A DNA stretch of 64,000 nucleotides from Natrarchaeobius oligotrophus (GTDB lineage Archaea; Halobacteriota; Halobacteria; Halobacteriales; Natrialbaceae). Below, in pieces: positions 1-64,000 of the stretch. The notes under the pieces were generated by a model. It worked only from the letters and a program-made list of their open reading frames with translations, was not told where the DNA came from and searched no databases. Within the stretch, counting starts at the first letter, position 1. Each line of letters starts with the position of its first letter. Where the stretch lies: positions 1 to 64,000 of the forward strand of contig NZ_REFZ01000002.1 in the NCBI RefSeq assembly GCF_003841465.1, in the 5' to 3' direction. The position numbers were made by a program, and so were the translations under genes.

Positions 1-20
1 GAGCCGACGCATAATCCGAG

Positions 21-59
21 ATGAGGAGGCTTCGTTGTGCACACTCGTCGCCTCCTCAT
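21..59. terminator. 10-bp inverted repeat, possible terminator of an off-window gene
   Basis: ATGAGGAGGC at 21-30 is the exact reverse complement of GCCTCCTCAT at 50-59, with a 19-base loop. No gene is visible in the first 277 bases. The hairpin may mark the 3' end of a gene outside the window; it lacks an obvious T-tract. Confidence 0.35.
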
Positions 60-247
60 TCCTCTCGAAAAGATGCCTCGATAAGCCGCCGCTGTCACGT
101 GGTTTCTCGCTTAGCTAAAGACGGATAGTCGACTGATATCCCGGTAACTTCGATTGGTTCGATCTCCCCGTTGGCCAGTCGTGGATTGCGTAGTCGAACG
201 TATTGTACATGGACGGTCAGCGTACAGATCGCTACAGTATCCTCCGG

Positions 248-255
248 TTTTATTA
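248..255 (+). promoter_or_regulatory. TATA box of the surface-protein operon
   Basis: TTTTATTA is centred about 27 bases before the ATG at 278, the spacing expected for a leaderless haloarchaeal transcript. No Shine-Dalgarno sequence precedes the ATG, which fits. It is the only clear promoter before the four-gene run to 8258. Confidence 0.55.
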
Positions 256-277
256 CCCCCCCAGCTAGTTACGTGTC

Positions 278-3200
278 ATGAGTAGCGAAAGTCACTGCGG
301 GAGATGTTTATTCGGGGTGCGGTTCGGACGTGGGAAAAGGGTTAGGGTGGTAAACGAGTACCTTCGCACGGCGTTACTGGTCGCGATCGTCGTCCTGTCG
401 GTAATCGCAATATCCGTGATTTTCGCGGGCGCTGGTGCAGCCGACGACGGACCTGACCCCGATCCCGAACTTGCGTTTAACTACGACCCACAAACGGATA
501 CGGTGACGGTCGTTCACGACGGCGGCGGCGATCTCACACCGGATAATACGGATGCGATGGGCTTCGAGGGCAATTTTGGACTCGAGGAGGATCAACTAAC
601 GTGGCTAGTTGATTCCACGGAAGACGGCACGGCGGTCGTACTCGAAGAATCGGTTTCTGAGGGAGACGCGATTGTGGAAATTACGGACGTGACTGAGGAT
701 CAGGAACTCACAGTACTCTGGGTGAAAGATGACGACTTTAAAATCCTGGGGTCGTTCATACTACCCGACGAATCCACACCCGGAAACTGGACGGTAAATA
801 CGATCGGATCGCCGTCTCCGTGGGCTATCGATGACGGTACCACCTACGTAACGACCGACCTGGGTGAGATGTACGGATACGATACCCTGACTGGTGAGGT
901 CCAGACACGGACGACTGTGGAGGACGTACCTGTCAGTGCCACGGTCGCTGATGGGATCCTGTACTACGGTATCGAAGGTGAGGCCAACTTGCACGTCGCG
1001 GACGCTGAGACGGGGGAAGTACTGGACGAGTACGACACAGGCGGGTCTGTCGTCCATACCCCCCCAGTCGTTGAGGACGGAACGGTTTATGCAGCGGCCT
1101 GGGATAACGTATACGCGTTCGACGTTGAAACTGGAGAAGAAGAGTGGTCGTTCACCAACCCGGGAGACGAAATTCAGGGATCACTCACGTATCACGACGG
1201 GATTATCTTCACGAACGATGCACAGTTTAGTTCGTTGTATGCGATCGATGTAGATACTGGTGGCTCCCTCTGGTCTGTGAATCTCGATGGGCCAGCTGTT
1301 TCGACGCCGAGGGTCGATGATGGGGTGGTGTACACGAGTAGTAGCCCCGGCCAGCATGATCCCAATATGATGTACGGAGTCGACATTGAAACGGGTGATG
1401 TTGTCCTAGAAAAACAAGGAAATCTTCACGATGTGGAAGACGGGACGCTGTACGAAGTCGATAGCGGTACTGTCGTCGCGTTGGATGCCGATGATGGCGA
1501 ACAACTGTGGCAGTCGGATGATCACGGGATAAATCAAGTAACCGAACACGATGGCGTACTGTACGCAAGCGGATTTGGTGAAACGCTCTACACATTCGAT
1601 GCGGAAACAGGTGACCTAGAAGACACCCGTGAACACCCGGAGGACACGGTTGGCTCTCCAGAAGTCATCGATGACGTACTGTATTACGTTCTCTTTGACT
1701 CACACACGGTCGTCTCCGGCAGCGCAACGGGGATTGAATCACCGAGTGAATCGATCACGATTTCCGGAGAGATCACTCTCGCTGACGGGAGCCCAGCGGC
1801 CGATAGTACGGTAGCCCTATTCGCCGGGGAGGATGAGGACCCAACCACGGTGGGGACCGACTCGGATGGTGTGTTCGAAGTCGAGGTGGAACCAGGCGAT
1901 CGGCCGTATTACGTCGGATACTATCAGGCGCCGGAAACGGTCTTCGAAACGGTCAGCATCCAGAACGTCACGGCAGAGGAGGTCGATTACTACGAGGAAC
2001 TGGAAGGCGACCTACCTGCTGATGTCTTCCCTCGTGACGGCTCCGTCGACATGTACGGAATCGATGAGGTCGCCGCTACCGAGGACACCGACATCGGGAC
2101 GGTTACCGTCCCAGCTGGCCACGTCGTCAACGTGACCGTTGTCGACGACGGGGACCCAGTCGAAGGCGCCCCTGTCGGGTATCAACACACGGACACGGAT
2201 ACTGGTGGGGTCGCAACGGTTACCACCAAAACGGACGAGAACGGAACGCCGCTGTTGGCTCGCGACGGCGGTCTCGAACTCAACGGGGAAGTGGCCGTGA
2301 TGGCGGCCTCTGAATTCGGCGAGGAACCAAACATCAAGTCCGTTGACGTAACCGCGACCGAAGACGTCGTGATCGATCTGTCCACGGACGACGAGCCCCG
2401 TGACGATGTCGTTATCGAGCCGTATTTCGAGATAGAAGGACAGATTGGATGGCAAGTGGGCGACGAGATCGAGTTCGACGCATCCGATGCAGCGGCGTTC
2501 GACGGCGACGAGGAGATCGAGTTCGATTCGATCACCTGGGACTTCGGCGACGGTAACACGACCGTAGTCGATGATCCGGCGGAGACGCCACTCGTAACGC
2601 ACACGTACGCTGAGAGCGGTTGGTACGCGGCGAGTGCCACGTTCGAAGCCAGTGGGGTAGAGGAGACCTACACCCGGGAACTGCAGGTCAGCGAAGCGAT
2701 TACGCTGACGGCCGAACCGACGACTGCAGAGGTCAACGTCACCGAGGTCACGTTCACCGTCGAGGGGGCGGAAAATGACGATCACTTGTTCGGCTACGCG
2801 TGGGACGTCACCGGCGACGGCCAACCCGAGCAAGTGACGGACGCGGACGAACCGACGTACACGCACACCTACTCCGAACTCGGCGAATTCGAGGCAACTG
2901 TCCAACTGCAGAGCGAAATGAACCCCGCACAAGAGACCGTCACCGTCGACGTCGTCGACACGACCGACCCTGTTGCCCGTCTCGATGCACCCGCAAACGC
3001 TGCCGTCGATCAGACGGTGACCGCTGATGCAAGCGAATCGACCGACAATCATCGAATCGCCGACTACACGTGGGTACTGACGGACGAGGACGGATCGGTC
3101 GTCTTCAGTACCACCACTGACACGCCGGCCTACGAGTTCTCGGTCCCCCATCGCGGTGAGTACGAACTCGAGGTCACAGTAACAGACGAGAGCGGTAACA

Positions 3201-5593
3201 CGGACGCCACATCCCAATCGCTTTCGATCAGCGACGATACGGATCTGGCGATCGACCTCGATGTGGACGACGAACAGAACATCCGCGACGGCGTGAACGC
3301 CGACGCGGAGGTGACGAATCTCGGCTCGCGGACCGTCGACGATTCGTTCGCCGTCGAGTTGATTGCTAACGGGACGACGTACGAGGGAGAGTTCCAGACG
3401 ACCGACCTCGAAAAGGAGATCGACGAGGAGCTCAGCCAAGACGAGTCGACGACCGTTACCTTCGATCTCAGTGAGTGGGTCCAGAACCACCGTATCATCG
3501 GCGACCTCGACCTCCGTGTCGAAGCTGATCCGGCGGACAACATCTCCGAAACGACGCTCGAGAACAACGTTGACGCGGCGACGATCGAGGTGGTGTACGC
3601 CGAGTTCAACGCTAGTACGCACGCCTCCGAGGTCACACACGGTGAAAACACCACACTCCGGTCCTATGTGGCGAACGCCGGTACCGCGACGAGCGAAGAG
3701 ACGGTCGCTTCGGTAACCGTCACCGACGAGGATAACAACACCGTGTTCGAAAATGAAAGCGTCACCGTTGACGCCCTCGATCCGGGTGAACGGCAGCGAA
3801 ACCGGTTTGATGAACCGCTCGGTCCGGGCAATTACACGCTCACAGTTGAGGTCATTGATGACCTCTTCCCCGGTGAGTCAGAGACCGAATTCGCCGTCGA
3901 ACCGTACGAACTCACTGTCGACGAGAACCGGACGTCCGTTCCAAGTGACGTCAACCGTGGTCAGAACTTCACTGCCGTCTTTGGTTACGAGGCTAACACC
4001 AATGCAGAAGTCAACGCGACCCTCGAGTTACCCGAAGAACTCGAGTTTGTCGATGGTGACGATCCTGAGACGAAGACGGTCACCGTTCGTCCACGCGCAG
4101 GAATCACCAACGTAGTTGCCTATGACCTCACGGCGGTCGAGGCCAGCGAGGACCCAGTCGATCTCGATTTCACCGTCGAAGACACCCTCGAGCTGGACGT
4201 CGAGGATAACACCACTGCCCGGACGAACATCTCGATCGTAACCGAGACCGTGACCAACGAGACGGCCATCAGTTACGACGGGACCGAAGACACCGTCACC
4301 TCTACAATCGGCGTATACGGTGACGAGGTAAGTGAAGGCCACAACGTTTCGATTGCTGTCCAAGGTGGACCGGAAGGCCGAACCCTGCAGGGACTCGAGT
4401 ACCTGGTCAACTATCCGTACGGCTGTGTCGAACAGACGACTTCAGCGTTCCTCGGCGCGCTGAACACGCATCAGTACTACGAGGACCGAGATGACGGTGA
4501 CATCGATCCGGACCGTCAACAGGTGATCGACGGTAGTATCGAGGAGGGTGTCGATCGACTGGCCCCCGGTGGTATCCGGGAACAGCAAGACGACGGCTCG
4601 TGGAACCAGTGGGGTAGCTCCTGGCAGTCTGGCCAGTCCTACTTCAGCGTGCTTGCACTGTACGGACTCTCGCAGGTCGACAACGACGACAAATACGGTC
4701 CAGAAAACGAGGAGCGGCTCGATGACGTCGAATTCGACGACGCGGTCGAGTGGCTTGCTGCGGACGATAACTGGGCCGGCACGGACGGTTACCTCAACGA
4801 CGACGCCAGCGCGATTGGCTTCGCAGTAATCTCGCTCGAGGAGGCAGCAGAGAGCGAGCGAACCTCCGAGGAGTCTGCAGAGCTAATCGACGAAACCTAC
4901 GCCGACGCAGCGGACGAACTGCTCGAGATTCAGGACGACGACAGTCCGACGTGGAACGACGAGAATCACCGATCGACGGCCTTCGCGGTCTACGGCCTCC
5001 AGATTGTCCTGGACGCAGAGGCCTACGAAGACGACGAACAGCGTCAGGAGATCGAAAACGCAGTCGAAGACGGTGCCGCGTGGTTAGCGGACAACCAGAA
5101 CGAGGACGGATCGTGGGACCCGTACCACCAATCACCGTGGTACAATAACGAGGGAGACATCAGCAAATCGACTGCTATCTCGATGCTCGCCCTCGATGCC
5201 GCTGACGAAGTTGAATACGGCGCGGAAGTCCAGGCAGGAGTAGATTATCTGATCGACGTCTACGAAACGGACGGCTCCTGGGGCTACCCACGAGCAACGA
5301 ACATGGCGCTGACGGCACTTACCGAACTGACCAACGAGAACGCCGATCGAACGATGGAAGTGACGCTAGAAGGATCCGCTGACGTGGTCTCGGAAATCTC
5401 CGTCGATGCGGACGATCCACAGGCGAGCGAAGAGATTACGGGCGAACTGGCACAACTCAGAGAGGACAACGACGAGTTGAACGATGTGACCGTTAGCGTC
5501 ACTGACTCCAGTGAAGACGGCTCCGGAACGGTCATCGTCGCCGTGCAGACGACTCAGGAGGTCCATGAAGACGCAATCGGAGGTGAGAACTGA
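278..5593 (+). CDS. Giant secreted protein with propeller, PKD, CARDB and thioester (A2M-like) domains
   Basis: A 1771-residue secreted multidomain protein. A hydrophobic signal or anchor lies at about residues 31-55. A PQQ-like beta-propeller follows (about 180-480, repeats such as YAFDVETGEEEW), then a carboxypeptidase-regulatory-like sandwich (about 488-551), two PKD-like domains (729-791, 830-878; WDFGDGNT, YAWDVTGDG), a third Ig-like unit (897-985) and two CARDB-like units (988-1208). From about 1365 to 1688 there is an alpha/alpha toroid with the motif YPYGCVEQTTS (C1383, Q1386), the thioester motif of alpha-2-macroglobulin and complement-like proteins, and repeats of the NEDGSW kind. 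This suggests covalent attachment to, or trapping of, a target outside the cell. No PGF-CTERM is present, so it may be held by its N-terminal helix or by the partners downstream. It is first in a four-gene operon and overlaps the next gene (TGATG). Domain calls are by eye; the thioester motif is the firmest. Confidence 0.8.
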   Translation: MSSESHCGRCLFGVRFGRGKRVRVVNEYLRTALLVAIVVLSVIAISVIFAGAGAADDGPDPDPELAFNYDPQTDTVTVVHDGGGDLTPDNTDAMGFEGNFGLEEDQLTWLVDSTEDGTAVVLEESVSEGDAIVEITDVTEDQELTVLWVKDDDFKILGSFILPDESTPGNWTVNTIGSPSPWAIDDGTTYVTTDLGEMYGYDTLTGEVQTRTTVEDVPVSATVADGILYYGIEGEANLHVADAETGEVLDEYDTGGSVVHTPPVVEDGTVYAAAWDNVYAFDVETGEEEWSFTNPGDEIQGSLTYHDGIIFTNDAQFSSLYAIDVDTGGSLWSVNLDGPAVSTPRVDDGVVYTSSSPGQHDPNMMYGVDIETGDVVLEKQGNLHDVEDGTLYEVDSGTVVALDADDGEQLWQSDDHGINQVTEHDGVLYASGFGETLYTFDAETGDLEDTREHPEDTVGSPEVIDDVLYYVLFDSHTVVSGSATGIESPSESITISGEITLADGSPAADSTVALFAGEDEDPTTVGTDSDGVFEVEVEPGDRPYYVGYYQAPETVFETVSIQNVTAEEVDYYEELEGDLPADVFPRDGSVDMYGIDEVAATEDTDIGTVTVPAGHVVNVTVVDDGDPVEGAPVGYQHTDTDTGGVATVTTKTDENGTPLLARDGGLELNGEVAVMAASEFGEEPNIKSVDVTATEDVVIDLSTDDEPRDDVVIEPYFEIEGQIGWQVGDEIEFDASDAAAFDGDEEIEFDSITWDFGDGNTTVVDDPAETPLVTHTYAESGWYAASATFEASGVEETYTRELQVSEAITLTAEPTTAEVNVTEVTFTVEGAENDDHLFGYAWDVTGDGQPEQVTDADEPTYTHTYSELGEFEATVQLQSEMNPAQETVTVDVVDTTDPVARLDAPANAAVDQTVTADASESTDNHRIADYTWVLTDEDGSVVFSTTTDTPAYEFSVPHRGEYELEVTVTDESGNTDATSQSLSISDDTDLAIDLDVDDEQNIRDGVNADAEVTNLGSRTVDDSFAVELIANGTTYEGEFQTTDLEKEIDEELSQDESTTVTFDLSEWVQNHRIIGDLDLRVEADPADNISETTLENNVDAATIEVVYAEFNASTHASEVTHGENTTLRSYVANAGTATSEETVASVTVTDEDNNTVFENESVTVDALDPGERQRNRFDEPLGPGNYTLTVEVIDDLFPGESETEFAVEPYELTVDENRTSVPSDVNRGQNFTAVFGYEANTNAEVNATLELPEELEFVDGDDPETKTVTVRPRAGITNVVAYDLTAVEASEDPVDLDFTVEDTLELDVEDNTTARTNISIVTETVTNETAISYDGTEDTVTSTIGVYGDEVSEGHNVSIAVQGGPEGRTLQGLEYLVNYPYGCVEQTTSAFLGALNTHQYYEDRDDGDIDPDRQQVIDGSIEEGVDRLAPGGIREQQDDGSWNQWGSSWQSGQSYFSVLALYGLSQVDNDDKYGPENEERLDDVEFDDAVEWLAADDNWAGTDGYLNDDASAIGFAVISLEEAAESERTSEESAELIDETYADAADELLEIQDDDSPTWNDENHRSTAFAVYGLQIVLDAEAYEDDEQRQEIENAVEDGAAWLADNQNEDGSWDPYHQSPWYNNEGDISKSTAISMLALDAADEVEYGAEVQAGVDYLIDVYETDGSWGYPRATNMALTALTELTNENADRTMEVTLEGSADVVSEISVDADDPQASEEITGELAQLREDNDELNDVTVSVTDSSEDGSGTVIVAVQTTQEVHEDAIGGEN

Positions 5594-6852
5594 TGTCCTA
5601 CTCGCGACCGCTGCTCGTGTTCGTGACCGCAATCATTGCAGCTTGCGTCCTTTCAGTCGTCGCCGTCGGCGGCGTCGCTGCGCAAGATACCGACCTGACG
5701 GTCGAAATCGACCCCGCCGATCCGACGTTCGAGGGTGACGGTCAAACGGTCGAAGTCGAAGTAACAAACGACGACGACGCTGACCTCATCTTCCCGCTTG
5801 TGGAGGTGCCACTCCGAGACGGTCTCGAGATTCCCGACGATCGACGCTCCGTCCAGGGAGGGACGGAGTTCGTCGACGGCGTCGCGGTTCACGTCGATGG
5901 CTCCGTCGAGGATCGAAGTGCATTCGTCGACGATAGCACGTTTCGAACCGGCGATTCCCTGTTCATCGAGGGCGAGATGATCGAGGCCGGAGAAACCCGA
6001 ACCTACGTCTTCGACCTGACCGTAAGCTCTACGAACGAGGTGACGATCGAAGCGGACGTTCGACCGCTCAACAACGAAGAAAATAACGTCCGTGAGAGCG
6101 TCTCCGTCGATCCCGTCGCCTTCGGAACGCTCGAGGTAACGGCAGACGGTGCTATCGAAATCTCCGGCAATGAAATCGACGAGACTGGGACAGGTAGCCT
6201 CGTCGTAGACGTCCCCGGTGGCTTCGAGTACGACGTTACCGGGGAGTTGTCGCTCCTCGACGGTGAGCTGACGATCGACTCCGTGGGAGTCGCGGAGTAT
6301 GCGACCGAATCGGTCGCGTTCTCCGACGCCGACCCCGGCTCGGCGACCACTCCGATCGTGATCGCCCAGACGGACGATGCGGAGGTGATCGGAAACAGCG
6401 ATTCCCGGTCGGTCACCCGCGGTGACGCCGAAACCAACACCCTCCAGACCGTCGAATTCGACGCGACCAACAGTGGTGGAACGGCCGTCCTCGCACTCGA
6501 AGACGAACCGACCCTCCCGATGCACAGCCTCGATAGTCACAGCGTCCACGACGGCGAATGGCTCGCCCGAAGCGACGGCTCGGGAGTTTCCACCGTCACC
6601 CTCGACGGTGACTTCGACGAGACGGTGTCAGTGACGCTCGAGGGGTATCCGATCGGGGACGTTACGCTCAGCGGAACCGTTACGGACGACGACGCAGCGA
6701 CGATCGCTGCAAACCTCGCAGCTGGCGACGCGACACTCGAGTACGGTGATGTGACCGATGACGGGGAGATTACGGCAGTCGACGCGATGAAAATTCAGCA
6801 ATATCACGACGGCAATCGCGATGAATCGTACGACGTGACTGGAGGTGCCTGA
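5593..6852 (+). CDS. Secreted protein with C-terminal dockerin
   Basis: A 419-residue exported protein with an N-terminal signal peptide (residues 1-31, ending AAQ). The middle consists of acidic beta-rich sequence that I do not assign to a family; its first 140 residues resemble CARDB-type sandwiches. The C-terminus (about 355-412) carries two calcium-binding dockerin half-repeats, GDVTLSGTVTDDD and GDVTDDGEITAVDAMKIQQY, which is the duplicated F-hand layout of a type I dockerin. Dockerins bind cohesin domains, and the next gene encodes a cohesin-like anchored protein, so a dockerin-cohesin pair made from one operon is the natural inference. The start overlaps the previous stop by one base, implying translational coupling. 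Confidence 0.75.
   Translation: MSYSRPLLVFVTAIIAACVLSVVAVGGVAAQDTDLTVEIDPADPTFEGDGQTVEVEVTNDDDADLIFPLVEVPLRDGLEIPDDRRSVQGGTEFVDGVAVHVDGSVEDRSAFVDDSTFRTGDSLFIEGEMIEAGETRTYVFDLTVSSTNEVTIEADVRPLNNEENNVRESVSVDPVAFGTLEVTADGAIEISGNEIDETGTGSLVVDVPGGFEYDVTGELSLLDGELTIDSVGVAEYATESVAFSDADPGSATTPIVIAQTDDAEVIGNSDSRSVTRGDAETNTLQTVEFDATNSGGTAVLALEDEPTLPMHSLDSHSVHDGEWLARSDGSGVSTVTLDGDFDETVSVTLEGYPIGDVTLSGTVTDDDAATIAANLAAGDATLEYGDVTDDGEITAVDAMKIQQYHDGNRDESYDVTGGA
6841..6847 (+). promoter_or_regulatory. Shine-Dalgarno site for the cohesin gene
   Basis: GGAGGTG ends seven bases before the ATG at 6855, inside the last codons of the dockerin gene. It is a strong ribosome-binding site that fixes the start and shows the gene is translated from a polycistronic mRNA. 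Confidence 0.6.
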
Positions 6853-6854
6853 AA

Positions 6855-7700
6855 ATGGCGATCTCACTTACTCGCGTTCACGCCGCACTGGAAGCCGGAT
6901 TGTCAACTCGAGCGCTCAGGCTATTCGCCGTGTGTTGCGTACTTGCAATCTGTGCATCAGTCGTTGCAGCCGGCGGCGTCGCCGCAGACGCGACGGTGAC
7001 GTTCGACGATCCAGAGGAGTTTGACGATAGTGCTGACGCAAACCTGATCGTGACGGATGTTCCGGCTGACACGGGCGTCGGAGCGTACGAACTCGAGGTC
7101 TCGTACGATCCAGATGCCGTCGCTCTCGATATTTCCGGAACTGACCGGTTCATCGTCGAATCGGAGACCGAGGAAAACCAACGCGATACGGTGACCGTCG
7201 TCGGGTACACTGGTGACGTCGACGAGACACCGGGAACACTGATGCTCGCCGAACTGACCGTCACCGGAATCGCCGACGGTGAGACCGATCTCCGAATCGA
7301 GGCGATCGAGACGTTCGCCGATGTCGATGGCGAGGCGATCGATCACGACCACGACGATTTGACGCTGGAGATCGACTCCGATACCAACGGCGGGCCTACT
7401 AACGGCGGTAGCGGCGGTAGCGGCGGAGGCGCTCCGCCCGTTTCCGATTCGGACGACGATGAAGAAACGGATGACACGGTGACTGACGATCCAGCCACTG
7501 ACGATTCTGTCGAGGATGATTCGGAAACTCCCGCACCGACCACTGACGACTCCGCCGAAGATGACGCAGAAACTCCGGATCCAGCGACTGACGATTCCGC
7601 CGAAGACGAAGACACGATTCCCGGCTTGGGCATTAGCATCACTATCTTCGCCGTCTTCGCCGGACTCGCGTTTGTAATCCGAACTCGTGAGTTACAGTAA
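6855..7700 (+). CDS. Cohesin-like surface protein with PGF-CTERM-like anchor
   Basis: A 281-residue exported protein. After a signal peptide (to about residue 45) there is a roughly 130-residue cohesin-like beta domain (GVGAYELEVSYDPDAVAL, then MLAELTVTGIADGETDL), a glycine-rich linker and a Thr/Asp/Glu-rich repeat linker (units such as PATDDSAEDD). The C-terminus is IPGLGISITIF followed by a hydrophobic helix and RTRELQ, the layout of an archaeosortase substrate but with PGL in place of PGF. It would present the cohesin outside the cell and could dock the dockerin protein encoded just upstream. The gap to the previous stop is two bases. The cohesin call rests on the local motif pattern; a profile search would settle it. 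Confidence 0.72.
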   Translation: MAISLTRVHAALEAGLSTRALRLFAVCCVLAICASVVAAGGVAADATVTFDDPEEFDDSADANLIVTDVPADTGVGAYELEVSYDPDAVALDISGTDRFIVESETEENQRDTVTVVGYTGDVDETPGTLMLAELTVTGIADGETDLRIEAIETFADVDGEAIDHDHDDLTLEIDSDTNGGPTNGGSGGSGGGAPPVSDSDDDEETDDTVTDDPATDDSVEDDSETPAPTTDDSAEDDAETPDPATDDSAEDEDTIPGLGISITIFAVFAGLAFVIRTRELQ

Positions 7701-7703
7701 GTA

Positions 7704-8258
7704 ATGGATACACCCACGTCCCCCTCCCGTGTTCGCTTTCGGCTCCGATCCCGTCGTGACGTGCTTGTGGCTGTCGGATCGACGATCGTTCTCGCTGGAT
7801 GTACGGGCGAGAACAACCAACGCGCCGCGAACGAAGACGACGGATCACGGGGTGCAAATAGGGGCGATGAACGCGGTGAAGACAACGAACAAGGTGCGAG
7901 TGCGGACGACGATGCACTCGAGTTCTTCCGATCGCATCTCGACGACGTGGACGTCTCGGTTGTCACTCTCGAGACCGCTGAGAGAACCGTCGAGTTAGTG
8001 TACGCCACCGAGGCGGCTACCGACCAACAACTCGCCGACGAAATCGGAACCATCGCCGGGGGATACATTCTCGCACGAGATCACGGACTCGAAACGGATC
8101 GACTCGAATCGACAGTTACCGACGGAAGCGACCCGCTTGCCACGTGGTACGTTCGATCGACGTGGGCCGAGGAGTTCGAAGCGGGGGAGATTACCCCTGA
8201 GGCGTTCTCCGCGAACGTGTTGAATTCGGTGGAATTGGCCGATTCAGAAAGCGAGTGA
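7704..8258 (+). CDS. Small Tat-exported lipoprotein
   Basis: A 184-residue protein with a twin-arginine segment (SRRDVLVAVG) and lipobox LAGC (C33), so it is predicted to be Tat-exported and lipid-anchored outside the membrane. An acidic Asn/Asp-rich linker precedes a compact folded domain (about 70-180) that I do not recognise. It begins three bases after the cohesin gene and closes the surface-protein operon. It may be an accessory subunit of that complex; no enzyme motif is visible. Confidence 0.65.
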   Translation: MDTPTSPSRVRFRLRSRRDVLVAVGSTIVLAGCTGENNQRAANEDDGSRGANRGDERGEDNEQGASADDDALEFFRSHLDDVDVSVVTLETAERTVELVYATEAATDQQLADEIGTIAGGYILARDHGLETDRLESTVTDGSDPLATWYVRSTWAEEFEAGEITPEAFSANVLNSVELADSESE

Positions 8259-8515
8259 TGTTTTCACGATTTTCGTGTCTTCAGTTACTGGGCGTGGTCT
8301 ACAGAAGATTGCACGCGAGGGAGGGGGGGTAATCGCTGCCAATCGTTTCTCGCCGGCCTTGCCCGGCCGATCCACTGGGTCGACGATCGGCGTCGATGTC
8401 TCGAGATTCTTGTCCATCAACTACCTACCACTAATATTGGAATCAATATCTCGAATTATATAGCCGGATGCTAAAGCTGGAGCACCGGTATCTCTGGACC
8501 GTGTTCGACGTGCGA

Positions 8516-9679
8516 TCAGTTCTGTTCGGCGCTTTCGTCGATGTTGACCCAGAGATGGACGCTGTAGTCAGTTGTTTCCATCGTGGGTTCCGACGGCACC
8601 CCTCCGTCGGGATACAACAACCAGACGATCCGGACGTTTTCGCCGGTGAGCGACGGTTCGACGCTGTGTGCGTGGTGCCACGACTCGTTGTGCTCGAGAC
8701 GGGTCTCGAACCGATCGAGTTCGCGCTGGTTCGTCACGACCGTTTCGTTCAGCACGCTCTCGTTGGATTCGTCTACAATGCCCGACTCGTTCGGCACCTG
8801 ATCGGTCTCCTGCTCGAGGACGACGACGGTGTAATCGACGGTCCGGTGTTCGTGGTTGTCGACGCCGAGAACGATTTCGGCGCTCTCCCCGGCCGACAGG
8901 TCGGTCGGATAGCCGTCCGCGACGAGTTCGCCGTCGTCTTCCGTGAGAATGTACACCGCGGAAAACTCTTCGCCCTGTGGCGGGACGACGATAGCGAACG
9001 TCACCGTTCCGAGGGCCAACACGATCGACAGCACGAGCAACGCGTTCAACAGCCCGTCGGTCCGGGACTCCGGTTCGAGCAGTTCCGTCCGTCCGCTCTC
9101 GTACCACTCCCGGTACGGAACTCGGAACCGATCTTCCGGCGGGAGGTCCCACCGACGAATCGCGGCGATCGCCGTCACGGCGAGCGTGAATCCGGTCGTC
9201 GCGACCATGATGGGCGCGAGCCGAATCCCCCACGGGGTAAAATTCAACGCGAGACCGATTAGCGGCGTGATCGCGATACTGAGTCCGAACGCTAGCGCGA
9301 CGCGCTCGATGCCGTCGATTCCCGACCGCGACGGCGCGTCGGAAAACAACCCGGTCCCGTCTCCGTCCGATACGTCGTTCTCTCGCGATTCGTCGACCTG
9401 CTCGCCCCACACTCCTTTCTCGTCCGGCGTCGACCCCGCCCGTTCGTCGCCGGATGCTCTCTCACCGGCTTCGGGAAACAGCGCCGCGATGAACACGTAC
9501 CCCGGTATGAACAGGACGAAGAGCAGACCGAGCGGGATCCGAAGCGGCGTCTCGCGAACGACGGGCGCGAAGACGGCGACGTTCACCAGTAGCGTCACCA
9601 CGAGCGTGCAGCCGAGATCGGCGGGCAACGCACGGACCGGTCGTGGCAGGAGCAACCACAGTGACCGTCGGTCGACCAT
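8516..9679 (-). CDS. DUF1616-type membrane protein
   Basis: A 387-residue membrane protein. The N-terminus has two closely spaced helices with the segment PLGLLFVLFIPGYVFIAALF, typical of DUF1616 proteins, then an acidic loop, two more helices around residues 125-175 and one near 215-235. The C-terminal half is an extracytoplasmic beta-rich domain (ADGYPTDLSAGESAEIVLGV) like those linked to surface polymer or S-layer glycosylation loci. The function is unknown. It follows the MoxR operon on the same strand after a 350-base gap with a hairpin, so it may be a separate unit. Confidence 0.65.
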   Translation of the reverse strand: MVDRRSLWLLLPRPVRALPADLGCTLVVTLLVNVAVFAPVVRETPLRIPLGLLFVLFIPGYVFIAALFPEAGERASGDERAGSTPDEKGVWGEQVDESRENDVSDGDGTGLFSDAPSRSGIDGIERVALAFGLSIAITPLIGLALNFTPWGIRLAPIMVATTGFTLAVTAIAAIRRWDLPPEDRFRVPYREWYESGRTELLEPESRTDGLLNALLVLSIVLALGTVTFAIVVPPQGEEFSAVYILTEDDGELVADGYPTDLSAGESAEIVLGVDNHEHRTVDYTVVVLEQETDQVPNESGIVDESNESVLNETVVTNQRELDRFETRLEHNESWHHAHSVEPSLTGENVRIVWLLYPDGGVPSEPTMETTDYSVHLWVNIDESAEQN

Positions 9680-10029
9680 TCACTCGAGCAACGGATCGAC
9701 GACGATAAAAGTCGGTCGGTCTCGCCGTCACGGCGAACCCAGTGTCAAAACGATCCAACGACGGTAGACCATCGCGTCAATCCCCTTTCGCTGCTCTCTG
9801 TGAAACACCGGCACGAGAGCCGGTGTTCTTTGGGTGTCAGTAGCGGGGCGAGAGGGGGCTACTGTCGGTGTGGATAGTGACGAGTCCCCCAACCCCGCTA
9901 GGGACGAGTTTCACCTCTATCTATCCAAAAATGTTGGAAAACTAATACCAGCAGCTGGAATGAATATGTGGGGTGTGTGCACGTCCCGAAACGAACGTCC
10001 TCCGACCGTGTCCCGAACGGTCCTCCGGA
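9680..10029. other. Intergenic gap with one hairpin
   Basis: This stretch lies between the end of the DUF4129-like gene and the start of the DUF1616 gene, both on the minus strand. I see no coding region with support. The only structure is the perfect hairpin at 9804-9827, listed separately. Confidence 0.5.
9804..9827 (-). terminator. 9-bp perfect hairpin, possible terminator
   Basis: AACACCGGC, a six-base loop, then GCCGGTGTT. It lies about 200 bases past the end of the DUF4129-like gene and before the DUF1616 gene, so a transcription or processing stop is plausible. It could also be the remnant of a small mobile element end. Confidence 0.4.
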
Positions 10030-12105
10030 TCACCCGATCCCCTCGCCCGCGACCTCCCGTCTGTACAGTCGGCGCGCCGTTTCGAGAGCGCGCTCGGCGT
10101 CTTCGACGGACGTCCGCCGGGGAGTGTAAGTCGCGCGCTCGTACGCTTGCGTGATCTCTTCGAGCGAATCGACCTCTCCATCGAGTTGGCGATATCGTCG
10201 GTAGAACTCCCAGTGGGTGAGCGTCCCCGGTCGGGCAGTCTCGAGCGACGACTCACAGATCGTTCTGGTCGCGGCGTAACAGAGTCGCGTCGCCGCGTCC
10301 GGATCCCCGCTTTCGAGGCGGTCGTCTGCGCTTTCGAGCAACGACTCGACGACGGATCGTCGTTCCTCGAGGGGCGATCGTTCCACGGGCGCGCTTTCGC
10401 GTACGGGTTCGCGAGCCGTCGTGTCGCGCTCGCCACCGCTATCTCGATTCCGATACCGACGTGCGAGTCCCAGTCCGATCGCCGTCACCACGAGTCCGGA
10501 CAGTGCCCACGCGGCTGCCGATCCGGGAACGCTTCGTTCCGCTCCCTCGTCCATCGTCACCGTCGCTTCCGTACTCGCCAGGTTCGTCCCCGACCCGTCG
10601 TAGGTGGCGACGATCGTTCGTTCGTCCGCTCCCGCGTCTCCGACCGAAACGGTCCCCGTGAAGTTGCCGTCCTCGTCGGTTCCCACCGTCTGCATCGACA
10701 GTCCGTCCGTCCGGATCTCGATCTCTTGTCCTTCGATTCCTTCCCCGCCTTCCGTCTCGAGCCTGCCGTCGAGGAGAACGCTCGAATCGTTCGTTCGCTC
10801 CGCCTCGAGGGAGATCTCGGTGTCCGTCTCCCGGACGGTCACCGTTCGCTCTGTTTCGGCCGACGACAGGGCTCGCTCTTCGAAGGGAAACCCAACTCGA
10901 AGCGTCCGGTCGCCGTCGGTGACGGTGGCCGGAACCGGTACCGTTCCCGAGAACGATCCGTTTTCGACGCTGAGTTCGTCAAGCTCGTGCTCGCCGAGTG
11001 TGACCGTCACGGGTACGTCGTCGACCGGCAACTCCGCGTCGGTTTCGAAATCGCCTTCTACCCTGACCAGCTCGCCGTAGCCAATCGACGACTCCGTCTC
11101 GAGATTCTCGATCCGCACCTCGGTGGACTCGATCGAGACGGGAATCGACGCCCGCGAACCGAGGTATTCCGAGCCGGGATCCGGACGGTACTCGACCGCG
11201 ACGGATTCCGTCGAGAGCGCTTCGAGCACCGGCCGATACGCGAACTCGAGGCTTCCATTACCGTGAAACGTCGTTTCTAGCGGCCTGTCGCGAACGACGA
11301 GCTGCCCTCCGTTCCCCGCCACGGGCTCTCCGTCGGCGGTCCGTACCTCCGCCTGTCCCGTCATGGGCTCCAGAAACGACGCGCGCTCCCCGTCCGGTTC
11401 GAGGACGAGTTCGGTTTCGACGAACTCCGCTTCCCGGATGACTGCTTGCTCCCGTTCGACGGTCGCGCTCACGTTCGCGGTCGCCTCGCTCGCAGGATCG
11501 AAGTCTCGGTCCGTCTCCGCCGTAAGTCGGTCGTATCCGCCGCTGACGCTTTCGTTGAGATCGCTGATCTCGCCGGCGAGCAACTCGAGTTCGCGTGCGA
11601 GTTCGCGAGCACGCGTCCGGTCCCCCTCCTCTCGTGCCGTCTCGTACTCGGATTTCGTCTCGTAGTATTGCTCGGTTCGGTTAGCGAACTGGCTCTGCTC
11701 CTCGGCCGTTTCCTCGTACGACTGTCCGGCCGTCGCCCCGTCGCCGTCCTCCTCACCACCCGTTTCGCCGGCGACGTCGACGTACTGCTCGAGTCGATCG
11801 TAGTACTCCTCGTCGACGTACTCGCTCGCCCGCTCGTACTCGCCTCGATCGAGAGCGATCGCGCTGTCGCTCAGTCGCTCGCCGAGCTGATCCGCCAGCC
11901 AGGATTCGGTCGCGTCGGTTCCGCCGTCGCCGTCGTACTCGTCGGGATTCTGGTGACGAATCGTCTCGTTGTCGTCGTCTGTATCGGCTGCGACGACGCC
12001 GACACTCGCTCGTTCGTCGTGGACGACGGTCGCACCGCTGGCCGTGATTGCGACGAGGCAGACGAGGAAAACGACCGCGAGCGTTCGGACGACGACACCG
12101 TGCAC
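10030..12105 (-). CDS. Membrane protein with Ig-like repeats and DUF4129-like C-terminus
   Basis: About 691 residues from the preferred GTG start: an N-terminal signal or anchor, a coiled, highly acidic region, several Ig-like sandwich repeats (for example PVDDVPVTVTLGEHELDELS and EGIEGQEIEIRTDGL), a transmembrane helix (AAWALSGLVVTAIGLGLA) and a cytoplasmic helical domain with the DUF4129 look (GTLTHWEFYRRY, then AYERATYTPRRTS). DUF4129 domains occur next to MoxR/DUF58 systems and transglutaminases; no transglutaminase domain is present here. The frame extends to 12195, but a TATA-like CTTTTTGTC near 12131 is about 27 bases before the GTG at 12105 and the signal helix then sits at the N-terminus. 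It lies just downstream of moxR. Confidence 0.65.
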   Translation of the reverse strand: MHGVVVRTLAVVFLVCLVAITASGATVVHDERASVGVVAADTDDDNETIRHQNPDEYDGDGGTDATESWLADQLGERLSDSAIALDRGEYERASEYVDEEYYDRLEQYVDVAGETGGEEDGDGATAGQSYEETAEEQSQFANRTEQYYETKSEYETAREEGDRTRARELARELELLAGEISDLNESVSGGYDRLTAETDRDFDPASEATANVSATVEREQAVIREAEFVETELVLEPDGERASFLEPMTGQAEVRTADGEPVAGNGGQLVVRDRPLETTFHGNGSLEFAYRPVLEALSTESVAVEYRPDPGSEYLGSRASIPVSIESTEVRIENLETESSIGYGELVRVEGDFETDAELPVDDVPVTVTLGEHELDELSVENGSFSGTVPVPATVTDGDRTLRVGFPFEERALSSAETERTVTVRETDTEISLEAERTNDSSVLLDGRLETEGGEGIEGQEIEIRTDGLSMQTVGTDEDGNFTGTVSVGDAGADERTIVATYDGSGTNLASTEATVTMDEGAERSVPGSAAAWALSGLVVTAIGLGLARRYRNRDSGGERDTTAREPVRESAPVERSPLEERRSVVESLLESADDRLESGDPDAATRLCYAATRTICESSLETARPGTLTHWEFYRRYRQLDGEVDSLEEITQAYERATYTPRRTSVEDAERALETARRLYRREVAGEGIG

Positions 12106-12230
12106 GCTCGGTGATTGGTCGGTCTCGACAAAAAGGTGTCTGCTCGCGCTCGAGCGGTCTGCCGTGAATTGCAAGGGGGGCGTTCGTCCCGACAACCCTT
12201 GCGTTCACCACGATCGTCGGATTCGGGCCA

Positions 12231-13232
12231 CTAGCGGGACGCGGCCCGCACGTCGCTCGCGTCGGGAACCGTGACCGCGTCGACGACGTCCGCGACGACG
12301 TCCGTCCGATCGACGGCCGCGAGATCAGCTTCGGTGCTCAAGACGAGTCGGTGTGCGAGCACCGACGGCGCGAGCGCTTTCACGTCGTCCGGAAGAACGT
12401 ACTCCCGACCCCGGATCGCCGCGAGCGCTTTCGCGCCGTTCATAAACGTGAGGCTCGCACGCGGCGACGCGCCGTGAACCGTGTCCGGATGATCGCGCGT
12501 CTCCCCGACGAGATCGAGGACGTACTCCTTGACCGGTCTGGCGACGTAGACGTTCGAGACGAATTCTCGGGCCGACACCAGCGTCTCGGGATCGACCACT
12601 CGATCGACGCTATCGGGACCGAGTTCCGGATCGTCGTCGAACCGATCCAGCAATTCGATCTCCTCGTCGCGATCCGGAAGGTCGATCGTGAGTTTGAACT
12701 GGAATCGATCGCGTTGAGCTTCCGGAAGCTCGAAGACCCCCTCCATCTCGATTGGATTCTGCGTCGCGATCACCATGAACGGCTCCGGCAACGCGAGCGT
12801 CTCTCCTTCGATCGAGACGCGCCGCTCCGCCATCGCCTCGAGCAGCGCGCTCTGGGTCTTCGGCGTCGCGCGGTTGATCTCGTCCGCGACGACCAGGTTC
12901 GTAAAGACCGGCCCCTTCTGAAGTTCGAACTCGCCCGTGTTTTCTCGGTAGACGTGCGTTCCCGTGATGTCCGCCGGCATGACGTCCGGCGTCATCTGGA
13001 CTCGACGGTACTCTAGGCCCGCGGCTCGAGCGAACAGGTTCGCGAGCGTCGTCTTCGCGACGCCGGGAACCCCCTCGACGAGGAGGTGTCCGCGCGTGAA
13101 CACGGCGACTGTGAGGAGTTCGATCGCGGCTTCGTTCCCGACCAGCACTGTTCCGATCTCCCGCTCGATCGCCTCGTAGACGTCCGTGGGGGTTCGAGAA
13201 TCGGAGTCCAACGCCTGGTCCGTCTCACTCAT
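12231..13232 (-). CDS. MoxR-family AAA+ ATPase
   Basis: A 333-residue AAA+ ATPase of the MoxR branch, thought to act as a chaperone that matures or inserts cofactors into partner proteins, commonly with DUF58/VWA proteins. Walker A is GVPGVAKT (54-61) and Walker B is VVADE (D117, E118), followed by INRATPKTQSALLEAMAE with the sensor region ATQNPIEMEG. Length and motif order are normal and complete. Its ATG overlaps the stop of the DUF4350-like gene by four bases (ATGA), so the two are coupled. The usual DUF58 partner is about 10 kb away on the other strand (23606-25144). Confidence 0.92.
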   Translation of the reverse strand: MSETDQALDSDSRTPTDVYEAIEREIGTVLVGNEAAIELLTVAVFTRGHLLVEGVPGVAKTTLANLFARAAGLEYRRVQMTPDVMPADITGTHVYRENTGEFELQKGPVFTNLVVADEINRATPKTQSALLEAMAERRVSIEGETLALPEPFMVIATQNPIEMEGVFELPEAQRDRFQFKLTIDLPDRDEEIELLDRFDDDPELGPDSVDRVVDPETLVSAREFVSNVYVARPVKEYVLDLVGETRDHPDTVHGASPRASLTFMNGAKALAAIRGREYVLPDDVKALAPSVLAHRLVLSTEADLAAVDRTDVVADVVDAVTVPDASDVRAASR

Positions 13233-14353
13233 TGGTCACCGTCTTTCGAGTCCGGTCGGTTAAACGCTGCTATCACGCGCTGGATCCGGCTTTGGTCCCA
13301 GTCCGGATGCGCTTGGCGGACCGCGGCGGCGAGTTCGTCTTCCGTGAGAACGGAATCGACACCGACCGTAGCGGATTCCGTCTCGCCGAGCGATTCGATC
13401 CGCGCTCGGATCACGGACCGCACCGTTTCGAATCGCGGGTTGATCCCGACGGCGACGGCACCGATCGCGCAAAGGCCGAGCACCAACTGCAACGGGAGGA
13501 TCGACCGAATTGCCCCCACCGCAGCGATCAACGGCGGCAGCCCGGACGAATGAGAGCGATCCAACAGTACGCGATCTGCCCCGTCGTACGTTCCCACGAG
13601 AAACGCCTCGTTGTCGGCTTGCGCGAACATCGCGTTGATCGTCACGCTCGGATCGCCGACGACGACGACATGGCCGTCGCCGACCGGTTCCGCCGTGGCG
13701 ACGGGATACCGCGTCAGGTTCGCGTCGTCGTCGGGCTCGTCGTCGGGCGACGTTCCCAGGTACGAGAACTCGCTCGTGCGGACCAGCACCGTCGCGTTTC
13801 CGGGTTCGATCGACGTCGCGTGGTTCAACGCGAGCTCGTCGATTTCCTCGACCAGCGAGTGGTTCCCGTCGGCCGTCGCGATGGGCATCGCCGGTCCTCG
13901 CTCGTTGTGGCGTTCGTCGAGGACGAGTCGCCCGTCGACTCTCGCCTCGGCACCGACGTCCTCGAGAAGCGGGTTGGCGTTCGCCTCGAGGTTGTCGAGG
14001 ACGACCAGCGTTCCACCGCGTTCGACGAACTCGCGGAGTCGATCCGCAGCCTCGCCGCCGTACGACTCCTCGGGTGCGACGACGAACGCGACGGTATCTG
14101 CCGCCGATTCGTCCGTCGGATACGCATTCGTCTCCTCGATCATCAGGAGCTCCGTGTCGGGATCCGAGTCGATCGCGTCGCGGAACTCACCCGAGCCGTC
14201 CCACGCCGGGTTGTAGAGTCCGAATGCTGCGCCGGACGTGCTTGCGCCGACGAGTACCGTCAGTACGACCGCACCGGTGATCGCGACCAGAAGCACCGTC
14301 GGCCACTCGAGGTCGTACCCGGTTCGACGGCGGATCAAGCTCCGAACGCTCAT
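13229..14353 (-). CDS. DUF4350-like membrane protein
   Basis: About 374 residues from ATG 14353. An N-terminal helix (WPTVLLVAITGAVVLTVLV) is followed by a GATase-like extracytoplasmic domain (LREFVERGGTLVVLDNLEAN) typical of DUF4350, a second transmembrane segment (ILPLQLVLGLCAIGAVAVG) and a charged C-terminal tail. The open frame runs up to 14587, but ATG 14353 overlaps the stop of the upstream small gene (ATGA) and puts the first helix near the N-terminus, so I place the start there. DUF4350 proteins are regular members of MoxR operons; the biochemical role is unknown. Confidence 0.75.
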   Translation of the reverse strand: MSVRSLIRRRTGYDLEWPTVLLVAITGAVVLTVLVGASTSGAAFGLYNPAWDGSGEFRDAIDSDPDTELLMIEETNAYPTDESAADTVAFVVAPEESYGGEAADRLREFVERGGTLVVLDNLEANANPLLEDVGAEARVDGRLVLDERHNERGPAMPIATADGNHSLVEEIDELALNHATSIEPGNATVLVRTSEFSYLGTSPDDEPDDDANLTRYPVATAEPVGDGHVVVVGDPSVTINAMFAQADNEAFLVGTYDGADRVLLDRSHSSGLPPLIAAVGAIRSILPLQLVLGLCAIGAVAVGINPRFETVRSVIRARIESLGETESATVGVDSVLTEDELAAAVRQAHPDWDQSRIQRVIAAFNRPDSKDGDQ

Positions 14354-14631
14354 ATCGGCACGACCTCCGGCGGCAGGATCTCGAGAATCCGTCGCGTGAC
14401 GACGATCGCGAACCCGGCGAGTCCGATCGCGATCAGCCACCGGAGTCGGCGTCGCCAGGCGGGCGTCACGTTGACCGGGGCCGTCAGCTCGGTAACGATC
14501 AAAACGCCGATCAACGAGAGGACGAAAAACAGCTCGTACGAGAGCGCGCCGAGGACTGTCAACACGAGGACGGTCGCGACCATCCACGCGAGTTGTCCGT
14601 AGACGAACTGGTGACGACGACGCGTCGGCAT
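14350..14631 (-). CDS. Small two- or three-helix membrane protein heading the MoxR operon
   Basis: A 93-residue protein with a basic N-terminus (MPTRRRHQFVYG), two hydrophobic helices (about residues 15-48) and another near 65-80. I do not recognise a family. It overlaps the DUF4350-like gene by four bases and starts the minus-strand run of small membrane protein, DUF4350, MoxR and DUF4129-like genes, so it is probably a membrane component of the same machine. Confidence 0.65.
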   Translation of the reverse strand: MPTRRRHQFVYGQLAWMVATVLVLTVLGALSYELFFVLSLIGVLIVTELTAPVNVTPAWRRRLRWLIAIGLAGFAIVVTRRILEILPPEVVPI

Positions 14632-14757
14632 CTACTCGTAGAGGTGGCGGGCACCACCGTAAATGTCTCGACCGGTGACGACCGGCGAACCGTTCGCGTT
14701 TCGGTCGCCGATGACCTCACACCGTCCGATCTCGATCTCGCACGTACTCGAGCGTGA

Positions 14758-15906
14758 TCACCGGAAGACGCGTCGCTCGAGCCCGAACAGTAACACAGCG
14801 ACTGCGAGAATCAACGCGGCGGTCATCGGAACGGTGTCGGCGTCTCCCGCAGTCCCGTCGCCCGCGCCGGTGTCGCTCGAGTCGTCCTCGTTCGGCTGGA
14901 CGACGTTGTCGGCCGTCTCGTCGCCGTCGGAACCGTCGTCGTCCGCAATCCCGTCGTCGGACGAATCGTCGCTCTCCGACTGCGGGTCGTCGTCAGCATC
15001 GGACTCCGTTTTGTCGTCACTCTCGTCGTCCGTCGGCTCGTCGTCCTGGCCGTCGTCGTCGGAATCCTCGAGGTCGTCGTCCGCGCCCTTCTCGTCGTCG
15101 ACCGGCTCATCGCCTCCCGGTTCCTGACCGCCGCCCGGTCCGTCTCCGTTGGTCGAGTCGTCGCCGTCGTCCGCGTCGGTGATTTCGACCGTACTCTCGT
15201 CGCTCACCGCCAGGATCTCCGGCTCGTTGGCCATCTCGAGGTCGTCCTCGCCCTGCGCGACGGCGTAGACGGCGTAGGTCGATCCGACCTCGAGCTCCGA
15301 CGTCGACACGGACGCCGCGTACGCGTCGCCGGAATCGTGGGCGGCGTTCTCCCGGACGACCGTGTCGTCGTCCCAGACCGCCACCTCGACGTCGTCCGGA
15401 TCGTGAGTGAGCTCGCCCTCGGCAACGGTGACCCCGATCTCGATCTCGTCGCCCTGTGAGACGGCGGTCGAGTGCTCGAGCGACACGTCGTAGCCGTCGA
15501 CGACGACTGGGTGGACGTCGACCGGATTTGCGCCGTCAACGTACAACACGAGTGCGTACGATCCCGGATCGACGTCGTCGGTCTCGAACGTGACAGCTTC
15601 GGACCCGGTTCCGCTCGCGAACGCCTCGACGCCGCCTTCCGAATCGAGGAGATTGACGTCGTAGTTCGTATCCGCCGGTATCGACACCGATGCGGCTACG
15701 GGTTCGCCGTGTTCGACCGTGCCGAGCGCCGATATTTCGTACTGCGTCCCGTCGTACGTCACGGTCTCCGTCGGCGTATCGATCGCGCCGTCGACCGAGA
15801 TGGAGTAGTCGTCCGCTACGACGACGGCCGTTCCGACTGCCAGTCCGGCGGTGAGGGCTGCTACCAGAACCAAACGTGTCGTCCGACGACGAGATTTCGT
15901 TTTCAT
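14758..15906 (-). CDS. Secreted surface protein with acidic linker and C-terminal membrane helix
   Basis: About 382 residues. The start at ATG 15906 gives a classical signal (MKTKSRRRTTRLVLVAALTA); the frame continues upstream to 15984 but adds only non-signal sequence. Mature sequence: two beta-sandwich-like units (about 30-230), then a roughly 120-residue Asp/Glu/Ser linker (repeats such as DDESDDKTESDADDD), then a hydrophobic helix ending ERRVFR. That is the layout of a sortase- or helix-anchored wall protein, but there is no PGF motif (the helix is preceded by DTVPMTAA). It is divergent from the PGF-CTERM gene at 16038. No enzymatic motif is seen. Confidence 0.68.
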   Translation of the reverse strand: MKTKSRRRTTRLVLVAALTAGLAVGTAVVVADDYSISVDGAIDTPTETVTYDGTQYEISALGTVEHGEPVAASVSIPADTNYDVNLLDSEGGVEAFASGTGSEAVTFETDDVDPGSYALVLYVDGANPVDVHPVVVDGYDVSLEHSTAVSQGDEIEIGVTVAEGELTHDPDDVEVAVWDDDTVVRENAAHDSGDAYAASVSTSELEVGSTYAVYAVAQGEDDLEMANEPEILAVSDESTVEITDADDGDDSTNGDGPGGGQEPGGDEPVDDEKGADDDLEDSDDDGQDDEPTDDESDDKTESDADDDPQSESDDSSDDGIADDDGSDGDETADNVVQPNEDDSSDTGAGDGTAGDADTVPMTAALILAVAVLLFGLERRVFR

Positions 15907-16037
15907 GATTTGCGGAACGGGCGTGTTGCGGGGAGTCGCATACCCGCTGAATGCGAATACTATTACGTGAACGTACCGGTCCAATCGTTGCCTTCCTGTT
16001 CCTCGTCCATATTCTCAAGCGAATTACGATGTGACAA

Positions 16038-19000
16038 ATGGAAAAAGATAACTATGCTGGAGACAGTCATCCGACCATGTCTAAGTCAGCTGTCACTGTA
16101 GGGATGACGCTCATCCTGATACTGGCACCGCTGGCTGGTGTTGTGGGTGCCGCGCCTCCGCCAGCTCAATCAGCCTCGGTCTCGAGCGACGACCTCGAGA
16201 CGGGAATCGAGGACCTCTCAGTTTCGGAGAACGCACCGTTCACGCTCCGTGCCGACTACACGAGCGAGAACGCGAACACCGTCGTCGATAATCAGGACGT
16301 ATCGGTTCTCGTACACGACACGACCGAAGTGACACTGGACGCGAATTACGATCACCTCGGCGTCTTCTCTCAGGATACCGTTCCGCTCGAGTATCACGGG
16401 GACGAATCCGATCTCACCGACCTCAATCTCATCGTCGGCCAGGTCGATCCCGACGAGGGAACCAGCGTCGTCGATCTCCTGACCGCGTTCGGCGGCGATT
16501 CGCTCGATCCGCTCAACGAGAACGTCGACTTCCAGCACGAAGACAACGATCCCGACGTCAGTGACGGCGTCGTGACGTACGACGCGTCCGGAGACGAGGC
16601 TGGACAGTACGTCGCGATACTCGCGACCGACGGTCTCGAGATCGACGGCGGAGATCTCACCGTCGAGAGCGAGACGACGATCGCGGGCCTCGAGAGCTTC
16701 GTCGTTCAGGATGGTCCGTCCACGGTCGATCATCCGTCGGCCGCTGAACTCGGCGACGACGTCGAGTTCACGGCGGGACCGAGCGGAATCGATCAGCCGG
16801 TTCAGCACGGAATCGTCCTCTACGACGAGGACACCTTCCTCGACGAGAGCACGTTGATCGAGATCGAAGAGGAGATCAGCGCGGACATTTCCACGGACAA
16901 CGTCACGATTCACTCGGACATCGGTGATCTCAACGGCGAGTTCTCCGTCGAGGACGAACTCGAGCTGTTCGGCTTCTCCGGCGGACCTGGCAGCGAAACC
17001 GGCATGGTGAGCATCCTCGACGTCGTCGCCGCGACGTCCGATCAGACCGGATTCGACGAGGATCAGGTCGAAGCCGGTTCCACCGTTCTGGACGCCTCCG
17101 CGACCGCGCTCGTCGTCGACGACGACTCCGCCTCGATCGACGTCGGCACGCTCGAGGAGTGGGAGGAAGGCGAGTACCGCTGGATCCACGTGGCGGGTAA
17201 CGAAGACGGCGACCAGCTCGAGACGAACACCGGTACGATCGACCTGTACGACGAGATCGACGTCAACTTCGACGTCGAGATCACGAACGTCGATGACGAC
17301 GGCGTCGTCGAAGGCGACGGAAACGTCTCGGTCGACGCGAACATCGAAAACACTGGAACGACCGACGGTGAACAGAACGTCGAGTTCCGCGTCGACGGTG
17401 ACGTGGTGGACAGCGAGACCGTCGCACTCGATGCGGACGAGGAGACGAACGTCAACTTCGAGTACGAGACCGAAGTCGGTGACGCACCCGGCGTCGTCGT
17501 CACGGTTGCAAGCGACGACGACAGCGACTCGGCGTCTGCGAAGATTCTGGAGCAGGATCCGGCCGAGTTCGATGTCACCAGCTACACTGAAGACGTCGGT
17601 ACCGACGAGATCACGCTCACCGCCGAAATAGCAAATACCGGCGACCAACCGGGAACCATCGACGTTCAGCACGCGTTCAACGACGAGGTCGATGTGAACG
17701 ACAGCGTTAGCATCGACGACGGCGAGACGAAATCTATCTCCGCTACGTTTGGCCTGGAAGACACCCGAGCCGGTAATTTCACCGATTCGGCCGAACTCGA
17801 AGTCGCCGACAGTACCTCCGGTGAAACGCTACACACCGACTCCAAATCGATCGAGATCGATTACGGTTCCATCGCGGATGCCGTCGATAGCGCGACCGGA
17901 GGCGATACGGTCTCCGTCGGTGATGGCACGTTCGAAGAAAACGTCGTGATCGAGGAGGCGATTCGCGTCCGCGGCGTCGGCGACGATATCACGGTCGCAA
18001 ACGAGACCGGTAACGAAGACCCGATCTTCACGCTCGATTCGGACAACGTTGTCGTCCGCGGGTTGACGTTCACGGACGCATCGACGGCGATCGACGTCGC
18101 CACGGATGCGAACGACACGCAAATTCGATCGAACGACTTCGTCGCCGATGGAATGGATCCGGTGATTAACGTCGCCGGAGACGGAACATTGATCCGAAAC
18201 AACGTCGTCGAGGCCGAGAGCGAACCGGCCGAGACCGCCATCGACCTGACCGGTGAACCCGGACAGGACGGAACGACGATCATCTACAACACGATCGTCA
18301 CCGATCCCGACGAAGACGGTGACGACGGTACCGCAGTCGCGATCCACTCCGAAAACAGCAACGAGAGCGTCGTCCAGACGAGCAACTTCCACGCCGGCTC
18401 CGACGACAACCTCGGCGTGGTGGGGACGAACGACATCGACGTTGCGCTCGCTGAAGGGCCGGGGAGTCTCAGCGACTTCACCGCCGACGGTGTCTACCAA
18501 CCCGAGGGCGCACTGAATATCAACTCGGGTATCAACGAACAGAACACATCGACCGAACCCAACGACCCCGCGGAGTACGTCATCCAAAGCGTCGACGTCG
18601 ATCCGCAAACCGTCCTGAAAGGCGAGACGATAACGGTCTCCGCAACCGTCGAGAACGAAGGCGACATGGGCGGCGAGGAGATCATCACCCTCGAGGTCGA
18701 CGGCACCTCGGTCAACGCCACGGAAGACGAAGTCGAACTCGATCCCGGTGAGGATACGACGGTCTCTCTCGAGTACGAGACCACCGACGCCGGTGATTTC
18801 GATGCCGCGATGGTTTCGGAGACCGATCCCGACGGCCTCTCGACCGGCTTCACGGTCCAGGAACCGGCGTACTTCGAAGTGACCGACTTCGAACTGGACG
18901 ACGACGAGATCTACAAGGGTGAAACGGCCACCGCGACGGCGACGGTCGAAAACACCGGCGATCTCGAGGACACGCAAACGATCCACCTCGAGGTCAACGG

Positions 19001-19751
19001 ATACTCGAACGCCACTGAAAGTGATCTCTACCTTGCCGGGGGCGACTCGGCGGAGGTCGAACTCACGACCGAGGAACTCGACGACATCGGTATCCACAAC
19101 GTCGACATCGTGAGCGCAGACGACAGCGACGGAGGTACGCTCGCCGTCCTCGATCCCGGCGACTCGTTCTACCGCGTGTCGATCGACGAGGGCGCGACTG
19201 ACGATTCGGTGACGGAAGGTAACGACCTGACCGTCGAAGCGACGATCACGAATATCGGCGACGACGATGGAGACGAACAGACCATCGAGTTCCTGATCGA
19301 TGGGACACAGAAAGATACCGAGTCTGTCAAGCTCGACGAGGGTGCCAGCACTGGTGTCACGTTCACCTACGAGACGTCCGGAAGCGATGTCGGCAGTCTC
19401 ACCGCGACGGTCGCGAGCGACGATGACGACGACTCGAAGTCGATTACGGTCGACGAGTACACGCCGCCGTCCGGCGGTGGCGGTTCGCCGGCACCGCCGT
19501 CCGACGACGATGACGATGACGTCACCGACGACGAGCCGGTGACCGACGACGACGTGCCGGTGACTGATGACGACGAGCCGGTGACCGACGACGAACCCGT
19601 GGAAACTGACGACGACGCACCGGTCACCGACGACTCGACCGACGACGAGCCGCCGGAAACCGCCGATGACACCATCCCCGGATTCGGCGTCACCGCGATG
19701 CTCGTCGCGTTGCTGTCGATCGCACTGATCGCGATCCGGCAACTGAACTAG
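16038..19751 (+). CDS. PGF-CTERM surface protein with CARDB repeats and beta-helix
   Basis: A 1237-residue secreted protein. Signal peptide to about residue 38; N-terminal acidic beta region (40-400) not assigned; two CARDB-like modules (about 404-600; units like VEFRVDGDVVDSETVALDAD); a right-handed parallel beta-helix (about 609-850; starts IADAVDSATGGDTVSVGDGT, with IRVRGVGDDITV) resembling pectate-lyase or NosD-type helices; three more CARDB-like modules (to about 1130); a Thr/Asp/Pro/Glu linker; and a PGF-CTERM anchor (IPGFGVTAMLVALLSI, PGF at about 1213-1215). It should be processed by archaeosortase A and lipid-anchored to the surface. An alternative start is ATG 16077. The beta-helix suggests polysaccharide binding or adhesion. 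Confidence 0.82.
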   Translation: MEKDNYAGDSHPTMSKSAVTVGMTLILILAPLAGVVGAAPPPAQSASVSSDDLETGIEDLSVSENAPFTLRADYTSENANTVVDNQDVSVLVHDTTEVTLDANYDHLGVFSQDTVPLEYHGDESDLTDLNLIVGQVDPDEGTSVVDLLTAFGGDSLDPLNENVDFQHEDNDPDVSDGVVTYDASGDEAGQYVAILATDGLEIDGGDLTVESETTIAGLESFVVQDGPSTVDHPSAAELGDDVEFTAGPSGIDQPVQHGIVLYDEDTFLDESTLIEIEEEISADISTDNVTIHSDIGDLNGEFSVEDELELFGFSGGPGSETGMVSILDVVAATSDQTGFDEDQVEAGSTVLDASATALVVDDDSASIDVGTLEEWEEGEYRWIHVAGNEDGDQLETNTGTIDLYDEIDVNFDVEITNVDDDGVVEGDGNVSVDANIENTGTTDGEQNVEFRVDGDVVDSETVALDADEETNVNFEYETEVGDAPGVVVTVASDDDSDSASAKILEQDPAEFDVTSYTEDVGTDEITLTAEIANTGDQPGTIDVQHAFNDEVDVNDSVSIDDGETKSISATFGLEDTRAGNFTDSAELEVADSTSGETLHTDSKSIEIDYGSIADAVDSATGGDTVSVGDGTFEENVVIEEAIRVRGVGDDITVANETGNEDPIFTLDSDNVVVRGLTFTDASTAIDVATDANDTQIRSNDFVADGMDPVINVAGDGTLIRNNVVEAESEPAETAIDLTGEPGQDGTTIIYNTIVTDPDEDGDDGTAVAIHSENSNESVVQTSNFHAGSDDNLGVVGTNDIDVALAEGPGSLSDFTADGVYQPEGALNINSGINEQNTSTEPNDPAEYVIQSVDVDPQTVLKGETITVSATVENEGDMGGEEIITLEVDGTSVNATEDEVELDPGEDTTVSLEYETTDAGDFDAAMVSETDPDGLSTGFTVQEPAYFEVTDFELDDDEIYKGETATATATVENTGDLEDTQTIHLEVNGYSNATESDLYLAGGDSAEVELTTEELDDIGIHNVDIVSADDSDGGTLAVLDPGDSFYRVSIDEGATDDSVTEGNDLTVEATITNIGDDDGDEQTIEFLIDGTQKDTESVKLDEGASTGVTFTYETSGSDVGSLTATVASDDDDDSKSITVDEYTPPSGGGGSPAPPSDDDDDDVTDDEPVTDDDVPVTDDDEPVTDDEPVETDDDAPVTDDSTDDEPPETADDTIPGFGVTAMLVALLSIALIAIRQLN
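19527..19668 (+). repeat. Tandem Asp-Glu-Pro-Val-Thr linker repeats
   Basis: Imperfect repeats of about 21-27 bases encode DDEPVTDDD-type units before the PGF anchor. They give an extended acidic stalk. Similar linkers occur in the cohesin protein (7480-7610). Length variation by slippage is likely. Confidence 0.6.
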
Positions 19752-20138
19752 CGCTACGCGCTTGGTTTTCGATTCACCGCTCGTCTGATTCGACCCGCTT
19801 TTTCCACGCCTCAAGTGAGTGATGGCAACGGTTCCCGATCGTCTCGAGTGACGGCCCTACCTCGTGCCCTCGAGTAACGACAACTGCTCCTGATCTGTCT
19901 CCCATCGACGGAAACGTCCCGCCGACCGTCGCGGCTCGCTAGAGACGGTGGGACTACATCCCGTCCAGTCACTCACTCTTCGAGGCCGCTGGTGGCGACG
20001 CAGCCAGCCGACCACGGATTCGATGAACCAGAATTCGCGTCCCACGCGCGCACTCGAGGGACGCACGAGTCAGCGGATCGAGAGGGACGCTCGAGTCGGA
20101 CGAACGCAAGCGTTCCGGACCCAACACAACCGTTCGAA
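19752..20138. other. Gap between convergent genes
   Basis: 387 bases between the PGF-CTERM gene (plus) and the ABC permease (minus). I find no supported coding sequence, RNA or repeat. Confidence 0.4.
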
Positions 20139-21383
20139 TCAGAGCAACTCGAGCGGCGGCGTTCGGCTGATCCGCCAGCCGGTCAGCGCCGCAGAGAGCG
20201 TGCCGATGCCGACGGCGATGAGAAATCCGCCGGCGAGAATCGTCGGCGACAGCTGAACCAGTCCGTCGAATCCGACGACGGCGCTCGCGAGTCGGTCGAG
20301 GAGGTGGGCGGACGGCGAACTGAGCGCGACGCCGAGTGCCCCGCCCAGCGTACCGATCGCGATTCCCTGACCGACGACGGACGCGATCAACAGCGTCGCG
20401 GAGATCCCCTGTGCTCTGAGGACGGCGAACGCCCGCCGCTGTTGGTAGACGACGAGCGCGAGCAGGTTGGCCGTCAGCGCGATTCCCGCACCGACGGCGA
20501 GAATCACCAGCGTCACGCCGGCCGCGAGCACGAGCACCTGCTCCTGGAGGACGGCGTCCAGTTGCTCCTGGTTGGTCCGGATCTCGTATTCGGGGTGTGT
20601 CTCCTCGAGATCCTGCTGGACGGTTTCGGGATCGGCGTCGTCCTCGAGCGTGACCGTGATAAACGTTGCCGGCTCGGTGTGGGTCGTTCCCGTCGCCTGG
20701 TGAAGCTCACTCAGCGGCATGACGACCGTCGGCGTGCCGAGCATCCGCTCGAACGTCGGGGAGATGCCAACGACGGTGACTTCGTTCTCCCGCGCGACGG
20801 CGTACGAGCCGCCGACGTGAATCGTATCCCCCACGTCGACCCCGAGTTGTCGCGCCGTCTCTTCGTCGATCACGACCTCGTTCGTTCGGTCGCCCTCGTA
20901 CGTTCCGTCCGCGTAGTGGGGATCGCCGGGAAACAGCTCTCCGTCCGTAACCTGGACGGTCGATCCGCCACCGGTCGTCCCGGTCGCGACGAACGTTCGG
21001 AACTCGCCGTCGCCCGTTCCGACGTAGACCGTTTCGAACGCCAGCGGAACGGCGTTTCTGACCCCCTCGTGCTCGGAGATCGCCGCAGAGACGTTTCGCG
21101 AATCGTACAGCGTGTTTTCGAATCCGCCGCCGCCGACCGGGGTGATTCGCGTCTCGCCGGCGGTTACCCACAGGTCGCGGTCGGCGGTTTCGAACTGCTG
21201 TTCGCCGGTTTCGACGACGCCCATCCCCACCCCGGCCAGCAGCGTCATCGCGAGCACCGCGAGCGCGATGCCGACGATCGCCATGCCCAGTCGAAGCTTG
21301 TGATGACGAAGCTGACTGACGGTAATTTCTCCGGCCGTCCGGAGGCGTGCGAGCCATCGAACGATTGCGCGTCCCGCCTCCAT
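20139..21383 (-). CDS. ABC transporter permease, MacB/FtsX type (second copy)
   Basis: About 414 residues. One N-terminal helix (LGMAIVGIALAVLAMTLLAG), a large extracytoplasmic MacB-type periplasmic-core-like domain (about 50-270, with GDTIHVGGSYAVARENEVTV), then three helices (LVILAVGAGIALTANLLALV and two more to the C-terminus), the FtsX topology. Such permeases pair with a LolD/MacB ATPase to extract or export lipoproteins or other substrates. The start is ATG 21383 because GGAGG lies nine bases upstream; a GTG at 21419 would overlap the previous gene. It follows the first permease by 22 bases. Confidence 0.8.
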   Translation of the reverse strand: MEAGRAIVRWLARLRTAGEITVSQLRHHKLRLGMAIVGIALAVLAMTLLAGVGMGVVETGEQQFETADRDLWVTAGETRITPVGGGGFENTLYDSRNVSAAISEHEGVRNAVPLAFETVYVGTGDGEFRTFVATGTTGGGSTVQVTDGELFPGDPHYADGTYEGDRTNEVVIDEETARQLGVDVGDTIHVGGSYAVARENEVTVVGISPTFERMLGTPTVVMPLSELHQATGTTHTEPATFITVTLEDDADPETVQQDLEETHPEYEIRTNQEQLDAVLQEQVLVLAAGVTLVILAVGAGIALTANLLALVVYQQRRAFAVLRAQGISATLLIASVVGQGIAIGTLGGALGVALSSPSAHLLDRLASAVVGFDGLVQLSPTILAGGFLIAVGIGTLSAALTGWRISRTPPLELL

Positions 21384-21405
21384 CACGCACACCCTCCGAT
21401 CCCGT

Positions 21406-22623
21406 TCATTCCGGGACACCTCCGGTCACGTGCCTGGTCAACAGCATGACGTACGGGAGCGAGAGCATTCCGACCGCCAGGGCGACGACCGTCCCGTAGA
21501 CGACGAACAGATAGTGAGAGACGGCGATCGGTTCGGTCGTCACCGTCCTCGTCGCGATCTCGTTGACCACCCGGATCACTCCCAACCCACCGACCGAGCC
21601 GACGAGCCCGCCGATCGCGGTCACGATCACCGTCTGGACGCCCGTCAGCGTGAGCTGACTTCGGGTTGTGATTCCGAGTGTTGACATGGTCGCGAGTTGA
21701 TTTCGGTCGGCGACGATCTCCAGGCCGGTCGTCGTCAGCACGAACAGCGTCCCGATGGAGATCGCGACGACGAGTGCGGTCAGCGCGAGCGCGAGCGAGA
21801 GATCCGAATCCGCGACCTGCGTCGCCGTCAGTTCGCCGCGCGTGAGTACCTCGGAAGTCGGATACACCCCTTCGAGGTCGTCCCGCACCGCCGGCGTCGT
21901 CGTCCCCACGACGAACTGGTCGGCCTGATCGTGTTCGCTGGCGCCGGTCAGCGTCTGTAGCTCGCTCAACTGAACGACCGCGACAGGGACGTTGCCGCCG
22001 GCGCTCGAGCCCTCGTCGACGTCGTGGACCGCGAACCGCTCTTCCCCCTCGATCGCGATCTCGTCGCCTCGCTCGGCGTCGAGTAATCCGGCTGCGCCGC
22101 TCGAGAGGACGACCTCGCCCGTCCACTCGCCGTCGTAGGTTCCGTTCGCGTAGTGCGGGTCGTCGTGGCTAAGCGCGTCGGTCGAGACGCCCGCGACGCT
22201 CTCCAGGCCGGGAGCGTTGACGACGCCGACGACGAGGACGAATTCGGATCGATCGTCGCGTTCGATCCGCAACACTTCCGCCAGCACCGGCGACGTAACG
22301 TCGACGCCCTCGTAGCTCCGAATCCGATCGTTGGTTTCGTGAACGGATCCGAACTGCGGCTGGTCGGTTGCGACAAGCAGCGAGCGCTCCCCGTCCGTCT
22401 CCGGAACGATCCAGTAGTCCACGTCGTCGTCGTACACCGTCGTTCCGGTGGCGAGCCCGACGCCGATTCCGGTCACGACGACCAGCAGTGCGATCGTCGC
22501 AGCGACCCCGAGGACGGTGAACTGAACGCGCTGTCGATCCGTCGCCGTCGCTCGAGCGACCGTTCGGCGGACGCCCACCGACAGGAAGCCGACAATCCGC
22601 GTCAAACGCGTTCGAATGCTCAT
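21406..22623 (-). CDS. ABC transporter permease, MacB/FtsX type (first copy)
   Basis: 405 residues with the same layout as the next gene: N-terminal helix (VLGVAATIALLVVVTGIGVG), large external domain (about 65-270), then three helices (SLALALTALVVAISIGTLFV, VIVTAIGGLVGSVGGLGVI, YGTVVALAVGMLSLPYVML). The two permeases presumably form a heterodimer on the ATPase encoded immediately upstream; the ATG overlaps that gene's stop by four bases. The substrate is unknown, but lipoproteins or surface molecules are possible from the family and the surroundings. Confidence 0.82.
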   Translation of the reverse strand: MSIRTRLTRIVGFLSVGVRRTVARATATDRQRVQFTVLGVAATIALLVVVTGIGVGLATGTTVYDDDVDYWIVPETDGERSLLVATDQPQFGSVHETNDRIRSYEGVDVTSPVLAEVLRIERDDRSEFVLVVGVVNAPGLESVAGVSTDALSHDDPHYANGTYDGEWTGEVVLSSGAAGLLDAERGDEIAIEGEERFAVHDVDEGSSAGGNVPVAVVQLSELQTLTGASEHDQADQFVVGTTTPAVRDDLEGVYPTSEVLTRGELTATQVADSDLSLALALTALVVAISIGTLFVLTTTGLEIVADRNQLATMSTLGITTRSQLTLTGVQTVIVTAIGGLVGSVGGLGVIRVVNEIATRTVTTEPIAVSHYLFVVYGTVVALAVGMLSLPYVMLLTRHVTGGVPE

Positions 22624-23435
22624 TCGTGGAACTCGGCGACGGTCCGTTCACCGCTGCGGTGGTCGACGACGCCTTTCTCGTCCGGCCGTGGATCGTCGAC
22701 GACGCGGCCGTCGTGGAGTTTCACTACCCGATCCGAGATCGCCAGCGTCTCCTCGTCGTGGGAGGCCAGCACGATCGCCCGGTCGTCGGTCGCGCGCTCG
22801 AACTCCTCGAGCACCCGCCGGCCGGTGTCGGTGTCCAGCTCCCCCGTCGGTTCGTCGGCGACGACGAGCGTCGGATCGGTGACGAGCGCCCGTGCGATCG
22901 CCACCCGTTGCTGTTCGCCCCCGCTGAGTTCACCCGGTCGGTGTCCGGTTCGATCCCCGAGGCCGACGCGCTCGAGCAACGTTTCGGCCCGCTGGCGTCG
23001 CGTCCGTCGTCCGACGCCCAGTTCGACCAGCGGCAGCGCGACGTTCGCCCGCGCCGAAAGCGACTCGAGCAAGTGAAAGTGTTGAAAGACGATGCCGACG
23101 TGCTCGAGTCTGAGTCGGGTTCGCTGTCGGTTCGACAGCGACGCGACGTCGCGTCCCTGGAATCGAACCGTTCCCTCCGTCGGTACCTCGAGACCGGCGA
23201 GGAGGTGGAGCAGCGTCGACTTCCCGCTCCCGCTCGGGCCGGACAGGCCGACGATTTCGCCCGTTTCGATTTCGATCGAGACGTCGTCGACCGCGGTCAC
23301 TGTGGGCGGAGCCGATCGGCCGAGGAGTCGACCGATTCGGCCGGGCTCGGAGCCGCGGATGAACACTTTCGTCACGTCTGTCGCGCTCGCGACCGGTGGA
23401 GGGGACGCTCGATTCGCGCTCGCGGGACCAGCCAT
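22620..23435 (-). CDS. ABC transporter ATP-binding protein, LolD/MacB type
   Basis: 271 residues. Walker A GPSGSGKST (66-74), signature LSGGEQQRVAIARAL, Walker B LVVADEPTGELD, then the H-loop ASHD. The TGELD variant of the D-loop and the overall length are those of LolD/MacB ATPases. A 30-residue N-terminal extension precedes the first strand. It is the first gene of a three-gene operon with both permeases, so the transporter is complete apart from any accessory adaptor. It is transcribed divergently from the DUF58 operon. Confidence 0.93.
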   Translation of the reverse strand: MAGPASANRASPPPVASATDVTKVFIRGSEPGRIGRLLGRSAPPTVTAVDDVSIEIETGEIVGLSGPSGSGKSTLLHLLAGLEVPTEGTVRFQGRDVASLSNRQRTRLRLEHVGIVFQHFHLLESLSARANVALPLVELGVGRRTRRQRAETLLERVGLGDRTGHRPGELSGGEQQRVAIARALVTDPTLVVADEPTGELDTDTGRRVLEEFERATDDRAIVLASHDEETLAISDRVVKLHDGRVVDDPRPDEKGVVDHRSGERTVAEFHE

Positions 23436-23605
23436 ACGGATGACAGACGGCTACAGCAAAGTAACATTCCCGGTTTGACAGTGGCGCTCGGATCGTCCGC
23501 CCGAGCGACGGCTTCGGTCGGAGACTGTGGGCACTCGCGTCCGATCGACGGACGTCGCTGCTCGTAACCAGTAAGTTCAACACGGCCCCGTGACTCATCT
23601 GGAAT

Positions 23606-25144
23606 ATGCGTCCGACGCGCCGATCGTTGGAAAGCGGCCTCCTCGCGGTACTCCTGGCCGCCCTCGCCGTTCTGTTCGACCAGCCCATCTTACTCGGCGC
23701 GACGGCGACTATCGGCGCGTTCCTCGTCGGACGACAGTATCGGTTCGTTCGAGCCGTCACCGGGGTGAACGACACGCTGACCGTCGAGCAGTCGCCGACG
23801 ACCGCGAGCGTTCGTCGGGACGACTCGATCGACGTGACGATCGTCGCCTCGCTCGAGCCGTCGCCGCTCGCGCTCGAACTCTCGCCGGGGTTGCCGACCG
23901 GCGTGACGGTTGCCGACACGACGGAGTCCACCGCCGACGAACTCGAATTCGCGCTCGAGCCCGGCGAGACGCGAGCCACCAGGACGGTGACCGTCACCTG
24001 TCCCGTCGTCGGCCGACAGCCGTTCGAACCCGCGACCGTGACGGCGACGGACGGCTGGTTCACCGAATCGATTCCGGCCGGTTCGACGCCGACGATCACG
24101 GTCGAGCCACGCGGTCCCCGAACCGTCCACGTCGGCGCCGGCGGCGACCGTGCGTCGGTCGTACAGGGGCGACACGACTCCGGCCGGACCGGATCGGGAC
24201 TGACGCCGGCGGAACTCCGCGAGTACGTCCCCGGCGACACGGTCGCCAGGATCGACTGGAACGCGACCGCGCGTCTGTCGACGCCCCACGTTCGAGAGTA
24301 CGAATCCGAAACCGATCGACCGACCGTGTTGCTCGTCGACCACCGCGACCCCCTCGGGACGGGACCGACCGACGAGACGAAACTCGACTACCTCCGTGAC
24401 GTCGCCCTCACGATCGTCCGGAGTGCTCGCGAGCTGGGGGATCCGCTCGCCCTGGTCACGGTCGGCGAAGAGGGCATCACCGAACGCGTGTCACTTTCGA
24501 CGGAGCCGGCGCAGTACCGCCGGATTCGAACCCGACTCTTCGACCTCGAGCCGACCGCCGGCGAACCGTCGCGATCGATCGGTCCGGAGGCTTCGTCCCC
24601 GCGATCGAAACGGGAGCGATTACCGTCCGCGTCGCTGGTGGGTACAGCGAGTGCCACACTGCGGTTCGAGCCAACGCCCGCATCCGAAGCGGTCCGTACG
24701 CTCGACGGCGGAGAACGGGACGCGTTTGGTCGAACCCTCCGTCCGTTTTACGCGGATCGGCGACGGTATCGCGAGCGCACCGACGGCGATCCGCTTGCGG
24801 CGGCCGTTCGGTCGACGCTCGAGGATCGACGATCCAGCCCGTGGCTCATCCTGTGTACCGACGACGCCAGTCCGAGGGAACTGCGCGACGCGATTCGAAT
24901 CGCTCGCGAACGCGATCGAGAACTGCTGGTGTTACTCGCGCCGACCGTCCTGTTCGAACCCGGCGAGTTGTCCGATCTCGAGGCCGCGTACGAGTCGTAC
25001 CTCGCCTTCGAGGAGTTCCGACGCCACCTGGATGGACTCGACGGCGTCACCGCACTCGAGGTCGCGCCGGACGATCGGATCGCGACCCTGCTCGCGGCGG
25101 GACGCGAGCGCCGGCGAGCAGCCGTCGCGGAGGGTGAGCGATGA
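23606..25144 (+). CDS. DUF58 domain protein
   Basis: 512 residues. Two short N-terminal hydrophobic segments (LLAVLLAALAVLFDQPILLG), a beta-sandwich of about 170 residues, then the DUF58 signature (LREYVPGDTVARIDWNATAR, then LSTPHVREYESETDRP) and a VWA-like fold. DUF58 proteins are partners of MoxR ATPases; the MoxR of this window is at 12231-13232. The last four bases overlap the next gene, so it leads a three-gene operon. Confidence 0.85.
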   Translation: MRPTRRSLESGLLAVLLAALAVLFDQPILLGATATIGAFLVGRQYRFVRAVTGVNDTLTVEQSPTTASVRRDDSIDVTIVASLEPSPLALELSPGLPTGVTVADTTESTADELEFALEPGETRATRTVTVTCPVVGRQPFEPATVTATDGWFTESIPAGSTPTITVEPRGPRTVHVGAGGDRASVVQGRHDSGRTGSGLTPAELREYVPGDTVARIDWNATARLSTPHVREYESETDRPTVLLVDHRDPLGTGPTDETKLDYLRDVALTIVRSARELGDPLALVTVGEEGITERVSLSTEPAQYRRIRTRLFDLEPTAGEPSRSIGPEASSPRSKRERLPSASLVGTASATLRFEPTPASEAVRTLDGGERDAFGRTLRPFYADRRRYRERTDGDPLAAAVRSTLEDRRSSPWLILCTDDASPRELRDAIRIARERDRELLVLLAPTVLFEPGELSDLEAAYESYLAFEEFRRHLDGLDGVTALEVAPDDRIATLLAAGRERRRAAVAEGER

Positions 25145-25827
25145 TCGGCGATCGCGGCAACTCGAGCAGTGACTGGGCTGACTCGAGCGACGACCACGGG
25201 GGCACGAGTGACGATCGTGGTCACTCGAACGCAGACCGTGACCGCTCGGGCAGTGGCCGGGAGCACGCGAACGAAAACCGCAGGAATGCGATCGAAGACG
25301 GTGGTGCGGACGTCGGATCGACGGTCGGCGCGTCGATCTTCGCCTGGGTGCGTGACCGGCTGGAGACGGCCGCGGCTCTCGTCGTCGTCGGCTGTTTCAC
25401 CGTCGCGTTCGGTCCACCGGGGGCTCTCGCGGGAATCACGACGGCCATCGTCTGGTACGCCCTCGGCGTCCCTTATGCGCTCGCCGTCGGCCACGTGCTG
25501 TTAGTCGTACTCGTCGCCGGTGACTTCGGGAGCGGTATCGACGTCGCGATCGTGATAACCGGTTTCGTCACGCTCTGTGTCGTCGGCGTCGGTGCCGCTC
25601 GAGCCTCCTTCCCCGAGGTGTTCGTTGCGCTGTGCGCGGTTATCGGCAGCGGCGCGATCGCCTGGGGCGTCTCCGACCGCTCGCTTCCGATCGCCGCCGC
25701 CGTAACGCTTCTGTCGCTTTTCGGCGCGAGCTACGTCCTCCATCGGTACGAACTCGTCGCGCTCGAGCTCGTTCCCGATTCGAATCACGAGACGACCGAG
25801 ACGACGCCTTCCGAGACGGAGTTATGA
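25141..25827 (+). CDS. Membrane protein of the DUF58 operon
   Basis: 228 residues. The first 60 residues are polar and rich in Ser, Asp, Arg and Asn, then there are several closely packed hydrophobic helices (about 75-195: AAALVVVGCFTVAFGPPGAL, VALCAVIGSGAIAWG) and a short acidic tail. No family is recognised with confidence. It overlaps both neighbours by four bases, so it is probably a membrane subunit working with DUF58. Confidence 0.7.
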   Translation: MIGDRGNSSSDWADSSDDHGGTSDDRGHSNADRDRSGSGREHANENRRNAIEDGGADVGSTVGASIFAWVRDRLETAAALVVVGCFTVAFGPPGALAGITTAIVWYALGVPYALAVGHVLLVVLVAGDFGSGIDVAIVITGFVTLCVVGVGAARASFPEVFVALCAVIGSGAIAWGVSDRSLPIAAAVTLLSLFGASYVLHRYELVALELVPDSNHETTETTPSETEL

Positions 25828-26714
25828 CCAACGAGACGACGATCGAGCCGACCGACGCCGACGCGGATCTGTCACCGACGGAATCGAACGCCGCTGACGA
25901 AATCGACGACGCGACGCGGGCGAAGCTACTCGCAGCGGAGAACCGTCGCCTCCGGGAGGCCTACGCCCGATCCAGGCGGTCCCGGTATCGAAAGACGGCC
26001 GCCGCGCTCGCCGTCGTCGGTCTCCTCGCGCTCGCGTTGGGCGCTCTCGCCCCCTCGGTTCGGGAGGTGTTGATCACCCTCGGGATGACGGGGGTGTTCG
26101 CCGCGGCGGTCACCTACTTCCTCACGCCGGGGCGGTTCGTCTCGGCCGATGTCGGCGATCGTATCTACGCCGCACACGCGACCAATGGGGCCCAGATCGT
26201 CGACGAACTCGGGCTGCGTGACGATCGTCTCTATCTTCCGGACGGCGACGGACGTGCGCGACTGTACGTGCCGTCCTCGAGCGATCCCGACCTCGACTCC
26301 GTCGCCGATCGTCGAGCGACGACCGACGGACCGTTCGTCTTGTCGGAGCCGCGACGCGGCGTTCTCCTCGAGTCGACGGGCGCTCCCTTGCTCGCGGAGT
26401 TCGAAGCGGGATTGCCGGGCGAACTCGGTGCGACGCCGACCACGATCGCCGCGCAACTCTGTGACGGACTGGTCGAACAGTTCGAACTCGCCGCGAGCGC
26501 GGACCCGGACGTCGATCCAGCCGGTGGTCGCGTTACCGTCGCCGTCGAAAATACTGCGTTCGGATCGCTCGATCGGTTCGATCACCCGATTCCGGCGTTT
26601 CTCGCGGTCGGTCTCGCGGTCGGTCTCGAGCGCCCGGTTCGACTCGAGGTCGCGCCCGGCGGGGAACGGGCTGACTGGCTCGTCACGTGCCGCTTCGAAA
26701 CCCGATCCGGCTGA
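25824..26714 (+). CDS. Membrane-anchored protein of the DUF58 operon
   Basis: About 296 residues from ATG 25824, which overlaps the previous stop (ATGA); the frame is open much further upstream but that part is the shadow of the neighbour. A coiled acidic N-terminus (LLAAENRRLREAYARSRRSR) precedes two helices (about 60-105: LAVVGLLALALGALAP, LITLGMTGVFAAAVTYFL) and a soluble alpha/beta domain (110-296). I do not recognise the family. It converges on glmS with a nine-base gap. Confidence 0.7.
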   Translation: MTNETTIEPTDADADLSPTESNAADEIDDATRAKLLAAENRRLREAYARSRRSRYRKTAAALAVVGLLALALGALAPSVREVLITLGMTGVFAAAVTYFLTPGRFVSADVGDRIYAAHATNGAQIVDELGLRDDRLYLPDGDGRARLYVPSSSDPDLDSVADRRATTDGPFVLSEPRRGVLLESTGAPLLAEFEAGLPGELGATPTTIAAQLCDGLVEQFELAASADPDVDPAGGRVTVAVENTAFGSLDRFDHPIPAFLAVGLAVGLERPVRLEVAPGGERADWLVTCRFETRSG

Positions 26715-26723
26715 TCGATCCGG

Positions 26724-28514
26724 TCACTCCACGGTGACGCTTTTCGCCAGATTTCGGGGCTTGTCGATCGACCGACCGAGCCCGTTCGCGACCCAGTACG
26801 ATACCAGCTGTAACTGGACGTTGGCCAGGATCGGCGTGAATCGGGGACCCGCCGCGGGAACCTCGAGAACGTGATCCGCGTACTGGGCGACGTCGGAGGA
26901 CGAATCGGTCACCGCCACGACCGGCGCGTTCCTCGCCTCGACTTCTTTGACGTTTCCGAGCGTCTTGGACGCGTTCGCGTCGCCGGTGATCGTCGCGAAC
27001 ACGGGGGTGTTCTCGGTTACGAGCGCGAGCGGGCCGTGTTTGAGCTCGCCGGCGGCGAACCCTTCGGCGTGTTTGTACGTGATCTCTTTCATCTTCAACG
27101 CGCCCTCGAGAGCAACTGGCGCGTCGTACCCGCGTCCGATGAAGAAGTACGCCTCCGCGTCCGCGTAGGCTTCCGCGACCGTCCGTGCGTTCGACTCGTC
27201 CAGCACTCGCTGAAGCTGGTCGGGTAAATCTCGCAGTCGTCTGATCTCCTGGCTCGAGTACTGTCCCGAGAGGACGCCCGTAAGCAGCGCGAGCGATACC
27301 TGTTGGCTCGCGAACGTCTTCGTCGCGGCGACGCCGATCTCGGGACCGGCCCGGATGTACATCACGTAATCGCACTCCCGTGCGGCCGAACTGCCGACGC
27401 CGTTCGTGAGTGCGAGCGTCGTCGCACCGGCACGGTTCGCCGCCCGCAATGCGTTCATCGTATCCGCCGTCTCCCCGCTCTGAGTGACCCCGATTACGAG
27501 CGTGTCGCCTCCGACGGGTTGCATCTCGGTGTCGTATTCGCTCGCCAGGAAACACTGCGCGCGGATTCCCTGCTCGCGTAGCAGTCGCGCCCCGTACAGC
27601 GACGCGTGATACGACGTTCCGCAAGCGACGAACTGCACCGGCCCGTCGTGGTCCAGTTCGTCTAACTCCGAGACGGAGACGGTCGCGTCCATCTCGGTGA
27701 CGCGTTCGCGGAGGCACTTTCGAATCGCGTTCGGTTGCTCGTGGATTTCCTTGAGCATGTAGTGGTCGTAGCCGCTCTTGCCGGCGTCTTCGGGATCCCA
27801 CTCGATCGTCTCCACGGCCGTGTCGACGACCGCACCGCGCGGATCCGTGACGACGTACCCCGTCGGATCCACGCGGGCGAACTGCCCGTCCTCGAGGTAG
27901 ACGACGCGGTCGGTGTACTCGATGAACGCCGGAGCGTCGCTCGCGAGGTAGTAGCCCTCGTCGCCGATTCCCAGGATGAGCGGCGACTCGTGACGGGCGG
28001 CGTAGACCGTTTCGCCGCCGCTGAAGACGGCCGCGACGGCGTAGCTCCCTTCCAGCCGTCGGATCGCTTGCCGAAATGCTTCCTCGCAACCGGCGCCTTC
28101 CGCGCGCGCGGCTTTGATCAGGTGCGGAATGACCTCCGTGTCCGTTTCGCTGTCGAACTCGTGTCCGTCGGCCTCGAGTTCCGATCGAAGCGTCCGGTAG
28201 TTCTCGATGATTCCGTTGTGAACGACCGCGATCGAATCGACGCAATCGGTGTGGGGGTGTGCGTTCTCGTCCGACGGTGGGCCGTGTGTGCTCCAGCGCG
28301 TGTGTCCGATTCCGGACGTTCCCTCGAGTCGCTCGTCGGCGATTGCGGCTTCGAGCGCGGTCACTTCCCCCTCTCGCTTGTGGATCGCGAGCGACGAGTT
28401 CGAGACGGCGAGGCCCGCGGAGTCGTAGCCCCGGTACTCGAGCCCCGAGAGCCCGGTCATGAGAACGTCGACGACGCTCTCGTCCGTTCCGGTGTAGCCG
28501 ATGATTCCGCACAT
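26724..28514 (-). CDS. glmS: Glutamine-fructose-6-phosphate aminotransferase
   Basis: 596 residues. It makes glucosamine-6-phosphate from fructose-6-phosphate and glutamine, the first step to UDP-GlcNAc. The N-terminus MCGIIGYTG supplies the catalytic Cys2 of the glutaminase domain (about 1-220), followed by two SIS sugar-isomerase domains (about 280-410 and 450-590; CGTSYHASLYGARLL, then VTQSGETADT). The length matches the bacterial enzyme. Its ATG shares one base with the stop of the upstream nucleotidyltransferase gene, so the two are one operon. Confidence 0.96.
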   Translation of the reverse strand: MCGIIGYTGTDESVVDVLMTGLSGLEYRGYDSAGLAVSNSSLAIHKREGEVTALEAAIADERLEGTSGIGHTRWSTHGPPSDENAHPHTDCVDSIAVVHNGIIENYRTLRSELEADGHEFDSETDTEVIPHLIKAARAEGAGCEEAFRQAIRRLEGSYAVAAVFSGGETVYAARHESPLILGIGDEGYYLASDAPAFIEYTDRVVYLEDGQFARVDPTGYVVTDPRGAVVDTAVETIEWDPEDAGKSGYDHYMLKEIHEQPNAIRKCLRERVTEMDATVSVSELDELDHDGPVQFVACGTSYHASLYGARLLREQGIRAQCFLASEYDTEMQPVGGDTLVIGVTQSGETADTMNALRAANRAGATTLALTNGVGSSAARECDYVMYIRAGPEIGVAATKTFASQQVSLALLTGVLSGQYSSQEIRRLRDLPDQLQRVLDESNARTVAEAYADAEAYFFIGRGYDAPVALEGALKMKEITYKHAEGFAAGELKHGPLALVTENTPVFATITGDANASKTLGNVKEVEARNAPVVAVTDSSSDVAQYADHVLEVPAAGPRFTPILANVQLQLVSYWVANGLGRSIDKPRNLAKSVTVE

Positions 28515-29698
28515 TACGTTCGTACCTCGGTTTCCTCGGGTAGGGTTCCTCGAACCGTCGTACCGGCGGACACGTTCGAATCGGGCCCGACGATCGTTCC
28601 CGGAACGTACGTGTTCGCGCCCCTGTCGTGGACGCGGTCGGCCAGCAACGCGCCGAGGCGCTCGTCCTGAAAGACGCGGTCACCCACCCGAACGTCGCCG
28701 GGTCCGCCAGGAATCGTCGTCCCGGCTCCGACGACGACTCCGACGCCGGTGACGGACTCGACCACCGTCGCGTTCGGGCCGATTCGCGCGTCCATGTCGA
28801 CGACGCTCCGTTCGACGACGGCGTTCGATTCGACCGTTACGTTCTCTCCCAGACACGCGTACGGTCCGACGACGGCCCCCGGGCCGATTTCACAGTCCGG
28901 TGCGATGATGACCGGTTCGCGGACGACTGCGGACTCGTGAACCGTCGCCGAGGTCGCCACACTTTCCCGTCGACGTCCGTCGACGAGCCCGCTCTCGAAG
29001 AGGTCGAACGAGACGTCGAGCAGGTCCCACGGATACGTCGCGTCCACCCAGAGCCCGTCCGAGACGACGCCGCGAACGATCGCGTCGGACCGGAGTAACT
29101 CCGTGATTCCATCCGGTAGCGACTGTTCGCCCGCACGCGCTCCGACCGAACGGATCGCGTCGAAGATCTCCGGCTCGAAGACGTACACACCGGCGTTCAA
29201 CCGATGATTTCCGTCCGTTTCGGGATTTTCGGTGACGTCGGTGACGTCGCCGTTCTCGAGGAGGACGCCGCCGTACTCCTCGACGTCGCGATTGTTGAGA
29301 ACCCCGACCGTCGCTGTGGCTGTTTCGGTGTGACCCTCGAGGACGTCGCTGATGATGCGTTTCGCGACGAGTTGGTCGCCGTTGACGACCAGTATCGTTC
29401 CGTCGACTGCAGACTCGGCTTCGAGAAGTGCGTGTCCGCTTCCGAGTTGTTGCTCCTGGATTGCGTACGTCAATGGAACGTTCCGATACGTCGGACCGAA
29501 GTACGCCTGAACCCGGTTCTTTCCGTAGCCGACGACGACGGTGATGTCCGTCACCCCGACGTCGATGAGCTGATCGAAGACGCGCTCGAGAATCGGGGTC
29601 GTCGCCGCCGGCAGCAACGGTTTCGGCCGATGGCGGGTCAGTGGCCGCAACCGCGTTCCCTCACCGGCTGCGAGGACGACGGCGGAGATCGAATCCAT
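28514..29698 (-). CDS. GlmU-like sugar nucleotidyltransferase/acetyltransferase
   Basis: 394 residues. The N-terminal nucleotidyltransferase has the signature LAAGEGTRLRPLTRHRPKPL and GDQLVAKRII; the C-terminal part (about 245-394) is a left-handed beta-helix of hexapeptide repeats (GPYACLGENVTVESNAVVER). This is the bifunctional glucosamine-1-phosphate acetyltransferase/UDP-GlcNAc pyrophosphorylase plan. It is coupled to glmS by overlap, which supports a role in UDP-GlcNAc supply; a dTDP-glucose-type specificity cannot be excluded from sequence alone. The mRNA appears leaderless (TATA at 29722). Confidence 0.85.
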   Translation of the reverse strand: MDSISAVVLAAGEGTRLRPLTRHRPKPLLPAATTPILERVFDQLIDVGVTDITVVVGYGKNRVQAYFGPTYRNVPLTYAIQEQQLGSGHALLEAESAVDGTILVVNGDQLVAKRIISDVLEGHTETATATVGVLNNRDVEEYGGVLLENGDVTDVTENPETDGNHRLNAGVYVFEPEIFDAIRSVGARAGEQSLPDGITELLRSDAIVRGVVSDGLWVDATYPWDLLDVSFDLFESGLVDGRRRESVATSATVHESAVVREPVIIAPDCEIGPGAVVGPYACLGENVTVESNAVVERSVVDMDARIGPNATVVESVTGVGVVVGAGTTIPGGPGDVRVGDRVFQDERLGALLADRVHDRGANTYVPGTIVGPDSNVSAGTTVRGTLPEETEVRT

Positions 29699-29721
29699 GG
29701 TGGGTCATTCGAGCACAGCTA

Positions 29722-29727
29722 CTTATA
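29722..29727 (-). promoter_or_regulatory. TATA box of the glmU-like/glmS operon
   Basis: On the minus strand TATAAG sits about 27 bases before the ATG at 29698, giving a leaderless transcript. Confidence 0.6.
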
Positions 29728-30003
29728 GGGTTTTCCGGCCCGACCTCCGGTCGATTCGATCGCGAGCCCGGGATGCGCATCGTACCACGGTCGTTCCGTG
29801 CTGCACGTTTTCGGGATCTACCACCGTTACAAACGAGATCGGACGGCAAGTCACTCGATTTGAGTCATTTGCGCCCGGATCGGCAGGTGTAGTTCGCTGA
29901 CGACCGGTAATAGACAGTGAACGACAACACAACACGCAAGATCTCGCGGAGAGTACGAGTGCTGCGGCTCTCCACGAGCTGCCTGTGGAGCGTGATCGCA
30001 GCT
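29728..30003. other. Gap between the glmU-like promoter and transposase remnant
   Basis: No gene found. The left end of the decayed insertion sequence should lie within about 29900-30003, but I could not fix a terminal repeat. Confidence 0.3.
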
Positions 30004-31575
30004 TCAGCCGCCCTCGCGAAGATATCGTCCGACCGCCCGGACGAACGTCTTGGCGGTCACGACCGGTGGGGAGCGAATATCACGGCCCATCCCGACTTTC
30101 ACCAGATAATCTGTGAGTCGCCAGAGGTTATACAGCAGGGCTGCGAACGTGAAGCTGAACAACCGCACACGGTAGTCCTTCGAGGACGTCTTCGGGAGAA
30201 ATGCCTTCACCGACTTGTACTGGTTTTCGATGTCCCAGCGTCGGCTGTAGCTGTTGGTGACGTGCCTGATCTCGTCGGGAGCGACGTGGTCACGGTTGGT
30301 CACGAATACGGCGTAATTGCCGTCTGCCCCCTCGTCAGTTGCTGGCACGTACAGGAATCCGGTGGTGTGGTGGAGTTCACCATTGATAGCGAACGGGACA
30401 TCATGCTTGACAGCGGCGTCAACTCCTTCTTTGCTCTTGATTTTCCCGATCGCCTCGTAATCGTCTTCATACTTTGGCACTGGCGTCATGTACACAAGCC
30501 CGCGGTCGTGAATCGTTGCGTATACCTCGTTACTGTAGAATCCTCGATCGAGGAGCACTTCGTCGAGATCGACGTACTACTGGGCAGTCTCCAGTAGTCT
30601 ATCAACTACGTCCGCCTTCGAATCGGCTGGAGCATCTTCTGGTTCCCACGCAGAGCGTTCTTTGACTGGTTCGATACCCAGGATGATCGGGATATCGTTC
30701 CCGACGATCGTGAGCGTCGCAAACGTATACCCGTGCTTGATTTCGCCATTGTCTTTGTACCCGCTGACCATCGGTGAATAGTCTGCCTTCGGAATTTGCC
30801 TTTCCTTGTCGATCCACGGCCAGACGTGGTACGGGACGTGTGTAAAGTCAATAGCTGCTGTCACGTGGCGGTCGTCGAACGGATCCTCGTGGCGGATCGT
30901 GCTGAGAACGTTCTCGGTTGCAGCGTCGAACGAATCCATCAGAGTCTCACGGAATTCCTCAGTGAAGGCGACGATATCCTCGATACTGTACTCTTGGAGT
31001 GGCTGTGGAAGGTCTTGATCGGCTGGCATCGAGAACTGCTTGATCACTCGCAGAAACGTTGAATCATCACAGACGTCGTTCTCGTCGAGGAACCAGCCAG
31101 CTTCACCTTCTGAGTGGGCACTTCCTTGTGTCAGACATGCGTTGGCGAACAGATCGAGAATCTGTTCATCCTCTTAGATCCTGTTTCCTGCCCTTCCAGA
31201 GTCGAACTCGACGAAGCCGTGGCGACGAGCGAGTTCAACGACCTTGCTGCCATGGTCGTGTACGTACTCACGTGTCGCTGTTGACCGATCTTCAGTCTCC
31301 TCGATATCGTTTTCATCGGGTTGTGGTGGAAGCAATACGTCGGTGATGAGGCCCTGATCGTGGGCTTCCAAGAGTATTCCCCGTGCAGCGGCCTCAAGCG
31401 TGGTTTTTGTCTGAGCACTGAACTGGCACCAGACGTACGAGATGTTCTGTTAAGCCGGTGGCCTGGTCATTCCGAAGCCTTTCAGAAGTGCTGGGCGATT
31501 CGCAAGGCGATCTGCGAGTTTGCTCTGGGTGAAGTCATAGACCGTCTGGTAAATGTAGAGTCGGCCATTGTCGGC
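30004..31575 (-). pseudogene. Decayed IS4-type DDE transposase
   Basis: One continuous frame recognisable over about 520 codons but broken by in-frame stops at 31450-31452 (TAA), 31174-31176 (TAA) and 30577-30579 (TAG). Conserved pieces read in order: YDFTQSKLADRLANRP, QILDLFANACLTQGSAHS, VTAAIDFTHVPYHVWPW (first Asp), VLLDRGFYSNE (second Asp) and YSRRWDIENQYKSVK, which is the Y(2)R(3)E(6)K signature of IS4-family enzymes. The 5' end is probably also missing. It cannot encode an active enzyme, although the frame is otherwise intact, pointing to recent decay. It abuts and has truncated the M20 peptidase gene. Confidence 0.85.
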
Positions 31576-32366
31576 TGATCGAACAGGCGTCGGGCTGTGT
31601 CCTCGTTCATTGACTCTCCGTAGTAGTCGATCGACTCCTCGAGAATCGGGTCGACCGGCGCGGGGACTGTGATGGGATAGTCTGTGAGTCGTGCCCGAAT
31701 CGTCTCGAGGGCGTCCCAGAGCGTATCAATCGCATTAGTGCCGAGCATCGGCCGTGAACCGTGGGCCGCCTCACCGGTAGCTTCGAGCGTCAACCAGAGG
31801 CTACCCTTGTCGGCGACGGTGATCGACGGGGCATTCAGTGGACCGGTCGGTTCGCCGATCACGCAGGCATCGGCCGTGAGTCGGCCTGCATCGAGTACCG
31901 CCTGTAATCCGGCGTCGCCGGCCACTTCTTCGTCGCTGACGAACGCGAACGCGAGCGTCACGGGCGGGCGTCGGTCGGCCACGACGTAAGTGCGGGCGAG
32001 TTCGAGCATTGCGGCAACTCCGCCTTTCATGTCCGTCGTCCCTCTCCCGTAGAGGCGATTATCGATGCGCTCGCCGAGCGGGTCGTACGACCAGCCGTCG
32101 GGATCGTACGGGACCGTATCGAGATGTCCGCTGTAAAGCAGCGTCGTCGATCGTTCGCCGGGGAGCGTCGCAAGCAGGTTCGGTTTCGTCGGATCGGTCG
32201 CCACCCGTTCGGTTTCGAGACCGAGGTCGGTGAGTGCCGATTCGATCCAGTCGACGATTTCGCGGGTATCACCTGGCGGGTTCGACGTATCGAAGGAGAC
32301 GAGGTCGAGCGTCGTTTCAACCAGCCGTTCCCGAGGAATTTCGGGCGGACGTTCGCGACTGGACAT
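31482..32366 (-). pseudogene. M20 peptidase (ArgE/DapE type), 3' truncated by the IS
   Basis: About the first 262 residues are a normal M20 metallopeptidase: YSGHLDTVP (metal His/Asp), YGRGTTDMKGGVAAML (bridging Asp) and VSDEEVAGDAG (catalytic Glu), then the dimerisation domain with GEAAHGS. At about 31575 (after RRLFDQP) the sequence switches into the transposase remnant read out of frame and stops at 31482. Family members run to roughly 360-430 residues, so the last catalytic-domain portion with the final metal ligand is lost. It is almost certainly inactive. Confidence 0.82.
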
Positions 32367-32374
32367 GGAGTCAG

Positions 32375-32785
32375 TCAGAACGCCTCATCCGGCGTCGGTT
32401 CGTCGATGGAGTCGTATTTGTCCTCGAACTCCTGGACGAGCTGGCCCATCTTCGCGTACCAGTCATTGAGTTGGCGTCGCATACCAGTCGCAATCTGCTC
32501 GGGATCAGTCGGGGAGTAGACGTGATAGTAGCCGCCCTGATCATAGTTGATCTGTTCTTTTTCGAGCAGGCCACGTCCCAGCAACCGCTGGATCGAGCGG
32601 TACGCGGTCGAGCGTTCGCGGTCGATCCGGTGTGCAACCTCGTCGATGGTGAGCGGGTCGTTGCTCTCGACCATCACGCGGTAGCAATCCCTGTCGAGTG
32701 GTTTGAGCCCGTGTAAGCATTCGAGCAGCCCTTCACAGGCAATATCACGTTCCAGTTGATCGGTTATCGACGACTGCCTAGTCAT
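32375..32785 (-). CDS. Winged-helix transcriptional regulator, TrmB-like
   Basis: About 136 residues from ATG 32785 (a further ATG at 32812 is less likely). Winged-helix domain about 30-90: PLTIDEVAHRIDRERSTAYRSI is the helix-turn-helix, followed by a wing (GGYYHVYSPTDP) and a C-terminal amphipathic helix (LNDWYAKMGQLVQEFEDKYD). It borders the sulfur cluster, and the near-palindrome GTATCGTACAATAC lies just upstream of its TATA box, so it may be autoregulated and may control the cluster. Confidence 0.78.
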   Translation of the reverse strand: MTRQSSITDQLERDIACEGLLECLHGLKPLDRDCYRVMVESNDPLTIDEVAHRIDRERSTAYRSIQRLLGRGLLEKEQINYDQGGYYHVYSPTDPEQIATGMRRQLNDWYAKMGQLVQEFEDKYDSIDEPTPDEAF

Positions 32786-32823
32786 ACTCGAACGTAAGCG
32801 GCGCGCTGGCATAAGATTTGTGC

Positions 32824-32837
32824 GTATCGTACAATAC
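32824..32837. promoter_or_regulatory. Near-palindromic operator candidate upstream of the HTH gene
   Basis: GTATCGTACAATAC matches its reverse complement at 12 of 14 bases and lies just upstream of a TATA-like TCTTAT (32810-32818) for the regulator. The right half TACAATAC recurs at 39845-39852 before the rhodanese-MBL gene. Confidence 0.4.
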
Positions 32838-32949
32838 TAGTTTGGCGAGCGACGAGGACGCTGACTGACGCTTCCAACACAGGCAGTTATTTCGGGTGCG
32901 ACCGCGATATGAACAGTGTCTGCATCGGTGTATCGGTACGCCTTTCATT

Positions 32950-34803
32950 TCAGTCGTGTGGGTGGAACCGCTTGACGGCGCGATCGACGGCGTCGGTCTG
33001 GCCGAGAAACGTCACACGGTCACCCTCCCGGAGTTCGTGATCGCCTGTCGGAACTTCCGTCGCGCCGTTCCGGTGGGTGAGCAACCCGACGATGACACCG
33101 TCGGGAATCTCCGCGTTGAGGTCGGCGATCGTCTTCCCGACGAGGTCCGTGGCCGTCACCTCGATCTCCTGGACGTCGCCGGTGCGGCCGAGTTCGTTCA
33201 TCCACGCCGACAGCGACGGACGCTCGAGGACGTTCTCGAGCGACCACGCGGTCGCCATCGAGAGGTCGATTGCGTGGACGCCGAGCGATTCGAACGCGTC
33301 GACGTTGTCAGGCTGGTTGACCCGAGAGGCGACGCTCTCGACGTCGTATGTCGTCTTCGCGAGCTGGCAGACCAGCAGGTTGACGTCGTCGTCGGGCGTG
33401 GTTGCAATGACCGTCTTCGCGTCGTCAGCGCCCGCCTGCTCGAGAACGTCGGCATCGGTGCCGTCGCCCTCAAGCGCGGTGAGACCGCGTTTGCGGGCTT
33501 TCTCGACCGCATCGGGATCGAAATCGATCAGTAGTACGTTCTCTCCGTCCTGTTCGAGCCGTTCTGCGAGAGACAGGCCGACCCGTCCCCCGCCGACGAT
33601 TATCGTGCGCATTGGTGATACCTCGAGTACGTCCGCGATCTGTCGTGCGAGGCCGGCCTGGAGAACGACCGTCGCGAAGATGATGAGAAAGACCGTCCCG
33701 GCGAGCAACTGGGCCTCCTGGGGTCGGCCGAGCGCCTGCAACTCGACGGCGAACAGCGTGGCGACGCTGGCGGGGATGATCCCGCGCGGGCCGACCGCAC
33801 TGAGGAAGAGCCGCTCGTTGCGCGTAAACCGCGCGCCGGTCGTGGAAAGGTAGATCACGGCCGGCCGGAGCACCATCGTGATCGCGACGACGATGGCGAT
33901 GCCGGCCAGGCCGAGGGCCATGATGTCCTGGAAGTCGATCAGTGCCGCCAGGGCGACAAAGACGAACGAGAGGACGACCACGGAAACGTCGTCGAGGAAG
34001 TCGATCACTTCCTCGTGGTACGGGAGATCGACGTTCCCGAGGGCGAAGCCGGCCATCGCGGCCGCGGCGATGCCCGTCTCGCTGGCCAGGAATTCGGCCC
34101 CACCGTAGGCGACGACGATCCCTGCGAGGACGATCAATCGTGCGTGCAGCGGCGCTGAACACGGCCGCGAGTTGCCCCGATTGAGGATGAACCAGATTGC
34201 CGTTGCGACGGTCCCACCGACGGCGAGGCCGACGAGCAGTCGCCAGGCGAAATCGGCCACGAGGTGAGTGATACTCCCGTCGCCGGCGATCAGCACCTCG
34301 AAGACGACGACGACGAGAATCGCCGCGGTCACGTCGTTGATCACACCTTCGCCCTCGAGGACCGAGGCCACGTGATCGCGGACGGTGACGACCTGCAGGA
34401 TGGGGCCGATCACCGTCGGGCCAGTCGCGATCAACAGCGCGCCGACCAGCAGGCCGACCTCGAGGCTGGTCTCGAGGAACGCGACGACCGCGGCGGCCGT
34501 TCCAAGCCACGTGATCACCGCGCCGACCGTGACGAGCCTGGTGAGGGCGGTGGGACTCTCCCGGAGTTTCTCGAGACGAAGGTGATAGCCCCCCTCGAAG
34601 AGGATGATCGCCACGCTGACGCCGACCATCGCCGAGAGCCCGCCACCGAACGTCTCACTCGAGACGATTCCGAAGACTTCGGGGCCGATGGCGATCCCGG
34701 CGAAGATCAGGAAGAGCACGCTCGGGATGCGGAATCGATCGGCGAGCACGCGGGAGGCGACGCCGAGAGCGAGGATGATCGCGACGATAGTGACGAGTAT
34801 CAC
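32950..34803 (-). CDS. CPA2-type cation/proton antiporter with TrkA domains
   Basis: 617 residues. About twelve hydrophobic helices (1-390) of the KefB/GerN type (RIPSVLFLIFAGIAIGPE; ATGPTVIGPILQ), then an RCK/TrkA-N domain from about residue 398 (MRTIIVGGGRVGLSLAERL, a GxGxxG nucleotide fold, with LLIDFDP) and a TrkA-C domain. It probably exchanges K+ or Na+ for H+ under nucleotide control. It is next to sulfur genes but not clearly part of them; the TauE-like gene lies 69 bases upstream on the same strand. Confidence 0.9.
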   Translation of the reverse strand: MILVTIVAIILALGVASRVLADRFRIPSVLFLIFAGIAIGPEVFGIVSSETFGGGLSAMVGVSVAIILFEGGYHLRLEKLRESPTALTRLVTVGAVITWLGTAAAVVAFLETSLEVGLLVGALLIATGPTVIGPILQVVTVRDHVASVLEGEGVINDVTAAILVVVVFEVLIAGDGSITHLVADFAWRLLVGLAVGGTVATAIWFILNRGNSRPCSAPLHARLIVLAGIVVAYGGAEFLASETGIAAAAMAGFALGNVDLPYHEEVIDFLDDVSVVVLSFVFVALAALIDFQDIMALGLAGIAIVVAITMVLRPAVIYLSTTGARFTRNERLFLSAVGPRGIIPASVATLFAVELQALGRPQEAQLLAGTVFLIIFATVVLQAGLARQIADVLEVSPMRTIIVGGGRVGLSLAERLEQDGENVLLIDFDPDAVEKARKRGLTALEGDGTDADVLEQAGADDAKTVIATTPDDDVNLLVCQLAKTTYDVESVASRVNQPDNVDAFESLGVHAIDLSMATAWSLENVLERPSLSAWMNELGRTGDVQEIEVTATDLVGKTIADLNAEIPDGVIVGLLTHRNGATEVPTGDHELREGDRVTFLGQTDAVDRAVKRFHPHD

Positions 34804-34872
34804 GGGTGACCACCGTCGTCGGATTCGGGGGAACGATCGGTCGTGTTCATCAGTTCTGGCCTGTGACCCACG

Positions 34873-35895
34873 TTACTCGTGTCCTCCTGCGGTCGCCGAT
34901 GGACCCACGTCTTTCGTTCGAACTGCCTGTGCACCGTAGTAGAAGATAACGGTCGTGACGAACGCCGACGAACCGACGAGCAAGACGAAACTCGCGGTGT
35001 CGAGGATCGGCATCGCGAGCCAGTTCGCGAGTTCGCCGAGACCGACGGCGAGACTCGCGAGCAACAGCATGATACCGAAGTAGATCGTCACGTCGTCTTC
35101 GTCGACGTAGGCCGTGGCTCCGGATCCGATCCGGGCACCGAGGGCGCTGCCAGCAAGCAGCGCCGTCACGACGCCGAAGTCCACGACGCCGTCTAACCCG
35201 TAGGTGAACGTCCCGACGGCACCGGACATGAGGGCACCGAAGAGGCTCGTCCCGACGGCTGCAGCGAGTGGCACGCCGATGAGGTAGTATATGGCGGGCA
35301 TACGGATGAAACCACCACCGACGCCGAGGAAGCCGGAGACGACCCCGACGCCGCCACCGACACCGGAGATCGTCCACATCGACGCCTTGCTCCCGTCGGT
35401 CAGCGTCACCATCGGTGGGATGTTGTAGGATTTGATCTTCTTTGCAATCTCCGGAATGTCGTCGCCACTCTGCGGTTCGTCACCGTCGTCCGACGACTGA
35501 TTGATCGCGCTCCGAAGGAACAGCACGCCGATCACCGCCAGCAACACCACGTACGCGGTGCCGACGACGACCTCGGCCTGTCCGATCGCCTCGAGTCCGT
35601 AGACGAGCATCTTTCCCGCCTCGATCCCGAGGGCGATCCCGACGAACATCAGCGCCCCCAACTTGTAATCTACCTGGCCGACGTCGTGGTGTTTCATCGT
35701 CGCGATGACGGCCGTCCCGAAGACGAACGCCATCGAACTACCGATCGCTACCGGTGCCGGGTATTCGAGGATCAACAGCGCGGGCGTCACGAGGAACGAG
35801 CCGCCCATGCCGAAGAACCCGAAGAACACCCCGACCATAAAGCCGAAGCTAACGAATAACACCAGATACGCCACACTCAGTCCCAGTACCTCCAT
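34873..35895 (-). CDS. TauE/SafE-family sulfite or sulfonate exporter
   Basis: 340 residues with about eight hydrophobic helices in two repeats (FFGFFGMGGSFLVTPALLIL near the N-terminus and GVVSGFLGVGGGFIRMPAIY in the second half), the duplicated TSUP glycine-rich signature. A polar loop (residues about 125-160) separates the repeats. These carriers move sulfite, sulfoacetate, thiosulfate or related anions. With YeeE, TusA and rhodanese genes nearby, an inorganic sulfur anion is the likely cargo; its direction is not evident. Confidence 0.88.
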   Translation of the reverse strand: MEVLGLSVAYLVLFVSFGFMVGVFFGFFGMGGSFLVTPALLILEYPAPVAIGSSMAFVFGTAVIATMKHHDVGQVDYKLGALMFVGIALGIEAGKMLVYGLEAIGQAEVVVGTAYVVLLAVIGVLFLRSAINQSSDDGDEPQSGDDIPEIAKKIKSYNIPPMVTLTDGSKASMWTISGVGGGVGVVSGFLGVGGGFIRMPAIYYLIGVPLAAAVGTSLFGALMSGAVGTFTYGLDGVVDFGVVTALLAGSALGARIGSGATAYVDEDDVTIYFGIMLLLASLAVGLGELANWLAMPILDTASFVLLVGSSAFVTTVIFYYGAQAVRTKDVGPSATAGGHE

Positions 35896-35896
35896 G

Positions 35897-36046
35897 TTAT
35901 GCGTTTCCGAGTTTTTCGATGATGGCGGGCCCGATCGTTCGCTCCAGTACGCCGTACCCTGCGTAGAGTGCGACTGCCTGAACGAACACGAGGGCGACGA
36001 ACCCGATCGCCTGGACCGGTCCGGGAACCATTGCCGCGTCGATCAC
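35897..36046 (-). CDS. Tiny single-helix membrane protein next to TauE
   Basis: 49 residues from GTG 36046, with GGAGG eight bases upstream; an ATG at 36031 is an alternative. One transmembrane helix (IGFVALVFVQAVALYAGYGV) and a short tail (IGPAIIEKLGNA). Its stop is one base before the TauE-like start region, so it is very likely an operon partner or small subunit of that carrier. I recall similar small proteins beside haloarchaeal sulfur-transport genes but cannot check. Confidence 0.6.
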   Translation of the reverse strand: MIDAAMVPGPVQAIGFVALVFVQAVALYAGYGVLERTIGPAIIEKLGNA

Positions 36047-36174
36047 ACGTCATCCCTCCAGTTCGATTGCAGTTGTGTGCGAATCATGGATTGTTGCTCA
36101 CCTACATCTACCCGATGACCGGGTATAACGCTTTTGGGATCATTGCACAATATTACTGCAGAGAATCCCACGCC

Positions 36175-36210
36175 TATCCAACGGAAATATTTGAATACGT
36201 TATTTGGATA
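36175..36210. promoter_or_regulatory. Interrupted palindrome TATCCAA/TTGGATA
   Basis: TATCCAA (36175-36181) and TTGGATA (36204-36210) are exact inverted repeats around an AT-rich core containing AAATATTT. It lies between divergent genes and could be an operator. Confidence 0.35.
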
Positions 36211-36432
36211 TAGGGCCGTCGTAGCTGCCACTCGGTGTCGGTCTCGAGACGCGGCGCGCGCTCGAGCCATCTCCGGGTGGTCCACCTGCCAATCGTCGCC
36301 GACGCACCGTGCCAGTGGTAATCAGTACCACTGAACTACTCGGGACCGACTCGGTCCTACCGTCGCTGACCGTCGAACGAGTACGCCCCAGCGGTGCCGA
36401 TCGCCACAGAGGGGTATTGGACAACCCAAACA

Positions 36433-36440
36433 ATATTATG
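36433..36440 (+). promoter_or_regulatory. TATA box of the UspA gene
   Basis: ATATTATG is about 27 bases before ATG 36462, indicating a leaderless transcript and supporting that start over the ATG at 36438. Confidence 0.5.
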
Positions 36441-36461
36441 CCGTCCGTCCCTAGACCGCGT

Positions 36462-37301
36462 ATGAAAGCGGTCGTAGCCACTGATCTGTCGGCGGCGAGC
36501 GAGGCCACCATCGAGAGCGAAACCTGCCTCGCGTGCATCGGTCGAATCGGCATCGACGAGATCCACCTCGTGACGGTCGTCCCGTCGAACGTCCACGCGG
36601 GCATGCCCGGGATCGACTTCGAGGAACGCCGACGGCAAGCTCTCGAGCGCTACAGCCGCGTCATCGAGGACGCTGGCTTCGACGTCGAAGCCCACGTCGT
36701 TCGGGGAACGCCACACCGACGGATCCGCGGTATCGGCGAGACGATCGGTGCATCGTTGACGATCGTTGGTTCGCGCGGGCAGAGTCCGCTCGAGAACCGC
36801 GTGATCGGGTCGACTGCGCGCAACCTCGCGCGGACGACGGTGACGCCGCTGCTGGTCAACCGGATCGAACGCGAGGCCGACGACCCCGAGGTGCTCCGGG
36901 AACACCTGTTCCGCCGGATGCTGTTCGCGACGGACTTCTCGGAGAACGCCGACCACGCGTTCGACTCCTTCTCGTACCTGCGTGGGGCGACGAAAGAGGC
37001 GACCCTCGTGCACGTCCAGACGCCGAAAGACCCCGGTCTCGCCGACGACGATCCCGAAGACCGCCTCGCCGAAGTCGCAGACCAGCTCGAGGGCTGGGGG
37101 ATCGAGACCCGGACGGACGTTCGGCAAGGCGACCCGGCAGACGAGATCCTCGCTGCCGAGGAGGAGTATCGACCGACGACGATCCTCGTGGGTTCGCGGG
37201 GACACAGCCGACTTCGACGCCTCCTGCTCGGGAGCGTCTCCGAAGACCTGGTCGCCCAGGCGAACGGGAACGTGATGCTCGTACCCCCCGCGAGCGTGTG
37301 A
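36462..37301 (+). CDS. Tandem universal stress protein (two Usp domains)
   Basis: 279 residues from ATG 36462. Two UspA domains in one chain: the first (1-about 140) starts MKAVVATDLSAASEA and ends with the ATP-loop-like VGSRGQSPLENRVIGST; the second (about 145-279) starts MLFATDFSENADHAFD and ends VGSRGHSRLRRLLLGSVS. The G-2-x-G-9-x-G(S/T) nucleotide motif is kept in both halves. It is divergent from the TauE unit. Probably a stress or nucleotide-sensing protein; specific partners unknown. Confidence 0.9.
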   Translation: MKAVVATDLSAASEATIESETCLACIGRIGIDEIHLVTVVPSNVHAGMPGIDFEERRRQALERYSRVIEDAGFDVEAHVVRGTPHRRIRGIGETIGASLTIVGSRGQSPLENRVIGSTARNLARTTVTPLLVNRIEREADDPEVLREHLFRRMLFATDFSENADHAFDSFSYLRGATKEATLVHVQTPKDPGLADDDPEDRLAEVADQLEGWGIETRTDVRQGDPADEILAAEEEYRPTTILVGSRGHSRLRRLLLGSVSEDLVAQANGNVMLVPPASV

Positions 37302-37432
37302 GAACAGTCACTCCTTCAGATTCGAATCCGTTCGCCAGAAACGTCGTCGACGCCCGAAATCGTGTCTACCCGACGCCGGCTGCCATCGGTGCCAGTACAT
37401 CACCTGTTGTCAGGAGGTGAACCGGCAATGAT

Positions 37433-37528
37433 CTATGAATCGCCGCTCGAACCAGCACCAATGGGCCCGGCCATGAACAGACTCGAGAGCGCGGCGAGGA
37501 CAAACAGGAGTACCGTGGCGAGTTCCAT
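37433..37528 (-). CDS. Putative 31-residue membrane peptide
   Basis: ATG 37528 to TAG 37433: one hydrophobic helix (LATVLLFVLAALESLFMAGP) and a Gly/Ser tail. It follows the YeeE gene by 24 bases on the same strand and resembles the tiny protein at 35897 in plan. No family is known to me. It may be real or chance; the operon position supports it. Confidence 0.4.
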   Translation of the reverse strand: MELATVLLFVLAALSSLFMAGPIGAGSSGDS

Positions 37529-37552
37529 CGGTGGTCGAAACGTGTAAAAGTG

Positions 37553-38014
37553 TTAGTCAGCCCCTGCGGCCGCCGTCTCCGACGCGGCGCGCTGGCTCCG
37601 CCAGTAGCCCTGGATGTAGGCGCCGACGAACATGCCGGCGAGTGCCCAGAGGATCGTGACGTTACCGACGCCGAGGCTGGCATAGGCCGCGCCGGGACAG
37701 ATCCCAGACAGGCCCCAGCCGACGCCGAAGATCGCGCCGCCGATCAGGACGTTGCGATCGAACGATTTCAGCCGTCGGCCGTAGGTGTCGCCCGTCAGCG
37801 GTGCGCGGTCGAATAGTCGGGGCACCAGCGCGAAGGCGATCCCGGTGACGACCGCCGCGCCGCCCATCACGAACAGCAACCCGAAGTCCTCGAACTGCAG
37901 GAAGTTCAGCACGACCTCGGGACGGGCCATGTGGCTGAAGCCGAGGCCGAAGCCGAAAATCAGTCCGCCGACGAAGATCAGCGGCATGAACAGAGGGTGT
38001 CGATTTCGACTCAT
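37553..38014 (-). CDS. YeeE/YedE-family sulfur transport protein (half 2)
   Basis: 153 residues, four hydrophobic helices, with GFGLGFSHMARPEVVLNFLQ and FGVGWGLSGICPGAAYASLG, the conserved GxCPG-type cysteine segment of YeeE/YedE sulfur transporters. Full-length YeeE is about 350 residues with two such repeats; here the two halves are separate genes one base apart. Together they should import thiosulfate or a related sulfur compound. Confidence 0.85.
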   Translation of the reverse strand: MSRNRHPLFMPLIFVGGLIFGFGLGFSHMARPEVVLNFLQFEDFGLLFVMGGAAVVTGIAFALVPRLFDRAPLTGDTYGRRLKSFDRNVLIGGAIFGVGWGLSGICPGAAYASLGVGNVTILWALAGMFVGAYIQGYWRSQRAASETAAAGAD

Positions 38015-38015
38015 A

Positions 38016-38573
38016 TCACGGACTCACCCCCAGTGCCATCACGACCTGGGCCGTCCCGATCGCGACGATCAGGAACGTTACCACACCGACGATCGACGTC
38101 TTCGAGGCCGAGCCGACGCCACAGACGCCGTGGCCCGAGGTACAGCCCTTGCCGATACGGGTGCCGATGCCGACCAGGATCCCACCGAGGAACAGCCGCC
38201 ATGGCTGGACGTCGGTCAGCCAGAGCGAGAACCCGCCGACATCGTACAGTTCGCCGGTTGTCCCCGATTCGTAGAGCCCGCTCGAGACCAGTCCCGATTG
38301 GAAGGTCAGCGCGTAGACGAACGCGCCGGCGATGATCCCGAGGGTGAAGACGACCCGCCAGTCCCGGGAACTGACGTACTGCTGGAACCGCGACTGATCC
38401 GAGACGTAGGATAGCGTCGACTCGAGGAACGTACTTGCCCCGGCTGGAATACCGGTGCCGAGGTAGATAACGACGGCCCCGAGGCCGACGAGCAGCCCGC
38501 CGACTGCGTACCGGCTGATGCCGACGGGGAACAGCGTCTCGTACAGCGCGGGTGCGAAGAGTTCAGTTACCAT
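38016..38573 (-). CDS. YeeE/YedE-family sulfur transport protein (half 1)
   Basis: 185 residues, about five helices, ending in GGILVGIGTRIGKGCTSGHG, the conserved cysteine signature of YeeE/YedE (GxGCTSGH). It precedes the second half by one base and follows the rhodanese-MBL gene by 15 bases, so transport and sulfane-sulfur handling are co-expressed. Confidence 0.87.
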   Translation of the reverse strand: MVTELFAPALYETLFPVGISRYAVGGLLVGLGAVVIYLGTGIPAGASTFLESTLSYVSDQSRFQQYVSSRDWRVVFTLGIIAGAFVYALTFQSGLVSSGLYESGTTGELYDVGGFSLWLTDVQPWRLFLGGILVGIGTRIGKGCTSGHGVCGVGSASKTSIVGVVTFLIVAIGTAQVVMALGVSP

Positions 38574-38588
38574 TCAACGTGGGTTGAG

Positions 38589-39791
38589 TTAGTCACCTGC
38601 CAGCGACTCCTGGCTGGCAGCGCAGTTGTTCGGGCCGAGCTCGAGTTCGAACGCTTCTTCGTCGCCGGTCTCCTGTTGACCGAGGTTCGTCGCGATGATC
38701 TCCTCGTAGTTGGCCGGACGGGGCGGCATGTCCGAGAGGATCAACTCGACGAACTCGGCTTCGTCTATTGTCAGGGCGGCCATCTCCTCCTCGAGCTGGC
38801 TGATCGGTGCCGTGTACGTCCCGTCTTCGGCGGGATCGGCCGAGTCGCTGAAGTGGGCGCCGCCGACGAGGGTCTCGTCGGGCAGCGAGAGCACGCGCTC
38901 CTGTAGGGACTCGTAGAGCTGTTTGGCGGCGTCTTCGGCGCCCTCGTCGCCCTCCTCTAAGTCCGGGCGGGCAACGCTTTCGACGAACAGCCCGTCGCCG
39001 GTCGCGAGTAGTTCGCCGTCGATCAGGTACGAGGTCATCCCGGAGGTGTGGCCGGGCGTGGAGACGGTTTTGATGGTTGCGTCGCCGACCTGGAACTCGT
39101 CGCCGTCCTCGGCCAGCGTCAATTCGTCGGCGTAGGTGACGCCACGGTCGACAGCGGCTGCGGGGATGACGCCTTCGACGCCCTCCTCGGCGAGGTTTCG
39201 AAGGCCCGAGATGTGGTCCGCGTGGATGTGCGTGTCGATTGCGTATTTTAGGTCAACGTCGAGTTCTGCCGCGTCCTCGAGATAACGGTCCGTAAACGCG
39301 CGCAGCGGGTCGATGACGGCCGCCTCGTCGCCGTCGACGGCGAGATAGCCCAGGCAACCGCTCGAGGGGCGTTGATACTGGTACAGCGTTCCCGCACCGT
39401 CGTAGCGCTCGACCTCGACGGCCTCGTAGATACGCGCCCAGCCGTTCATCCCATCTTCGAGGTGGTTCACGTCGTAGCCGCGTTCTTTGAGCGAACCGGC
39501 GACGAACTCGCTGGCACCGCCTTTCGCGCAGAGAACCGTCACTTCCCGATCCTCCGGGATCTGTGCGAGGACGTCCTCGTCGATCTCCTCGTCTAAGAAC
39601 TCGAAGTACGGCACGTTGATCGACTCGACGTTCTCGCCGTCGATCTTCCACTCCTCGTAATCCGACTCCATCCGCGCGTCGAGTAGCGTGACGTCTTCTC
39701 CTGCGTCGATGCGTCCTTTCAACCCGTCCGGGGTCATCGATTCGATTTCGACATCCGGCGTTGGAAAGTCCATGTCGTCCATGTTGTACAC
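38589..39791 (-). CDS. Rhodanese-metallo-beta-lactamase fusion (persulfide dioxygenase/sulfurtransferase-like)
   Basis: 400 residues. N-terminal rhodanese domain with catalytic Cys88 in LCAKGGASE, then a metallo-beta-lactamase domain with THIHADH (187-193) and a further GHTSGMTSY and GGAHFSDSAD segment, as in ETHE1-type persulfide dioxygenases. The order is rhodanese first, MBL second, the reverse of common bacterial fusions. It probably oxidises or transfers persulfide sulfur delivered by the YeeE/TusA system. The start could also be ATG 39773. Upstream lies the TACAATAC site. Confidence 0.88.
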   Translation of the reverse strand: MYNMDDMDFPTPDVEIESMTPDGLKGRIDAGEDVTLLDARMESDYEEWKIDGENVESINVPYFEFLDEEIDEDVLAQIPEDREVTVLCAKGGASEFVAGSLKERGYDVNHLEDGMNGWARIYEAVEVERYDGAGTLYQYQRPSSGCLGYLAVDGDEAAVIDPLRAFTDRYLEDAAELDVDLKYAIDTHIHADHISGLRNLAEEGVEGVIPAAAVDRGVTYADELTLAEDGDEFQVGDATIKTVSTPGHTSGMTSYLIDGELLATGDGLFVESVARPDLEEGDEGAEDAAKQLYESLQERVLSLPDETLVGGAHFSDSADPAEDGTYTAPISQLEEEMAALTIDEAEFVELILSDMPPRPANYEEIIATNLGQQETGDEEAFELELGPNNCAASQESLAGD

Positions 39792-39826
39792 TGCTCAGTA
39801 TCGGCTCCGCGGTCTTAAGCGTTCGC

Positions 39827-39852
39827 ATAGTATTTCCTAAACTATACAATAC
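39827..39852. promoter_or_regulatory. Operator candidate upstream of the rhodanese-MBL gene
   Basis: ATAGT, nine bases, ACTAT forms an inverted repeat that runs into TACAATAC, the half-site shared with the regulator's own upstream region at 32824-32837. Confidence 0.35.
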
Positions 39853-40027
39853 AGCTATGGGGTTAAGGGGGGTGAATAATTTAGATATCGCGTGTATGTA
39901 CATTTCAGACGCAAATACAGGTATCCCACAAAAGACGGATGTTCGTATACAGTGCAATAATCGACATCCTTTTATGGGAGCGTCCGATATTGTGTGATAG
40001 CTCCAATACAGAGCACAGAGATAACCT

Positions 40028-40273
40028 ATGAGTTCGGAATACGACACCACGAAGACGCTCGACGTGAAAGGCCAGTCCTGCCCAATGCCCATCGTCAAGA
40101 CCAAGCAGGCGATCGACGACCTCGACGCTGGGGACGTGCTAGAAGTCGTGGCGACTGATTCAGGCAGCATGAGCGACATTCAGGGTTGGGCGGATGGCAC
40201 CGACGGGGTCGAACTCCTCGACCAGGTCGAGGACGGGGACCTCTACACCCACTACGTCAAGAAAACGGAGTAA
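40028..40273 (+). CDS. tusA: TusA/SirA-type sulfur carrier
   Basis: 81 residues with the TusA motif CPMP (18-21) and LEVVATDSGSMSDIQGWA. Cys18 would carry persulfide sulfur between rhodanese and DsrE-type acceptors. The DsrE-like gene begins one base after its stop, and the divergent unit encodes the rhodanese-MBL and YeeE proteins, so the sulfur relay is encoded together. Confidence 0.92.
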   Translation: MSSEYDTTKTLDVKGQSCPMPIVKTKQAIDDLDAGDVLEVVATDSGSMSDIQGWADGTDGVELLDQVEDGDLYTHYVKKTE

Positions 40274-40274
40274 C

Positions 40275-40883
40275 ATGAGCACGGACAACCAATCGACGAC
40301 GGACGCCGACGCTGATCCTGGCTCCGACCCCGAGACGGAGTTCGACGCCGCCGAGTTGCAGGCGCTGCGCGAGCGCGTCGACGAACTCGAGGAGTCGATC
40401 GCTGACGCAGAAACGGGCGACGACCAGAAGAAGATGACTATCGTCGCCACGCAGGGGAGTTTCGACATGGCGTATCCGCCGCTAATCCTTGGCAGTACAG
40501 CTGCTGCCTTCGGCTGGGACGTCGTCGTCTTCCACACGTTCTGGGGACTCGACATTCTCCACGAGGAGAAGTCGAAGAACCTCAAACTGAGCGCCGTCGG
40601 CAACCCGAATATGCCAGTCCCGAACGCCGTCGCTGCGATCCCCGGCATGGACCGGATGGCCACGCGCATGATGGAGAAGAAAATCGACGAGAACGGGACG
40701 GCCACGATCGAGGAACTGATCGAACTCTCGCTCGACCAGGGCGTCGACCTGCAGGCCTGCCAGATGACGATCGAGTTGATGGAATACGACGAGGACGACT
40801 TCTACGACGGCGTGACGACCGGCGTCGGCGCGGCGACCGCACTCCAGCACATGGCCGAGTCCGATATCCAGCTACTGGTCTGA
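40275..40883 (+). CDS. DsrE/DsrF-like sulfur relay protein
   Basis: About 202 residues from ATG 40275 (the frame is open further upstream, but that overlaps tusA). An acidic, partly coiled N-terminus (LRERVDELEESIADAET) precedes a DsrE/DsrF/DsrH-like domain (MTIVATQGSFDMAYPPLILG; MPVPNAVAAIPGMDRMATRM; LQACQMTIELM with a conserved Cys). Such proteins accept sulfur from TusA. It sits between tusA and a HalOD1 protein. Confidence 0.85.
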   Translation: MSTDNQSTTDADADPGSDPETEFDAAELQALRERVDELEESIADAETGDDQKKMTIVATQGSFDMAYPPLILGSTAAAFGWDVVVFHTFWGLDILHEEKSKNLKLSAVGNPNMPVPNAVAAIPGMDRMATRMMEKKIDENGTATIEELIELSLDQGVDLQACQMTIELMEYDEDDFYDGVTTGVGAATALQHMAESDIQLLV

Positions 40884-40886
40884 CAC

Positions 40887-41150
40887 ATGATCGAATCCGA
40901 ACCGTACGACGACCCGCCGGAACCGAAGACGAAACCGAGCCTGCGCGTCGTCGAACGGATCGCCGAGGCGGAGGGGACCGACCCAGCCGAACTGAAACCC
41001 CCGCTTGGCGACGTCGTGGACGCAAGCGCGCTCGATCGGCTGTTCGAACCGACCGGACGCGACGACGCCATCCGCCGCGGCAGCGTCTCGTTTCGCTACT
41101 GCGGGTACGACGTGACGATCCGCCCGGACGGCCGCGTCACCCTCGAGTAA
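40887..41150 (+). CDS. HalOD1 domain protein
   Basis: 87 residues. LRVVERIAEAEGTDPAELKP, then RRGSVSFRYCGYDVTIRPDG is the HalOD1 output-domain pattern, common in haloarchaeal two-component and stand-alone signalling proteins. It starts three bases after the DsrE-like gene and ends the sulfur plus-strand unit. A regulatory role is inferred from the family. Confidence 0.75.
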   Translation: MIESEPYDDPPEPKTKPSLRVVERIAEAEGTDPAELKPPLGDVVDASALDRLFEPTGRDDAIRRGSVSFRYCGYDVTIRPDGRVTLE

Positions 41151-41266
41151 CGAATCTGGCGAGTTTTTCGCGGTCGAACGCGAGTGTCCCCAATCGAGAG
41201 ACCCCGGTCCGCCAACGGACCGAACCGCCGATCGAGGCCGCCGTTCGGTAGCTCTAGCTGGCAGTT

Positions 41267-41278
41267 CCCAATATTGGG
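41267..41278. promoter_or_regulatory. 12-bp perfect palindrome upstream of the flavoprotein gene
   Basis: CCCAATATTGGG is perfectly palindromic and lies 45 bases before ATG 41323. It may be an operator; the AATATT core could also act as a TATA element. Confidence 0.4.
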
Positions 41279-41322
41279 TTACCCACGAAATACTTCATGT
41301 GCTCCCGGTCGTACCGTCGCCT

Positions 41323-42674
41323 ATGACAGCACCGTTCGTCATCGTTGGCGGAGACGCGGCTGGAATGAGCGCCGCGAGCAAGGCAAAGCGCGAGGGTCCA
41401 GACCGAGACGTCATCGTCTTCGAGAAGGGCGAGTGGGTCTCGTATGCGGCCTGCGGGATGCCCTACTACGTGAAAGGCACTGTCGAGAACCTCGAGGATC
41501 TCGTCGCCGTGACGCCAGAGGAGTTCCGCCAAGAGCGCGACGTCGACCTCCGAACGGGCCACGAGGTCGTCGCAATCGATCCTCAGGCGAAGACCGTCAC
41601 CGTCGAGGCGAACGGTGAACGGTTCGATCAGCCCTACGGCGATCTTCTGCTCGCGACTGGCGCTCGTGCGATCGAACCGCCGTTCGACGGGATCGACCTG
41701 GGGGGCGTGTTCACCCTCCGTAGCATGGACGAGGCGGACGCGATCGAAGATTACGTGACCGCGATCGATCCGGAGTCGGCGACGATTGTCGGCGGCGGCT
41801 ACGTCGGCGTCGAGATGGCCGAGGCACTCGTCGAACGCGGCGTCGATGTTTCCATCTTCGAGATGCTCCCGCACATCCTCCAGCCGTTTGGCGAGGAGAC
41901 GGCCCGCGTCGTCGAGGACCACCTCTGCGAGCAGGGCGTCGACCTTCACCTCGAAACGGCCGTCGAGGAGTTCGCCGGCGGCGATGCGATCAACTCGGTC
42001 GAACTTGAGGACGAAGGAGCGGTGCCGGCGGATATCGTCATCGTCGGTGTCGGGGTCAAACCCAACGTCGAACTCGCGGAAGCAGCCGAGATCGAACTCG
42101 GTCCGACGGGTGCGATCGCGACCGACGAGTACGGACGCACCAACTTTGAGGACGTCTACGCCGCTGGCGACTGCGCCGAAGCGACGAACGTCGTGACTGG
42201 CGAACCCGATCACGTCCCGCTGGCGCTGACTGCGAACCGAACCGGCCGAGCGATCGGTTCGACGGTCTCAGACGACCCGACACCGACCGGCGGGACGGCC
42301 GGCACTGCGATCGTCAAGGCGTTCGACCTCGGTGCGGCCGAACCGGCGTGACCGATCCAGACCGCGCCCGTGAGGCTGGGTTCGACCCGGTTCATGTGAC
42401 GATTGAAGTGCCGACGCGGTCCCACTACTATCCTGGTGCGACTGACCTCACCGTAACGTTGGTTGCCGATCGGGAAACCGAACGCGTACTGGGTGCGAGC
42501 CTCGCCGGCCAGGATGGTACAAAGCGAATCGACACGGTCGCGACCGCCGTGACAACCGGGTTAACAGTCTCCAAGCTCCAGAACCTCGATCTGGCGTACG
42601 CGCCCCCGTTCAGTCCTGTCTGGGATCCAATCCTCACCGCCGCAAAGGTACTCGCGGAGAAACTCGATCCGTAA
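41323..42674 (+). pseudogene. CoA-disulfide reductase/NADH oxidase-like flavoprotein, frameshifted
   Basis: Family: pyridine-nucleotide-disulfide oxidoreductase class III. FAD site VIVGGDAAGMSAAS, redox Cys44 in YAACGMPYY, NAD site ATIVGGGYVGVEMAEAL, second FAD motif YGRTNFEDVYAAGDC; the C-terminal dimerisation domain follows. At about 42337-42341 one base is missing: the first frame ends LGAAEPA-stop at 42349, while the next frame (from GTG 42348) continues with TDPDRAREAGFDPV and the rest of that domain to 42674. Restoring one C gives LGAARTGVTDP, as expected. It is either a true frameshift, a sequencing error, or two chains coupled through GTGA. The likely role is reduction of CoA or bacillithiol-like disulfide or polysulfide. 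Confidence 0.85.
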
Positions 42675-42974
42675 GCCGATCTAGCACATGGGTGCGGTCG
42701 ATTCACCGACTTGACTCGATCGGTAAACGCAGCTATCGATCGAGTTGGGTGTACTACCGACATCATCACTATAATCAGTGGACAAACTGGCCAATATTCG
42801 TACGTTGATGGTTTGTCCGCCCCCAAAGTCTTCCAGGTGTGCTGTATGCATTCTAGTGGTTTGTAGATATTCACATCCCGATATTGTGGTGCTGAGAGCA
42901 GTAGAAAACGTATCGCGGTATTCAGTTTATCATCCTCCGCCAGGCGATTCGCCCCCGAGCACCGGGGCGGAACA
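42675..42974. other. Intergenic gap with an inverted repeat
   Basis: 300 bases with no supported gene. GGACAAAC (42780-42787) and GTTTGTCC (42811-42818) are exact inverted repeats, possibly a terminator for the flavoprotein or an operator. Confidence 0.4.
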
Positions 42975-43220
42975 TCACTCCTCGTCTTCGTCGTGCTCGG
43001 GATCACCTCCCGTCGAATCCTCGTCGTCGATCGGGCCGCCACCGCCGCCGTTCGAATCGCCGGCTTCGTCGGGATGATCGAGCTGGTCGTCATCGTTTGC
43101 ACCGTCTTCACCGGGGCCCTCGTCGCCGCATCCCGCGAGTGCTGCCATCGAACCGGTTGCGATCAGTCCGGAGAGCCTGAGCGTTCGTCTCCGACTAAAC
43201 GTCGACGTCGTGTCTGACAT
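42975..43220 (-). CDS. Small acidic Tat lipoprotein
   Basis: 81 residues: Tat-like SRRRTLRLSGLIATG, lipobox LAGC (C31), then a wholly acidic Gly/Asp/Glu/Asn tail without a folded domain. It may be a surface spacer or charge-bearing lipoprotein. It has no close operon partner. Confidence 0.6.
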   Translation of the reverse strand: MSDTTSTFSRRRTLRLSGLIATGSMAALAGCGDEGPGEDGANDDDQLDHPDEAGDSNGGGGGPIDDEDSTGGDPEHDEDEE

Positions 43221-43307
43221 GGTCGTCTCACGATCTTGTCCGGTGATCCGTATACCGGCCGTGCTTGCAGCCCTTGGTCCCGCCTCGAGCGCTCCCCGGC
43301 TTAGTGA

Positions 43308-43649
43308 CTACCCATCGAGCAGCCACCGATAGCGCGGGTGGATCCACGACCACTCCTGGTCGACGATCCAGTCGCGGAGTCGTCGCCGATTCGCGACGTC
43401 AGGTACCGTTCCCGCCAGCGTAGACGGCGGCTCTTCCGTGATCGATTTGTACACGATCGATCTCGTCGCCGTACAGTAGAACGACGCTCGCGTACATTCG
43501 TCCTGAAGACCGACGAGGTAACGATTGATCTGATCTTCCTCGAGTAGGTACTCGCTCACCGCCTCGACGTCGACCGCGGTTCTGTGATTCACCGCGCTGA
43601 TCGCCTCGACCAGGTCGGCTCTGAGTCGCCGCTCGTGATCGCTGTGCAT
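43308..43649 (-). CDS. Uncharacterised 113-residue protein
   Basis: Mainly helical, no signal or membrane segment. RRRLRDWIVDQEWSWIHPRY at the C-terminus is distinctive. TATA-like TTTTAC lies about 27 bases before ATG 43649. No family recognised; codon use is like its neighbours, so it is likely real. Confidence 0.55.
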   Translation of the reverse strand: MHSDHERRLRADLVEAISAVNHRTAVDVEAVSEYLLEEDQINRYLVGLQDECTRASFYCTATRSIVYKSITEEPPSTLAGTVPDVANRRRLRDWIVDQEWSWIHPRYRWLLDG

Positions 43650-43794
43650 ACTCGCCGAACGTGGGCGATGAGTAAAAGCAAGTACCCGGCAACGATCACG
43701 TTCGTTGGTTTCTCCCGACTATCAACCGTGCTCTGTTCCGGCTGTTCGCGCTGTACGCAGGGGGTGAGAACTACGTTCGTCCACTCCCTCTCGC

Positions 43795-44349
43795 TTACGG
43801 GACTCGCTCGAGAGCGCGCTCGAGGTCGTCGCCGTCGCGCCAGCGGTGGGTTCGATCGGCGTTTTCGAGCAAGCGGAGGTGTGAGGCCGCCATCCCGTTG
43901 TCGTAGCGGGTTCGCTCCGTCTTCTCGTCGTCGTACGTGCGTTTGAGAACCCAGACTTTTCCGCGGACGTTCTCGTGAAACAGGTATCCCATCTCCCAGA
44001 CGTAGCCGCCCTCGTAGTCTTCGACGACGAGTACGACGTGGGTCGCACGGTCACAGAGGTGTTCGTACAGCGACGCCCAGAGTGCGAGCTCGTCCGGCGT
44101 CAACTCGAAATCCTCGAGGCGAAACGCCGTCGCGTCCGGGCGCGACTCGAGGCGGTCGTACACGCGCATTCGTCTGTCGGCGACGTCTCCGTCACCCCCA
44201 GCACCCAGTACGAGGTATCGTCGTTCGGCGTACGCGATCGTCCGGAACCGGTTACCGTGCAGGAGCGACTTCAGCCGTTCGTGTTCCTCGTAGGTCAGCG
44301 CCAGTCCGTCGGTATCGATGCCCTCCGGAGCGGTTCCGTCGTCGCTCAT
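43795..44349 (-). CDS. Uncharacterised 184-residue soluble protein
   Basis: The start is placed at ATG 44349 (MSDDGTAPEG); the frame continues upstream to 44574 but without a plausible protein. Alpha/beta, soluble. Segments YAERRYLVLGAGGDGD and VVLVVEDYEGGYVWEMGYLF suggest a Rossmann-like fold, possibly nucleotide binding, but I cannot name a family. The regulator at 44495 is divergent, with about 145 bases between. Confidence 0.55.
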   Translation of the reverse strand: MSDDGTAPEGIDTDGLALTYEEHERLKSLLHGNRFRTIAYAERRYLVLGAGGDGDVADRRMRVYDRLESRPDATAFRLEDFELTPDELALWASLYEHLCDRATHVVLVVEDYEGGYVWEMGYLFHENVRGKVWVLKRTYDDEKTERTRYDNGMAASHLRLLENADRTHRWRDGDDLERALERVP

Positions 44350-44494
44350 TGATTCAACGATGACCTCCCGGAATTTGTACCTGTTCTTTCGTCGGACCGT
44401 CCGAATAGTAGCTCGACTCTCGTCCTGATGTCTTTTGTTATTACTGTCCTCAGCTATCGGAGTGTTTATGCGGGTCGCGCTCGTAGAGTCGCGT

Positions 44495-44938
44495 ATGCGA
44501 CCGCCGACCGAACTGGACGGTGACGACACCTGGCACGTCCTGCAAGTGGTGACCGAAGAGAGCCGTGCGAACATCGTCGCCGACGTCGTCGGTCATCCGA
44601 AAGGTGCCCCGAGCGTCGACGAACTCGCCAGGACGAATCCGAGCCTCCAGAAGGACACCATTCGCGGGCATCTCTCCGTCTTGAAGAACGCGAACGTCGT
44701 CGAGGAACGCGTCGTTCCCGTCGGCCAGCGCACGCGGGGCTACCCGTACAAGTTCTACCAGCTGACCGACGACGCGAGGGAGCTGTTCGACCGCAACGGT
44801 CTCTTTCCAGAAGATTCCTGGACGCGCCAGTACGACCGACTCGAGAAGGATCCGGAGCTTCGCGAACTCGAGGCGATGCCCCGCCCTGATCCTGGCGGTG
44901 AGCCGAGCGACCGAAGCGAAGGGGCGTCGGCCGACTGA
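44495..44938 (+). CDS. ArsR-like winged-helix regulator
   Basis: About 147 residues from ATG 44495 (TTTATG at 44465 is a TATA at the right spacing for a leaderless start; ATG 44468 is in frame as an alternative). Winged helix: SRANIVADVVGHPKGAPSVD, then KDTIRGHLSVLKNANVVEER, a haloarchaeal ArsR-type domain. C-terminal Arg/Glu-rich tail. The target is unknown; the divergent uncharacterised gene is the nearest candidate. Confidence 0.75.
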   Translation: MRPPTELDGDDTWHVLQVVTEESRANIVADVVGHPKGAPSVDELARTNPSLQKDTIRGHLSVLKNANVVEERVVPVGQRTRGYPYKFYQLTDDARELFDRNGLFPEDSWTRQYDRLEKDPELRELEAMPRPDPGGEPSDRSEGASAD

Positions 44939-45476
44939 TCGACTAGTCGTTCGGTCACTTCTCAGCGCGGCTCCCGTACGCGGCCGTCGATCGGGACGTG
45001 ATCGATTCGCCGTTTGTGCTGTCGTCTACCGTCCTCATCCACGTCGTTCAATCGGCCACGCCACTTCCAGCGTTGTTCGTGAACCGTCGTGGATGTCGAT
45101 CACTGCTCCCGTTCGTGAACGTCTTCGATTGAGTACACCGGTGCACTCCGTCGGTCCCACTCGTTCTCGAACGCTCGTACTGAATCTCCGCCGTTGATCA
45201 GCCTCGCTACATCTACCCAACTCATCCATCATTCACACTCATCACTCTATGTACACACGTTCATCCGTGAATGAGATCATCCCATTACTCACACTCGCGA
45301 CCATAGTTCCTGAATTTCTCTCACTAAGCCCATTCCTGAATGGTGTTCATTAGTTGTGTTCATCGATGGTGTTCATTGTGTGTATTCATGAATCCTGTTC
45401 GGTGACACAACAAATTATATACTCCACTGAATGTGTCTTACGAACTTTCAAGGTGGATGACCTTCATGGAGTTCGT
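44939..45476. other. 538-base non-coding region upstream of parA, with repeats
   Basis: No gene is supported. It holds two copies of GTTCGTGAAC (45075-45084, 45111-45120), an interrupted inverted motif TTCATCCGTGAATGA near 45270, the 13-bp-spaced repeat set and a TATA-like AAATTATATA before parA. Confidence 0.6.
45343..45394 (+). repeat. Four tandem 13-bp-spaced GTGTTCAT repeats (iteron-like)
   Basis: GTGTTCAT at 45343-45350, 45356-45363 and 45369-45376, and GTATTCAT at 45382-45389, start exactly 13 bases apart; weaker copies flank them (45330, 45395). They lie about 85 bases before parA and could be sites for ParA, its partner or a replication/partition factor. Confidence 0.6.
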
Positions 45477-46352
45477 ATGTTAGCGTACTCGACGTACAGC
45501 GAGGCGGGCGGTGTCGGAAAAACGACGACGGCGGCCAATCTGGCCGTCGCACACGCTCGAGCGGGCCTCAAGCCGCTGGTGGTTCCGCTCGACCCCCAGG
45601 ACGGCGACCTGTCGCGGCTGTTCGGCGTCGACGACCAGCGGACGGAGCCGGTCGACAACCTGGTCCGGCACATGATCCGCCGGCCCAAAGGCGAGTTCGA
45701 CGACCTCGTTCGATCCGTCGAAGGCGTCGACATCGTTCCGGAACACAACATGCTCTCGGATCTCACCGAGTACCTCCAGCGCGAGAAAGATCAGGCCGAA
45801 GCGATGGGCGAGGCGTTCGGCATGCACGCGCAGTTGCTGCGGGTCCTGCGGGAGGCGGGCGTTCCGGAAACGTACGACGTGCTCATCTGTGATCCGCCCG
45901 CGACGGAAGGCCCCCACCTCTACAACGCGATCCACGCCACCCGGTCGCTGGCGATCCCCGTCGAACCGAGCGCGAAAGGACGAGCCGCAGTCGAAGGTCT
46001 CGAGTCGCTCGTCGCCGGACTCGAGGACCAACTCGACGTCGAGGTCGGCGTCCTCGCGGCGATCCCGATCGGCTTCAAGAACACCCGCGATCAGCGGACG
46101 ATCCTCGACGAGATCGAGTATCCGGTCCCCGAGGTGATCGGCGAACGCGCCTCGCTGATGGAGGGCTGCTGGATGCAACAGTGCTCGGCGTTCACCTACG
46201 TCCGCGAGCACCGCGACCGAACTCGCGACTACGAACTCGAGACGCTCGCGCAGTTCGATCGGATCGCCCGCCACCTCGAGCAGACGGTCGGACTCGAGGC
46301 GCCGAACCCGCCGGAGCCGGGCGAACTCGAGTACGAGGTGGCCTCCGCATGA
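45477..46352 (+). CDS. ParA/Soj-type ATPase
   Basis: 291 residues from ATG 45477. The deviant Walker A EAGGVGKTTT (9-18) is near the N-terminus as in ParA/MinD; VVPLDPQDGDLS and VLICDPPATEG follow as the A' and B motifs. The likely role is DNA partition or positioning of a cargo. No ParB or centromere gene is adjacent, but the next gene overlaps by four bases and is a dedicated partner. Repeats sit upstream. Confidence 0.88.
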   Translation: MLAYSTYSEAGGVGKTTTAANLAVAHARAGLKPLVVPLDPQDGDLSRLFGVDDQRTEPVDNLVRHMIRRPKGEFDDLVRSVEGVDIVPEHNMLSDLTEYLQREKDQAEAMGEAFGMHAQLLRVLREAGVPETYDVLICDPPATEGPHLYNAIHATRSLAIPVEPSAKGRAAVEGLESLVAGLEDQLDVEVGVLAAIPIGFKNTRDQRTILDEIEYPVPEVIGERASLMEGCWMQQCSAFTYVREHRDRTRDYELETLAQFDRIARHLEQTVGLEAPNPPEPGELEYEVASA

Positions 46353-46771
46353 CCGGCATGAAAGAGGGTGCCGGTGAGAATCCGTTCGCCGACGACCCCG
46401 CTCCGGTCGAATCCACCGAGAGCCGGGAGTCGTCGTCCGACGACTCCGATCGCTCGAACGACGCGGATGACGCGGAGGACGTGACCGAGACGACGCGAAC
46501 CGACCGATCGAGTTCCGGAGGCGGAATTCAGATCCCGTACAAGTACCGCCGGGACGGCGTCCAGGACGGCCGCGACCGCGTCCCGCTGTTTCTCCACGAG
46601 GAAACGAAGACGGCCGAACGCGACGCACTCCGTGAACTCGAGGACAGGTTCGACGACGACGTTTCGCTGACGGACCTCCGCGAGGCGCTCGTGAAAGTCG
46701 GCGTCGACCACCTCGACGAGGTCGAAGATCAACTCGAGGAGTGGGGATACGGAATTACGTTCGACGACTGA
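46349..46771 (+). CDS. Acidic ParA partner protein
   Basis: 140 residues from ATG 46349, overlapping parA's stop (ATGA). The N-terminal 55 residues are disordered and acidic; the C-terminal part has a basic patch IPYKYRRDGVQDGRDRV and helices (HEETKTAERDALRELEDRF). Not a classical ParB. It is probably a DNA- or cargo-binding partner of the ParA ATPase, as in small haloarchaeal ParA pairs. Confidence 0.65.
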   Translation: MTGMKEGAGENPFADDPAPVESTESRESSSDDSDRSNDADDAEDVTETTRTDRSSSGGGIQIPYKYRRDGVQDGRDRVPLFLHEETKTAERDALRELEDRFDDDVSLTDLREALVKVGVDHLDEVEDQLEEWGYGITFDD

Positions 46772-46878
46772 CGTTCGATTTCGAAATCTCCGAACCCGTT
46801 GGCAGCCGCGGTCTCGTGTGGTTCAGGATCGATCTCGAGGTGAATTCGAAAAACCCGTTTCGTCCGAACTCCGGGTCG

Positions 46879-48660
46879 TCAGGGCTGTACCGTGACCGAA
46901 TCGTCGGAGACGACCGTCCACGAAGCGGGATCGATTTCGTGGCCCTCGACCGAGGACTGCTCTGGGTAGGCCGTACAGACGATCCGTTCGGTTCGTTCGA
47001 GCAAGTACTCGACGAGCAGATTCAGGTTCTTATCGGTCAGTCCGCCGAGGCTGTCGATCAGGATGACCGGCACGCGCTCGTCGACGTCGTAGGCGTCGTA
47101 CCCTGCCAGCGCCGCGACGATTCCCAGCAGAACGACTTCGCCCTCGCTGAGCGCCTCGAGCGAGACCTCGCGGCCGTCGCGTGCGACCACGAGATCGAAG
47201 TTCGAGGTCAGCCTGGCGCTCTCGTAGCTGGTGTCGAAGCGGTCGATGATTTCGGCGATCGATTCGCTGAACGACTCGCGCGTCTTCGCTTTCATCTCGT
47301 CTCGTCGCGATCTGAGCTGTGTGATCTCCTCGGAGAGCGACTCGCGCTCCGATTCGAGCGACGGCCGCTGATCGGCGCGATCCTCGAGCGTCTGAATCCG
47401 ACCTTCGGCGTCCGAAATCCGCGATTTCGTGTACTTGATCTCGCTTTCGAGTTCCGTCACCTTGTCTTCGGTCTCGCTGACCGACTCCTGGAGTTTCTCG
47501 ATGCGGACTTCCGTCGACTCGAGCGATTCCCGCGTTTGTTCGAGCGTCTCTCGACGATCCGTGAGCTTCGTCTCGAGGTCTTCGATCTCGCTCTCGAGCG
47601 TTTCGGCCCGTCGCTTCGCCCGGCGTCGGTCTTTCTGTGCCTGTTCGGCGGTCCGAACGCGCTCGCGGAGTTCGCTGGCTTCGTCCTGTAACTCCGAGAT
47701 GCGACCCTGTAACGCCTCGAGCGAGCGTTGGACCGCTTCCTCGTCGGTCGTTCCCTCGCAGACCCAGCAGTCGAAGGAATCCTCGAGCAGTCCGCGCTCG
47801 ACGTCGGCGAGTAGCTCGAGTCGGTTCTCGTCGACGATCCGCTTGTTCGCCGTGTACACCGATCGAAGCAACTCGACGTCGGCTTCGAGACGCTGAAGCG
47901 TCTCGTTGAGTACCTGGACGTCCTCCGCATCGCCGTCGACCTCGGGAAGTTCGAGTTCCTCGCGCTCGGTTCGGCGCTCCTCGAGTCTCCCTTCGATGCG
48001 GTCGATGCTCGACTCGATACGATCGATCTGACTGCGGAGGTTCTCCCGCTGGGTCCGGGCGTTGCTCAGCTCCTCACGGCCGGTGCCATCCGATTCGGGC
48101 TGAGAGACCTCCGCGCGTCGAGCTTCAAGCGATTCCAGTTCGTCTTGCAGCGTCGTCAGCTCCGATTCCGCCGCGATCAGCTCTTCGGCGGCCGATTCCG
48201 CGCGGGCGAGTTCCGACTCGACCGCGTCTCGCTCGGCTTTCAACTCGGCGATCTGGTTGTCGATGTTTTCGAGGTCGAGGGGCTTCGTCAGCAACTCCTC
48301 GAGGTTTTCTTCGTTTCGAACCGCACGCCGAATCGGGTTCGATTCGTCGAGAAAGGCGTAGAGTTCCGCACAGGTTCGATCGTACTCGTTTTCCAGGTAC
48401 GGCGTTCCGTGGCGGACGATCGTTCCGTTCTGATCGGTAAAAGAGACGGCGACCTCTCCGTCGTCGGACTCGAGGACGACCTCCCCCTCGTCAGCGTTTT
48501 CGGTCAACGGCTTTTCGGTCCCCATCGCGGCTTCGATCGCCATGATGAGACTCGATTTCCCCTGCCAGTTTTCGGCTCTGACGGCGTTCAACCCCCGTTC
48601 GATCTCCGCTTGCCCCTCCAGGATACCCGCGATATGATCGATCTGCAGCGTCCAGCTCAT
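46879..48660 (-). CDS. Archaeal SMC-related ATPase (Sph-like)
   Basis: 593 residues. Head Walker A region NWQGKSSLIM (GKS at 34-36), a long coiled coil (about 130-490) with a central CWVC (298-301) as a Rad50-like zinc hook, then a signature-like LSEGEVVLLGIVAAL and Walker B VILIDSL (about 530). Shorter than bacterial SMC and of the archaea-specific SMC-related type. It is downstream of the RdfA-like gene, the arrangement described for haloarchaeal cell-shape control (RdfA with Sph3). Confidence 0.88.
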   Translation of the reverse strand: MSWTLQIDHIAGILEGQAEIERGLNAVRAENWQGKSSLIMAIEAAMGTEKPLTENADEGEVVLESDDGEVAVSFTDQNGTIVRHGTPYLENEYDRTCAELYAFLDESNPIRRAVRNEENLEELLTKPLDLENIDNQIAELKAERDAVESELARAESAAEELIAAESELTTLQDELESLEARRAEVSQPESDGTGREELSNARTQRENLRSQIDRIESSIDRIEGRLEERRTEREELELPEVDGDAEDVQVLNETLQRLEADVELLRSVYTANKRIVDENRLELLADVERGLLEDSFDCWVCEGTTDEEAVQRSLEALQGRISELQDEASELRERVRTAEQAQKDRRRAKRRAETLESEIEDLETKLTDRRETLEQTRESLESTEVRIEKLQESVSETEDKVTELESEIKYTKSRISDAEGRIQTLEDRADQRPSLESERESLSEEITQLRSRRDEMKAKTRESFSESIAEIIDRFDTSYESARLTSNFDLVVARDGREVSLEALSEGEVVLLGIVAALAGYDAYDVDERVPVILIDSLGGLTDKNLNLLVEYLLERTERIVCTAYPEQSSVEGHEIDPASWTVVSDDSVTVQP

Positions 48661-48779
48661 ACTTTCAGTCGTCCACGCACTAGCTTAAATGTGCGGGCTC
48701 TCTGGTACAGCCTCGAGCGAGTTACACAATTCAGCTCGAACGGGCGGGACTGCTCGTAAAACGCAAAGAAACTCGCGCG

Positions 48780-49508
48780 TCAGACTCCGAACGAGGGCAT
48801 CTGCTGGCGCGGGACCGAGGTCGCCCAGTAGAACGTCTCCTCGCTGCTCGTATCGTTGACCTGGATGACGGCCTCGTCCTCGACCGCCTCCGAACGGTGG
48901 TCGGCACAGACGTAGCCTCGATTCATCGCGACGTCGAACGGAACCCGCGTCGGACACTGTCCGCAGCACAACTGAACTTTGATCTCGACGTCGACGTCTT
49001 CGTCTTCGTCGATCTTCCCTTTGGACATGAGGGAGTTGACGGCGCTCTCGACTTTCTGTTTCGTCCGATCGCAGGCGATGTCGACGCTGGTTAGCTCCCA
49101 GTTCGTCGAGGCCTCTTTTTTCTCTTTTTCCTCGCCGAGACACTCGTTGAGGTGGTTTCGCATCGTACTCCAGGAGATCATATCGTCCAGCAGCGCTTCG
49201 GCGTCGATGCCGTCTGCCTCGAGATCGTCGATCGTGTCCATTTTGACGAGGCCGTCGTCAGTCAGCGCCTCGAAGTCGCTCTCGAGTCTGTTCCCCATCG
49301 CGTTGCGTCCGGATCGATCGTAGGCTCGTTTCAGGAGTCGCTTGTTGAACCACTCGGTGAGCGTTCTGTAGCCGACCGATTGCGTGTCGTCGTCTCCGAG
49401 CCATCGCGAGAGGAGGTAGTCGTCGAGGGAGTCGTCTGCTGGTCGCGGTGAATCGAGATCGTAGTCGTCGATAAGGGTACCGACTTTACAACAGTCCGCG
49501 TCGTTCAT
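48780..49508 (-). CDS. RdfA-like rod-determining factor
   Basis: About 242 residues from ATG 49508 (TATA-like sequence about 27 bases before). N-terminus CCKVGTLIDDYDL; helical middle with two acidic-basic blocks; C-terminus with a zinc-ribbon-like QLCCGQCPTRVPFD and GYVCADH. This matches the haloarchaeal RdfA family, which is needed for rod shape in Haloferax volcanii and is encoded with an SMC-like protein, as here. The family name is from memory of the pattern; the assignment is good but not certain. Confidence 0.75.
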   Translation of the reverse strand: MNDADCCKVGTLIDDYDLDSPRPADDSLDDYLLSRWLGDDDTQSVGYRTLTEWFNKRLLKRAYDRSGRNAMGNRLESDFEALTDDGLVKMDTIDDLEADGIDAEALLDDMISWSTMRNHLNECLGEEKEKKEASTNWELTSVDIACDRTKQKVESAVNSLMSKGKIDEDEDVDVEIKVQLCCGQCPTRVPFDVAMNRGYVCADHRSEAVEDEAVIQVNDTSSEETFYWATSVPRQQMPSFGV

Positions 49509-49793
49509 TGGACGGAAGTAGCCGGTGCATATACATAAATCTGGCCCACATGATTGAACATTGTAAATAGCGCATCGTTCGCCGAAAGACTCTCGCCCAT
49601 TCCGAATCGATCCCGTCGACACGCCGTGGGATAAGTACTAAACTACTGACTGGTCTGGTATAAGAACGGATTATTTATGGTTACGAACCCATGTGTCTCT
49701 TTCCGTATCAGCACCAAAATCAGAATATGAGTCGCCACTTTCGACATTTAACGGAAGTGTGGCGGAAGATGTTTGGTTATTCCACGTCCTACG

Positions 49794-49973
49794 TTAGGTC
49801 TCCCACTTGATGTGTTCGAACACGTTCATACATTCGTCGCAGTGATATTGCGACTTGAGAATCGTGCTGCCGAACGCGCTTTCGAGTGACGTGTCGGTAC
49901 TACCACAGTATGGGCACTCGGCGCCGTCCGTTTGCTGATTCGTGACGCGAGAGCGGGTCGTATTCTCTGACAT
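49794..49973 (-). CDS. PaaD zinc-ribbon domain, stand-alone
   Basis: 59 residues from ATG 49973. CPYCGSTDT and CHCDEC-type YHCDECMNVFEHIKWE make a four-Cys zinc ribbon equal to the C-terminal part of bacterial PaaD (PaaJ), which is one chain elsewhere. Its DUF59 part is encoded separately at 54138-54467. Its ATG overlaps the stop of paaC. It probably helps assemble the epoxidase di-iron or iron-sulfur cofactor. Confidence 0.8.
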   Translation of the reverse strand: MSENTTRSRVTNQQTDGAECPYCGSTDTSLESAFGSTILKSQYHCDECMNVFEHIKWET

Positions 49974-50770
49974 TATCCGGCGAGGTACCTGTGCTGGCGG
50001 CCCGTTACTTCGTCGACTGTCCGTTCGAACGCTGACTCCGGTGGTGATTGTCGCCGCGTCGAATCGTCCCACTCGTCCCACTCGAGATCGACGTCCGGAA
50101 CGTCGTACCCGTTAGACTCGAGGAGGGAAGTGATATCCGAGAGGAACTCTTCGCGCAGTTCGCTGTTCGAGCGTTCGAACGCGTCGGCGTCGACGAGCGC
50201 TTCGCTGCCCTCGTCCCGTCCGAGCCACTGGGCGACCTGTGGAACGAACGAATCGAGGGCGTCCTGTAGTTCTTCTTTCGGGAACTCGTCCTGTTGCTCG
50301 TCGGCGTAGACGCCCAGCCAAACCTGCCCGTGCTGGATGTGCTGGGACTCCTCCTGGAGAACCTTCTCCGCGATGCCCGAAAGCTCGTCGACCGAGCTGT
50401 TCTGCAGGTTCTCGAAGACGAGGACGGTCGCGTAGTCGAGGACGGCGAGCGAGGCGATGATCTCGGCCCAGTTGTCCAGTTCCGTATCGAGCACAGACGG
50501 GCTTCGCCACTCGTCGACCGACCGCTCGTAGAGGAGGTCGTCGACCGACGTGTCGCCGAGATCGGCGGCGGCCTTGTAGGCGGCTCTGGCGTGGCCGAGT
50601 TCGTCCTGGATGATCGACGAGAGCGCGATGTCCTCCTCGATGTCCGGCGCGCCGAGCATTCCCCACTCGGAGTACCGGTGTGCGGTGATGAACTCGGTGT
50701 CGGCGAGGGTCAACGCGAGATCGTACGCCGCTTCGCGCGCTTCACTCGAGAGTGCTGTATCGGAGCTCAT
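49973..50770 (-). CDS. paaC: Phenylacetyl-CoA epoxidase subunit PaaC
   Basis: 265 residues, ferritin-like four-helix-bundle protein: IIQDELGHARAAYKAAADL and LQEESQHIQHGQVWLG. Structural partner of PaaA in the 1,2-epoxidase that epoxidises phenylacetyl-CoA. It directly follows paaB (ATG at 50770 overlaps the paaB stop), as in the order paaA-B-C of bacteria. Confidence 0.92.
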   Translation of the reverse strand: MSSDTALSSEAREAAYDLALTLADTEFITAHRYSEWGMLGAPDIEEDIALSSIIQDELGHARAAYKAAADLGDTSVDDLLYERSVDEWRSPSVLDTELDNWAEIIASLAVLDYATVLVFENLQNSSVDELSGIAEKVLQEESQHIQHGQVWLGVYADEQQDEFPKEELQDALDSFVPQVAQWLGRDEGSEALVDADAFERSNSELREEFLSDITSLLESNGYDVPDVDLEWDEWDDSTRRQSPPESAFERTVDEVTGRQHRYLAG

Positions 50771-51036
50771 TATCGCTCACCTGCCTGCGTGGTAAATCCG
50801 GCGGGCGGGGCTTCGAGTTCGCCGACGTCGTCGTACTCGTGGCCCGGATCGCCGCTGACTTTCAGGATGTTTTTTCGGTCGACGACGAACATGACTTCCC
50901 AGTCCTCCTCGTCGTAGAACATCTTCGCGTACTGCTTTGCGAACTCGTCGCTCGGCGCGTCGACGCTGCCGATCGACTGGAGCGGTTCGCCGGCGTTGAT
51001 CCGTGCGAATACTTCGTACGTACGTTTTCCTTTCAT
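50770..51036 (-). CDS. paaB: Phenylacetyl-CoA epoxidase subunit PaaB
   Basis: 88 residues from ATG 51036 (the frame is open further, but the start overlaps paaA's stop, ATGA). YEVFARINAGEPLQSIGSVD and AKMFYDEEDWEVMFVV are PaaB-type. A small bridging subunit of the epoxidase complex. Confidence 0.88.
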   Translation of the reverse strand: MKGKRTYEVFARINAGEPLQSIGSVDAPSDEFAKQYAKMFYDEEDWEVMFVVDRKNILKVSGDPGHEYDDVGELEAPPAGFTTQAGER

Positions 51037-51935
51037 GCGACTCCCTTGACGGTCTGGATGTGGTCGACCGGTCCCGGCGATTCCTTCCACTCGCTGTAGA
51101 CGCCTTTCCAGTCCATGTCGAAGGTGACGTCGTACTCGTCTTCGTCCTCGTCGTGGCTGATCGGGATGTCGACCTCGAGGGGCTCGAACGTCTGGTAGAC
51201 CTGCTTGAGCCACTCCTGGCGGTGTTCGTAGTTCGTTCCTTCACGGAGGTTGTACTTGCGAATCTGCTGGATCGCTTTGCCTTCCTTCTCGGGGTGGCCG
51301 AGGAAGGCGATGGCCTTGGGGAACATCTTGTCGACGGCGTCCTCCAGCGCCTGCTGTTGCTCGGGGGTGCCGCTGCCGAGGCGTTTGAACCACATGTCGC
51401 CGAGGCGCTTGTGGAATCCCTCCTCCGCGACGACCTTTCGTTCGTACCGCCGCCACGGACCGAACGAACAGTTCTCCTCGATGTCGCCGATCTGGATCGT
51501 GCCGGCGCGGTCGTAAAACCCGACGCCGCAGGCGAATTCGGCGAAGTTCTCGAACGGCTCGTCGAAGACCCGCATGTTTCGCCACTCGGTCGGCTCGCGC
51601 TCGTACATGAGCGCTTCCTTGTCGAAACCGAGGTCGGAGAGCACCCGGTATCCCAGGTTCGCGTGGCCGATCTCGTCCTGGACGACTGCGCTTCCGGAGA
51701 TCTTGGCGTCCAGCGTCGGCGCCTTCTGCGTCGCCGCGGGGTGGTACGCACACGCGCTCATGATCTCCGTGTCGTGCTGGGTGAGCATGAACTCGACAAG
51801 CGTCTCGAGGTACCCCGGACTCATCTCTTCGATGGTCTCGATCGTCTCACCGCGGGAGACGCGGCTCACGACCTCGTCATCGTCGGCTTTACACTGAGCT
51901 TTGAGCTCCTCTAACTGACGTTCTACGACGCCCAT
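51033..51935 (-). CDS. paaA: Phenylacetyl-CoA epoxidase catalytic subunit PaaA
   Basis: 300 residues from ATG 51935. Di-iron four-helix bundle with the ligand segments VQDEIGHANLGYR and VVAEEGFHKRLG plus an earlier FMLTQHDTEIMSACAYHP; these coordinate the iron pair that inserts oxygen into the aromatic ring. TATA (CTATATT, about 51963-51969) is 26-31 bases before this ATG; ATG 51959 is an alternative. First gene of the paaABC-zinc-ribbon unit. Confidence 0.93.
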   Translation of the reverse strand: MGVVERQLEELKAQCKADDDEVVSRVSRGETIETIEEMSPGYLETLVEFMLTQHDTEIMSACAYHPAATQKAPTLDAKISGSAVVQDEIGHANLGYRVLSDLGFDKEALMYEREPTEWRNMRVFDEPFENFAEFACGVGFYDRAGTIQIGDIEENCSFGPWRRYERKVVAEEGFHKRLGDMWFKRLGSGTPEQQQALEDAVDKMFPKAIAFLGHPEKEGKAIQQIRKYNLREGTNYEHRQEWLKQVYQTFEPLEVDIPISHDEDEDEYDVTFDMDWKGVYSEWKESPGPVDHIQTVKGVA

Positions 51936-51962
51936 ATCACCTACTACTCGTGGCTGCATCAA

Positions 51963-51969
51963 TATAGTT
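51963..51969 (-). promoter_or_regulatory. TATA box of paaA
   Basis: TATATT on the minus strand at the right distance for a leaderless mRNA starting at ATG 51935. Confidence 0.5.
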
Positions 51970-52057
51970 CTTGCTAAGAATGCAGGAGCGCTGTAGTTGC
52001 GCGACCGTTGATAGAGAGACGAGCGCATACCTCCTTTTTCCCGTGAGTGAGGAGTGC

Positions 52058-52073
52058 TCCGACACCTGTCGGA
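52058..52073. promoter_or_regulatory. 16-bp near-perfect palindrome upstream of paaA
   Basis: TCCGACACCTGTCGGA (7-bp arms, 2-base centre) lies about 120 bases upstream of paaA. It may be an operator for the paa genes or part of the mobile element's left end. Confidence 0.35.
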
Positions 52074-52223
52074 ACCGAGGAGCGAACAGGCGGGGGTCGA
52101 GCGGACAGCATAATGTGACAATCCACCGTTCTGTTGCAGTGCCGGATTTCCCCACAGTTTCACTTCCACTCCGGACGGCTGACGTATTTACTGATCACAA
52201 CCGAACGGTGTTATACGGCAACG

Positions 52224-53489
52224 ATGGGTAAACTCACGAAGACGCTCGAACTGAAGCTTGTGGACCCAAACGCCCACAAGCGACAGAAGCTTCGTGAGAC
52301 GCGGGACGCTTACCAGCAGGCACTTCAGGAGGCGTTCGCCGCTGGCTGTGACACACAGTCAGCGGCGAACGACGTGGTCGTCGAGTACGACCTGAGCGGC
52401 TACGCGAAAAACGCCCTCAAGAAGTACGTTCCACAACTCTGTGGCAACAGCTACGACGCCGACGAGTTGCATGACGACCACCCGGTGCGGTTCACCAACG
52501 AGGGACTGCAACTCGACCACCAGCCTCAGAACGCTCTCGAGTGGTACGTCAAAATTCCACACCACGAAGACTACCACCTCTGGATTCCGGCACAGGCCAA
52601 TCCCGACCAGCGAGAGTGGCTCGAAGCGTTGTACGCAGACGACGCCGAGATGGGTGAAAGTCGGCTCTTCGAGCGCGACGGGACGTGGTATCTCCACGTC
52701 ACTGCCACCCGCGACGTAGAAGTCCAATCCGAGACGTCCGCTGACGAACGAACGCCGATTGGTGTGGACATCGGAGAAGCGAGTCTCGTCACGGTGTGTC
52801 ACCGTGATGAGAGCGGTTCTCCAGTTCGCCCCCACCTGTGGGCCGACGACGGCAAAGCCGTTCGTCGGCTCCGCAAGACCTACTTCACCGCTACAAGACG
52901 GCTGCAGCAGCGTGGCAGCGAGCGAATCGTAGCGTCCTACGGTGACGCACTGTGGGTCCAGATTGACGACGTGTTCCACCGTGTAACTCGCGAGGTCGTG
53001 GAGTACGCCGAGTCTGTCGAGGATCCAGTGTTGGTGCTGGAAGACTTGACGTACATCCGTGAGAACATGGACTACGGCGCGTACATGAACCGGCGGTTGC
53101 ACGGATGGGGTTTTGCCAAGCTCCACGCACAAATTCGCTACAAAGCCGCCGAGAAGGGGATTCCCGTCGAGACGGTGAATCCCCAGAACACGTCGAAGGC
53201 GTGCCACGCCTGCGGAGAACACGGCTCCCGGCCACGACAGGCGACGTTCCGTTGCTCGAACGACGGCTGTTGGGTCGCTGAGTACCAAGCTGATGTGAAC
53301 GGGGCGATAAACATTGCAGACCGCTACCGTAGTGGAGAGAGTCACCGCCAAATCGACCGGGAAGACGATTCCCCACAGAAGGCCGGTGACGATGACTCGG
53401 CTACGGATGGGGCCTGTTTGACCGGGCCACAAGACAGCCACACAGATGCTGAAACCCAGCAGGTGACACGTGGAACGTATGCGTCTTGA
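52224..53489 (+). CDS. tnpB: TnpB (IS1341-type, IS200/IS605 orfB)
   Basis: 421 residues from ATG 52224. RuvC-like catalytic residues all present: D182 in GVDIGEAS, E273 in VLVLEDLTYI and D357 in EYQADVNGAINIAD; zinc finger CHACGEHGSR, CSNDGCW. RNA-guided nuclease of the IS200/IS605 group; no TnpA transposase is nearby, so the element needs TnpA in trans. It is inserted between paaA and the thioesterase gene. GTG/ATG alternatives further upstream to 52134 add no known sequence. Confidence 0.9.
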   Translation: MGKLTKTLELKLVDPNAHKRQKLRETRDAYQQALQEAFAAGCDTQSAANDVVVEYDLSGYAKNALKKYVPQLCGNSYDADELHDDHPVRFTNEGLQLDHQPQNALEWYVKIPHHEDYHLWIPAQANPDQREWLEALYADDAEMGESRLFERDGTWYLHVTATRDVEVQSETSADERTPIGVDIGEASLVTVCHRDESGSPVRPHLWADDGKAVRRLRKTYFTATRRLQQRGSERIVASYGDALWVQIDDVFHRVTREVVEYAESVEDPVLVLEDLTYIRENMDYGAYMNRRLHGWGFAKLHAQIRYKAAEKGIPVETVNPQNTSKACHACGEHGSRPRQATFRCSNDGCWVAEYQADVNGAINIADRYRSGESHRQIDREDDSPQKAGDDDSATDGACLTGPQDSHTDAETQQVTRGTYAS

Positions 53490-53566
53490 AACTAACAGGC
53501 CGCTACACTCGGCCTGAAATCCCATGGTGGGATTCCTCCGCGTGAACGCGGAGGAGGAGGTCAAGT
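53490..53566 (+). ncRNA. Right end / reRNA (omegaRNA)-like hairpin array of the TnpB element
   Basis: Three consecutive hairpins directly after tnpB: AGGCCG/CGGCCT (53497-53515), AATCCCA/TGGGATT (53518-53534) and CCTCCGCG/CGCGGAGG (53535-53554), then AGGAGGTCAAG. This matches the structured 3' end of TnpB guide RNAs. The guide should begin near 53566. Confidence 0.6.
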
Positions 53567-53656
53567 ACGTGGTTGCAAACCGGCGGTCTCGCGGTTCCGT
53601 GGGTCCGACGGCGTCGTCCGGAACATTCATCACCGCACAGCGAAACCCCACGGACG

Positions 53657-54070
53657 ATGTTCACGCACACCGTGACGGCCAGGTTCGAAGACATCGACTA
53701 CGCCGGACGCGTCTTTTACGGCCGACTGTTCAACTACGTCCACGTCGCCGAAGAGGAGTGGTTCGACGAGATGGGGTACCCGATTCCGAAGCTCGACGAG
53801 GAACTCGGCGTGCTGTTTCCGATCGCACACGCCGAAGGCGACTTTCGGGGCCCGATCGAACTCGGCGACGACGTCGAGGTTCAGGTCGGCGTCGACTCGA
53901 TCGGAACGAAGTCGTTCGACGTGCGGGCGCTCGCTCACAACGTGACGAACGGGTACGAAGCGTTCGAGATCGAGTTGACGCGAGTCTGTCTCTCGACCCG
54001 CGAGCCGGGGACGACCGTCGAGATTCCCGACGAGTTCCGGACGGCGCTCGAAGCCCACGAGTGGGACTGA
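53657..54070 (+). CDS. Hotdog-fold acyl-CoA thioesterase
   Basis: 137 residues from ATG 53657. 4HBT/YbgC-like: DIDYAGRVFYGRLFNYVHVAEE is the active-site motif with the catalytic Asp. Phenylacetate clusters often have such a thioesterase to recover CoA from dead-end acyl-CoAs. It is the first plus-strand gene after the TnpB insertion. Confidence 0.83.
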   Translation: MFTHTVTARFEDIDYAGRVFYGRLFNYVHVAEEEWFDEMGYPIPKLDEELGVLFPIAHAEGDFRGPIELGDDVEVQVGVDSIGTKSFDVRALAHNVTNGYEAFEIELTRVCLSTREPGTTVEIPDEFRTALEAHEWD

Positions 54071-54106
54071 TCGTCCGACTTGTGCGACCGTCGTTCGACC
54101 CGAAGG

Positions 54107-54114
54107 TATATTAT
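54107..54114 (+). promoter_or_regulatory. TATA box of the paaD (DUF59 part) gene
   Basis: TATATTAT about 28 bases before ATG 54138; leaderless start. Confidence 0.5.
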
Positions 54115-54137
54115 CGAGACGGCCTTACGAGCGGGTA

Positions 54138-54467
54138 ATGGCGCAAAGTGAAGCTACATCCACCGCCGAGAAGTGCCGCGTCGCACTCGAGGACGTGCAG
54201 GATCCGGAACTGCCGATCAGTATCGTCGACCTCGGGCTCGTCTACGACATCGAGTACGCCGACGGTCACGTCGACGTCGACATGACGCTGACCGCGATGG
54301 GCTGTCCCGCCGCACAGCTCATGGTCGACGAAGTCGAGGATCGCCTGCTCGAGCTCTCCGACGTCGAGAGCGTCGACGTCGACATCGTCTGGGACCCGGT
54401 CTGGACGAAAGACAAGATGACCGAGACGGGCAAACAGCAGCTCCAGTCGCTCGGCATTTCGGTCTGA
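54138..54467 (+). CDS. paaD: PaaD, MIP18/DUF59 part
   Basis: 109 residues: DPELPISIVDLGLVYDIEY with VDVDMTLTAMGCPAAQLMVD is the DUF59/MIP18 fold with its conserved Cys (in MGCPAAQ). Bacterial PaaD continues into a zinc ribbon that is absent here and encoded alone at 49794-49973. Role: maturation of the epoxidase metal centres. It has its own TATA box. Confidence 0.87.
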   Translation: MAQSEATSTAEKCRVALEDVQDPELPISIVDLGLVYDIEYADGHVDVDMTLTAMGCPAAQLMVDEVEDRLLELSDVESVDVDIVWDPVWTKDKMTETGKQQLQSLGISV

Positions 54468-54636
54468 TTCACCGCCGTTCTCGCCGCGCTCGCGACTCCT
54501 CTCCGCCGTCACCCTCCGAGACGTCTCCCCGATCCGCCGTCTCCGCTCTCGATGCGATGATATCGCCCTCGAACCGGTAACATTTCGAGCACGTCGTCCC
54601 GAAATCACTTTGTACTCGGATACGGATCTTTCCTGT

Positions 54637-55119
54637 ATGAACTACGAAATAACGTTCGCGGAGGAAGAAGACGCAGACGACATTCTCGATCTCTGGTACG
54701 AGTACTCCGACCAACTTTCGCGAATCGACGACCGATACACGCACAAAGAAGAAGCCGGCGAACAGTGGCGAAACTACTTCCTGAACCAGATGGTCAACTC
54801 CTCGAAGGCCGCGATCATCGTCGCGGATTCCGACGAGGCCGACGGACTGCTCGGCGTGATCGAGGTTCGGATCATGGGTTCACACCCGATCTTCCAGCTC
54901 AATCAACACGGGATGGTGTTCGGCCACCACGTCAGAGAGGAGTACCAGGGCAACGGCATCGAGGAGGCGCTGCTCGAGGCGGCCGAGCAGTGGTTCACCG
55001 ACGAGAAGAACCTTCCGTTCTACCGGGTGAACGTTCTCGCACAGAACGACTACCTCAAAGACGTCTACGACGAGTACGGCCTGGAACGAATCGAGTACAC
55101 GTACGAGGCGTCATTGTAG
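54637..55119 (+). CDS. GNAT-family N-acetyltransferase
   Basis: About 160 residues from ATG 54637. GNAT acetyl-CoA site VFGHHVREEYQGNGIEEALL, followed by the C-terminal NVLAQNDYLKDVYDEYGL. The substrate is unknown. It shares an operon with the ferredoxin (one base apart) and sits in the paa cluster, so an aromatic acyl substrate or a protein target is possible. Confidence 0.78.
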   Translation: MNYEITFAEEEDADDILDLWYEYSDQLSRIDDRYTHKEEAGEQWRNYFLNQMVNSSKAAIIVADSDEADGLLGVIEVRIMGSHPIFQLNQHGMVFGHHVREEYQGNGIEEALLEAAEQWFTDEKNLPFYRVNVLAQNDYLKDVYDEYGLERIEYTYEASL

Positions 55120-55120
55120 C

Positions 55121-55402
55121 ATGACGGAGCACTCGATCGAGATACCGACCGAGGACGTCGAGTTCGAGATGCCCGAAAACAGCGACGAGAGCATCCTCGA
55201 CGCCGCGGAGAAACACGGGCTGGATATGCCCTACCAGTGTCGGATGGGACACTGCGGAATCTGTGCGATGCACGCATCCGGAGAGGTTTCCCAGGAGGAC
55301 GCGATGATGCTCACCCCGAGCGAGGAAGAAGAGGGGTACGTCCTGACCTGCGTCGCGACACCCCGGTCCGATCTCGAACTGCACCCCGAAGACACGCCCT
55401 GA
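55121..55402 (+). CDS. 2Fe-2S ferredoxin, stand-alone
   Basis: 93 residues, plant-type ferredoxin with Cys40, Cys45, Cys48 and Cys77 (QCRMGHCGICAM, LTCVATP). In bacteria this domain is the C-terminal end of the PaaE reductase; here it is separate, so it probably passes electrons to the epoxidase from an unlinked reductase. It starts one base after the GNAT gene. Confidence 0.85.
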   Translation: MTEHSIEIPTEDVEFEMPENSDESILDAAEKHGLDMPYQCRMGHCGICAMHASGEVSQEDAMMLTPSEEEEGYVLTCVATPRSDLELHPEDTP

Positions 55403-55415
55403 GTCCACCCGTGTT

Positions 55416-55434
55416 ACACACACTTAGTGTGTGT
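55416..55434. terminator. 8-bp hairpin after the ferredoxin gene
   Basis: ACACACAC, TTA, GTGTGTGT form a near-perfect stem 14 bases after the ferredoxin stop. Terminator or operator. Confidence 0.4.
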
Positions 55435-55600
55435 TAAACACCGATCGCCGGCTCCTCGATTTTCGCGGATCGCACGAAGGCGTCCGATCGAACCGACTGC
55501 TGACGGCTCGCCTGCACTCCGACCGTGTCTCTCCGACTCGCCGCGTACATCTCCCACCGAATCGAACGGATTTCGCCGACGGGACGGCCTCATCGCCAGG

Positions 55601-55606
55601 TTTAAT
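55601..55606 (+). promoter_or_regulatory. TATA box of the enoyl-CoA hydratase gene
   Basis: TTTAAT at 55601 is about 27 bases before ATG 55631, so the mRNA is probably leaderless. Confidence 0.5.
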
Positions 55607-55630
55607 GCTCGAGTGGACGATACTGCGGAT

Positions 55631-56422
55631 ATGTCCGACGTACAGTACACCGTTGACGACGGCGTTGCAGAACTCGTACTCGACCGACCGGACGCACGAA
55701 ACGCGATGAACGCGGACGTCATCGACGCGCTCACCGAGCACGTCGAGGACGCCGCGGCGGACGACGACGTGCGCGTCCTCGTACTGCGGGCGAACGGCGA
55801 CGTCTTCTGTGGCGGCGGCGACGTCAAGAAACTCGGATCGCTGCTCGACGACGACGTCACGCCGGTCGAACGCCGCGATTACATCGTCGAGGGCATCCAC
55901 CGACCGATCCAGGCGCTCGTCGACGTCGAGAAGCCGGTCGTCTGTCGTCTTCAGGGCGACGCCATCGGTGCGGGTGCGAATCTCGCGCTCGCATGCGACA
56001 TGATCGTCGCAGCCGAGGACGCGAAACTCATCGAGGGCTTCAAGAACGTCGGACTGGCGATCGACTGCGGCGGTTCGTACCTGCTGACGCGAAACACCAG
56101 CCTCTGCGTCGCGAAGGAACTCGTTATGACCGGCCGCCCCGTCGACGGAACGGAGGCCGAGAAACTGGGACTGGTGAACTACGCGGTTCCGGCCGACGAA
56201 CTGGACGAGAAGGTATCCGAACTCGTCGACAGGCTGCGCGACGGCCCGACCCGCGCGCTCGGCCTCTCGAAGCGCCTGCTCCACGAGGGGGTCAACGCGT
56301 CGTTCGAGCAGGCCCTCGAGAACGAGGCCCGTGCCAACGCGATCCTCGGCGCGAGCGAGGATCACGCGGAAGGAATCGCGGCGTTCAGGGAAAAGCGAAG
56401 CGCCGAGTTCTCGGGAGAGTAA
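55631..56422 (+). CDS. Enoyl-CoA hydratase/isomerase (PaaG-like)
   Basis: 263 residues from ATG 55631; the longer frame from 55427 lacks support. Crotonase fold: oxyanion segment VFCGGGDVKKLG and GAGANLALACDMIVA, with Asp145 in NVGLAIDCGGSYLL, the position of the catalytic Asp in PaaG-type isomerases rather than the Glu of hydratases. Role likely in ring-opened or epoxide-derived acyl-CoA isomerisation after PaaABC. Confidence 0.86.
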   Translation: MSDVQYTVDDGVAELVLDRPDARNAMNADVIDALTEHVEDAAADDDVRVLVLRANGDVFCGGGDVKKLGSLLDDDVTPVERRDYIVEGIHRPIQALVDVEKPVVCRLQGDAIGAGANLALACDMIVAAEDAKLIEGFKNVGLAIDCGGSYLLTRNTSLCVAKELVMTGRPVDGTEAEKLGLVNYAVPADELDEKVSELVDRLRDGPTRALGLSKRLLHEGVNASFEQALENEARANAILGASEDHAEGIAAFREKRSAEFSGE

Positions 56423-56425
56423 CGC

Positions 56426-57415
56426 TCACCCGGTTTCGATTCGCAGCCGATCCGGGTGGACGTAGGACGCACCGGCATCGACCGCGAGCGTCGCGTCGAC
56501 CTCCTCGTCGCCGACGTACAACACGTTACCGCACTCGACGCCGAGCGATTCGGCGACGGTTTCGAGCGTCCTGGGGTGGGGTTTGTGCTCGGGGATCGTA
56601 TCGCGTCCGACGATCGCACCGACGTCGTCCCGGACGTCGAACCGTTCGAGCGCGATCTCCGCTGCGCGCTCGGCGTTGGCCGTACAGACGCCGACGGGAC
56701 ACGCGAGTTCGTCGACGACGGCGAGCGCCGGCAGAGCCGTCGCCGTCCGCGCGCCCGCCAGTTCGGCCTCGCGTAACAGCGACTCGAGGACCGTTTCGCG
56801 GCCGGTTTTCGCTGCCAGCTCGAAGACCGCCAGTCTGTCGTACGCCGAAAGGGGTTTTTCGAGCGCCGGCTCGAGGAGCGATTCGACCCGGCGGTGGACG
56901 GCCGACCAGTTGACGTCGAGCGTGACCAGCGTGTTGTCGAGGTCGAAGACGACCGCGTCGAACGCGTCCACCGCTCGTCCGTCGACGTCCGGCTCCGGTC
57001 CATCGCGATCCGCATCGCGTTCGCCGGTCGCCGCGGCGTGGGCGCAGCGGTCCGGTCTCGTGAGACGAACGGCGTCGCCGTCCTCGAGACCGAACAGGGA
57101 CCGAACCCGGACCGGGGCGACGAGTTCCGTCTTCTCCTCGGGATAGTCCGGAACGAGTGGCCGGATCACCGCGGCTCGCATTCCACCGAGCCGACAGGAT
57201 CGAGCAACGATGCCGGCGCAGTGATCGTCGCCGGGAACCGGATGCGTCTCGGACGGCAACGGATCGAGCGAGTCGACGTCGTTCAGATTCAGCGTCCCGG
57301 GATACGGACGGAAACCGAGCGCGTCCTCGAGGAGGTCGCTAGTGGCTGCGACGAACTCGCTCGCTCGTTTCTCTCCGCCCGTTATGCGTCCGTTCACCGG
57401 TAGTTCAGGGTCCAT
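56426..57415 (-). CDS. RibK (DUF120)-HAD phosphatase fusion
   Basis: 329 residues. Residues 1-120 match the archaeal CTP-dependent riboflavin kinase domain (GFRPYPGTLNLN, then HCAGIVARSCRLGGMRAAVI). Residues 150-329 are a HAD hydrolase with catalytic FDLDNT (D158, D160), PEHKPHP and VGDEEVDATLA. The archaeal pathway needs a HAD-type phosphatase for the step before lumazine synthase, so a riboflavin/FMN bifunctional enzyme is inferred; nucleotide repair is an alternative. It is convergent with the enoyl-CoA hydratase gene. Confidence 0.83.
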   Translation of the reverse strand: MDPELPVNGRITGGEKRASEFVAATSDLLEDALGFRPYPGTLNLNDVDSLDPLPSETHPVPGDDHCAGIVARSCRLGGMRAAVIRPLVPDYPEEKTELVAPVRVRSLFGLEDGDAVRLTRPDRCAHAAATGERDADRDGPEPDVDGRAVDAFDAVVFDLDNTLVTLDVNWSAVHRRVESLLEPALEKPLSAYDRLAVFELAAKTGRETVLESLLREAELAGARTATALPALAVVDELACPVGVCTANAERAAEIALERFDVRDDVGAIVGRDTIPEHKPHPRTLETVAESLGVECGNVLYVGDEEVDATLAVDAGASYVHPDRLRIETG

Positions 57416-57463
57416 CGATCGCCGAGTCTATTCGAGCCGATACCCCACAGCCCGATCCGCCGA

Positions 57464-58522
57464 TCAGACGAATCGGTCGTCGAAGACCTCGTCGCGCGAG
57501 AGCCGCCGATCCTCGCTGACGAGCCCCGTCGCCTCGAGGACGTCCAGCGACCGCTCGAGTTCCTCCTCGGTGATGTCGATTCCGTCCGGCCAGAGCTGTG
57601 CTTCCTTGACGATTTCGAACGACTGCTGGTGGGCATCGCGGTCGAAGTCCGGGTAGATCCCGCTGTCGAGGGCATCGTCGAGCACTTCGTCTTCGTCGCG
57701 CTCGTACAGTTCGCCGTGACCCTGTGCGAGGCAGTCGGCGATCTCCCCGTACACCTCCTCGTTTTCGTCGAGGTTCTCCTCGAGGGTCACCCACAGCCCG
57801 ACCGTCTGCTGGTTGAGTTGCTCGTACTCGGTGGGGTGTGACAGCACCCGTCCGTACCCTTCCGCTTCGGCCTGGTACGCGCCGGAGTCGAAGACGGCGG
57901 CACCCTGCACCTCGCCGGCCTCGAGCGCCGAGAGGCGGTTCGTCGTTCCCAGGATGCTCCGGTAGTTGACGTCGTCGATCGAGCCGAGTTCCTCCCTGAT
58001 GGCGATCTGTGCCGACGGCGTCGAGATCGAGTCCGGGTCGTGGATCGCGACGTCGCCGTCGCGGAGGTCCTCCCACTCTTCGATCTCCGGGGCGACGACC
58101 ACCGGGAACACGTACTCGTTGATGTAGCCCGCAAAGCCTACGAGCGGGAATCCCTCCTCGATCGCGTTGATCAGCGACGAGAGTCCCATGTAGCCCATGT
58201 CCGCTTCGTCGGAGACGAACGCCGCGGCCATTCCGGTGAAGCCGGTGAACTGCTCGCGCGTGAGTTCGGTGTCGTGTCCCCTGTCCTCGAGCGCGTACTG
58301 TAATCCCGGGTGAGAGCTCATCTCCCACGTCGGCGCGTCGGGCGACGGCGTCCCGATGCGGATCGTATCTGGCATCTCGAGGTCGCCGTCGTCGGCTCCG
58401 TTGCCGTTGCCGTTTCCGGCTCCATTTCCGTTGCCGTTCCCGTTACCATTGCCCGTACAGCCAGCGAGGGCGATACCGACACCCGCTGCACCACCCGCTC
58501 TAATGAAAGTTCTTCGCCTCAT
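57464..58522 (-). CDS. Orphan ABC substrate-binding lipoprotein (NMT1/TauA-like)
   Basis: 352 residues. Tat signal RRRTFIRAGGAAGVGIAL, lipobox C22, a low-complexity Asn/Gly linker, then a type II binding fold (DTIRIGTPSPDAPTWEMSSH; AAAFVSDEADMGYMGLSSLI) like the ThiY/NMT1/TauA family. No ATPase or permease lies beside it. It may bind an aromatic acid or sulfonate. TATA (TATTTTTATACG, about 58551-58562) is present. Confidence 0.8.
   Translation of the reverse strand: MRRRTFIRAGGAAGVGIALAGCTGNGNGNGNGNGAGNGNGNGADDGDLEMPDTIRIGTPSPDAPTWEMSSHPGLQYALEDRGHDTELTREQFTGFTGMAAAFVSDEADMGYMGLSSLINAIEEGFPLVGFAGYINEYVFPVVVAPEIEEWEDLRDGDVAIHDPDSISTPSAQIAIREELGSIDDVNYRSILGTTNRLSALEAGEVQGAAVFDSGAYQAEAEGYGRVLSHPTEYEQLNQQTVGLWVTLEENLDENEEVYGEIADCLAQGHGELYERDEDEVLDDALDSGIYPDFDRDAHQQSFEIVKEAQLWPDGIDITEEELERSLDVLEATGLVSEDRRLSRDEVFDDRFV
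58395..58452. repeat. Asn-Gly microsatellite-like linker
   Basis: Repeated six-base units encode the (NG)n linker after the lipobox of the orphan binding protein. Slippage could vary its length. Confidence 0.5.
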
Positions 58523-58732
58523 TGCGATTCATCTCTATGTTCACCGTTGACGTATAAAAATATGCGGATCCGTCCCTGTACTACGTGTTCAGGATCTCGG
58601 CGAGAGCTACGTTCAGTATATCGTGGATCATCGACATTCCGGGCGTCCTGCTTCGACGAATACAGTTCGGCCCATCCGGCCGCATCGTCCCGACCGACGA
58701 TTCGTCGCATCTGCGGTTCTCGAGCGGAACCG

Positions 58733-59311
58733 TCACGGGCTGTGTGACGAACTCAGCCCCTCCCACTCGTCTACTTCGACGTCGACCGAGAGCTGGGAGA
58801 GCGCTCTGGCGGTCGTCCGCGTGATCATGTCGTCCAGGTCCGTCGGTCCCTGGTAGAAGGAGGGAAACGGCGGAAAGACGATCGCACCCGCGTCGGTCAC
58901 CTCGAGCATGTTTTTCAGGTGGATCCTGTTGAACGGCTTCTCTCGCGGCATGAGGACGAGCGGTCGCCGTTCCTTCAACGCGACGTCGGCGCTACGGGTG
59001 ATGAGGTCGCCCGAACTGCCGTGGGCGATGTTCGACAGCGTCTTCATCGAACAGGGAGCGATCAGCATCCCCTCGGTTCGGAACGAACCGCTCGCCGTCT
59101 CGGCGCCGATGTTCTTGACGTCGTGGACGACGTCGGCGAGCTCGCTGACCTCGCTGACCTCGTAGTCGGCCTCCTGTGAGACGTTGATCTTTCCGGCGTC
59201 CGAGAGGATGAGGTGGACCTCGTACTCCGTCTCCCGAAGGAGCTGCAGGGCCCTGATTCCGTAGATCTGACCGGTCGCCCCGGTCATTCCGATGACGATA
59301 CGTTGTGGCAC
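58733..59311 (-). CDS. ubiX: UbiX-family flavin prenyltransferase
   Basis: About 192 residues. TATAATTA at 59333-59340 sits about 27 bases before GTG 59311, so I choose that start (GTG 59332 would be an alternative). IVIGMTGATGQIYGIRALQL and APCSMKTLSNIAHGSSGDL, MPREKPFNRIHL are the UbiX/Pad1 motifs; it prenylates FMN to make the cofactor of UbiD. It is about 120 bases past ubiD on the same strand, as expected. Confidence 0.92.
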   Translation of the reverse strand: MPQRIVIGMTGATGQIYGIRALQLLRETEYEVHLILSDAGKINVSQEADYEVSEVSELADVVHDVKNIGAETASGSFRTEGMLIAPCSMKTLSNIAHGSSGDLITRSADVALKERRPLVLMPREKPFNRIHLKNMLEVTDAGAIVFPPFPSFYQGPTDLDDMITRTTARALSQLSVDVEVDEWEGLSSSHSP

Positions 59312-59433
59312 GGGTAGAGATTCCGCCGGCACCTAATTATAACTTGTGACAGCGGAGTCGACGCCGGTTCCGAAAAACGGATCGCGTCGACGCTCGACTC
59401 GTCGGCCGAGATCGAACCTCGCGGTCGGCGAGG

Positions 59434-60996
59434 TTACATCGTCATGCTGAAATCGTCGCCGTCGCCGCTCTCGTCGCTCGTCGCTTCGTCGCTGTCGCCG
59501 TGACTGCCCGTTTCGCCGTAGAAGATCGGCAGACTCGGCGGTTCGTAGTCGAAGCCGAGTTCGTCCCAGCGGTCGACGACCTCCTCGTACATCTCCTCGC
59601 GGATGGCGGTCCGCGGCGGGAACTCGTCCATGTACTTGTGTTCTTTCGTCGCGTCGATGATGAGCTGGGAGCCGTACGGTCGCTCGTCGGCCGGGTTGCG
59701 CGAGGGATCGAGCGGCGTGCTCCAGGTGTCCGTCAGGAGGTCGGTGTGTCGCTCGGCGTCCCAGCGGGTCGCGAGCGCCCAGATGACCTGGTTGGTGTCC
59801 GCCGGGTTCACGTCGTCGTCGACGACGACGATGAACTTGCTGAAGTACGCGCCGCCGGGACACTGCGCGGCCAGCGTCGCCGCCTGCTTCGCGTGGCCGG
59901 CGTACTGCTGGTCGATCGAGACGACGGTCATCGCCATCCCGGACGCGCCGGCCGGGTGAGTGTAGACGCTCTCGACGCCCGGGAGACCGAGCGACTCGAG
60001 GTCGTTCCAGATTCGCGCGGATCGGCCGACGCTGTAGGTCAGGTTGATGTCACAGCCCGGGTAGTCCGCCATCAGCGCACAGGTCAGGATCGGATCGTCG
60101 CGGTAGTGAATCGCCTCGACGGTGTTCACCTCCGCGTCGTCCTCGGGACGGCCGTAGTAGCCGGTGAACTCCCCGAACGGCCCCTCCGTCTTCGTCTCGC
60201 CGGGGTACATCTTCCCCTCGACGGCGATCTCGGCGTTGGCCGGGATCGGTAGATCCGTGATCTCGCCCTCGACCATCTCGATCGGACTGCCGCGGACCCC
60301 GCCGGCGATCTCGAGCTCGGAGACGTCCTCGCCGAACGTCAGCTGGGACGCCAGGAACAGCTCGGGCTGGACGCCGTAGACGGCGACGACCTCGAGCGGC
60401 TCGCCCTTCGCCCACTGCTTCTGGAGGTGCAGGCGAAGGTCCTTTCCGGGCGAGGTGAACAGCCCGGTCTGGTTCTCGTTGTGGATCATCTGCCGGTACG
60501 TCCCCATGTTGAGTTCGCCCGTGTCGGGGTTTCGCGTGATCGTCAGGTCGGCGGTGCCGATGAACCGACCGCCGTCGCCCGGCCACATCTTCGGGACCGG
60601 GAACTGCCAGAGGTCGACGTCCTCGCCGGTGTCCGTGTTCTCGAAGATCGGCGCGTCGGCGGGATCGACCTGCGTCGGCTCCTCGCGGGCGGTGAGCTTC
60701 GAACGCGCCTTCTGGATCAGCTGTCGTTCATCGAGGCCTGGGTCTTCGTTCATCGTCACCGCGAGGCGCTCGGTGCTCGAGGAGAAGATGTTGAAGAGGA
60801 CGCGATAGCCCTCCGGATAGTCCTTGATGTTCTCGAACAACAGCGCAGGTGCGCCCTCTTTCTTGTGGGAGACGTAGGTGATCGCACCCATCTCCTCGTC
60901 CCAGTCGACTTCCTCGCCGATCCGCTGCAGCGAACCGACCTCGTCGACCTGATCGATCCATTTTCGAAGGTCGCGGCTACCGTTTTCTCGTGCCAT
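59434..60996 (-). CDS. ubiD: UbiD-family decarboxylase
   Basis: 520 residues. EGPFGEFTGYYG is the UbiD hallmark near the catalytic Glu, after GKMYPGETKT; prFMN-dependent (de)carboxylase of aromatic or unsaturated acids. With the neighbouring EthD protein, dehydrogenase and hydrolase, the substrate is likely an aromatic acid. C-terminal acidic tail. TATA-like GATATA at 61024-61029. Confidence 0.94.
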   Translation of the reverse strand: MARENGSRDLRKWIDQVDEVGSLQRIGEEVDWDEEMGAITYVSHKKEGAPALLFENIKDYPEGYRVLFNIFSSSTERLAVTMNEDPGLDERQLIQKARSKLTAREEPTQVDPADAPIFENTDTGEDVDLWQFPVPKMWPGDGGRFIGTADLTITRNPDTGELNMGTYRQMIHNENQTGLFTSPGKDLRLHLQKQWAKGEPLEVVAVYGVQPELFLASQLTFGEDVSELEIAGGVRGSPIEMVEGEITDLPIPANAEIAVEGKMYPGETKTEGPFGEFTGYYGRPEDDAEVNTVEAIHYRDDPILTCALMADYPGCDINLTYSVGRSARIWNDLESLGLPGVESVYTHPAGASGMAMTVVSIDQQYAGHAKQAATLAAQCPGGAYFSKFIVVVDDDVNPADTNQVIWALATRWDAERHTDLLTDTWSTPLDPSRNPADERPYGSQLIIDATKEHKYMDEFPPRTAIREEMYEEVVDRWDELGFDYEPPSLPIFYGETGSHGDSDEATSDESGDGDDFSMTM

Positions 60997-61127
60997 GCTG
61001 ACGTGTAGTGGGTTATCTAGTGTGATATAGCTTTGGAATCCGGCGCTCGTCGTTTCGCCTCGGTGACGAAATCGCGACGACTCGGATGCTGTGACCGACG
61101 CGGTCGGCGGAAAAATGCGGCGACGGA

Positions 61128-61448
61128 TTACGCGTCGTCCAGCTGTACGCGCTCTTCGACGATGGTGAAGACGACCGAGTCCGGATCGCTGAACTCCGCT
61201 GCGTCGCGCTGGACGCGTCCGAACTCCTCGGAGTCGAGTGCGGCGTACAGATCTTCTTCGGACTCGAACGCGAGTTCCGCGATCCCGTCGTGGGGCGAGT
61301 CCTCCGGGTTCGTCGCCGGACAGATGGCGTACCGCTTTAGGTTCGGGATCTCTTCGGCGACGGGTGCGTGTTCTTCCTCCCAGTACTCGACGAACTCCTC
61401 CTGTGAGAGGTCAGACGACCGCGAGAGCATGAACATTGCCTTGTACAT
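61128..61448 (-). CDS. EthD-family small dimeric protein
   Basis: 106 residues. MYKAMFMLSRSSDLSQEEFV followed by YWEEEHAPVAEEIPNL, the EthD ferredoxin-like pattern with its His. Found with aromatic or ether degradation genes; a small isomerase/lactonase-like or stabilising role is possible. ATTAAG about 29 bases before ATG 61448 is its TATA. Confidence 0.8.
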   Translation of the reverse strand: MYKAMFMLSRSSDLSQEEFVEYWEEEHAPVAEEIPNLKRYAICPATNPEDSPHDGIAELAFESEEDLYAALDSEEFGRVQRDAAEFSDPDSVVFTIVEERVQLDDA

Positions 61449-61604
61449 GGACGGCTGTCGATTGAACGATCACTCACTTAATCGTTCGCGTTCCGCGCGT
61501 ACTCGCCGTCGAATCGGTGCGTCGAATCGTCCGTGAATCGGGATGACGGAACCGAATCGGATCGACGATCCCGCGTGTTCGGCGAACCCCGACGAGCGCG
61601 GCGA

Positions 61605-63062
61605 TTACCGCGGATCGACGTTGATGTTGACGTTTTTGACCTGCGTGTACTCGCGGATCGCCTCCGTACCCTGCTCGCGGCCGAATCCGCTCTGCTTGTA
61701 GCCGCCGAAGGGCGTCTGCGGGAACGTCACCGGGTACTCGTTGACGCTGACCATTCCGTACTCGAGGCGCTCTGCGGTGTCGTGGGCGACGTCGATGTTC
61801 TTGGTCCAGATGCCGGCCATCAGTCCGTACGGCGAGTCGTTCGCGATCTCGATCGCTTCCTCGCGGTCCGAGAAGGGAATCACGGACAGCACGGGGCCGA
61901 AAATCTCCTCGCGTGCGATCGTCATGTCGTTCGAGACGTCCGTGAACACCGTCGGCTCGACGTAGTAGCCGGTCTGTTTGTCGTCGGGCACGTCGCCCCC
62001 GCAGGCGAGGGTCGCTCCCTCCGAAACGCCCGTCTCGACGTACTCGAGGACGTCGTCGCGGTGGGATTCGTTGACGAGCGGCCCCATCCTGCCGTCGTCG
62101 TCGATACCGCTCCCGAGCGGTGTGCTTTCGGCCCGTTCGACGACACGGTCGACGACTTCGTCGTGGACCGACTCGTGGACGAGCAGTCGCGAACCAGCCC
62201 AGCACATCTGGCCGGCGTTCATGAAGATGCCGTAGTGACACCCCTTCGCCGCCGCCTCGAGGTCCGCGTCGGCGAAGACGACGTTCGGTCCCTTCCCGCC
62301 GAGTTCGAGCGTGATGCCGGAGACGTCCTCGGCGGCGTACTCCATGATCGACTTTCCGACGCCAGTGCTCCCGGTGAACGCGAGGTGGTCGACGTCCTCG
62401 TGGGTCGCGAGCGCCGTCCCAGCCTCCCGGCCCGAACCGGGAATCACGTTGAGAACCCCGTCGGGAAGGCCGACGCGCTCGGCGGCTTTCGCGTAGTACA
62501 GCGCCGTAAGCGGCGTCGTGCTCGAGGGTTTGAGGACGACGGTATTTCCGCACGCGAGCGCGGGTGCGACGCTGCGTCCAGCCAGCTGGAACGGGTAGTT
62601 CCAGGGCGAGATGTGGCCGGTGACGCCGAGCGGTTCGCGTCGCGTGTAGTCGATCCGCGAGCCGGGGACCGGGATCGTCTCGCCGTGGACCTTGTCGGTG
62701 AAGCCGGCGTAGTATCGGAAGGTGTCGATTACCATGTCGACGTCGAGGGTCGCCTCGAACGGCGTCTTTCCGTTGTCGTGGGACTCCACCAGGACGATCT
62801 CGTCTTTCAACTCCTCGATCTCGTCCGCCATCGCGGCGAGATACTGCCCTCGCTCTGCGGGATCGAGCGACCGCCACTCCGCGTCGCGCTCCGCCGCTCC
62901 GTCCGCCGCCGCGACCGCGTCGTCGACGTCCGACTCGCCGGCGCAAGCGACCGTCGCGTAGGTCGTTTCGGTCGCCGGATCGACCGTCTCGATCGTCTCG
63001 CCGTCGGCTGCGGAAACCCATTCCCCGTCGATAAACAACGCTGTTGGACCGTCGTACGTCAT
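61605..63062 (-). CDS. Aldehyde dehydrogenase (NAD(P)+-dependent)
   Basis: 485 residues, complete. E253 (TLELGGKGPNVVF) is the general base and C287 (NAGQMCWAGSRL) the nucleophile; FTGSTGVGKSI is the NAD-binding turn. Broad family; beside UbiD and a lactonase-like hydrolase, an aromatic or ring-cleavage aldehyde is likely. TTAAG upstream at about -26 supports the ATG at 63062. Confidence 0.93.
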   Translation of the reverse strand: MTYDGPTALFIDGEWVSAADGETIETVDPATETTYATVACAGESDVDDAVAAADGAAERDAEWRSLDPAERGQYLAAMADEIEELKDEIVLVESHDNGKTPFEATLDVDMVIDTFRYYAGFTDKVHGETIPVPGSRIDYTRREPLGVTGHISPWNYPFQLAGRSVAPALACGNTVVLKPSSTTPLTALYYAKAAERVGLPDGVLNVIPGSGREAGTALATHEDVDHLAFTGSTGVGKSIMEYAAEDVSGITLELGGKGPNVVFADADLEAAAKGCHYGIFMNAGQMCWAGSRLLVHESVHDEVVDRVVERAESTPLGSGIDDDGRMGPLVNESHRDDVLEYVETGVSEGATLACGGDVPDDKQTGYYVEPTVFTDVSNDMTIAREEIFGPVLSVIPFSDREEAIEIANDSPYGLMAGIWTKNIDVAHDTAERLEYGMVSVNEYPVTFPQTPFGGYKQSGFGREQGTEAIREYTQVKNVNINVDPR

Positions 63063-63280
63063 GTCGTCCGAGAAACGTCGTGGCGACGTCTTAACCCTTA
63101 CCGTTCACCTCGAGACGATCGCGCTCGTCTCGGGGTGACCAGTTCCGTAGTAGCCTCGCGGAGAAGAGACGGGGCTGTGTGCGTTTTGCGAGTCGTTCGT
63201 CGAATCGACGAAACGACCGTCCGGTAATGGAATGTGGTTACGCAGTCGAACCCGGTACGCGTCTGCGAGGCGTCGTCGGG

Positions 63281-64000
63281 TTACAGGTTCGCGATGAAGT
63301 CGTGGACGCTCCGAGAAAGCTCCTCGGGCGCTTCCAGGTGCGCCATGTGTCCCGCACGCTGTAACACCGTCACCTGGGCGTCCGGAATCCGATCCGCCAT
63401 GATGAACGAGGCGACGGGGGGTGTGACCACGTCGTTTTCGGCCGCGAGCAGCAGGGTCGGAACGGGGACGTCCTCGAGTTCCCCACGAAGGTTGGCGTTC
63501 ATCAGTCCGCGCATCGAAGCGACGTAGCCGTCCGGATCGTTCTGCAGGATCAGATCGCGATAGAGCCCAGCGAGTTCGGGTCGGGTCTCACGAGTGTGCG
63601 TCGACAGGGACTCCTCGACCTCGGTATCCGCGTGCGCTTCCATGCCGTCGGCTTCGATCGCGTCGACGATCTCCTTCGTCTCCTCGACTTTCTCCTCCGG
63701 CATGCCGGGCCCGGCCGCGGCGAGCGACAGCGACGCGACGCGATCGGGGTGTTCGATCGCGTACTTCGTGGAGATGATGCTTCCGAGGGAGTGGCCGACG
63801 AAGTGAGCCGTCTCGACCTCGAGTTCGTCGAGGACACCATCGACGTCGTCGACCCACGTCTCGATGCTGTATGGTCCCTCGGGAACGTCGCTCCGGCCGC
63901 TTCCACGGAGGTCGAACCTGACGACCTGGTACGACGACGACAACGATCGTGCGACTCCTTCCCACGTGTTGAGCGTACTTCCCAGTCCGTGGACGAGCAC
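63281..64000 (-). CDS. Alpha/beta hydrolase, 5' end outside the window
   Basis: At least 239 residues; the visible chain begins at VLVHGLGST, so the true start lies beyond position 64000. Nucleophile elbow GHSLGS, oxyanion HGLGST, acid/His segment ENDVVTPP and AGHMAHLEAP. Resembles 3-oxoadipate enol-lactonase (PcaD/CatD) and other small ester hydrolases; substrate uncertain. Confidence 0.85.
   Translation of the reverse strand: MLVHGLGSTLNTWEGVARSLSSSYQVVRFDLRGSGRSDVPEGPYSIETWVDDVDGVLDELEVETAHFVGHSLGSIISTKYAIEHPDRVASLSLAAAGPGMPEEKVEETKEIVDAIEADGMEAHADTEVEESLSTHTRETRPELAGLYRDLILQNDPDGYVASMRGLMNANLRGELEDVPVPTLLLAAENDVVTPPVASFIMADRIPDAQVTVLQRAGHMAHLEAPEELSRSVHDFIANL

What the first reader, a model, noticed from the sequence alone, without database searches (positions are those of the whole stretch)
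278..8258. Operon pairing a thioester giant, a dockerin, a cohesin and a lipoprotein
Seen: four exported proteins in one tight run (overlap, two-base gap, three-base gap), with a two-repeat dockerin in gene 2, a cohesin-like domain with a C-terminal anchor in gene 3, and a thioester domain in gene 1. Known: dockerins bind cohesins; thioester domains bond covalently to targets. Inference: a self-assembled archaeal surface complex that captures or attaches to cells, proteins or polymers. I know of no described system with this gene set.
Basis: partly seen in the sequence, partly recalled or inferred. Interest (0 to 1): 0.9.

Follow-up and report, generated by a model that had tools for sequence, protein, structure and literature searches.

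The report
Docked complement-like thioester surface operon
A salt-loving archaeon carries a four-gene operon in which a protein related to animal complement C3 and alpha-2-macroglobulin appears to be held on the cell surface by a cellulosome-type dockerin-cohesin plug; the same set recurs in other haloarchaea and in methanogens, often beside a subtilisin-type protease, which suggests a surface trap or defence device that can be tested.

Summary
Four exported proteins lie in one tight run (278-8258 +; junctions -1, +2, +3 bases). Gene 1 has a thioester domain of the alpha-2-macroglobulin (A2M)/complement type with intact CVEQ. Gene 2 ends in a two-loop type I dockerin. Gene 3 is a cohesin: its sequence score is below the Pfam cut-off, but its predicted fold gives cohesins as the first 22 PDB matches. 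Gene 3 ends in a PGF-CTERM-like anchor; gene 4 is a Tat lipoprotein. The set is conserved: thioester, gene-2 module and cohesin follow in order in all 12 haloarchaeal loci examined. In 15 loci elsewhere in the phylum, methanogens included, genes 1 and 2 are one protein, usually followed by a small cohesin. A subtilase is nearby or fused in 19 of the 27 loci; in the window that side is cut off by the contig start. Archaeal A2M homologues of this group were described in 2021 (PMC8416519), without the dockerin/cohesin mounting or the split. Best reading: a complement-like covalent capture protein docked on the surface, probably triggered by proteolysis. Capture chemistry, docking and trigger are untested. 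New variant of a known kind.

The parts
278..5593 (+). gene 1, exported thioester-domain protein, 1771 aa
   Evidence: A2M/complement-type TED; homologues in other haloarchaea and methanogens
839..1456 (+). PQQ-type beta-propeller of gene 1 (N-terminal module that varies between relatives)
   Evidence: Pfam; other loci carry a subtilase, PKD arrays, CARDB arrays, MG2 or FG-GAP there
2699..3214 (+). PKD domains of gene 1
   Evidence: Pfam
3266..3571 (+). CARDB domain of gene 1
   Evidence: Pfam
4250..5575 (+). thioester region (CUB-TED-CUB-like) of gene 1
   Evidence: alignment A1, PDB profile search; fold of the homologous methanogen region resembles complement C3/C5/C4 and A2M
4424..4435 (+). 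thioester motif Cys-Val-Glu-Gln
   Evidence: invariant in all 8 aligned sequences
5593..6852 (+). gene 2, exported protein with C-terminal dockerin; corresponds to the C-terminal part of the fused thioester proteins of methanogens
6655..6804 (+). type I dockerin of gene 2, two calcium-loop repeats
   Evidence: Pfam; PDB dockerins at E 5e-9 with the family profile
6855..7700 (+). gene 3, exported anchored cohesin protein, 281 aa
6984..7421 (+). cohesin domain of gene 3 (segment folded)
   Evidence: Foldseek: top 22 PDB hits are cohesins, incl. archaeal 2xdh
7617..7697 (+). PGF-CTERM-like anchor of gene 3 (variant PGL)
   Evidence: homologues pass the Pfam PGF-CTERM cut-off
7704..8258 (+). gene 4, Tat lipoprotein of unknown function, next to the cluster in all 12 haloarchaeal loci
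8516..9679 (-). DUF1616 membrane protein, recurrent neighbour (11 of 27 loci)
   Evidence: Pfam 381.7 bits

Best explanation
The operon encodes a complement/alpha-2-macroglobulin-like protein carried on the cell surface by a dockerin-cohesin plug. Gene 1 supplies a variable N-terminal part and the thioester core. Gene 2 supplies the C-terminal module that in most relatives is part of the same polypeptide, and ends in a dockerin; the two chains probably stay together after export. Gene 3 is a membrane-anchored cohesin that holds the dockerin. Gene 4 is a haloarchaeal accessory lipoprotein. On a trigger, most likely cleavage by a protease (a linked subtilase where present, or a foreign one), the buried thioester is exposed and forms a covalent bond with whatever is close: the attacking protease, a toxic protein, or a neighbouring cell surface. 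The role is most likely protection against hostile proteins or cells. SHOWN by sequence or fold: domains, motif, gene order, fusion, subtilase linkage in relatives. INFERRED: chain association, docking, thioester formation, trigger, target and role.
For: TED above the Pfam cut-off; A2M of E. coli/Salmonella, TEP1 and CD109 found by profile; the modelled methanogen homologue matches complement C3/C5/C4 and A2M, best E 2.8e-23. CVEQTT invariant. Genes 1 and 2 are fused in 16 of 27 loci, and every strong gene-2 match in 295 phylum genomes lies at a thioester locus. Dockerin and cohesin identity. Cohesin immediately downstream on the same strand in 12 of 12 haloarchaeal loci and within -10 to +15 bases in 9 of 15 others. 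Subtilase nearby or fused in 19 of 27 loci; several carry dockerin and/or cohesin domains. N-terminal modules vary while the core stays, as expected for a recognition part. Methanogens do not live on protein (general knowledge), which speaks against a purely digestive role.
Against: No experiment; no intact thioester, bait region or binding pair is shown. Haloferax copies have YPYW or YPHA before CVEQ instead of the usual YPYG. No subtilase is visible in the window, whose contig begins just before gene 1. The gene-2 part of the model is unreliable, so a macroglobulin-type fold for it is not established. No hit in the defence library PADLOC for genes 1-4.
Confidence: 0.55

Rival explanations
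1. Adhesin or mating/aggregation device: the docked thioester protein bonds covalently to neighbouring archaeal cells or surfaces, as Gram-positive thioester adhesins do.
For: Repeat-rich stalks (PKD, CARDB, propeller) typical of surface stalk proteins; surface anchoring in gene 3.
Against: The TED and its flanking domains are of the A2M/complement kind, not of the Gram-positive thioester-adhesin kind; subtilase linkage fits proteolytic triggering better.
Confidence: 0.2
2. Surface proteolysis unit: cohesin-dockerin pairs gather a subtilase and a protein-holding TED protein, a protein-digesting counterpart of the cellulosome used for nutrition or surface turnover.
For: Subtilases carrying dockerin and/or cohesin lie directly upstream in most methanogen loci and near the Haloferax loci.
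Against: Methanogens are not protein feeders (general knowledge); five haloarchaeal loci, the window included, show no linked subtilase in view.
Confidence: 0.15
3. Control of the cell's own secreted subtilase: the TED protein is a dedicated inhibitor or holding protein for it and has no external target.
For: Tight subtilase-TED operons (gaps -4 to +21 bases in 7 methanogen loci) and one fusion (L019).
Against: Loci without a linked subtilase; a covalent, variable-headed trap is more than a dedicated inhibitor would need.
Confidence: 0.1

Closest known systems
Archaeal alpha-2-macroglobulin/TEP homologues of Halobacteria and Methanomicrobia (PMC8416519, 2021; e.g. WP_050459478.1 of Haloferax gibbonsii)
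   Same: Same protein group: exported, Ig-like domains plus TED with CxEQ, near other surface proteins, endoproteases and antimicrobial-peptide transporters; immune role proposed there.
   Different: The main text mentions neither dockerin nor cohesin (0 occurrences), and the passages read do not mention the split of the protein into two genes or a docking partner. Its supplements were not readable here.
Bacterial alpha-2-macroglobulin (E. coli YfhM; PDB 4ziu) and complement C3/C4/C5, TEP1
   Same: Thioester domain with CxEQ between beta domains; fold match.
   Different: Those have no dockerin; E. coli A2M is itself a lipoprotein. Here surface hold is by a separate anchored cohesin, and the C-terminal part is a separate gene in most haloarchaea.
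Cellulosome and non-cellulosomal cohesin-dockerin pairs (clostridia; Archaeoglobus fulgidus cohesin 2xdh; ANME archaea, PMC9012536)
   Same: Type I dockerin with two calcium loops; cohesin fold; anchored cohesin next to a dockerin protein.
   Different: The cargo is a thioester protein and in relatives a subtilase, not glycoside hydrolases; one cohesin per anchor, no multi-cohesin scaffold.
Thermococcales VARTIG modules (PMC8416519)
   Same: Large Ig-domain surface proteins with similarity to TEPs.
   Different: Defined by a hypervariable Ig-domain protein; different gene set.

Membership tests
A2M/complement/TEP thioester protein | alpha-helical TED with CxEQ motif | tested here: met
   Pfam TED_complement 26.1 bits > 22; CVEQ, invariant in relatives
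A2M/complement/TEP thioester protein | TED set between CUB/macroglobulin-type beta domains | tested here: met
   Methanogen homologue model matches C3/C5/A2M around the TED; MG2 and MG4 Pfam hits in homologues L169 and L019. Not modelled for the window copy itself
A2M/complement/TEP thioester protein | C-terminal macroglobulin domain (here expected in gene 2) | tested here: inconclusive
   gene-2 part of the model has low confidence; no A2M domain hit in Pfam
A2M/complement/TEP thioester protein | formed thioester, proteolytic activation, covalent capture | not testable with these tools
   needs protein chemistry
type I dockerin | two F-hand calcium repeats | tested here: met
   loop 1 has Ser at one ligand position in the window copy
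cohesin | Pfam Cohesin above the curated cut-off | tested here: not met
   window gene 3 20.0 bits against 24.1; homologue L169 passes with 25.3. A sequence cut-off is a convention; the fold row below carries more weight
cohesin | cohesin fold | tested here: met
   model of mean pLDDT 65.5; first 22 PDB matches are cohesins or cohesin complexes, best E 1e-5
cohesin-dockerin pair | specific calcium-dependent binding | not testable with these tools
   supported only by conserved adjacency
PGF-CTERM/archaeosortase A substrate | PGF motif, hydrophobic stretch, basic end | tested here: inconclusive
   window has IPGLG; homologues pass Pfam PGF-CTERM
cellulosome | scaffoldin with several cohesins and glycoside-hydrolase cargo | tested here: not met
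   one cohesin in gene 3, no glycoside hydrolase catalytic domain above cut-off

The most novel reading that the evidence does not exclude
A prokaryotic complement-like system: a protease-activated thioester protein, made of two chains, mounted by a dockerin-cohesin plug next to its own docked activating subtilase, that tags or traps hostile proteins or cells with covalent bonds on the archaeal surface.
Probability: 0.25. Interest if true: 0.9.

Novelty: new variant of a known kind. Interest (0 to 1): 0.74.

Why it matters
Archaeal alpha-2-macroglobulin/TEP homologues were known as a list of genes with a suggested immune role. The conserved dockerin-cohesin mounting says how such a protein could be held on the cell, the fusion shows which gene completes it, and the linked subtilase names a candidate trigger. 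That makes the question whether archaea have complement-like covalent defence directly testable in Haloferax, which has genetics and species that carry the operon. It also gives cohesin-dockerin pairs in haloarchaea a non-cellulose cargo.

Tried and rejected
Cellulosome membership: rejected (no glycoside hydrolase, one cohesin). Viral origin of genes 2-4: no PHROGs match. Known defence systems: no PADLOC match for genes 1-4. Squalene-hopene cyclase (partial profile matches): rejected, these come from the shared alpha-alpha toroid; the CVEQ motif and flanking beta domains fit A2M. Gene 4 as a specific core part: weakened, its wide family occurs in 87 of 146 haloarchaeal genomes, although its close subfamily sits at these loci. 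Cohesin by PDB profile search: only 2xdh at E 1.3, not significant; the fold search settled it. An own-genome search for subtilases found five, none that could be tied to the missing upstream side.

Full report
OBSERVATION. The four reading frames are as described: 278-5593, 5593-6852, 6855-7700 and 7704-8258, all on +, with junctions of -1, +2 and +3 bases. By eye all four begin with an export signal; gene 4 has a twin-arginine motif and a lipobox. A TTTTAT box lies about 26-31 bases before the gene-1 start, which would suit a leaderless haloarchaeal transcript (inference). The window is the first 64 kb of contig C2 of its assembly, so nothing before base 1 is known.

DOMAINS. Gene 1: PQQ propeller, PKD, CARDB and TED_complement above its cut-off, with NYPYGCVEQTTSAF. 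Gene 2: Dockerin_1 just above its cut-off; the family profile finds solved dockerins at E 5e-9. Gene 3: Cohesin at 20.0 bits, below the cut-off of 24.1, and no significant match by PDB profile search; but the predicted fold of the window's own domain (pLDDT 65.5) has cohesins as its first 22 matches, best E 1e-5, the archaeal one 2xdh among them. Its C-terminus is PGF-CTERM-like, and homologues pass that Pfam model.

CONSERVED NEIGHBOURHOOD. A thioester-region search of 293 genomes of the order found 8 loci in 7 genomes; a gene-2 profile search of 392 found 13 strong matches in 11 genomes of three families. I read 12 haloarchaeal loci, the window included. In all 12 the order is thioester, gene-2 module, cohesin, on one strand and nearly without gaps, with a gene-4 homologue next to the cluster, on varying side and strand. 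In L020 genes 1 and 2 are one protein of 2322 aa. Three other species of the same genus gave no gene-2 match, so the operon is accessory.

OUTSIDE THE HALOARCHAEA. A phylum-wide search found the thioester region in five more families; a named case is Methanogenium marinum (L029). In all 15 such loci read, the thioester domain and the gene-2 module are one protein. Nine of the 15 have a short cohesin protein within -10 to +15 bases downstream. All 14 gene-2 matches in a second phylum sample lie at thioester loci. A tree of the thioester region puts the archaeal set in one clade (100/100); fused forms lie both outside and inside the haloarchaea, so the fused form is probably the older and the gene was split in haloarchaea, with more than one change.

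THE SUBTILASE. Pfam Peptidase_S8 (153-205 bits) was confirmed in L019 (fused to gene 1), L020, L021, L029, L155, L157 and L164; by active-site motifs a subtilase is nearby in further loci. In all, 12 of 15 non-haloarchaeal and 7 of 12 haloarchaeal loci have one. Several of those checked have their own dockerin (L021, 29.1 bits) or cohesin (L157, 34.6 bits). None is visible in the window, where the upstream side is cut off.

STRUCTURE OF THE CORE. The model of the M. marinum fused protein is fair to good over the TED and the beta domains around it and poor in the gene-2 part. Its best PDB matches are complement C3, C5 and C4 and bacterial A2M (E 2.8e-23 to 2.5e-19). Sequence profiles agree. Whether gene 2 begins with a macroglobulin domain, as its position after the TED suggests, is open.

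N-TERMINAL VARIATION. Before the core, relatives carry different modules: a propeller (window), subtilase, MG4 and PKD (L019), eleven PKD (L020), six CARDB (L021), MG2 (L169), FG-GAP and CARDB (L155), a cohesin-like domain in several methanogens. A constant reactive core with changing heads suits a recognition or targeting role (inference).

MECHANISM. The best-supported model is a covalent capture protein mounted on the surface: core (gene 1) plus completing chain (gene 2), dockerin to cohesin, cohesin to membrane. The thioester would be opened by a conformational change, in A2M and complement caused by proteolysis (established for those families); a linked subtilase or a hostile protease could do this. 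Secreted serine proteases do take part in killing among haloarchaea: PMC12893001 reports a halolysin that cleaves a precursor into an antagonistic peptide. Defence is thus my leading role, ahead of adhesion, surface proteolysis and control of the cell's own subtilase.

WHAT IS KNOWN. PMC8416519 described archaeal A2M/TEP homologues with TED and CxEQ in Halobacteria and Methanomicrobia, cited Haloferax gibbonsii, and noted endoproteases, peptide transporters and a recurrent downstream family arCOG14565, which may be gene 2, 3 or 4; I could not tell. L028 is a Haloferax gibbonsii locus of this set. The main text has no mention of dockerin or cohesin. PMC9012536 reviews archaeal cohesins and dockerins and calls their meaning unclear. 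No paper in the library holds dockerin, thioester and macroglobulin together. So the kind of protein is known and the mounted, split, subtilase-linked assembly is a new variant.

GRADES OF CERTAINTY. Shown: reading frames, motif, domain identities, gene order, fusion, subtilase linkage in relatives. Likely: the dockerin of gene 2 binds the cohesin of gene 3; chains 1 and 2 associate. Open: thioester formed, trigger, target, biological role.

Noticed in passing
window 20139-23435 (-) and 14758-15984 (-); L021 14228-17999: A MacB/FtsX-type ABC transporter and an exported orphan protein lie downstream of the operon here; similar-looking genes (orphan with a like N-terminus, FtsX permease) lie near the Haloferax locus.
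   Followed up: partly
L026 11399-12703 and 6646-11415 (own genome, contig C1): A second dockerin gene directly followed by a gene with a weak cohesin match, propellers, PKD and a PGF-like end; L174 shows a like pair in another genome. A dockerin gene followed by an anchored cohesin gene may be a general haloarchaeal display layout.
   Followed up: partly
L173 3317-6589 and 7689-10877: Two subtilase-motif proteins in tandem, each with a C-terminal dockerin-like match, with no thioester protein in view.
   Followed up: no
window 8516-9679 (-): A DUF1616 membrane protein recurs beside thioester loci in haloarchaea and methanogens; a Haloferax volcanii DUF1616 protein (HVO_2173) lies in a cluster of N-glycoproteins with HVO_2160 (PMC8241124).
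   Followed up: partly
window 10030-13232 (-): An exported protein with a weak DUF4129 match lies next to a MoxR-like ATPase, beside the operon.
   Followed up: no
window 1-10000: The operon is lower in G+C (57-60%) than much of the following 20 kb (up to 67%), in keeping with an accessory gene set.
   Followed up: no
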